A stretch of 36,156 nucleotides of DNA from an uncultured Bacilli bacterium (GTDB lineage: Bacteria > Bacillota_I > Bacilli_A > RF39 > UBA660), in the NCBI GenBank assembly GCA_947591575.1, contig CANQDI010000003.1, positions 1 through 36,156 of the forward strand, read 5' to 3'. The position numbers were made by a program, and so were the translations under genes. Below the pieces are notes generated by a model. The model searched no databases. It was not told the origin of the DNA and saw only the letters and a program-made list of their open reading frames with translations. Shown here one piece after another: positions 1-36,156 of this stretch (its first letter is position 1; each line of letters starts with the position of its first letter).

Positions 1-83
1 CAAGCAGCATGCACATCTATTAGTTGAAAAGTCCATAGAAAAGCAATGAAAAAGAATAAATTCAAAAGCAAACGTTTTTTCAC
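1..83 (-). CDS. N-terminus of a secreted or membrane protein with signal peptide (truncated by window edge)
   Basis: Minus strand GTG at 83-81 preceded by AAGAGGTG; translation (M)KKRLLLNLFFFIAFLWTFQLIDVHAA... is an open, signal-peptide-like sequence; not in the ORF track. Confidence 0.6.
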   Translation of the reverse strand, partial: MKKRLLLNLFFFIAFLWTFQLIDVHAA

Positions 84-102
84 GATAACACCTCTTAATA
101 TG

Positions 103-117
103 AGTATATCATATACT
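103..117. promoter_or_regulatory. Perfect 7-1-7 palindrome AGTATATCATATACT overlapping a -10-like TATACT upstream of the partial CDS
   Basis: Seen directly; possible operator. Confidence 0.35.
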
Positions 118-227
118 ATTTTCTCTTTAAAAATTTTACATTCATAATTTTTTTCTTGACACTTTTATTTGACACGTTTATGTAGTTTCATTCCAATGAT
201 ATCTAAAAGCTTCTTTCTATTTCCAAC

Positions 228-263
228 AACAAATAAAAAGTAGTACCCTACTTCTTATTTGTT
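228..263 (-). terminator. Long hairpin at the 3' end of esaB, overlapping its last codons and stop
   Basis: AACAAATAAAAAGTAG / CTACTTCTTATTTGTT, 16-bp stem with one mismatch, 4-nt loop. Confidence 0.55.
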
Positions 264-514
264 ATTAATATTAACTCACTACCATTTCTAATATTTGTAT
301 TGATGATAATTTCATTATTATCATACACTTTACTGTCATCCTTGTTCATTAGAATATAATCTTCTTGAATATCTAATGCTACTCCTGTTAAATCAGAAAT
401 TGATTTAATGAGCATTTTTTTAATTTTCCAAACAATCTCATTAACAGGAATAAAGATATCATAAGTTTGCCCAAGCTCTGGTAGGATTAATTTTATAATG
501 ACCTTATTTTTCAT
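248..514 (-). CDS. esaB: EsaB/YukD-like ubiquitin-fold T7SS accessory protein
   Basis: Small protein of ubiquitin-like length and pattern (KVIIKLILPELGQTYDIFIPVNEIVWKIKKML...), adjacent to essC. Confidence 0.75.
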   Translation of the reverse strand: MKNKVIIKLILPELGQTYDIFIPVNEIVWKIKKMLIKSISDLTGVALDIQEDYILMNKDDSKVYDNNEIIINTNIRNGSELILITNKK

Positions 515-3500
515 CTAAATCATCCTCCTGAGTCACAAAATCAATGAGTCTACATAAGGTGCCTACACTTTCATTGATGACATATCCCATATCATTTTTA
601 TATTCTTTTTGCATGTCTCTATTAATTGTTGTTAAATGGAATAAACTTTGATCAGATAATCCTTTTCCTATCCATAGACCATCATTCAGACTAAAGTCAT
701 TTGTAAACCATTCCTCAAAGCTAAATGATTTAATCTTAGAAGGTTCATCCATCAAAACAATACTTGCTTTTTCATATTCTTTTAATTTACTGATTAATTC
801 AGATATTTTAGTGGAATCAATTAATTTATTGATTAATTTATTTAATCCATAAACAAATATAACTCCTCTCATATCACTATTACTTTCTTTTAATTGGTCA
901 ATATAATGAATGATGGCATCTATTTTTTCATCGAATTGATCTATATAGTAGTTTGGCATTTTTTGTTGATCAATCGACAATTGTTTTAATGGATCCAGTA
1001 CGACTATAAATAGATTTTTCATATGTAGCAAAACTGTCAGCAAACTCATAAAGAACTTATTCATATTATTAAGTTTATTCGATGAAATAAGATAGCCACA
1101 ATTTGATAACAAATCTATTTTCATCACTTCTAAGTCTTTTTTACTAATTCCAATAGGTATATCATTTAAATCTGTAATTTCTTTTTGAATATGTTCCATT
1201 CTAACAATACTTGGTAATGTTTGAATTTGTTCTGCACTGATTGGATTAATTGTTTTTTGTTGATCAATGAAAATAAGTATTTTTTCATTCAATTCTTCTT
1301 CATTGGACGTAATTTTAGCTGTTTGAAATTCATGAATATCATCAATAAAACAAAGTCCTCTACCAAAGATATCCCTAGGAACTAATATTTTTTTACTATT
1401 GAATACAGTTTGATAATCGCTGCTATCTTTTAATTTGAATGCATAACTAGTTTGACAATCTTGAGAAATTTTACTATGAACAGAATTAATTGCATTAGCA
1501 GTAATTAAAAAGATAACTCCATATCTTTCTGAATCTCTAATAAGATCAGAAATATCTTCTACAAAATCTGGATTAGCATCATAAATAGAATCATAATTAT
1601 TAAAGATAACCACTTTTAATGGAAGTTTTTGAGTACTATTATGAATATAGTTTATATATTCACCGCCATAATCAGCAAAGAGTCGTTTTCTCTGTTGTAG
1701 TTCTTCTCGAATGGTTTTTAATAAATTATGATATTTTTCGTCATCTGAAGCATATACAATACCTCCAATATGTGGTAATTTTTCAAATCTACGTAATGAT
1801 TCAGATCCGTAATCAACAATATAAAAATTCACTTCATTTACTCGATGATTTTTAGCTGCGGAATAAATGAGGGTACTAAGTAGATTTTCTTTTTCGCTAC
1901 CATCATTTCCATAAATTATTGTATTTCCATTTTCTAAATAGTTATAGATGACACATCCTTGCGTCTGTCTTTCTGGAGCATCATATTCTCCTACAATAGA
2001 TTGAACATGATACGGTTCTACTGGAATTCTATATTTTTGTTCTATCTGTTCTACTAAAATATTATCTTGAATGTTTTCTAACCATAACCGTTTAGCATAT
2101 TGACCTGTTTTTTTTGCAACATCAATAATTACTTTCATAATTGCTGAGATTTGTTCTCCTTCAGCTACTACTTTTCGATTGGTTCCTGCTTGAATGCTTT
2201 TTACCGGGATACCATTATCATCTATAAAATTAATACTTTTATCCACTTGCTTTTCAATTTTATCTGATGGATAATATTTGGCCCCACACCAACCAGATTG
2301 TCCTAATACAAAATATTCATCATATCCAACTTGTAAGAAAAATCTACCTGTTTGCTTTAATGATGCTGCATCCGGTTTTTTTAACATCTCTTTACTATCT
2401 GCCTCATCTTGTACTTTTAAACAAACATGAAATTTTGCATTAGACCAAATTTGGTCTGTAACAACACCACTTGGTTTCTGTGTTGCTAAGATTAAATGAA
2501 TACCTAAACTACGTCCAATACGGGCAATACTAATTAGATTATCCATAAAATCTGGTTGTTGACTTTTTAATTCAGCAAATTCATCACATACGATAAACAA
2601 GTGTGGGATAGCTTCTTCTAATTTTCCTTCTTTATAAAATTTTTGGTATTTATAAATATCGATTGTACTTTCTCCAAGTTTATCTCTTGCCTCGTTAAAC
2701 TTCATCTGTCTTCTTTTTACTTCACTATCAATACTTACAAGGGTTCTATCCATCTCTGCTTTATCTAAGTTTGTAATCGTTCCTGCAAGATGAGGAAGAA
2801 AAATGCCAGTCATTTTGTTTTCAAAGGCAAAAGCAAGTCCTCCTCCTTTATAATCAATAAGAATAAAAGAAACATCTTCTGGACTATAATTAATTGCCAT
2901 AGAAAGAATATACGTAATAATAAATTCCGATTTACCACTACCTGTCATACCTGCAATTAATCCATGAGGTCCATGTGCTTTTTCATGCAAATCCAAATAT
3001 AATAATTGTCCGTCTTCATCTATTCCTACTTCTGCTTTTAAACTGGTTGTTGCATCATTGGTTTTCCAACGATTCAAAATATTTAATTGTTCAACTCTAC
3101 CTACTTTTTCCATTTCCAAAAAATTAATAGACTCTGGTAGCATTTTTAATCCTTCTTCAAATTCAATAGGAATATTAGATAATATTTTGGTAATTTGCAT
3201 CATATCAATTTGTTGTTGTAGTTCATCTTTAAAAGAGATTTGTTCTTGTTTTTCAAATGAATTTTTGAGTACTCCAGAGACATTCGTTCCCAATGTAATG
3301 AAGTTATTACATTTACTAGGAAGTTTACTGATTCTTTCTTCTAATATGACCACACTAAATCCTAAATCTACATCTGTCTCTGTAATGGTTTTAATAAATT
3401 CAAACCGTTTTACTGCATCATAATTATCAATAATAATTAAAAAATGTGGTTTAAATGAAGATACTTTTTTTTCTTCATAGGAACTTAATCGACTATTGAC

Positions 3501-5075
3501 TTCGCCATTTAATACTTCTGCAAGTATCTTCGTACTTTCTTCATCAGATGCAAAAAAACGGAAGCTTTTATTGTTCGTAAATGTATGATTCAAATACTTC
3601 ATATATTCCCAATTATCTTTATTTTTATGATCTGTAAAAATAGCAAATTTTAAATCCTCATAACTATAGAAAGATAATAATTGAACAAGCATATTATTCA
3701 TGAAAGTAGTCTTTTGGTTTCCCATAATAGCAGTAATTCTATTTTCATAAAAAGAATATCCAATTGGAACATTTTCAATATATTTAAATTCTTGTACCAA
3801 TTGATCTGCATTCTTTCTTAAAACACTTTCTTCTACAGAAAAATCTTCTTCAGCATAAGATACTTTTACATTTAATAACTCATTACCAACACCAATTCTT
3901 ACAACTAAAAAATCACTTTGATCAATTCTTTTATCCCACAAACCAACTGATCTATTCATAATATTTTTTAAACATTCTTCTGTTGTCAACAAATTTTCAA
4001 CAAGAATTTCTTTTTGTAATCTAGCAATTTCTGTTAATTCTGTTCTCTTTTCATTTAAATAAATATTATATTTTTTAATCATATCTTTATTTTTTTTCTT
4101 TTTTAATCTCTTGTTATAAATTCTAGTTAGAAAAGGCCATAGTAACATAGACATTAGCATTGCACCACTTGTTACCAAAGAAGGCCAAGTATCTTCCATT
4201 GTATCTTTTCCATCAGAAATTCTCATAAGTATACTCAATAATGTCACTGCTGAAGTAATTCCCATTGTTAACATAGGACCTACTGTAAGAATGGCTGGTA
4301 ATTCATCATTTCCTTCTGGTTTTGGTGGAGAACTAATTTTGAGTTCTGCTTCTTTTACCATTCTTCTTAATCTAGGAGATTTTGAAAAATAATTATTTTT
4401 ATTATATAAATCTATATCTTTAATTTCAATTTCTTGTGGTTCACTATTTGTTAAAAATACTTTCTTATGTATTTTTGATTGTTCTTCGTTAAGAATTACT
4501 CTGTTTCCACATTTGTTGATGAGAAGAACGCCATTTAAGAAAATAATTTTTAGTCCATAAAGATTAATTTCATCACTATTTTGGATGACATAATTTTGTA
4601 GAAGTAAACGATTATTATTAATATATAAACAAGTTTCTTTACTAATCGTTAATAATAATTGTTGATTTTGATAATGAATCGTAATTACAAATCCATTTAG
4701 ATAAGGACAATTATAGATAATAGAATTTCCATTTGTATTGCCAATGGATAAATTGATCTTTTCATCATAGGAATAAATGCTAAAATCATTCTCATATAAA
4801 TCTGTTACGTATACTAAATAACTTTTATTATTTTTTTGGATGACATAAAATGCATTGTTTTTTAAAGCAATATCAGGAATAAAAGCGTTGGTTCCTACAA
4901 TTTTAGATGCTTCCGTAGAATACATGAACCATTCATTATCCTTTGCTACTACATTAATTAATTTACTTTCATCATCTTCAAAATCAAAACCAAAATTACC
5001 AGACACTTCTTTTGGCAATGTATAAGTTAAAAGTTTATCAGGCAAAAATAAATAAATCTTCATGGGCCCCTCCAT
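504..5075 (-). CDS. essC: Type VII secretion FtsK/SpoIIIE-family ATPase EssC/YukB
   Basis: N-terminal FHA-like region, two TM segments, Walker A GMTGSGKSE, Walker B HLFIVCDEFAEL, multiple ATPase-like domains. The in-frame start is likely the second Met (MKIYLFLP). Confidence 0.93.
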   Translation of the reverse strand: MEGPMKIYLFLPDKLLTYTLPKEVSGNFGFDFEDDESKLINVVAKDNEWFMYSTEASKIVGTNAFIPDIALKNNAFYVIQKNNKSYLVYVTDLYENDFSIYSYDEKINLSIGNTNGNSIIYNCPYLNGFVITIHYQNQQLLLTISKETCLYINNNRLLLQNYVIQNSDEINLYGLKIIFLNGVLLINKCGNRVILNEEQSKIHKKVFLTNSEPQEIEIKDIDLYNKNNYFSKSPRLRRMVKEAELKISSPPKPEGNDELPAILTVGPMLTMGITSAVTLLSILMRISDGKDTMEDTWPSLVTSGAMLMSMLLWPFLTRIYNKRLKKKKNKDMIKKYNIYLNEKRTELTEIARLQKEILVENLLTTEECLKNIMNRSVGLWDKRIDQSDFLVVRIGVGNELLNVKVSYAEEDFSVEESVLRKNADQLVQEFKYIENVPIGYSFYENRITAIMGNQKTTFMNNMLVQLLSFYSYEDLKFAIFTDHKNKDNWEYMKYLNHTFTNNKSFRFFASDEESTKILAEVLNGEVNSRLSSYEEKKVSSFKPHFLIIIDNYDAVKRFEFIKTITETDVDLGFSVVILEERISKLPSKCNNFITLGTNVSGVLKNSFEKQEQISFKDELQQQIDMMQITKILSNIPIEFEEGLKMLPESINFLEMEKVGRVEQLNILNRWKTNDATTSLKAEVGIDEDGQLLYLDLHEKAHGPHGLIAGMTGSGKSEFIITYILSMAINYSPEDVSFILIDYKGGGLAFAFENKMTGIFLPHLAGTITNLDKAEMDRTLVSIDSEVKRRQMKFNEARDKLGESTIDIYKYQKFYKEGKLEEAIPHLFIVCDEFAELKSQQPDFMDNLISIARIGRSLGIHLILATQKPSGVVTDQIWSNAKFHVCLKVQDEADSKEMLKKPDAASLKQTGRFFLQVGYDEYFVLGQSGWCGAKYYPSDKIEKQVDKSINFIDDNGIPVKSIQAGTNRKVVAEGEQISAIMKVIIDVAKKTGQYAKRLWLENIQDNILVEQIEQKYRIPVEPYHVQSIVGEYDAPERQTQGCVIYNYLENGNTIIYGNDGSEKENLLSTLIYSAAKNHRVNEVNFYIVDYGSESLRRFEKLPHIGGIVYASDDEKYHNLLKTIREELQQRKRLFADYGGEYINYIHNSTQKLPLKVVIFNNYDSIYDANPDFVEDISDLIRDSERYGVIFLITANAINSVHSKISQDCQTSYAFKLKDSSDYQTVFNSKKILVPRDIFGRGLCFIDDIHEFQTAKITSNEEELNEKILIFIDQQKTINPISAEQIQTLPSIVRMEHIQKEITDLNDIPIGISKKDLEVMKIDLLSNCGYLISSNKLNNMNKFFMSLLTVLLHMKNLFIVVLDPLKQLSIDQQKMPNYYIDQFDEKIDAIIHYIDQLKESNSDMRGVIFVYGLNKLINKLIDSTKISELISKLKEYEKASIVLMDEPSKIKSFSFEEWFTNDFSLNDGLWIGKGLSDQSLFHLTTINRDMQKEYKNDMGYVINESVGTLCRLIDFVTQEDDLDEK

Positions 5076-5164
5076 ATTCTACTTATTTAGTATATCATAA
5101 AATGAGAAAAGAGATAGGTCATAAGAAGAAAAAAATGTAATTTTTTGTTACATTTTTTCATATT

Positions 5165-5407
5165 TCATAATTTACTATTGATTCTTGGGATAATAGTATT
5201 ATCAATTTCTTTGGAAATACTTACAATATCATTTTGCATTTTATTCATTCTTTCAAGCTCTGGAATTTCATGATCTAAAAGGATAGAATTTTTTAATTGG
5301 ACTTTTAAATCATTATAGAGCGTATTTAATTGATATAATTGATTTTTAATATTGTACATATTCCGATATAAATTTCGATATTTATTTTTTATATATTCAT
5401 CATTCAT
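5165..5407 (-). CDS. Small helical T7SS-associated protein
   Basis: Predicted helical hairpin, in the T7SS operon. Confidence 0.6.
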   Translation of the reverse strand: MNDEYIKNKYRNLYRNMYNIKNQLYQLNTLYNDLKVQLKNSILLDHEIPELERMNKMQNDIVSISKEIDNTIIPRINSKL

Positions 5408-5408
5408 A

Positions 5409-5708
5409 TTATAAATCCCTTTTTATTCTAGAAAATTTTTGTTCTGTTTGTTTTCTTACTGTTTTATATTTTAACACAGTCTTTTTAAATATTGTAATAT
5501 AGTCATTGTGAATGCGATGGATTGTATTAAATTTGCGATTAAAATTGCATTGCGTTTCATATAAAAGAGTACTATTTTTACTTGTATAATCATACTGCAT
5601 ATCTCTCATCAATCTTTTTAAAGTTTCAAAATTGATCGATTCATCTCTTATATACATTTCTAATTTTTCAATAGTCTTTAATAATTTTTCTTCATCAATA
5701 TAGTTCAT
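5409..5708 (-). CDS. Small helical T7SS-associated protein
   Basis: Helical, same operon. Confidence 0.6.
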   Translation of the reverse strand: MNYIDEEKLLKTIEKLEMYIRDESINFETLKRLMRDMQYDYTSKNSTLLYETQCNFNRKFNTIHRIHNDYITIFKKTVLKYKTVRKQTEQKFSRIKRDL

Positions 5709-5716
5709 AAATCACC

Positions 5717-6277
5717 TTATATATATTCACCAATATTGATATCTTTTAAAATTTCAATATGGATTTTATTATTTTTTGATTTGACTGTTCGTTCAGTTTC
5801 TTCTACTAAATTAAAAATATTTTTTATATTTTGCTTCATATTAATGCTACTATCTCTCATTTTTATTAATTTTTGTTTTTCTTGATTTAAAAAATAAGCT
5901 TCATTCGGACAAAAGCTTACATCTAATCCTTGGTAATAGGAAATAATATTATTTAGTTGTTGAATATAGTGATCAATTGCGCTAATAACATCATTCCTAT
6001 TTTCTACTTTTATTTTCACTTTTGATCCTAAAGATTGATATTGATCGATGATATACTGATATACATTGATCATCTTATTTAATTCCTGTATATTTTTATC
6101 AATTTTATGTCGTTTTTCTTCTACACAGCTAAAAAACCTATTAGAATATTTATCATTCCAATAAGAAGAGCTTTGTATTAGATGGTGATAGATATTGATA
6201 TAATTATCATCATATTGATTTACTTTCTTTCGTAACTCAGTTAAATTTATTTTTAAGTTAGAAATATTTATTTCCAT
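5717..6277 (-). CDS. WXG100-like helical-hairpin T7SS-associated protein
   Basis: SSSYWNDKYSNRFF resembles the W-x-G/D turn of WXG100-like proteins between two long helices. Confidence 0.6.
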   Translation of the reverse strand: MEINISNLKINLTELRKKVNQYDDNYINIYHHLIQSSSYWNDKYSNRFFSCVEEKRHKIDKNIQELNKMINVYQYIIDQYQSLGSKVKIKVENRNDVISAIDHYIQQLNNIISYYQGLDVSFCPNEAYFLNQEKQKLIKMRDSSINMKQNIKNIFNLVEETERTVKSKNNKIHIEILKDINIGEYI

Positions 6278-6362
6278 CGATAATCACCTTATCATTTTCC
6301 AAATATACAACAATTAAAGTTACATTAATTGTCATATATTTGGAAAAAGATTTCCAAATTTC

Positions 6363-7007
6363 TTATTCATTTGCTGAAAAAGCTTGTGATACTTTTCCTT
6401 CAAGATCACCATAATTAGATACAGTATCTTTCAATGCTTGTTGCGTTGTATCAGTTAACTCCTTAGTAGCTTGTGAAACTTTGCTCTTAATTGTACTAAG
6501 TGAATTAATTAAGCTTTGTGCTTGATCACCACCGACAAAACCACAACTTTGTACAGCTCTTTGTGCTTGTGATAAAGCACTTGTAGCAGATGATTCAATC
6601 GTTTTTAATTTAGCAATAACTGTTCCAGCATTAGCATAATCAATACCTCTTACTCCACCAATATTTTCTTTAATACTACTCGTATTAATTCTCACATTTT
6701 TTGGTGAAAAAGATACACGACTATATGAAGTTCCTGTTCTTTCAGCCCAAGCTTGAGCAGCACTATTCATAGATGCTACTACAGAACTAAAAATATTATC
6801 TGATGATGTTAATAGTGAATCTACAGCTGGTTTAAATGAATTTCCAAAGAAAGTTTGTGCTTCTTTACATGCCCATTTATCAGCCATCCCTTTCACAAAT
6901 TGATTTTGCATATTTGTATATAATGCTGTCATTAAACTGTCATATGCTTTAATTACTGCATTAATGGATGTCCTTACTTGTGACGGATTAAAACCTGTTA
7001 ATGCCAT
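6363..7007 (-). CDS. WXG100-superfamily-like T7SS substrate (two helical-hairpin units)
   Basis: KWACKEAQTFF turn, Ala/Ser-rich helices, C-terminal YGDLE matching the YxxxD/E T7SS signal. Confidence 0.7.
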   Translation of the reverse strand: MALTGFNPSQVRTSINAVIKAYDSLMTALYTNMQNQFVKGMADKWACKEAQTFFGNSFKPAVDSLLTSSDNIFSSVVASMNSAAQAWAERTGTSYSRVSFSPKNVRINTSSIKENIGGVRGIDYANAGTVIAKLKTIESSATSALSQAQRAVQSCGFVGGDQAQSLINSLSTIKSKVSQATKELTDTTQQALKDTVSNYGDLEGKVSQAFSANE

Positions 7008-7057
7008 TTTTTATCTCCTACCTTTCCTAGTTTAGTAGATCTATTCTACTTAATTTG

Positions 7058-7087
7058 ATTATAGATTAGATAAAGTGTAAAATTCAA
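7058..7087 (-). promoter_or_regulatory. Putative T7SS operon promoter
   Basis: Minus strand TTGAAT-N18-TATAAT (attcaa 7082-7087, attata 7058-7063), upstream of an AGGAG RBS. Confidence 0.6.
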
Positions 7088-7210
7088 GCAATGTAAGATC
7101 ATTTGACACTTTAGGACAGTTTTTCCTTTTGCAACGGTCTTTTTCTCTTCGCTTGTAGAATAATAAAATTTAGGCTATAATAAAAATAGAATTTTAAAGT
7201 TGGTGATGTA

Positions 7211-8845
7211 ATGAAAAAAGATTCCTTTATTAAGGGAGCAATGATTTCGACGATTTGTATTGTATTAAGTAAAATCTTAGGAATTATCTATGTGATTCCT
7301 TTTCATTCGATTATAGGAACGAGTGGGAGAGCACTTTATGGTTATGCTTATAATGTATATATGCTTTTTCTACAATTTTCTACGGTAGGAATTCCACTTG
7401 CGATTAGTAAAATGATTAGTGAATATCATTCTTTAGGATACGAAGATGCAAAACGAAGAACATATCGTATTGCACTTCAAATTACTTTTATCATGGCTAT
7501 TTTATCAACAGTGATTCTCTTTATTAGCGCACCAATGATTGCAGAGGCGATTATTGGTGGTGTAAATGGTGGAAATACCAAAGAAGATATTACCTTCGTA
7601 TTGCGAGTTTCAACAACAGCAATTCTCATCTGTACTATGCTAAGTGGAATGAGAGGATACCTACAAGGTCATAAATATATTACCCCATCTTCTATTAGTC
7701 AGGTCATTGAACAATTGGTAAGAGTAATTATTATTATCTTTGGAAGTTATATCGCTATACAATTATGGGGAACAAAAGAAGCTGTTGGAATTGCAATCTT
7801 TGGTGCTACTGCCGGAGCGATTGTTGCTTTCTTCTATCTTGAGAAAAAAATGAAGGAAGAAAGAAAAAAAGAAAAAGAGAAGAAAATTCTAGAAGAAGAG
7901 AAAAAAATATCAAATCAATACCTTTTCAAACAGTTAATTCGTTATACAATACCATTTGTCATTGTTTCTATTGCAGTTCCACTTTATAATACAATTGATA
8001 TGTTTAGCATTGTAAAACCGCTCATAAAATACACATCACTCACTACTCAAGATGCTGAAACTGTCCTTGCAATTATTACAACTTGGGGAGCAAAATTAAA
8101 TGTCATTGTCACTGCGATTGCATCTGGTTTAGTCGTTTCTGTTTTACCTAATATTACCAGTGATTTTATAAAGAAGAAGGAAAAAGAAGTCAATCGTAAA
8201 ATCAACAAAACTTTACAAATTATTATCTACTTTGTACTGCCCATGGTCGTTGGTCTTTCCTTCTTAGCAGAACCTGTTTGGTGTGTTTTCTACGATCGAA
8301 GTCATTTAGGAGTTCTTGTTTTTGCTTATAGTATCATAACCGCTTTTTTTTATTCCCTGTTCTTAAATCTACATACTATTTTGCAAGCAATTGATCATCA
8401 TAAAGCTGCAAATAGAGCTATTTTACTAGGACTTCTTACCAAACTCATTTTAACAGTTCCATCCATTCCACTTTTCGCCAAAATAGGCATTCCTGCTTAT
8501 TATGGTCCTATCACTGTTACCATTATTGCTTATTTAATCCCAATGATTGTCAGTATCTATGACCTAAAGAAAAGCCTTCACACTTCTTTCCAGGATACGA
8601 TTAAAAAAGCAGGAATTAGTGCTTTGGCTTGTTTGATCATGTTAGTGGTACTTTCAAGTTTAAAACTTCTTATTCCTCTTTCTGGAAATCGTCTTTATTC
8701 TACATTCATCATTTGTATTTATGCAGGAATAGGAGCATTGATTTACTTTTTTATTACTATCAAAACAAACGTTTTTTCTTCCATTTTTGGATGTAATTTA
8801 CGAGATTTTATGAAGAAAAAATTACGTAAAGTAAAAAGGAATTGA
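7211..8845 (+). CDS. Polysaccharide/lipid flippase, SpoVB/Wzx/MurJ-like (MOP superfamily)
   Basis: Polytopic; MKKDSFIKGAMISTICIVLSKILGIIYVIPF typical N-terminus. Confidence 0.85.
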   Translation: MKKDSFIKGAMISTICIVLSKILGIIYVIPFHSIIGTSGRALYGYAYNVYMLFLQFSTVGIPLAISKMISEYHSLGYEDAKRRTYRIALQITFIMAILSTVILFISAPMIAEAIIGGVNGGNTKEDITFVLRVSTTAILICTMLSGMRGYLQGHKYITPSSISQVIEQLVRVIIIIFGSYIAIQLWGTKEAVGIAIFGATAGAIVAFFYLEKKMKEERKKEKEKKILEEEKKISNQYLFKQLIRYTIPFVIVSIAVPLYNTIDMFSIVKPLIKYTSLTTQDAETVLAIITTWGAKLNVIVTAIASGLVVSVLPNITSDFIKKKEKEVNRKINKTLQIIIYFVLPMVVGLSFLAEPVWCVFYDRSHLGVLVFAYSIITAFFYSLFLNLHTILQAIDHHKAANRAILLGLLTKLILTVPSIPLFAKIGIPAYYGPITVTIIAYLIPMIVSIYDLKKSLHTSFQDTIKKAGISALACLIMLVVLSSLKLLIPLSGNRLYSTFIICIYAGIGALIYFFITIKTNVFSSIFGCNLRDFMKKKLRKVKRN

Positions 8846-8867
8846 CTTCAAGTTCAATTCCTTTTTT
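8833..8867. terminator. Bidirectional terminator hairpin
   Basis: AAAAGGAATTGA / TTCAATTCCTTTT with T-tract; overlaps the flippase stop. Confidence 0.8.
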
Positions 8868-8872
8868 CATGC

Positions 8873-10006
8873 TTACTTATTTGTTTCTAATTTGGAAAGC
8901 GTTATTTCTATCGTCTTTTCTTTTCCATCTCGAATATATTCTACTTCAATTGTTTCTCCTGGTTTATGGAAATACAATTCATAACGGAGATAAGCTGAGT
9001 TTTTGACTTTATTTCCAGCAATTTTCGTAATGACATCCCCTTTTTTTAAACCAGCTTTATCAGCGCCACTATTTTCTTCAACACCTGCGACTACTACACC
9101 TTGATCCATATCTTTAGAAATTGTAATACCTTCTCGATAAAGTGCTATCAAATCCGTCGTATTAATCATTGTAACACCTAACATTGGCCACTCAATTTCT
9201 TTTCCTTTTTCAAGGGTTTCTATATGACTTACTGCATATTCAATTGGAATTGCAAAGCCCATTCCTTCTACTTCTGTTTCAACTAATTTCATAGAATTAA
9301 TTCCAATCACTTCACCGTTTATATTGAAAAGAGGTCCACCCGAATTGCCTGGATTAATTGCTGCATCTGTTTGTAAAACTTTCATGACCCAATCCGTACT
9401 ACTTGAATTACTTGTACTGACACTTATCATACGATCTTTTCCTGACAGATGTCCTGTGGTAATACTTCCTCGATATTCATATCCAAGTGGAGACCCAATA
9501 GTAAATACAAAGTCACCTAATTTCGCATTTTCACTATTTCCAAGTGGAAGCGGTGTTAAGCTATCATTTTTATCAATTCGTAAAACAGCAATATCAATAT
9601 ATGTGTCTCCTCCTAATATAGTTGCTTTTATCTCTTCATCTTTTGAAGTAATAATTTTAACTTGATCTCCGCCTGCTACAACATGTTGATTGGTCATTAA
9701 ATACGTATATTTATCATCTTTTTTATAAGCAAAACCTGTTCCTGTCGATGTTAATTGATCATCTTTATAGGTTTGTACCAACACTACACCATCATATACT
9801 TTTTGAACGGAATCAGAAACACCACTTTCATCGACGACTACTTTCGTACAGTTTTTAGCACTACAAGTCGTTCCCATCGTAGTCGTAGTTGTTTCATTCG
9901 TTCCTCCTAATAGATTTCCACCATCTACAATTGCAAAGGTAAACACACCACCTATTACAAAAGAGATAATAATGGTCAATGCATTTTTTAGTCTTTCATT
10001 CTTCAT
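8873..10006 (-). CDS. htrA: HtrA/DegP-type S1C serine protease with PDZ domain, membrane anchored
   Basis: Triad motifs TNQHVV, DIAVL, NPGNSGGPL; C-terminal PDZ; N-terminal TM. Confidence 0.93.
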   Translation of the reverse strand: MKNERLKNALTIIISFVIGGVFTFAIVDGGNLLGGTNETTTTTMGTTCSAKNCTKVVVDESGVSDSVQKVYDGVVLVQTYKDDQLTSTGTGFAYKKDDKYTYLMTNQHVVAGGDQVKIITSKDEEIKATILGGDTYIDIAVLRIDKNDSLTPLPLGNSENAKLGDFVFTIGSPLGYEYRGSITTGHLSGKDRMISVSTSNSSSTDWVMKVLQTDAAINPGNSGGPLFNINGEVIGINSMKLVETEVEGMGFAIPIEYAVSHIETLEKGKEIEWPMLGVTMINTTDLIALYREGITISKDMDQGVVVAGVEENSGADKAGLKKGDVITKIAGNKVKNSAYLRYELYFHKPGETIEVEYIRDGKEKTIEITLSKLETNK

Positions 10007-10958
10007 TTAAATGACTCCTTTCTATATTGGCAAGATTCTTCCAATTGGCTGGAAATCCCATTCTTTCTAATATTTTAGTAATTGGGATTGTATTTAAATT
10101 ATATGTTAAATTATCAATATGTTCTTCTATTTCAAGGACAAATCCCTGAAATTCTTCTTTAGATAACATCTGCTTCATAATAAGAAACAAAGCAAATAAA
10201 TCATTTTTTCCATAAATATATTCATCCTCTTCTTTGGGAATTCCAAGAAGTTGGTGATACAGTGTATTATTAATTGATTTTTGTGTTTTATTATCATACA
10301 AAATATCTTCATGAGCACAAAGATTTCTATAATTTGCTAAAATAGGCAAATAGCTCGACATTGTTTCAATATCGATTCCATAGATATCACATATACTTTT
10401 TTGATCATCTATTTTCAAAATGGAAAAAAGCTCTCCTACAATGCCAAAAGATAAAACTTTTACAAGAATCCACAGTGGAATATACCCATAATTAGTAATA
10501 TAGTGTTTGGTAGCACTATGTTGTGCTCCATTTACTCGAATTTGTCTTTTCATTTTGTGAAGTAAGTCCGCAACTTGTCTTTGTTTTGTACGATCACTTG
10601 TAAAATTTTTCGCTTTTAAGTAATCTTTCTCACGATATCCATATTTTTTGGATAATTGATACGAAACAATAGATTTTATATTATTTTCGATGACAAGTAA
10701 GTGTTTAAAAATAACATTTCGAATTCTTCTATCAAATAGAAAGAGACTATATAATTCTAAAAAAGTTGTACCTTCTATAAACCTTTTTTCCTGTTTTGAT
10801 TGAAAAAATGGATAACGGTACCCATTTAAGAAAAAATAATTTTCTCTTAAAAGAATCTCTTTTGCATAATTTTCATCTTCTATTTTAAGTCCTTTATATT
10901 TTAAAATTTCAATTTGTTCATCTAAATTTTTAAAATGTTTTTCCATCATTTGCATCAC
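9996..10958 (-). CDS. Abi_2 (AbiD/AbiF) family HEPN-type protein
   Basis: N-terminal LKYKGLKIEDENYAKEILLRENYFFLNGYRYPF; RNLCAH (Rx4H HEPN motif). Confidence 0.8.
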   Translation of the reverse strand: MMQMMEKHFKNLDEQIEILKYKGLKIEDENYAKEILLRENYFFLNGYRYPFFQSKQEKRFIEGTTFLELYSLFLFDRRIRNVIFKHLLVIENNIKSIVSYQLSKKYGYREKDYLKAKNFTSDRTKQRQVADLLHKMKRQIRVNGAQHSATKHYITNYGYIPLWILVKVLSFGIVGELFSILKIDDQKSICDIYGIDIETMSSYLPILANYRNLCAHEDILYDNKTQKSINNTLYHQLLGIPKEEDEYIYGKNDLFALFLIMKQMLSKEEFQGFVLEIEEHIDNLTYNLNTIPITKILERMGFPANWKNLANIERSHLNEE

Positions 10959-11043
10959 CTATTATAAATTATAGCACAAAAAGTGCATAAATTTGTGAAC
11001 TTTTCATGAAAAAAAAGAATAGTCTATTTGACCATTCCATGAT

Positions 11044-11835
11044 TTATTCTTCTACTGGTAATTTATGGTATTCAAGACGGAGTTTATCAGCGACCGTCAC
11101 AATAAATTCTGAATTGGTAGGTTTTGCTTTATCAATATCAACACTATGTCCAAAAATCTCTTCCATTAGTTTCCAGTTACCTCGATTCCAAGATACTTCA
11201 ATGGCATGTCTAATAGCTCTTTCTACACGTGAAACCGTTGTATCAAACTTTTTAGCAATATCAGGGTATAATTCTTTGGTAATACCACCTACAATACCTG
11301 GATTCTCATAGATAACACTAATTCCTTCACGAATATACTGATATCCTTTAATATGAGAAGGAACTCCTAATTCATGCAGAATCTTCGTGATGGAGATTTG
11401 AAGGTTACTATGATATAAATCAAGGGAACCACCTTCTATTTTCTTATTTTTACTACATTCTAAAATTCTTTTCTCCAAGTCCATTAGTTCAAATGGTTTT
11501 AATATGAAATAACCGATTCCAAAACTAGAAACTTTTTGAATCATTTCTTGAGCATTATAAGAAGTTAAAACAATAACTTTCTTATGAATTCCCTTTTCTT
11601 TCATCTCCTCTAACACTGCAATACCATCTTTCTTTGGCATAATAAGGTCTAACAAAATGAGGTCATATTCATTTTCATTCTTTGTGATCTTTTCCAATCC
11701 TTCTACTCCATTATTTGCAGTAAGAGCAATTTCAATACTTGCGTGACTACTAAAATATTCCTTAACCATGTCGATGAGTTCTACATTATCATCGATCATT
11801 AAGACTTTTATTGTATCCATTTCTTCTCCTTCCAT
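11044..11835 (-). CDS. spo0A: Spo0A sporulation response regulator
   Basis: Receiver domain ([14 protein letters not shown]) plus Spo0A C-terminal HTH ([16 protein letters not shown]...[20 protein letters not shown]). Likely true start is ATG at 11820 after GGAGAAGAA. Confidence 0.95.
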
Positions 11836-11897
11836 TTTACTACACGCACTTACATTATATAACAGGAATTTCTAAAATGATAGAGAAAAAAAAGACT

Positions 11898-11922
11898 ACT
11901 TTTGTCGAATAACGACAAAAGT
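11898..11922 (-). terminator. tpiA terminator hairpin containing a 0A-box-like sequence
   Basis: ACTTTTGTCG-AATAA-CGACAAAAGT, then a T-tract on the minus strand; TGTCGAA at 11903-11909. Confidence 0.75.
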
Positions 11923-11928
11923 CATCTT

Positions 11929-12612
11929 TCATGCATTTTGAATTAATTGAATAACATCATCTACTTGTAAACTCATTCCTCCTATTAAAAAACCATCTAA
12001 AGTAGGTATCTTTTGAAAATCATGAATTTTTGTTAACTGAATGCTTCCACCATAAAGCACTCTACTTCCTGTTTGTTGCTTTATAAAAAGAGTTATTTCT
12101 TCTAACAATTTAACATCAATGACTTTCCCTGTTCCAATTGCCCAAATTGGTTCATAAGCAATAATTGCCTTTTTCCACATCTCTTGTGGAAAAGAGAAAA
12201 GAACTTGTAATTGTTTTTGCAATACTTCTTTTGTATTTCCCTGTTGATAATCTTCCAAACTTTCACCAATACAGAGAATTGGAGTCATTCCAGCATTAAA
12301 TATTTGAGCCATCTTTTGTTCTAAAAGCTCATTATTCTCATTGAAATAAGTTCTTCTTTCACTATGACCGACTATCCCATAAGAAACCCCTAAAGAAGCT
12401 AGACTTTTAGCAGCTTCTTCTCCTGTATAAGCTCCAGTTGGAAAAGGACTTACATCTTGTGCACAAAGAGAAAAATCTTCAAAAAAAGGAAGGAAACACA
12501 TAGAAGGAGCAAAAATAACATTTTCTTTTAAAGGGAGAGGGGATAGTTTTTGCCGATACTTTAAAATTTCCTGTTTCGTAAAATGACTTTTCTGGTTTAA
12601 TACATATAACAT
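11929..12612 (-). CDS. tpiA: Triosephosphate isomerase
   Basis: GHSERR, AYEPIWAIGTGK, LYGGSI motifs; shortened N-terminus. Confidence 0.93.
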   Translation of the reverse strand: MLYVLNQKSHFTKQEILKYRQKLSPLPLKENVIFAPSMCFLPFFEDFSLCAQDVSPFPTGAYTGEEAAKSLASLGVSYGIVGHSERRTYFNENNELLEQKMAQIFNAGMTPILCIGESLEDYQQGNTKEVLQKQLQVLFSFPQEMWKKAIIAYEPIWAIGTGKVIDVKLLEEITLFIKQQTGSRVLYGGSIQLTKIHDFQKIPTLDGFLIGGMSLQVDDVIQLIQNA

Positions 12613-13842
12613 TTAACGTTTTCCTTTCTTGAATAAGTGTAGTATAGCTGTGGTAAAAGTTTTTCGATTTTTATATTCTTTGATCGTTCTTCGATATACA
12701 TCTAAAGCACTTTCTGCAAAGTGAGCAAGAGAAAAATGCTCAGCCTGAATACGTGCCTGTGTACTCATGCGCTCCAATTTTTTTCGATCTTGATATAAGG
12801 TAACAATGAGTTTTTTTAGTTCTGATTCATTTGTAAATAAATTCCCATTTAAATCATTAATGACAACACTCCGGAAAGCTTCATCATCAATTGCGAGAAC
12901 AGGTACACTACTTGCCATCGCTTCAATGACAGTTAACCCTTGTGTCTCTGTCGTTGATGCGGTTACAAAAAGGTTAGCAATATTATAATAGTAAGGCATT
13001 TCATCAAAAGAAACTTTTCCAACAAAAAATACTTTGTCTTTGAATTTACTTTCACTTACTGTTTTTTCATACTTTTGTTTATCAGGCCCATCCCCTATAA
13101 TATAAAGTTTTATATTCGAAACTTCTTTAGATACCTCTTCCATAACTCGAAATAAAAAGGGAATATTTTTTTCTTCAGCAATTCTACCTACAAAAATAAT
13201 AACAAAATCAAGTGCCTTTATTTTTAATTGCTTTCTTATGTTCATTAACATCTTTCCATCTAAATTTTCTTTATAAAATCTTGTAACATCCATTCCTGTA
13301 GGAATAATATTAATAGGTTTATCATAATGGTATTTTTCTTTGAAAAGGCGATATGTTTTCTCGGTGGGTACAATTAATTCTCTTGCTGTTTTATCACAAT
13401 AGAACATCGTTAAATATTCAACAATTTTTTTACTAGATTTATTAAAATAACCTTTTGTAATATAGTGTGTGTAATCTTCGTACATTGTATGATATGTATG
13501 AACAAGAGGAATACTTTCTTGCTTTGCAAAAAGGCGAGCAAAAATACCAATACCAAATTCAGTATGAGAATGAATAATATCCAACTTCCATGACTTCATT
13601 TGATTGATGACTTTTAAGGGATAAATGCGACTGAGCCTATAGTCATAAATTCCAATAGGTACCCCAGGAATACGAAGAATTCTATTTTCTTCATCATAGT
13701 CATACTTTAAGGCATTTTGTCCTACGGTTACAACATAAACAATATGCCCTTTTTGTTCTAAAGCTTTCTTTAACATACTGACACTAGTTGAAACTCCATT
13801 AATAAAAGGAGGATAACTATCTGTAAATAAACCAACTCTCAT
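12613..13842 (-). CDS. Glycosyltransferase family 4 (diacylglycerol glucosyltransferase-like)
   Basis: MRVGLFTDSYPPFINGVSTS N-terminus; ETQGLTVIEAMASSVPVLA. Confidence 0.85.
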   Translation of the reverse strand: MRVGLFTDSYPPFINGVSTSVSMLKKALEQKGHIVYVVTVGQNALKYDYDEENRILRIPGVPIGIYDYRLSRIYPLKVINQMKSWKLDIIHSHTEFGIGIFARLFAKQESIPLVHTYHTMYEDYTHYITKGYFNKSSKKIVEYLTMFYCDKTARELIVPTEKTYRLFKEKYHYDKPINIIPTGMDVTRFYKENLDGKMLMNIRKQLKIKALDFVIIFVGRIAEEKNIPFLFRVMEEVSKEVSNIKLYIIGDGPDKQKYEKTVSESKFKDKVFFVGKVSFDEMPYYYNIANLFVTASTTETQGLTVIEAMASSVPVLAIDDEAFRSVVINDLNGNLFTNESELKKLIVTLYQDRKKLERMSTQARIQAEHFSLAHFAESALDVYRRTIKEYKNRKTFTTAILHLFKKGKR

Positions 13843-14846
13843 TTTTGACTCCTTCCATGATGAAAGTTAAAGCAAATTGCTCCTACAATCATTCCTAAAT
13901 AATATGTAATAAAACGCCAAATTAACAAGACGGCTGATATTTTACTTCCTGCAATAAAGTTTCCAAAAAATTGTACAAAACCATATTCAATACCACCTGA
14001 AGCACCAGGAATGGGAACAAATGATCCCATAATCAAAACATAGGCAGAAGCAGTAATTGCTTCAAAAAGATGAAGAGATGTAAAATCGTGGAGACTATAT
14101 ACAATAAAAAGTGGAATAGCATAAAAGCAGAATAAACCAATAAAATTGGCAACGACTCCTACAAAAAATAATGTTTTATTTTGCTTGAGTTCTTTGGTAT
14201 ATTGATGGAAGTCATTTAAACGCTCTTCCCACTTTTCCTTTTGTTCCTCTCGATTTTTTATAAAATGAAATTTTTCTCCTAACTTTAAGAAAACGGATAC
14301 AATAAGATTTGTAAATTTTTTTGAAGAGGCAAGAAAAAGAAGAAAGAAAGCAATTCCTGTATTAATAAGAAATCCTATTAATACTAAACTTCCTAAAAAT
14401 TGATGATAAGATAAAACACCTGTTATCTGGTTATAAATAACAGCACATATTCCAAAAAGAACTAAGGCTACTTGGTAAAAAATAAAATTTAACATGATAA
14501 TGTTAGTAGCTTTTGTAGAGCGAATCCCATGTTCATGAAGCATATAAATTTCCATAGGTTGTCCACCTGTAGAAAAAGGAGTAATCCCATTAAAAAATTG
14601 TGTAATAATATTATGTTTTACTGCTTCTAATAACGAAATTTTTTTGGCATCTCCTACAGAAATATAGGTTACCCAAGCTTTTAAGAATATATATACAGCA
14701 TAGCAGCAGATAGCAACTAAAATAAATTTTAAATCAACACGTAATAAGGTAGTAACAACCTGTTGAAATTGATCTTTCAAAGAAAAATATAGAACGCCTA
14801 ATGTAATAATTAATATAATGATTGTATTTCGTTTTAAATTTTTCAT
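13839..14846 (-). CDS. LPG synthase TM-domain/flippase-like (YbhN/UPF0104) membrane protein
   Basis: Polytopic; TPFSTGGQPMEIYML and PIPGASGGIEYGF motifs. Confidence 0.8.
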   Translation of the reverse strand: MKNLKRNTIIILIITLGVLYFSLKDQFQQVVTTLLRVDLKFILVAICCYAVYIFLKAWVTYISVGDAKKISLLEAVKHNIITQFFNGITPFSTGGQPMEIYMLHEHGIRSTKATNIIMLNFIFYQVALVLFGICAVIYNQITGVLSYHQFLGSLVLIGFLINTGIAFFLLFLASSKKFTNLIVSVFLKLGEKFHFIKNREEQKEKWEERLNDFHQYTKELKQNKTLFFVGVVANFIGLFCFYAIPLFIVYSLHDFTSLHLFEAITASAYVLIMGSFVPIPGASGGIEYGFVQFFGNFIAGSKISAVLLIWRFITYYLGMIVGAICFNFHHGRSQK

Positions 14847-14862
14847 ATTCTACATACCTCTT

Positions 14863-15291
14863 TCATATTTCTTTTACAATAGAATATATATATAAACCTT
14901 CATCATCCTCATCTAAAAGAGAAATATCATATCCTAATTCTTTTAATAATTTTTCAATCTTAGTATCGTTTACTTTTACAACAATATCCCAAATCGATTC
15001 GGTAGTAAAAAGATATTCTATACAATTTTCTAGTAAAGTAAAGACTTCTTTTATAGAATGTTTTTCTTTATTGACTATTTGTATAGATGCTTTTTTTAAA
15101 TCTTTTTCCAGTTGCACTTTACAATTTTCTAAAATGACATCATTATGAATTAAAAAGAAATCGAAATTTTTTTGATAAAATTTTTCATCTTTTGAATCAA
15201 TAGAATAAGTATCCATTGCATTTTTTTTGCAAAAATCTTGATACATAGCAAGGTGCTTTGGATTATTGAAATTAGCCTTAATGATTTGCAT
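14863..15291 (-). CDS. Hypothetical protein in glycolytic operon
   Basis: ORF overlapping pgk end by 14 bp. Confidence 0.6.
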   Translation of the reverse strand: MQIIKANFNNPKHLAMYQDFCKKNAMDTYSIDSKDEKFYQKNFDFFLIHNDVILENCKVQLEKDLKKASIQIVNKEKHSIKEVFTLLENCIEYLFTTESIWDIVVKVNDTKIEKLLKELGYDISLLDEDDEGLYIYSIVKEI

Positions 15292-16471
15292 TCGATTGTT
15301 CTACAGCTTTTAATCCTACAAGTGTTTCAGATTCTAGGTAATTGAGGGTAGCTCCTCCTCCTGTTGATAAATGATATAATTCTTTCTCCAAATGATTCTT
15401 CATAGCACAAGCAACTGTATCTCCTCCACCAATAATTGTTCGAATTTGTTCTTTTTTTGATGCAAGATATGTAAGAAGCTCTTGGGTTCCTTTTTGATAA
15501 GATGAAAGTTCATAGGCTCCCATTGGACCATTCCAAAGAACCGTTTTAGCATCTTGTAATTGATTTTTAAAAATTTGAATCGTTTGTGGACCAATATCAA
15601 GTCCCATATCATCTATTTCCAATTTTGTAATATCTTTATAAGCAGGAGATCCATCTTTCCATTCTTTTGAAACAGCAAGATCCACGGGCAAAATGATTTT
15701 ATCTTTATATTTTTTTAACATTTTTTTACAAAAATCAAGTGAATCTTCTTCCTTCATAGAAGAACCCATAAAATATCCTTCTGCCTCTAAAAAAGGAAAA
15801 GCCATTCCTCCGCCTATTAAAATCCGATCACATTTTGGTGCAAATTTTTCAATCACACCAATTTTATCTTTTACTTTAGCTCCTCCTAAAATAACAATAA
15901 ATGGTTTCTTAGGACAAAAAACAGTATGTAATCTTTCTATTTCTTTTTCGACTAAAAAACCAATTCCACTAGGTAATAATTTTGAAATACCTACATTCGA
16001 TGCATGAGCACGATGCATAGTACCAAAAGCATCGTTAATAAAAACATCTCCTAAACTTGCCCAAAATTGTGCAAGAGAAGGATCATTCCCACTTTCTTTT
16101 TTACCATCTAAATCTTCAAATCTTGTATTTTCAAGAAGCAAGATTTCTTTTGCTTTTAATTGATTGACTGCATCTTCTACTTTTTTTCCAACACAAGCAT
16201 CTACAAAAATGACTTTTTGCTGCAACAATTGTTCTAATCGTTTAGCAACAGGTGCTAAAGTTTTTCCTTCTTTATCACTTTCTTCTTTCACTTTTCCAAG
16301 ATGGGATAATAAAATGACTTTTGCTTGATGAGAAATGGCATATTGAATGGTTTCCATTGCACCCTTAATCCTTGTATCATCTATAATCTTTCCATCTTGC
16401 ATAGGAACATTAAAGTCACAACGAATCAAAACTTTTTTATCTTGTATGTTAAAATCTCGTATTGTTTTCAT
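15278..16471 (-). CDS. pgk: Phosphoglycerate kinase
   Basis: RCDFNVPM, LLSHLGK, HRAHASNVG, GGAKVKDKI, GGGDTVA. Confidence 0.97.
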   Translation of the reverse strand: MKTIRDFNIQDKKVLIRCDFNVPMQDGKIIDDTRIKGAMETIQYAISHQAKVILLSHLGKVKEESDKEGKTLAPVAKRLEQLLQQKVIFVDACVGKKVEDAVNQLKAKEILLLENTRFEDLDGKKESGNDPSLAQFWASLGDVFINDAFGTMHRAHASNVGISKLLPSGIGFLVEKEIERLHTVFCPKKPFIVILGGAKVKDKIGVIEKFAPKCDRILIGGGMAFPFLEAEGYFMGSSMKEEDSLDFCKKMLKKYKDKIILPVDLAVSKEWKDGSPAYKDITKLEIDDMGLDIGPQTIQIFKNQLQDAKTVLWNGPMGAYELSSYQKGTQELLTYLASKKEQIRTIIGGGDTVACAMKNHLEKELYHLSTGGGATLNYLESETLVGLKAVEQSNANH

Positions 16472-16518
16472 ATAGCCTCCACTTTACATCCATTATAACA
16501 GCTTTTGAGCAAGAAAAA

Positions 16519-16535
16519 AAGAGCTTGTTGCTCTT
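16519..16535 (-). terminator. Rho-independent-type hairpin after gapA
   Basis: AAGAGC-TTGTT-GCTCTT with T-tract on the minus strand. Confidence 0.7.
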
Positions 16536-17541
16536 ACCTTATTTCAAGCCAATATTTTGCAGTACGAAGCATCTGTGCAGAATAACCCATTTCATTATCA
16601 TACCAAGCAACGACTTTGACAAGTTGCTTTCCTTCTACTTCAGATACTGACGTTAAAAGACTATCGACTAATGAACCACAATGCTCTCCAATAATGTCAC
16701 TTGATACAATAGGATCTTCTGTATACATTAATGTCTCATTTGTATTGTTTTTGAATGCATCATTAACTTCTTCGACAGTAACATTCTTCCCCAATTTTAA
16801 TACCAAATCAACAACAGATCCTGTTGTCACTGGAACTCTCATAGCAGTTCCTTCTAATTTTCCATCTAATTGAGGAAGGACTTTTCCAATTGCACTTGCA
16901 GCCCCTGTCGATGCTGGAATAATATTTGCACTCGCAGCACGACCACGTCTTGAATAAATTCCCTTTTTGTGTGCGACATCTAACGTTGCTTGATCATTTG
17001 TATAAGCATGTACTGTTGTCATAAATCCTTGCAATACACCAAATGTTTCATCTAATACTTTTAATACAGGAGCTAGGCAATTCGTGGTACAAGATGCAGC
17101 TGAAATAATATCTTCACTACCATCCAAATCCTCGTGATTGACATTGTATACGATAGTTTTCATGTCTCCTTTTGCAGGAGCTGAAATAATCACTTTCTTT
17201 GCGCCAGCATCAATATGTGCTTTGGCTTTATCGTAACTTGTAAAAAATCCTGTACATTCCATGACAACATCAATATCCATCTCTTTCCATGGAAGGAGAG
17301 AAGGATCCTTTTCAGAAAGAACCTTAATAGTACGGTTTCCAACGACAATTCCTTCATCATTAAAAGAAATCTCATCTTTTCGATAACTTCTATGAGAAGT
17401 ATCATATTTCAGTAAGTAAGCTAGTTCTTCTGCATTCGTTAAATCATTAATGGCAACTACTTCAAAAGAAGCATCTTCTTCCATCAAACGAAATAAAATT
17501 CTACCAATTCTTCCAAAACCATTCAATGCAACTCTAATCAT
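16534..17541 (-). CDS. gapA: Glyceraldehyde-3-phosphate dehydrogenase
   Basis: NGFGRIGR, SAASCTTNCLAPV, WYDNEMGYS. Confidence 0.97.
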   Translation of the reverse strand: MIRVALNGFGRIGRILFRLMEEDASFEVVAINDLTNAEELAYLLKYDTSHRSYRKDEISFNDEGIVVGNRTIKVLSEKDPSLLPWKEMDIDVVMECTGFFTSYDKAKAHIDAGAKKVIISAPAKGDMKTIVYNVNHEDLDGSEDIISAASCTTNCLAPVLKVLDETFGVLQGFMTTVHAYTNDQATLDVAHKKGIYSRRGRAASANIIPASTGAASAIGKVLPQLDGKLEGTAMRVPVTTGSVVDLVLKLGKNVTVEEVNDAFKNNTNETLMYTEDPIVSSDIIGEHCGSLVDSLLTSVSEVEGKQLVKVVAWYDNEMGYSAQMLRTAKYWLEIR

Positions 17542-17615
17542 TTTTATCTTTTCCTTTCTATTTTACTATAACAAATAAAATTCATCTTGTCGATTCCTCC
17601 TACAATTCTTTACAA

Positions 17616-19274
17616 TTATTTTGCATTAAAGTAACTTCCTCCAATAAATTCTCTCAAAATCGAATCATCCGGAATATCCTCTGATGAAATAGGTAAAATA
17701 AAGTGAAGAATATTTAGTAATCTTTTGGCCTCTTCATAATAAGGTGAATCTTCTCGAATTGAATATAAAAGAGGTTCTACATATGTTTTTAAAACACCCA
17801 GTTCATATATCAATTCTGTATTAAAAATGACATCTGCTTCATCCTGATATGGAAAGATATTTTGTTCTTCTCCATTTCGAACATTAGGCCATGTAGCAAG
17901 CGTTTTTTCAATAGAATATCCTCTTGTTCTATTATCTCTTATCATTCTTCTTAAAAGGCGATTATCTGTTGTAGAAAAACGATTTTGATTATCAATTCTT
18001 AATTCTGTTAAAGCAGATAAGTAAATTTTATATTTACAAACACGAGGAAGGTTTGTAAGAAGTGTGTCATTTAAGGCATGAATTCCTTCGATTAAAAGAA
18101 TATCATTCTTTCCCAGCTGTATCTTACTTTTAAATTCTTTTTTTCCTGTGTAAAAATTATAGGTTGGAATGAGCACTTCCTCTCCTTTAAATAATCTTTC
18201 GATTTGTTCATCAAACAGTGAAATATCAAGAGCCTTGATGGTTTCAAAATCATATTCTCCTGATGATAGAGTTGGAGTCTCATCGCGATTTACAAAGTAA
18301 TCATCCATTGAAATCATTTTGGGATTTAGTCCAAAACTTTTTAAATACATACATAACTTACTTGTTGTTGTTGTTTTTCCACTAGAAGAAGGCCCTGCAA
18401 GCAAAACAATTTTTAATTTATCTTTCTTTGCATAAATATTTTTAGCAATTTCCAATAAACGGTTATTTTGAAGCGTCTCATCCATGCGTATTAATTCTTT
18501 TACTTTTCCAGTTGAAACAACTTCATTTAAATCAGCAATTGTTTCAATTCGTAAATTTTTCCCAAATTCTTTTGCTTCTTCAAATACATCAAACATCAAA
18601 GGATGATGCTTATAAGGCATGATTTTTTCAGATTGATAAACAGTGGGAAACTGTAAAACTAAGCCTTCTTCACTTACGTATGTAACGTCAAAATCTTTTA
18701 AAAGAGAAGTTTCAACTGGCATGTAATGATAAAAATAATTATATAGATTTTCAAGGCGATAAACGGTTACATAAGTATTGGTATTATACCGCATAATTTT
18801 TGCTTTAGCATGATCATTTATTTGTTCAAAATAACGAATTGCATCAATTCTTTCTACATTCATTTTCGTAATTTTAAGATTCTTTTCTACTAAGTCATTC
18901 ATCTGTTTTTTTATATCTTCTACTTTTCCTTGATCTAAAGAAAAATTTGTCTCGATATAAATTCCTTTATCAAGAGAATGTTCTACAACAATAGAGGCGT
19001 TTTTTCCATATAAATCTTTAATTGCTTTCAACAACAAAAAAGTTAATCCTGCAATGTGTGCTCTAGAACCAATCCGTGAAGTTAAATCAAAAAAGATAAT
19101 GAAAGAATCTTCATCGACACTGTCACTTAATTCATGATAAAATCCATTGACACTCGCAAGGAGAATTGGATAGCAAAATTTTTCCTGAAAAGATTTACTA
19201 ATTTCTAATAGAGTACTTCCTTTTGGAACTTCTATCATCTTATCTAATACTGTCACTTTAATGTTCTCAATCAC
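17616..19274 (-). CDS. Nucleoside (uridine-kinase-like) kinase with N-terminal TGS/ThrRS-like region
   Basis: LAGPSSSGKTTTT P-loop, MISMDDYF; TGS-like N-terminus. Confidence 0.85.
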   Translation of the reverse strand: MIENIKVTVLDKMIEVPKGSTLLEISKSFQEKFCYPILLASVNGFYHELSDSVDEDSFIIFFDLTSRIGSRAHIAGLTFLLLKAIKDLYGKNASIVVEHSLDKGIYIETNFSLDQGKVEDIKKQMNDLVEKNLKITKMNVERIDAIRYFEQINDHAKAKIMRYNTNTYVTVYRLENLYNYFYHYMPVETSLLKDFDVTYVSEEGLVLQFPTVYQSEKIMPYKHHPLMFDVFEEAKEFGKNLRIETIADLNEVVSTGKVKELIRMDETLQNNRLLEIAKNIYAKKDKLKIVLLAGPSSSGKTTTTSKLCMYLKSFGLNPKMISMDDYFVNRDETPTLSSGEYDFETIKALDISLFDEQIERLFKGEEVLIPTYNFYTGKKEFKSKIQLGKNDILLIEGIHALNDTLLTNLPRVCKYKIYLSALTELRIDNQNRFSTTDNRLLRRMIRDNRTRGYSIEKTLATWPNVRNGEEQNIFPYQDEADVIFNTELIYELGVLKTYVEPLLYSIREDSPYYEEAKRLLNILHFILPISSEDIPDDSILREFIGGSYFNAK

Positions 19275-19419
19275 ATTCTCACCTTCTTACTCTTCTATAA
19301 TAGTATATCATACTCTTTCTTATTCTTCCTACTTTCTTTTCTCTTTTTATCAGTTTAAGAAAAATTTGTCATTTTTTTAAGGGTATCTTTTCAGATGATT
19401 CTTCCTAAAATATCAATAG

Positions 19420-20013
19420 GTGATAAACATGAGCTTAGTACCAATGATTATTGAAAAAGAAATACAAGGAGAAAGAAGTTACGATATTTTTTCGAGACTA
19501 TTAAAAGACCGCATTATTCTATTAACAGGAGAAATTAATGATTCGTTGGCAAATGTTGTCGTAGCACAACTTCTTTATTTAGATTCTATCAATCATGAAG
19601 ATATATCAATCTACATTAATTCTCCAGGAGGATCGATTACAGCCGGCATGGCCATTCATGATACTATGCAGTTTATTAAAAGTTCTGTATCAACTATCTG
19701 TATTGGTATTGCGGCATCGATGGCTGCCTTTCTCTTAGCAGCAGGAGAAAAGGGAAAACGTTTTTGTCTTCCGAATAGTGAAGTGATGATTCATCAACCC
19801 TTAGGAGGGGCAGAAGGACAAGCAACTGAAATTCAAATTGCGGCCAAACATATTTTAAGAATTAAAACAAAAATGAATCGAATGCTTGCAAAGAATACAG
19901 GAAAATCATTAAAAATCATTGAACAGGATACAGAAAGAGATTACTTTATGGAAGCAAATGAAGCGAAGGAGTATGGACTTATCGATTCTATTTTAGAAAA
20001 AAAGAAAGTTTAG
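19420..20013 (+). CDS. clpP: ATP-dependent Clp protease proteolytic subunit
   Basis: [36 protein letters not shown]. Confidence 0.95.
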
Positions 20014-20173
20014 TACATATTAAAAATAAAGAGGAAAAGATTCAAATAGAAATCAAAAAAAAGCCTCTTTTTTTTATTTTTAAGAGAAAAAGAAGCAATA
20101 TTTTTAAAATCGCTTCTTTGCACTATTCAATGAACTTTGCTATTTTAGAAAACGTTAAGGAAAGGAGAAATGT

Positions 20174-21676
20174 ATGAAAAAAATATTATGGTTCTTAACG
20201 ACACTTTTAGGAATTGCCTGTTTTCATATTCCATCAGTTGAAGCACAAACCGCACAATTTTATGAAGCAGAGTATATTCCAAATGTTTATATTGTAAGGG
20301 AGAGAAATGGAGTAAGATATTATCAACAAGGAAGATTTTTTCGGAATACTGTAACACAAGAACTTGCTTATTGTTTACAACCTTTCTCTAGTTTTGATGC
20401 AAATGCAACTTATGATGTTCAAGAAAAGCTAGCGGCACTTGATGATGAAACAACGAATAAACTGAAGGCTGTTGTAGCTTTTGGTTATCCTTTTATTAAT
20501 AGTGATCCTGCTTATTACATAGCTACCCAACTTAAAATTTGGCAGATCTTAGAGCCTAATGATCAATTTTACTTTACAAAAGGTTTAAATGGACCTAAGA
20601 CAACGGATTATGACTATTTATTACGATTTATTGATAATACGATCAATGTCTATAATCAAACACCAGAATTTGCTAATCAAATCTATACAACCACTGTCAA
20701 TGGCGATGTTTCTTTAAATATGCCACTTAGTAATTATTATGAGGATATTATTGAAACAGAATTATCCTATGAAAGGCATTATGATACTGTTACTTTTAAA
20801 AACTTAAAAGCTGGAGATTATACAATTAAAGTGACAAGAAAATATCAAAATGTTTCCAATACACCCATGTTATTTTACTATCATCAAAACAGTCAATGGT
20901 TGATGAATCGTGGCCTTATTGAAGATAAACATTATACTTTTCAAATCAAGGTAGTTGATACTTCCATTCATGTAATAAAAGTTGATGCAGATACAAAGAC
21001 AAAGAAACCAAGTGGAGAAGCCTCTTTGCAAGGTGCTGTTTTTTCTCTTTATCAAGGAAAAGAAAAAATAGCAACAATTACATTTGATGAATCTTTAGAA
21101 GCAATGATTTCTGTTTCCAATAAAACAATCGATTACTTACCTTTTGGAACTTATACTTTAAAAGAAGAAAAGGCAGGGAAAGGATATTTATGTAATGATA
21201 AAGAAATTGAAATCACACTTGATGCAACACATCCCAATATTGAAATTGTCCTTGAAAATAAAGTGATACAAAATAAAGTTACCATTCAAAAATTTTATGG
21301 GACAAAGCAAATCATTAAAAGTGAAAGTAACGTTTTATTTGAAATTTATGACAAAGATGGAAATATCATAAAAACAATTATGACAGATCAAGATGGAAAA
21401 TGTATATTTTATTTACCTTTTGGCAAATATACCATTCATCAAAAAACAACTATAGAAGGATATCAAAAAGTAGAAGATTTTGATATAGAAGTGAAAGAAG
21501 ATCAAAAAGAACATCACTTTACATTATATGACCAAGAAATTCCTAAAGAAGAAAAGCCACAGGAACCAACCGTTGAAATTGAAGTTCCCGATACAAGTGC
21601 AAAAGCGATATCACCCTTTTTTATCATTGGAGCAATAGCAGGATTATCTTATGTCCAAAAGAAAAATAGGATGTAG
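20174..21676 (+). CDS. Thioester-domain (TED) surface adhesin with SpaA/Cna_B-like repeats and sortase signal
   Basis: Signal peptide; YCLQP...TQLKIWQ thioester signature; repeats with TYTLKEEKAGKGY and KYTIHQKTTIEGY; C-terminal VPDTSA-hydrophobic-KKNR. Confidence 0.8.
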   Translation: MKKILWFLTTLLGIACFHIPSVEAQTAQFYEAEYIPNVYIVRERNGVRYYQQGRFFRNTVTQELAYCLQPFSSFDANATYDVQEKLAALDDETTNKLKAVVAFGYPFINSDPAYYIATQLKIWQILEPNDQFYFTKGLNGPKTTDYDYLLRFIDNTINVYNQTPEFANQIYTTTVNGDVSLNMPLSNYYEDIIETELSYERHYDTVTFKNLKAGDYTIKVTRKYQNVSNTPMLFYYHQNSQWLMNRGLIEDKHYTFQIKVVDTSIHVIKVDADTKTKKPSGEASLQGAVFSLYQGKEKIATITFDESLEAMISVSNKTIDYLPFGTYTLKEEKAGKGYLCNDKEIEITLDATHPNIEIVLENKVIQNKVTIQKFYGTKQIIKSESNVLFEIYDKDGNIIKTIMTDQDGKCIFYLPFGKYTIHQKTTIEGYQKVEDFDIEVKEDQKEHHFTLYDQEIPKEEKPQEPTVEIEVPDTSAKAISPFFIIGAIAGLSYVQKKNRM

Positions 21677-22217
21677 TCTTCTCATTCTTTTCCTTGTAGT
21701 AGGACTTAGTATATTTATAACAAGAAAAGAAGAAAACATGGTAACCACTGTTTTTTCTTCCTTTCAAGAAAGAATGAGTGTTGGAAGAAAAAAATTAGCA
21801 TTGAAAGAAGATACAGCAATTGGAAGTCTTTTAATTCCTAAAATTCATTTACAAAAAAAGCTCTATGCAGTGGAAGATAAGAGAAATACGATCTCACAAA
21901 ATGTTACAATATTAAAAGAATCTAATTATCCTGATCAAGAAGGAAGTACGCTTTATTTAGCTGCACATTCCGGAAATGCCAAGAATTCTTATTTTGAAAA
22001 ACTAGATCAATTAACTATTGGAGATTTCGTAGAAATACATTTTAAAAAGAACGTTTACACCTATCAAATTGATCAAATAGAAAGTCAAGTAAAAACAGGA
22101 AAAATTACGGTTCCTATTTCCGCTAAGAAACAACTGATTCTAACAACTTGTCATCCTAAAGAAAAAGATAAGCAATTAGTTTTAGTGGCTTATATCCAAA
22201 AAGAAACAGATTCTTAA
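21651..22217 (+). CDS. Sortase family protein
   Basis: N-terminal TM; AAHSGN (His) and LTTCHP (Cys) motifs; overlaps adhesin gene by 26 bp. Confidence 0.85.
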   Translation: MSKRKIGCSLLILFLVVGLSIFITRKEENMVTTVFSSFQERMSVGRKKLALKEDTAIGSLLIPKIHLQKKLYAVEDKRNTISQNVTILKESNYPDQEGSTLYLAAHSGNAKNSYFEKLDQLTIGDFVEIHFKKNVYTYQIDQIESQVKTGKITVPISAKKQLILTTCHPKEKDKQLVLVAYIQKETDS

Positions 22218-22232
22218 AGAGTCTGTTTCTTT
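22200..22232. terminator. Convergent terminator between sortase and clpB
   Basis: AAAGAAACAGA / TCTGTTTCTTT. Confidence 0.75.
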
Positions 22233-24324
22233 ATTGAATTTGAATTTCTCCGTTTTTCAAAGTGAATGTAATAATATCTCCATACTGTACTTTTCCTTCA
22301 ATGATTCTTCTTGCTAGTAAACTTTCGATTGTTTTACTAACTATTCGCTTTAAAGGACGAGCACCATATAAATGATCATAACCTTCCTCAACCAGTTTTT
22401 CTTTGACGCTATCTTCTAAATGTAGATGAATATCTCTATCTTGAAGTCGTATTTCTATGTCTTTTAAAATCTTCTCTAAAATTTGATACATGACTTCTTT
22501 AGACAGAGGATTAAATACAATTACTTCATCAATGCGGTTGATAAATTCAGGGCGAAATGTTTCTTTTAATTCTTGTAAAACTGCTTCTTTCTTTCCTTCT
22601 AAGATATGATCACTACCTAGATTAGAAGTCATAATAATAATTGTGTTTTTAAAATCAACGGTTCTTCCATTTGAATCTGTAATACGACCATCATCCAGAA
22701 TTTGTAAAAGTAAATTTAATACTTCAGGATGGGCTTTTTCAATTTCATCAAACAGCACAATACTATAGGGATTCCTTCGAACTGCTTCTGTTAACTGTCC
22801 TCCTTCTTCATAGCCAACATAGCCAGGAGGAGATCCAATCAAACGAGAAACACTAAATTTTTCCATATATTCACTCATATCAATTCGAACCATATGTTTT
22901 TCATCGTCAAATAAAGCATCGGCAAGGCTCCTTGCCACTTCTGTTTTTCCGACTCCTGTTGGTCCTAAAAAGATAAAGGAACCAATAGGACGATTTGGAT
23001 CTTTAATTCCACTACGAGATTTTAAGATTGCTTCACTGACTAAGTGAAGTGCCTCCGTTTGTCCAATCACTCTTTTTGAAAGTGTTTCCTCAAGATGCAA
23101 TAATTTTTCTTTTTCTCCACTTAATAATTTACTTAAAGGAATATGTGTCCATTTTGATATGACCGTACAAATATCTTCTTCACTGACGGTATCACTTAAA
23201 AGTTTTCTTTTATCATTTTCCTTTAAGGCTTGAAGCTCTTTTTCAAGTTTTGGAATTTCTCCATGACGAAGACGTGCTGCTTTTTCTAAATCATATTCAT
23301 TTTCTGCTTGCTCTAATTCAAAGCGTGTTTTTTCTAATTCTTGCTTTTTTTCTTTGATCTGATTTAAAATATCTTTTTCTTTTTGCCACGATGTATTCAA
23401 TGTCTTTTCTTGTTCTTTTAAAACAGTTAATTCTTTTTCAATTTCTTCTTTTCGTTTCATTGAAAGTGGATCCTTTTCTTTCTTAATTGCTTGCTGTTCA
23501 ATTTCTAGTTGCATAATTTTTCTTGTTAAACTATCAAGCTCATTTGGTACAGAATCCATTTGTACTCGAATCGTTGCACATGCTTCATCTACTAAATCGA
23601 TGGCCTTATCCGGTAAATAACGATCAGTAATATAACGATTTGATAGGGTTGCTGCTGCTACCAATGCTTTATCCTGAATAGAGACACCATGATGAATTTC
23701 AAAACGTTCTTTTAAGCCTCGTAGAATCGTAATTGTATCAACTACGGTTGGTTCGCTTACCTTTATTTTTTGAAAACGCCTTTCCAATGCACCATCTTTT
23801 TCAATATACTTACGGTATTCATTAAGAGTCGTTGCACCAATGACATGAATTTCTCCACGGGCAAGCATTGGTTTTAAAATATTGGAAGTATCCATAGCTC
23901 CCTCCATATTACCAGACCCTACAATTGTATGAATTTCATCGATAAATAAAATAATTTCTCCTTCACTCTTTTTAATTTCATTGAGAACATTTTTAAGTCG
24001 CTCTTCAAACTCACCACGGTACTTTGCTCCTGCTATTAAACTTGCCATATCAAGTTCCCAGATCATTTTATCTTTCAAACTATTCGGAACATCACCTTTT
24101 ACAATTCGAAGTGCTAATCCTTCTACAATAGCGGTTTTTCCAACACCAGGTTCTCCAATCAACACAGGATTATTTTTCGTTTTTCGAGAAAGAATACGTG
24201 TAATTGCTCTAATTTCTTCGTCACGGCCAATAACGGGATCAATTTTGCCATTTTTAACCGCGTCATTAATATTTCGACCATATTTTTCTAGTACTTTTTC
24301 TTCTTGTTCTTGATTTGGATACAT
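22231..24324 (-). CDS. clpB: ClpB-type AAA+ disaggregase lacking the N-terminal domain
   Basis: Two AAA+ modules ([18 protein letters not shown]) and long middle coiled coil; starts at the D1 linker. Confidence 0.92.
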
Positions 24325-24347
24325 TATTTTTGCCTCCTTTTGTTCTT

Positions 24348-24388
24348 ATTATATGCAAAAATTAGCAAATGTCAATAGAGAGTGCTAA
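24348..24388 (-). promoter_or_regulatory. clpB promoter with overlapping CIRCE (HrcA) operator
   Basis: TTAGCACTC-N9-ATTTGCTAA (24388-24362) with TTGACA (24375-24370)-N16-TATAAT (24353-24348). Confidence 0.85.
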
Positions 24389-24400
24389 AAAAGAATAAAA

Positions 24401-24428
24401 AAAAGAAGACTTATTTGTTAGATAAGAC
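24401..24428 (-). terminator. Terminator overlapping S41 protease stop
   Basis: GAAGTCTTAT..ATAAGTCTTC plus T-tract on the minus strand. Confidence 0.6.
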
Positions 24429-25676
24429 TTCGATAGCCCTTTGCAGTTGATTATCATCTTCCTCTAAACCACTTTCTAAAAACGCTTCATTTAAAGGAAC
24501 TTCTTCTGTTGGCGTAACACCTATCTCATTTAACCATTCTCCTTTGGCCGTAAACCATTTTTGCGTTGTGTACTTAATCATAGAACCATTACTTAATGTA
24601 ATACTTCTTTGAACTGTTCCCTTTCCGTAAGTAGTCATTCCAATAATATCTGCTTTATAAACTTCTTTCATACATGAGGCTAAAATTTCAGAGGCAGAAG
24701 CACTTGATTCATTGGTTAAAATTACAACGGGATAAGTCCTTTTTTCATTACTTAAAGCATAAATTTTCTTTTTCTTTCCATTTTCTTCCAACTGATACAT
24801 CAATTGTTTTTTTGTAAGGAAGAAAGACAGTATTTCAGAAACTTGAGTAAGATGTCCACCTGGATTATCACGGACATCAATGATGAGCGCATCGATTTTT
24901 TCCTTTTCGATTTTCTTTAAATTCTCTTCAAATTGTTCTGCTGTATTCGCTGCAAATACACTTACCCCTAAGTATCCTATTTTTTTATTTTCTTGCGAGT
25001 AAATTTTTGAAGTAACTGAAGAGATTTCAATCGTTTCTCTGGTAACTTCTATTTCTTTAAGTTCATTATCCCTTAAAACTTCTAATTGAACACGAATCCC
25101 TTTTTTTCCTTTAATAAGAGCAGAAATTTCTGTCAATGTTTTACTACTAATATCTTCACCATCAACTTTTTTTAATATATCATTATTTTTAAGACCTGCT
25201 TTATCGGCAGGGCCATTTTTCACAATATCAACAATCGTAGATTTTCCATTTTGATAAAGCAAGCTAGCTCCAATACCAATATATTCTCCATCAATCGTTT
25301 CTTTTAAGTTTTTAGATGCTTCACCGTCTAGATAAGCAGAATATGGATCATCCAAGCAACCTACCATACCAGCAATCGCTGCATTCAGTAAATCTTTTTT
25401 ATCAACATCATCATAGTAATTTTCTATAATATCATTGTATGTTGTAACGAATTCTTCTAAATCTTTTGGTACATTTGTAGAAATCGCTGTATCTTTAGCA
25501 AAATCGACTAAATTTCCTATTAAAAAACCAAATAAAATGGAAATAGACATGATAATAATAACTTCTAAATAATTAAAACCAACTTTTCTTTCAATAATAA
25601 TTTCTTTTACTTCTTCTGAATCTCTCTTTTTTTGTTCTTGTTTTTGCGCTATTTCATCTTGTTTCTTTCTAGGCAT
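24411..25676 (-). CDS. S41 family carboxy-terminal processing protease (CtpA/CtpB-like) with PDZ
   Basis: DVRDNPGGHL, NESSASASEILA, GKGTVQ; N-terminal TM. Confidence 0.93.
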   Translation of the reverse strand: MPRKKQDEIAQKQEQKKRDSEEVKEIIIERKVGFNYLEVIIIMSISILFGFLIGNLVDFAKDTAISTNVPKDLEEFVTTYNDIIENYYDDVDKKDLLNAAIAGMVGCLDDPYSAYLDGEASKNLKETIDGEYIGIGASLLYQNGKSTIVDIVKNGPADKAGLKNNDILKKVDGEDISSKTLTEISALIKGKKGIRVQLEVLRDNELKEIEVTRETIEISSVTSKIYSQENKKIGYLGVSVFAANTAEQFEENLKKIEKEKIDALIIDVRDNPGGHLTQVSEILSFFLTKKQLMYQLEENGKKKKIYALSNEKRTYPVVILTNESSASASEILASCMKEVYKADIIGMTTYGKGTVQRSITLSNGSMIKYTTQKWFTAKGEWLNEIGVTPTEEVPLNEAFLESGLEEDDNQLQRAIEVLSNK

Positions 25677-25766
25677 TTTAGCTTCACCCCTTACTTTTTA
25701 ATCATATCATAAATAAGGATTTTTTAGAACCATTTCCAACAGGATTTGACAATAAAAAAAAGAGAA

Positions 25767-26249
25767 TTATTGATAATCCTCTACAAAACTTTGGATAGCA
25801 TCTTCTCCTTCTATATAGTCTTCAATTTTTTGATTATGAATATGAATAAGTGTTGAACCATTTATTTTTAATTCACTCGATTTTGTTGCATTTGGATTTC
25901 CTTCATTTGAAAGAAGACCTTTATTGAATGCATGAGACAAATCGACCGTATATACTTTTATTTTATCAGCAGACATTAAAGTACTGACAGTCGTAGAAAG
26001 ATTAGTTGTTTTATCTTTCTTATCATAACAAAGTACTAAATACTCATCTTCATTTTTTGAAAAAACTTCTCCCAATATAATTTCACTATATTGAATCGAA
26101 ACACTTCCATTATCTATGGTTGTTTTTTCTATATATTTATTCTTTTTTACAAGTACACTGGTTAAAAAGTACATTCCCCCTAAGAAAAGTAATACAACAA
26201 GTCCATAGATTATCATCTTTTTTCCTGTATTGTCGCTTTGTTTTTTCAT
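25767..26249 (-). CDS. Membrane-anchored hypothetical, possibly thioredoxin-like fold
   Basis: N-terminal TM, then beta/alpha pattern; no CXXC. Confidence 0.6.
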   Translation of the reverse strand: MKKQSDNTGKKMIIYGLVVLLFLGGMYFLTSVLVKKNKYIEKTTIDNGSVSIQYSEIILGEVFSKNEDEYLVLCYDKKDKTTNLSTTVSTLMSADKIKVYTVDLSHAFNKGLLSNEGNPNATKSSELKINGSTLIHIHNQKIEDYIEGEDAIQSFVEDYQ

Positions 26250-26286
26250 TTTGCATCACCATTTAGAGTATACCATAATCATGACG

Positions 26287-26312
26287 AAAAATAAACACTC
26301 CATGTGTTTATT
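26287..26312 (-). terminator. Terminator hairpin after lipoprotein gene
   Basis: AAATAAACAC-TCCAT-GTGTTTATTT. Confidence 0.65.
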
Positions 26313-27306
26313 TCATAGTCGGTAAAACGCTAATAGATTCAGCCACTTCAATCAATTCATCTTGATTTAAAACATCGCTTACAAGATAATACTCCATCCC
26401 ATTGACAACCCAAGAAAGTGAGTTGTCTGCAAGAGCACCTATCGTATCCATAAATTGAAATGGTTCTCCATAAGTTGGTACAATAGTAAATTCATCTTCT
26501 TTACTGACCGTTTCTTCCACTAATAAAAATGGTTTTTCTCCTTCAAAAGTTAAAATAACTCTTTCTCCATCTACCTTGGTTACCTTTTCTTCACTTGTTA
26601 ACTTCGTTCCTTCTGGAATGACAAGTGGGTAAATAATATCCTCAATGACACTTGTTGTCTCTATTTCTTCTGTTAAACTAGCTGATTTCATGGACTCTTC
26701 TAAACTGAAGTACTCAGTTTTAAAGTTCGGCTTCCAATCTATCTTTGAAAAAGTCATTGTCATTTCAGGAATATCATTATCATCAAACACTCTTACTGTT
26801 TTTAGGTTTAATTCTTTATCAAAAGTCACTTCTTGTTTTTTTAGCTTTCGATTATTTGGATAATTCACTGTACTTGTAAATACATATGATTTTTCATTTG
26901 CTTTAAAAGTACGATCTTGATCATTTTCCAAATCATCGATGATAGATTCTAATAAGTAAATTTGTGAATTGTTATAAGGCCAATCGCTTTGGAATTTAAA
27001 ACTTTTATTTAATGAAGGTGTTAATACATAAACAGCTGTATCATTTTTTAAAATAATTTGCTCGTGATTATTTGCATCATTTTTTAAACTTACCTTGTAA
27101 TAATCATCTTTTTTATAAGAAGTTTTTACTGTGTAATTATAAATATCATCATTATTAACAATTTCTAGCTTTCCTTCTAAATAATAAGCATTGGTATTTT
27201 TTATTTTATTTTTTAAATCCTTTATAATATCTTCTTCTCCATATTTTCCACATCCAGTCAAACAAAATAAAAAGAATAGTGCCACAATAAGACAAATTTT
27301 TTTCAT
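26308..27306 (-). CDS. Lipoprotein, LolA/GerS-like fold
   Basis: Lipobox LTGC; MTFSKIDWKPNFKTEYFSLEE typical of LolA-like lipoproteins. Confidence 0.6.
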   Translation of the reverse strand: MKKICLIVALFFLFCLTGCGKYGEEDIIKDLKNKIKNTNAYYLEGKLEIVNNDDIYNYTVKTSYKKDDYYKVSLKNDANNHEQIILKNDTAVYVLTPSLNKSFKFQSDWPYNNSQIYLLESIIDDLENDQDRTFKANEKSYVFTSTVNYPNNRKLKKQEVTFDKELNLKTVRVFDDNDIPEMTMTFSKIDWKPNFKTEYFSLEESMKSASLTEEIETTSVIEDIIYPLVIPEGTKLTSEEKVTKVDGERVILTFEGEKPFLLVEETVSKEDEFTIVPTYGEPFQFMDTIGALADNSLSWVVNGMEYYLVSDVLNQDELIEVAESISVLPTMK

Positions 27307-27417
27307 TTTTTCACCTCAATTTCTTATTCATTACACTATATGGTATTTTTTTTAAAGTATTCATGAATAATTTGGAAATTTTGAAGCATTCTATAAACAA
27401 AAGTAAAGGAGGATTTT

Positions 27418-27621
27418 ATGGAAGCAATTAAAAAAATAGCACTTGTGCTTGTCATTATTGGCGCATTAAACTGGGCACTTGTGGGACTTTTTGATATGGA
27501 CCTTGTTGCCACCATCTTTGGTAGTTCAGAAAATATCATTGCAAGAATTGTCTATATTATTATAGGAATTTGCGGTCTCATTTGTATTCCTATTTTATTC
27601 GATGATCTAGAAAAAAAATAG
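27418..27621 (+). CDS. DUF378 (YuzA-like) membrane protein
   Basis: LVIIGALNWALVGLFDMDLVATIFG; strong RBS AAAGGAGG. Confidence 0.85.
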   Translation: MEAIKKIALVLVIIGALNWALVGLFDMDLVATIFGSSENIIARIVYIIIGICGLICIPILFDDLEKK

Positions 27622-27643
27622 AAGGTTTCCCCTCTATTTTTAT
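27611..27643. terminator. Convergent terminator between DUF378 gene and cdaR
   Basis: AAAAATAGAAGG..CCCTCTATTTTT. Confidence 0.6.
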
Positions 27644-28995
27644 TTTGCGGTAATACGTACTTTTACTTTCTTTGTTTTCGATGAATAAGAAAGACGAACA
27701 TCATCACCTGTAACTTTCACTTCTACTTCATGTTCTCCTGGACCATAATCTTTTAAATCAATATAAGGATGAAGTGAAGAACTTTCTAGGCCATCAATGA
27801 TGTCTTTACTTCCCTTTACCACTACAGTCACAATGCTATCTGCTTCTGTTAGTGCTTGTACTCGGTAATTTTGATTTAAGTTTTCTGTAGCGATATGAAT
27901 TCCTTCAAATTCTTTTGAAGCTAAGTTATCAATTGTTACTTTCACAGTAACGGTTTTTACACTAATTTCTGTTATTCCATTTGGTCGCTCTAATGTCACT
28001 GTAAAGTCTTTATTTTGATTTAGTCCTTCAACATTGATTTCTACTGGAATAGACGTTACTGCAGCAAGTGCTTCTTCACTACCATAAATTGTAACATTAC
28101 TTACAGAAGAGCTTAATGATTTAATAGACTTACCAAATGCAAGTTCTCCTTTTGGAACAATTCTTAATGGCACTTCTTTACTAGGTGATGTAATTTTAAC
28201 TTTTGCAGTAACCGTTTTTGGAACAATTTCTACATCCATGATTTTTCCATCTATATCATAAGCTTTTAATGGAACATTTTCAAGAACTAAATCTCCCGCT
28301 TGTGGTTTTGCAAAATCATCAACGTCTACCAAGGCTTTCACGGCAGCTACTTGATCAAGACGATATTTAGCACCTTTTACAATGACTTCGCTACGATCCA
28401 GTTCAACACTATCAATATTGAGTTTTGTATCCAAATTATCTTTATGTAAAATATCGGTTGTAAGTGCTTTGGTCTGAGATGCTTTCTCATAAATCGTAAT
28501 ACTTACTTCACTTGGATCCAATCGATAATCTAGTGACTTTAAGCGTTGTGAGTATTTTAATGTTACTTTGTGTGTACCTGGCTTTAATCCTGTAAGATCA
28601 ACTGTAACTCCTCCAGAGGGAGATTGCTTTGCAAGAAAAATATGTCTCTTTTGGCCAACTAATGTAATATCAACTGTCTTAGGAAGTCCTTCTACAACAT
28701 AAGCCTCTTCATTATAAGTTGCAGTGACAGGTTGATTATAAAGTACTTCTGCATATTGATCAATTAAAGTATTACTTTCTCCATCAATGATTAAGAAAAT
28801 ACTAAAAGCAAGAATTAATGAGATGATAATTAATGTTTGTTTTTTTCCTAAAAAACGTTCAAAAGTTCTACCATTACTTTTAAAAAATTCACTGACTCGT
28901 AATACTACTTTTGTAATGGGGGTAATTAACCATTTATCAAAGAATAAACCAATATGACGAAATACGTTTTTAATACCTTTAATTATTTTCTTCAT
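27640..28995 (-). CDS. cdaR: YbbR-domain protein CdaR (c-di-AMP cyclase regulator)
   Basis: N-terminal TM, several YbbR repeats, overlaps cdaA. Confidence 0.88.
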   Translation of the reverse strand: MKKIIKGIKNVFRHIGLFFDKWLITPITKVVLRVSEFFKSNGRTFERFLGKKQTLIIISLILAFSIFLIIDGESNTLIDQYAEVLYNQPVTATYNEEAYVVEGLPKTVDITLVGQKRHIFLAKQSPSGGVTVDLTGLKPGTHKVTLKYSQRLKSLDYRLDPSEVSITIYEKASQTKALTTDILHKDNLDTKLNIDSVELDRSEVIVKGAKYRLDQVAAVKALVDVDDFAKPQAGDLVLENVPLKAYDIDGKIMDVEIVPKTVTAKVKITSPSKEVPLRIVPKGELAFGKSIKSLSSSVSNVTIYGSEEALAAVTSIPVEINVEGLNQNKDFTVTLERPNGITEISVKTVTVKVTIDNLASKEFEGIHIATENLNQNYRVQALTEADSIVTVVVKGSKDIIDGLESSSLHPYIDLKDYGPGEHEVEVKVTGDDVRLSYSSKTKKVKVRITAK

Positions 28996-29812
28996 ATATC
29001 TCTTCCTCTTCTAATGCTTCTTCATCTAAATCTATACTTTGTTTAGGTTTTAACTCATCAATTAACATCATTCTTACATCATCAATTGTTAAATTATAAA
29101 AAAGTTCTCCCTTCACAGCAATAGATAATCTTCCCGTCTCTTCTGAAACAATTAAAGCAATCGCATCAGTTTCTTCAGCAATTCCTAAAGCAGCACGGTG
29201 TCTTGTCCCTAGTCGTTTAGATATTTTGCTACTACTACTTGTTGGAAATACTGCCCCAGCACAAGTAATACGATCTCCTTGAATGATAACTCCTCCATCA
29301 TGAAGAGGATTATTAGGAAAGAAGATAGATATTAATAGATCACTGGATAAGTCTCCATAAATTTTTTTCGCTTTATCAATATAATTTCCAAGACTAATAT
29401 CTCTTTCTAATACAATCAACGCTCCGATTCTTTGTTTTCTAAGTTGATCTGTTGCTTGAACAATTTCATATACAAGGCGTTCTCTTTCATCTACTGTTAA
29501 GACTTTATGTCTTCCTAATAATTGGCTTCTTCCTAATTGCTCTAAAATGGTACGAATTTCTGGTTGAAAGACAATGATGAGTGCAAGAGGTCCCCACATA
29601 ATTACATACTCAAGTAAAACACCTACTGTTGTAAATCCAAAGAAATCACTTGCTAATTTTAATAATACAATGAGAATAACTCCCTTAAATAAAAGAGTTA
29701 ATTTTACATTGTTTCTTATATTTTTTAAAATAACATAGATTAACATCCAAACAATTGAAATATCAATAATTTTTTTGATAATTGATAAGATGGTTGACAT
29801 GTTTATAAGCAT
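28979..29812 (-). CDS. cdaA: Diadenylate cyclase CdaA
   Basis: N-terminal TMs; DGGVIIQGDRI and GTRHRAALGIAE. Confidence 0.95.
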   Translation of the reverse strand: MLINMSTILSIIKKIIDISIVWMLIYVILKNIRNNVKLTLLFKGVILIVLLKLASDFFGFTTVGVLLEYVIMWGPLALIIVFQPEIRTILEQLGRSQLLGRHKVLTVDERERLVYEIVQATDQLRKQRIGALIVLERDISLGNYIDKAKKIYGDLSSDLLISIFFPNNPLHDGGVIIQGDRITCAGAVFPTSSSSKISKRLGTRHRAALGIAEETDAIALIVSEETGRLSIAVKGELFYNLTIDDVRMMLIDELKPKQSIDLDEEALEEEEIYEENN

Positions 29813-29826
29813 TTCTTCTTCCTCCT

Positions 29827-29873
29827 ATTTTCGACATATTTTACAGTATATCGTATTTTTATCGTCATTTCAA
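29827..29873 (-). promoter_or_regulatory. cdaA promoter with downstream 0A-box-like site
   Basis: TTGAAA-N17-TATACT, then ATGTCGAAAAT (29837-29827) just before AGGAGG. Confidence 0.65.
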
Positions 29874-29876
29874 GTT

Positions 29877-30683
29877 TTACTTTTGTTCCTTTAAAGGCTC
29901 TACGTTTGGTACTTCTACTACAGGAATCGTTACAGGATTTGTTGATGGCGGCACTGGTTGAGAAGGAGAAAGAGGGGGTACTGGTATAGATACTTGCGTT
30001 TCATTTTGTGTCGTAGGTTGAGGAATGACAGGAGTTGGAATAGACACTTCAGGTGTTGACACCATCGTAGTTCCTTCTGCACTATCCGTTGTAATTGGAT
30101 TCACTTCCGGAATTGATTCTGAAACAGGTTGAATAGGAGAAGGTATTTCTGGGGGAACGGGAGCTGAATCTCTAACTTCTTCTATAGTAGGTTCGACAAC
30201 AGGAATGGTTGGAATAGATGGAGGAGGTGTCACAACAGGTGTAGAAACTTGATTAGAAGAGATAGGCTCACTAATAGGTGAAACTGCTACTGGAGGAGTC
30301 ACTTCAGCAACAGGAGTTACAATTGTATTTTGTGCTTCTGTTAACACATTAGTCGAAGGAATTGATTCTGGTGGAGACATTGGAGAGACTACTGATACTT
30401 GAGGGGGAACAGGAATATTTGAGATAGGAGTTTGTTCGACTGGTGTTGAAAGGGGAACTTCTGCTGCCTGAGTCCCAGTAACTTCCTCTATAGTAGCTGC
30501 TTTTTGAGAAGAAGCATCTACTGTTGCATACTTTTCTTTCTCTTTCTTATCCTTGAGCTTTCTTTCTGCTAAATAACCAATACACGCAAAAAGTAAAATG
30601 ACACATAAAACAACCGTTGCAATATATAAAGGGCCATCTAAAGTATCCCTAAAAAAATAAATTATTTTATCCATTTTCTTCAC
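29877..30683 (-). CDS. Single-TM Pro/Val/Thr-rich protein of unknown function
   Basis: N-terminal TM followed by long low-complexity P/V/T/S-rich region. Confidence 0.7.
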   Translation of the reverse strand: MKKMDKIIYFFRDTLDGPLYIATVVLCVILLFACIGYLAERKLKDKKEKEKYATVDASSQKAATIEEVTGTQAAEVPLSTPVEQTPISNIPVPPQVSVVSPMSPPESIPSTNVLTEAQNTIVTPVAEVTPPVAVSPISEPISSNQVSTPVVTPPPSIPTIPVVEPTIEEVRDSAPVPPEIPSPIQPVSESIPEVNPITTDSAEGTTMVSTPEVSIPTPVIPQPTTQNETQVSIPVPPLSPSQPVPPSTNPVTIPVVEVPNVEPLKEQK

Positions 30684-30779
30684 CCTCTATTCTTTTATAC
30701 TATCATATCATTTCACCTTCTATAATTCAAGTTTGATTTCTCAATCCAAGAAAAAACTGACACTATTTCAGTCAGATAT

Positions 30780-31379
30780 TTATTTATAATGTTGATTCGC
30801 ATACGAAAAATTGGCAATTTCAAAAAAGTTCTCTAAGTATTTCCTTTTATCATCTTTATTATTCAAATAATATGCATGTTCCCACATATCCGTACAAAAT
30901 AAAGGTAGATACCCATATTGTAAGGGATTATCTTGATTCATTGTCGTAATGATTTCAATATTATCTTTACCCGTTTTAACAAGAAATACATAGCCCGACC
31001 CTTTTATATTAAGGGCATACTCTATCCATTTTTCTTTCATCTTATCAAAGCTTCCAAATTTTTGATTGATAGCTTCTTTTAGTGGACCTGTGGGAAGTTC
31101 TTTATTTTTAGGATTGATAGATTGCCAATATAAATCATGATTTAAAACACCACCTAAATAAAAAAGCAACTGATTTTGTTCTTTAGGTGCAAATGAGGAT
31201 AAATGATGATATAGTTCTTCCATAGGATAAGAAAAAGAAAAAGCATTTTTTAAAAGTAACTGATTGAGTTGATTTAAATAATTTCTTTGATGTTTCTGAT
31301 AATGTAGTCCCATCGTATGAGTATCAATAAATGGTTCTAAATCCTGATATAAAAATGGTAATGATTTTAATGAATACAT
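30780..31379 (-). CDS. Fe/Mn superoxide dismutase family protein
   Basis: HTMGLHYQKHQRNYL, GGVLNHDLYW, DMWEHAYY metal ligands retained. Confidence 0.88.
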   Translation of the reverse strand: MYSLKSLPFLYQDLEPFIDTHTMGLHYQKHQRNYLNQLNQLLLKNAFSFSYPMEELYHHLSSFAPKEQNQLLFYLGGVLNHDLYWQSINPKNKELPTGPLKEAINQKFGSFDKMKEKWIEYALNIKGSGYVFLVKTGKDNIEIITTMNQDNPLQYGYLPLFCTDMWEHAYYLNNKDDKRKYLENFFEIANFSYANQHYK

Positions 31380-31434
31380 ATAACCTCCACTTTATCATAT
31401 GATAACAAAAAAAAAGAAAGAACCTTTTTATTTC

Positions 31435-32151
31435 TCATTTTTGTTTGGCATAAGAAGATGCTTCTTTTAAAAAACGTTTTAAAATAAGCGATGCATATTG
31501 ATCATAGGAAATCATACTTTCTGGATGCCACTGAACACCTAAAACAAACCGTTTATGAGGATCCTCTATTGCTTCTATTAATCCATCTTCTGAATAACCA
31601 CAAATTTTTAAATGATTGATTTTCTCCGCATGATAACGATGTCTACTATTTACCTTTATTGTATCTACTTTTACAATATCACTTAACAAAGTATCCTTTA
31701 CAATATTGACTTCATGTACATACTGTTTTTCTCGATCATTATGATTGATTTTAGTATCATTTATCACTGTGTTATCATATGCGATATCTTTCATATTGCA
31801 ATCCATTTTTGCCATCATTTGCATTCCTAAACAAATTCCTAAAATCGGCATATTAAGTGCAAGAGCTTCCTGATAAATATACTCATCATAAGCTTCCCAC
31901 TTATATCCTCCTTGTAATAAAAGGCCATCACATAGACTTAATATTTTTTGAATATCTGCTTTTTCCTCGTTATAAGATTTCTTTAAATCTATAGTAAGAT
32001 GTTTTGGTACTAATAAAATAGGAATCCCGCCTTCTTCATCAATACTTTTTTGAATATGTTCCCACATGCAAAATGCCTTGTCATGATCCCATAGCTCATC
32101 AAATCTTCCTACAACACCAATTATTGGTTTAAAACAATTCATGAATATCAT
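31435..32151 (-). CDS. Gamma-glutamyl-GABA hydrolase-like class I amidotransferase (peptidase C26, PuuD-like)
   Basis: GICLGMQMM nucleophile elbow, GVQWHPE; likely start ATG at 32142 after AGGAGATGATATTC. Confidence 0.88.
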   Translation of the reverse strand: MIFMNCFKPIIGVVGRFDELWDHDKAFCMWEHIQKSIDEEGGIPILLVPKHLTIDLKKSYNEEKADIQKILSLCDGLLLQGGYKWEAYDEYIYQEALALNMPILGICLGMQMMAKMDCNMKDIAYDNTVINDTKINHNDREKQYVHEVNIVKDTLLSDIVKVDTIKVNSRHRYHAEKINHLKICGYSEDGLIEAIEDPHKRFVLGVQWHPESMISYDQYASLILKRFLKEASSYAKQK

Positions 32152-32270
32152 CTCCTTTCAATTTATTTTATGAAATAGGTCTACAAGATTACTATATTTA
32201 TTACATATTATTTGTCTTAGAATAAAGTTAAATGAATGATAACAAGAAAAAGAGGACAGGAAACGTCATT

Positions 32271-32304
32271 GTGAACCTAAGAGAAGAAGTATGACAACTA
32301 TTTT
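32271..32304. repeat. R1 core, partial and degenerate copy
   Basis: gtgaacctaagagaagaagtatgacaactatttt, similar to gtgccctcagggaagacgtacgacaactatttt at 35171. Confidence 0.5.
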
Positions 32305-32429
32305 TACTTAAATAATAATAGAAAATATTAAAAAAGACAGTCGAAATTATGCTATAGTTGCAACAATGTAAAGAGTGTTTTTTAATTATCAAAAGATAAG
32401 GTATCTTTTTGGTCAATTAACATAGTAAT

Positions 32430-33044
32430 CTACATTTTCTTTAAAACTTTCTGGTTCTCTAATTCAATATGTTTTTCTACGATTATGCCAGCCAAAAATA
32501 TTAAATTATGGATTCCATCTATAGAAATAGTTTCTTCGTCTTCTACATTATTTTTTAAACTAATTATTTTTATTTCACTAAATATATTAGGATCTATCCT
32601 CTGTTCCTTTGGAATAAAATATACATAACCAATTGTTACTCTTTTATTATTTTCTTCAGATATTTTTTGGGCCATTGTTTTAGTTTTATCCATCTCATCT
32701 TTGGAAAAATAATCAGATCCATCTAACAATATAAAATCACAATTTTTAGGAATATCTTCTTTTCTCAACCGTGTGTACGCAGTTCCACTACCAAAAATAT
32801 AGGCATGAAAATTATCATATTTTCTTTCTAGTATTGTAAACTGGCTCCAATAGGCATTATGTGCCATAAGCATAAAACTTGTGTTTACTCCGTTGTTCAA
32901 TCTTTTTATAAAAGGATTATTTTCTATAGTATTCAAACAAAATCCCCCAATCAATATTATAATATTATTTTTAAAGTTATTTATAATAATGGGCATATTA
33001 TATACCGCCATTAATCCTGTTCCACCAATCATAGAAATCATCAT
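32430..33044 (-). CDS. Hypothetical protein; coding-like sequence extends upstream without a clear start
   Basis: Long ORF; in-frame upstream KKVLQEKFWKIRYRFQKVRDF before the first ATG. Confidence 0.55.
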   Translation of the reverse strand: MMISMIGGTGLMAVYNMPIIINNFKNNIIILIGGFCLNTIENNPFIKRLNNGVNTSFMLMAHNAYWSQFTILERKYDNFHAYIFGSGTAYTRLRKEDIPKNCDFILLDGSDYFSKDEMDKTKTMAQKISEENNKRVTIGYVYFIPKEQRIDPNIFSEIKIISLKNNVEDEETISIDGIHNLIFLAGIIVEKHIELENQKVLKKM

Positions 33045-33139
33045 AAAATCTCTAACTTTTTGAAATCTGTATCTAATTTTCCAAAATTTTTCTTGTAAAA
33101 CTTTTTTCAGTAATAGTTATACATATTTTTTCTTTTGGT

Positions 33140-33478
33140 CTAAAATTTCACTGATTTTTTCAATACCTTTTCTAAAAATATTTTATTTTCAAATGTTCCC
33201 TTTTTTGTTCCTTTTTCTTGTGCGATAGCAATAACTTCCTCTAATGTTGCATTTTCTAATCTAGCTAAATATTTCATTATTTCTAACATATCGGCTAACT
33301 CTTCTATTCTATCCTTTCCAGTTGCGTTTAAAACTTCTTGATATTCCTCATTTAATTTTTTTTCTAGTTCAACTTTATATTCTTCATCAGTTAGAATTCT
33401 AGTAATTGGTTCTTCATCATTTGATTTAATTATTTCAGGTATCTTATCTCTTACCAATTTATTATATATTTGTTCCAT
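33140..33478 (-). CDS. MazG/PRA-PH-like nucleoside triphosphate pyrophosphohydrolase
   Basis: YNKLVRDKIPEII; EEYQEVL...EELADMLEIM. Confidence 0.88.
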   Translation of the reverse strand: MEQIYNKLVRDKIPEIIKSNDEEPITRILTDEEYKVELEKKLNEEYQEVLNATGKDRIEELADMLEIMKYLARLENATLEEVIAIAQEKGTKKGTFENKIFLEKVLKKSVKF

Positions 33479-33499
33479 ATTTTATCTCCTCTTTCTATA

Positions 33500-33547
33500 T
33501 TGATATTGTTAATATGTAGGTGTATTTTCTAGTTTGACAAGAGTCAA
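33500..33547. repeat. R2 copy 1
   Basis: attgttaatatgtaggtgtattttctagtttgacaa, upstream of MazG-like CDS. Confidence 0.65.
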
Positions 33548-33567
33548 TTTCAAACTATAAATAGTTT

Positions 33568-33660
33568 ATCATAAATCGAAAGATCTTAAAACTCGAACTA
33601 TAAAAGTCCAAATTTTCTATCACCTAGTGCCCTAAAGGAAAGAGTATGACAACTTTATTT
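33568..33660. repeat. R1 copy 1
   Basis: Near-ungapped match to 35111-35203; abuts and overlaps stop of 33655 CDS. Confidence 0.85.
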
Positions 33661-34158
33661 AATCAATTTTTTACAGATATTTGTAAAATTATTTTGATAG
33701 TTCTGACATTTTAAAAACATTGAACTAAATGCTGAAGCTATTATTTCATTTTTACTACCACTTAAACAAAAACAAATAGGACATAAAAACTTGTTATTAA
33801 ATTCTCGATTAGGATTTTGATAAAATCTAATAGAAAAAGTATTATTTTGAAATGTAATTATTAATTTATTCGCTTTTTCGTAAATTCCGTAATCTTCACT
33901 ATCCCATGTAAAAATATTATTAATTAGTGTTTTATTATAGGGATCATCGTATTTTTGAATAATTTTAAACAATTGCTGCATCTTAGAAAATAGAAAAGAA
34001 TCGTCTTCAGTCACATTAAATTCGTTATGTTCATCATAATGTAACATAATCCAATAAAAATCAGCTCCACTAAATTGCATTAGAAAACTTTGGTTTTTAT
34101 CATTTTTTAACTCAATCGAGCATCTTCGATTACTATCTTCTATTTTATTGATTTCCAT
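33655..34158 (-). CDS. Hypothetical protein
   Basis: ORF with cassette-like flanks; RBS AAGGAG. Confidence 0.6.
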   Translation of the reverse strand: MEINKIEDSNRRCSIELKNDKNQSFLMQFSGADFYWIMLHYDEHNEFNVTEDDSFLFSKMQQLFKIIQKYDDPYNKTLINNIFTWDSEDYGIYEKANKLIITFQNNTFSIRFYQNPNREFNNKFLCPICFCLSGSKNEIIASAFSSMFLKCQNYQNNFTNICKKLIK

Positions 34159-34181
34159 TTAAAAAATCACTCCTTATGTAT

Positions 34182-34228
34182 ATTGTCTTTGTCAATACGT
34201 AAGTATGTTTTCTAAGTTGACAGAGAAT
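34182..34228. repeat. R2 copy 2
   Basis: ctttgtcaatacgtaagtatgttttctaagttgacagag. Confidence 0.7.
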
Positions 34229-34390
34229 AATTATTATAGATATCAATGGAATTTAAAAAAGGGCATCCTTAACATATTCATCATAACCTGAAGAAGAACT
34301 TTTTGCAAGTTCTCTATATTAAAGTTCGAGCAGATTCGTAAATGGTGCGATTATGTAAGATATCTACAACTTATAATAAACTTATAATTA

Positions 34391-35017
34391 TTACTTTTTT
34401 AATTTTTTTATAGAATTATTTTGTAATAAATCTTGATACTCTCCAGTTTTAGATACAATATTATATGGATGTGATTGTCTAAAAAGTTTACGTTCTTCTT
34501 GAGGCATTTCCAATACCTCATCCGCTATATCTATATGTAATATACCATCTAAGTGATCCATCTCATGCGATAAAACAGTTGATTCAAATCTTTCAAAAAT
34601 CTCTCTATGTTTTTCTCCATCCATATCAAAATATTCAACTAAAATTTTATATGGTCTTTTTACATGTCCCATAAAGTCCAAACAACTAGCACAAGCTTCC
34701 CAATAATCAGTAAGACCATATCTTTCAATAATCACTGGATTGATTAACACTCTTGCTTCATTATAATTTTCTTCATTTTCAGTAGTTTCGTTTTTCTGCA
34801 TTTTATTAATAATGTCCAAATTTGTATTTTTGAGATATACAAGTCTTTTTGGAATTCCAAGTTGTACAGCAGCCATTGCCATTACTTCATTTTCCTTACA
34901 AAACTCTGCTAGCACATTAATATTATTCTTCAAATTTTTGTCATTTAAATTAACCTTGGCGGAAACTTGTCTCAAATATTTTTCATTATCTTTTATTGTA
35001 ATTGCTTTTATTTTCAT
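34391..35017 (-). CDS. Divergent peptide deformylase-like protein
   Basis: MAAVQLG (motif 1), EACAS (motif 2), HEMDH (motif 3). Confidence 0.85.
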   Translation of the reverse strand: MKIKAITIKDNEKYLRQVSAKVNLNDKNLKNNINVLAEFCKENEVMAMAAVQLGIPKRLVYLKNTNLDIINKMQKNETTENEENYNEARVLINPVIIERYGLTDYWEACASCLDFMGHVKRPYKILVEYFDMDGEKHREIFERFESTVLSHEMDHLDGILHIDIADEVLEMPQEERKLFRQSHPYNIVSKTGEYQDLLQNNSIKKLKK

Positions 35018-35037
35018 ATTTAATTTCTCCCTTCAGA

Positions 35038-35085
35038 ATATTGCTCATTTCAATATGCAAGTATGTTTTCTAAATTGACAAATAT
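35038..35085. repeat. R2 copy 3
   Basis: tttcaatatgcaagtatgttttctaaattgacaaa. Confidence 0.7.
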
Positions 35086-35110
35086 ATCAATTAAAATCTA
35101 CAAAAATTAT

Positions 35111-35203
35111 ATAATAAATTTAAAGATTTTAAAACTCGAACTATAAAAGTCCGAGTTTCATATTAATCTGGTGCCCTCAGGGAAGACGTACGACAACTAT
35201 TTT
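35111..35203. repeat. R1 copy 2
   Basis: Hairpin AAACTCG..CGAGTTT plus GTGCCCTCAGGGAAGACGTACGACAACT; matches 33568-33660 and 36112-36156. Confidence 0.88.
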
Positions 35204-35263
35204 CTTTGTTAACACGCATATAATTTTGACAATTTGCAAGTGTGTTTTCTATATTAACAAAGT
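35204..35263. repeat. R2 copy 4 with extended arms CTTTGTTAA/TTAACAAAG
   Basis: caatttgcaagtgtgttttctatattaacaaag; perfect 9-bp outer arms. Confidence 0.65.
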
Positions 35264-35276
35264 AAAATTATTCCAA

Positions 35277-36095
35277 TTATTTTTGTTTATTTTCTATCTT
35301 TTTTACAAGTCTTTTTAATAACATTTGTTTATGCTTATAATCATCGTTAATTATTTCATTGCTTCTACTTTGTTCGGTATCTGCAAGTGTTTTATATCCA
35401 TCTTCTATAGTATCAATATTTATTAAAATAAATTGTTCTTTTAGTTTTTCTAACTCTTCAAATGAGATTTCATCAATTTTATTTTCTATTTGATAATTAA
35501 TTACAGAATCAATAAAGCATTTAACATATGGGAACCCTTTAAAACTTATATTTTGATTAACTCTACACATTCCATCTGTCTTATAAAATGATAATTCATT
35601 AGGCCATTTACTTTGTGACCATTCATCACATAATTTAATTGCTAAACCATTTTTCAATAAATAATTAATATATCTTGCTTGTACTCTTCTAGGATCTTTA
35701 ATTTTTTCAATTATATCCTTTGACATAATCATAAAAATATTCCAAAAAGCTGCAGGCGACTCACCATCAACATGATATAATAAACTTTGTGGAACATAAG
35801 TTTTTCCTTCAAAAGTACTAATAAGTTCACTCAAAACTATACTAATATCTTCTCTATTTAAAATAGAATATTTTTCTATAAGATTGCAATAATTATATGT
35901 TTCAATATATGCAAATTCAAACTCATTCTCATATTTTCGATCTAAACTTGCATATTTTTCTTCAATTTTTTGTATTGCCTCTTTAATTTCTTGTTCTTTA
36001 CTACTATTTAAATCTTTTCTAGATTGTAATAAACTACTTTTTCTATTTCTTAATTTACTCAAACTTGCATTAAAATCCACTTTCAAAACCTCCAT
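35277..36095 (-). CDS. Hypothetical protein; likely real start is GTG near 36080 (GGAGG lies 8 nt upstream)
   Basis: Long ORF with coiled-coil N-terminus; minus strand GGAGGTTTTGAAAGTG. Confidence 0.65.
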   Translation of the reverse strand: MEVLKVDFNASLSKLRNRKSSLLQSRKDLNSSKEQEIKEAIQKIEEKYASLDRKYENEFEFAYIETYNYCNLIEKYSILNREDISIVLSELISTFEGKTYVPQSLLYHVDGESPAAFWNIFMIMSKDIIEKIKDPRRVQARYINYLLKNGLAIKLCDEWSQSKWPNELSFYKTDGMCRVNQNISFKGFPYVKCFIDSVINYQIENKIDEISFEELEKLKEQFILINIDTIEDGYKTLADTEQSRSNEIINDDYKHKQMLLKRLVKKIENKQK

Positions 36096-36111
36096 TAAAC
36101 ATGATTATTGT

Positions 36112-36156
36112 ATCATAAATTTAAAAATTTTAAAACTTGAACTATAAAAGTCCGAG
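36112..36156. repeat. R1 copy 3, truncated by window end
   Basis: 42 of 45 positions identical (hand count) to 35111-35155. Confidence 0.85.

Follow-up and report, generated by a model that had tools for sequence, protein, structure and literature searches.

An array of putative tRNA-end mobile gene cassettes in an uncultured Bacilli bacterium

The window analysed here, meaning the whole stretch of DNA under study, is the complete contig C3 (36,156 bases) of an uncultured Bacilli bacterium; this and the other genomes compared are draft MAGs. It closes with an array of small genes, all on the minus strand, set between recurring non-coding ends (Table 1), and since the end of the window is the end of the contig, the last repeat copy and the array are cut off there. 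A first-pass annotation, made from the sequence alone, had called one of the genes deformylase-like, which agrees with a match to the Pfam peptide deformylase family (E 1.6e-32). Its MazG-like call is weaker, as the similarity is to PRA-PH with an E of 0.0049, below the curated cut-off; relatives of this gene are cassette genes at other sites, with 85-95% amino acid identity. The remaining three genes (272, 167 and 204 aa) lack any Pfam match, and an Rfam search of the array gave no matches.

Table 1. Features of the array at the end of the window, in minus-strand reading order (positions are those of the window).
Feature	Position	Strand	Basis
Cassette A left end: LE1 hairpin and promoter, truncated at contig end	36096..36156	-	repeat, LE model, synteny
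Cassette A gene, 272 aa, no assigned function	35277..36095	-	relatives in cassettes of other genomes
D1-like leader/hairpin element, positioned behind cassette A gene	35225..35272	-	
Right end of cassette A, type REa, AGTTGTCGTACGTCTTCCCTGAGGG	35174..35198	-	
CACCA core, junction A/B	35169..35173	-	
Left end LE1 of cassette B, terminator-like hairpin CTCGGAC-TTTTATA-GTTCGAG	35123..35168	-	
D1 leader of cassette B	35046..35093	-	
Cassette B gene, peptide deformylase homologue, HEMDH motif	34391..35017	-	Pfam
Right end of cassette B, type REb, AGTTGTAGATATCTTACATAATCG	34348..34371	-	
CACCA core, junction B/C	34343..34347	-	
Left end, LE2 type, of cassette C	34290..34342	-	
D1 leader of cassette C	34188..34235	-	
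Cassette C gene, 167 aa, no assigned function	33655..34158	-	
Right end of cassette C, REa, directly after stop codon	33630..33654	-	
Core of junction C/D, here CACTA	33625..33629	-	
Left end LE1 of cassette D	33575..33624	-	
D1 leader of cassette D	33505..33552	-	
Cassette D gene 1, MazG/PRA-PH-like, 112 aa	33140..33478	-	Pfam, weak
Cassette D gene 2, 204 aa, no assigned function	32430..33044	-	
Terminal degenerate right end (REa), array/chromosome boundary	32275..32299	-	

The spacers between these genes had been described as copies of one repeated block, R1. The three copies do lie where they had been placed (33568-33660, 35111-35203 and 36112-36156), with 84-92% identity over 50 nt and, between two of them, 81% over 77 nt; the degenerate partial copy was found again at 32276-32304, the hairpin and the -10-like hexamers are present as described, and the stop codon of the 33655 CDS does abut AGTTGTC (33655/33654). 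A fourth junction (34324-34371), composed of other end types, had been missed. R1 is, however, not one block but a composite junction, in which the right end (RE) of one cassette is joined through a CACCA core to the left end (LE) of the next, as its second half starts directly after the CCA of real tRNA genes. The main break is at the CACCA core and not at AGTTGTC, the breakpoint proposed before; the right end begins with AGTTGT, where homology does break in one clear pair. Right ends, exemplified by AGTTGTCRTACTCCTTCCTTTAGGG, occur in several sequence classes (REa to REe), while left ends have the layout GATTGATAGnAAACTCGGAC-hairpin followed by a promoter and a leader and form at least three classes, LE1, LE2 and one starting TNGGAAA, the last having been read by eye. 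Common to the left-end classes is a TCGRAC box 12-14 nt behind CACCA, which lies at a fixed offset (the same position in 166 LE1, and one base closer in 21 LE2). RNAalifold returned no pairs for the aligned left ends, for which variation in loop length is the probable reason. When the 98-nt R1 block was compared by BLAST with its own genome, matches were obtained on C3, C10, C35, C6, C20, C55, C43 and other contigs, several of them weak, and a model of the left-end sequence gave 13 matches in the same genome at E 0.001 or better, a number which argues that R1 is not a chance repeat.

A left end stands directly behind the CCA in 8 of the 28 tRNA genes of this genome, namely those for Leu(taa), Leu(tag), Leu(caa), Lys(ctt), Arg(tct) and Thr(ggt), together with Gly(gcc) and Cys(gca), which are occupied with variant ends. 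Among 240 distinct left-end contexts a tRNA was placed directly upstream by ARAGORN in 107, about 15 of the remainder show recognisable tmRNA or tRNA 3' ends and most of the others a visible right end; the loci were gathered by similarity to the element, and these fractions are thus not population estimates. Occupancy is also related to the terminal sequence of the tRNA: by a motif rule, and with tRNAs followed by another tRNA left out, 14 of 27 tRNAs with a terminal CACCA are occupied in three congeners versus 2 of 20 others (Fisher p=0.004, a value that is indicative only, as counts from three related genomes are non-independent and the rule misses a few degenerate left ends). Both occupied tRNAs of the latter group end in CTCCA. 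Beyond several terminal RE-CACCA sequences lies a hairpin-T-run terminator of the tRNA type, as is expected if the insert displaced the terminator of the tRNA. No duplicated tRNA 3' segment was found around the inserts; CACCA alone is common, and the right ends differ from the host tRNA.

Synteny was compared with two congeners, G004 and G282. At tRNA-Arg(tct) the genome of the window carries a cassette, while both congeners have an ordinary terminator between orthologous flanks; the sequences agree up to the CCA, and the junction lies exactly there. The sites at tRNA-Thr(ggt), Leu(caa), Lys(ctt) and Ala(tgc) are filled differently among the congeners. As to the window itself, orthologues of its genes at 27640-30683 adjoin tRNA-Thr(cgt) in both congeners, with other genes in between each time. 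As this tRNA was not found in the assembly of the window and adjoins the locus in both congeners, it probably lies just past 36156, upstream of the left end of cassette A. R1 copies fixed in synteny, with no shuffling of genes, had been named at the start as the finding that would speak against a modular array; instead, the genes at the syntenic locus differ in three congeners. The same data bear on a non-mobile reading, according to which R1 would be a shared terminator and promoter spread by homologous recombination between tRNA-adjacent genes. The left end does contain a terminator-like hairpin and a promoter, but the empty site, the base-exact CCA boundary, the displaced terminators and the identity of cassettes across genera described below largely refute this reading, which we consider highly improbable.

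The left ends yielded 195 different first genes, a count in which some overlapping loci were entered twice, and these fall into 115 clusters. Cassettes closed by the presence of a next left end (n=58) measure 0.5-3.7 kb with a median near 0.9 kb, and 42 of them hold one ORF; the array at tRNA-Leu(caa) on contig C6 of the same genome has seven left ends, one of its units carrying two ORFs on the opposite strand. The cargo is mixed, comprising GNAT, NUDIX and HD proteins, glycosyltransferases, peptidases, deformylase, a radical SAM protein and an ADP-ribosylglycohydrolase, and many cargo genes are without a match. A few cargo proteins are similar to candidate defence proteins. Cassette DNA is 93-97% identical across sites and genera, and in the clearest pairs the homology extends from CACCA to CACCA. 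Thus, the tRNA-Leu(caa) cassette and a tRNA-Ala cassette are 96.6% identical over 594 bp, and the tRNA-Thr(ggt) cassette of G004 matches an array of G107 at 93.0% over 1565 bp; the XerC/XerD proteins of the genome of the window show 43-51% identity to their counterparts in G107, G108, G140 and G111. The deformylase cassette of the window is 94.1% identical to its G107 counterpart over 810 bp, from CACCA to AGTTGT, beyond which the two have different right-end classes, so that right ends are exchangeable too. Homology in some other pairs begins 30-450 bp inside the left end, which shows that left ends, too, undergo exchange or decay. The proposal of a modular cassette array is in this way upheld by congener synteny, by the empty site and by the transfer of cassettes between genera.

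Unit boundaries, placement at tRNA and tmRNA genes, an empty site, transfer between genera and differing cargo at syntenic sites are all shown by comparison of the sequences, and the units are very probably tRNA-end mobile cassettes. The locus as a whole is likely to be a tRNA-docked array of small single-gene mobile cassettes, inserting by site-specific recombination at CACCA with the aid of a trans-acting recombinase; that this recombinase works in the manner worded here is an evenly balanced proposition. Each cassette would begin with a left end directly behind CACCA, continue with usually one gene and finish with a right end closing with CACCA, and its left end would replace the displaced terminator by a terminator-like hairpin and contribute a promoter and often a leader. 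Insertion in the CACCA with which tRNA and tmRNA genes terminate at their 3' side would keep the RNA gene intact and move its own terminator to the far side, and later cassettes would enter the same site or the internal RE-CACCA-LE junctions, giving rise to arrays. The putative recombinase, for which the host's XerC/XerD and an integrase of some other element are candidates, would read two boxes, GTTCRA in the T-loop of the tRNA and its mirror image TCGRAC in the left end. Empty sites are without TCGRAC on the far side, so that the mirrored box cannot be required in every target; GTTCRA at tRNA spacing is absent from the right ends.

No integrase-like ORF lies inside any cassette in the loci examined. 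In the genome of the window (96% complete) a search with PF00589 retrieved XerC, XerD and a sub-cut-off fragment only, and in the IntI test (TIGR02249) the catalytic parts of XerC and XerD reached 125 and 94 bits versus a cut-off of 265. Intact non-Xer tyrosine recombinases are absent in the cassette genomes G000, G004, G108, G138 and G082, the completeness of which (91-96%) makes missed genes possible. Tyrosine and serine recombinase, Y1 and RT families were each rejected as the universal enzyme, since all of them except Xer are lacking from one or more cassette genomes. Serine recombinases, though common, are absent in G138 and do not form one orthologous group. Y1 and RT have a patchy distribution: the Y1 transposase (PF01797) was not found in G000 or in most of the cassette genomes tested, and RT, as part of a route through an RNA intermediate, is absent from G107, G108 and G082.

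XerC and XerD are hence the sole recombinases present in all cassette genomes tested, and the right ends begin AGTTNNCATA.., loosely like the XerD arm AGTTAACATAA as read from dif-like sites. That the host XerC/XerD move the cassettes, as in Xer-exploiting integrative elements, nevertheless seems unlikely to us, as the arm match is weak and by our estimate not above chance, a Xer crossover would adjoin the arm, about 14 nt away from the observed CACCA break, and Xer arms are absent at tRNA ends. A dif-like origin of the right end was likewise set aside, the resemblance being weak and loose. Passing integrases offer another source of mobility, the cassettes then being relics of tRNA-targeting integrase elements, that is, cis-mobilisable remnants with tRNA-derived ends. 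A 2.3-kb integrase element occupies tRNA-Ala ahead of an array (L274), another terminates at an LE2 cassette with a 3' end like that of tRNA-Gly (L278), and the right ends are similar to altered T-arm/acceptor ends. These integrase elements, however, have left ends of their own and tRNA duplications of about 13-20 bp, whereas the cassettes share CACCA alone with different tRNAs, and such an integrase is absent in five cassette genomes; an origin as relics is rather unlikely, though less so than movement by Xer.

Many REb right ends can adopt a fold similar to the acceptor/T-arm half of a tRNA. The two outer strands of one REb match each other better than strands taken from different REb sequences do, native pairing being reached in 1 of 300 strand swaps, as compared with 0 of 300 when all right-end classes are pooled and a non-significant 25 of 300 for REa alone; the strand windows were chosen after inspection of the folds, which makes the swap test somewhat favourable. 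Such pairing lends moderate support to a tRNA-like fold. It also speaks for a structure-dependent route, in which the right end, as ssDNA or RNA, would be a folded mimic of the tRNA acceptor/T-arm recognised by its shape, and several stems are compensated. Still, REa is about as common as REb and lacks significant pairing, and both RT and Y1 transposase are absent in cassette-rich genomes such as G108, so that we judge this route quite improbable, more so than either of the two preceding ones.

Compared with known systems, the tRNA-docked cassettes resemble integron cassettes and CALINs (attC arrays without an integrase) in being tandem, mostly single-gene units with diverse cargo and variable site sequences. 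The earlier label of an integron-type array therefore stands as an analogy but not as a membership, as IntI is lacking, no attC boxes, that is, GTTRRRY/RYYYAAC (R''/R') pairs, were seen by eye in the junction sequences, and the target is the CCA end of tRNA/tmRNA. In contrast to integrons, the cassettes have their own promoter, and many tRNA and tmRNA docking sites take the place of a single attI. An independently evolved counterpart of integrons, with cassettes genome-wide, tRNA/tmRNA 3' ends as docks and right ends that mimic the acceptor/T-arm and are read by shape by a repurposed host enzyme or a new one, is a tentative idea which we think rather unlikely; if true, it would have evolved in a lineage with hardly any known integrons. 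IntegronFinder 2.0 found integrons to be very rare in Firmicutes (PMC9024848). Integron cassettes, too, are known to include a deformylase (PMC12690207).

Among described systems, the closest are the additive tRNA islands of streamlined marine and freshwater bacteria, as in 'Ca. Actinomarinales' (PMC7771536) and fGI-2 of 'Ca. Methylopumilus' (PMC10872708). These flexible genomic islands accumulate cassettes at tRNA genes, have short tRNA-derived repeats and are reported to be exchanged between genera (PMC7771536, PMC10872708), fGI-2 being marked by copies of the last 20 bp of tRNA-Lys (PMC10872708). Gene cassettes are added at tRNA genes in the present case too, and insertion is at the tRNA 3' end as in the additive islands; unlike the latter, which contain partial tRNA copies, the sites here have CACCA alone in common, the left and right ends are dedicated and conserved, the units are close to single genes, and many tRNAs as well as tmRNA are used. 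Integration at tRNA genes and tandem accretion are likewise features of CIMEs/IMEs and tycheposons (reviewed in PMC5704250). Those elements are bigger, and they contain integrase elements or descend from them, whereas the units described here are near one gene in size and without an integrase. No description of such a system was found in the open literature searched. To gut bacteria with reduced genomes, in which integrons are almost unknown, such a system would give a distributed route to single genes that leaves the essential tRNA gene undamaged. It also provides a ready catalogue of cassette genes without an assigned function, and makes it testable which enzyme cuts at CACCA.

The R1 block was matched in 74 of 147 genomes of the family of the window (E 0.001 or better). 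In a class-wide draw of 397 genomes, left-end matches were found in 41, of which 34 belong to this family; the matches in the seven outside it are for the most part weak, with 6% contamination in the genome that has the strongest, G428. Exact LE/RE patterns were not found in viral_contigs, nor did the left-end region match plasmids. Among phages the sole match was a 44-nt AT-rich stretch of the left end, shared with many enterobacterial phages at 86% identity and judged to be a chance promoter-like match. Public contigs with matches bear the titles Bacilli, Tenericutes, Bacillales, Erysipelotrichaceae, Mycoplasma and uncultured bacteria, and many of them originate from rabbit and ruminant guts.

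In another genome of the family (G140), a cassette array is found directly behind the integrase element of locus L274; at the far end of this element the 3' end of the tRNA is repeated. In the window's own genome (G000), the 524- and 540-aa ORFs of locus L297 match the serine recombinase family, and their 244-aa neighbor, judged by eye, looks similar.

As C26-type amidotransferases are found among cassette genes at other places too, the one adjoining the array in the window may be an older cassette. Many left ends of the main class (LE1) carry the conserved D1 leader about 100 nt behind them. The arms of this leader are hairpin-like and seem to co-vary, and it is also found intergenically without a left end. 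The cluster containing the EssC-like ATPase looks like a type VII secretion cluster.

Features of the window and of two other loci
Feature	Location	Remark
Large EssC-like ATPase and small proteins	window 504-7007	
Pilin-like surface protein, then sortase-like ORF	window 20174-22217	
Superoxide dismutase and C26 amidotransferase	window 30780-32151	adjoin cassette array
D1 conserved leader	window 33505-33552, 34188-34235, 35046-35093, 35225-35272	TTGTCAATTTAGAAAACACACTTGCATATTG...CAATATGC
Integrase element	L274 (G140:C28) 7004-9415	2.3 kb, in tRNA-Ala
Three neighboring ORFs	L297 (G000:C9) 2903-6913	244, 524, 540 aa
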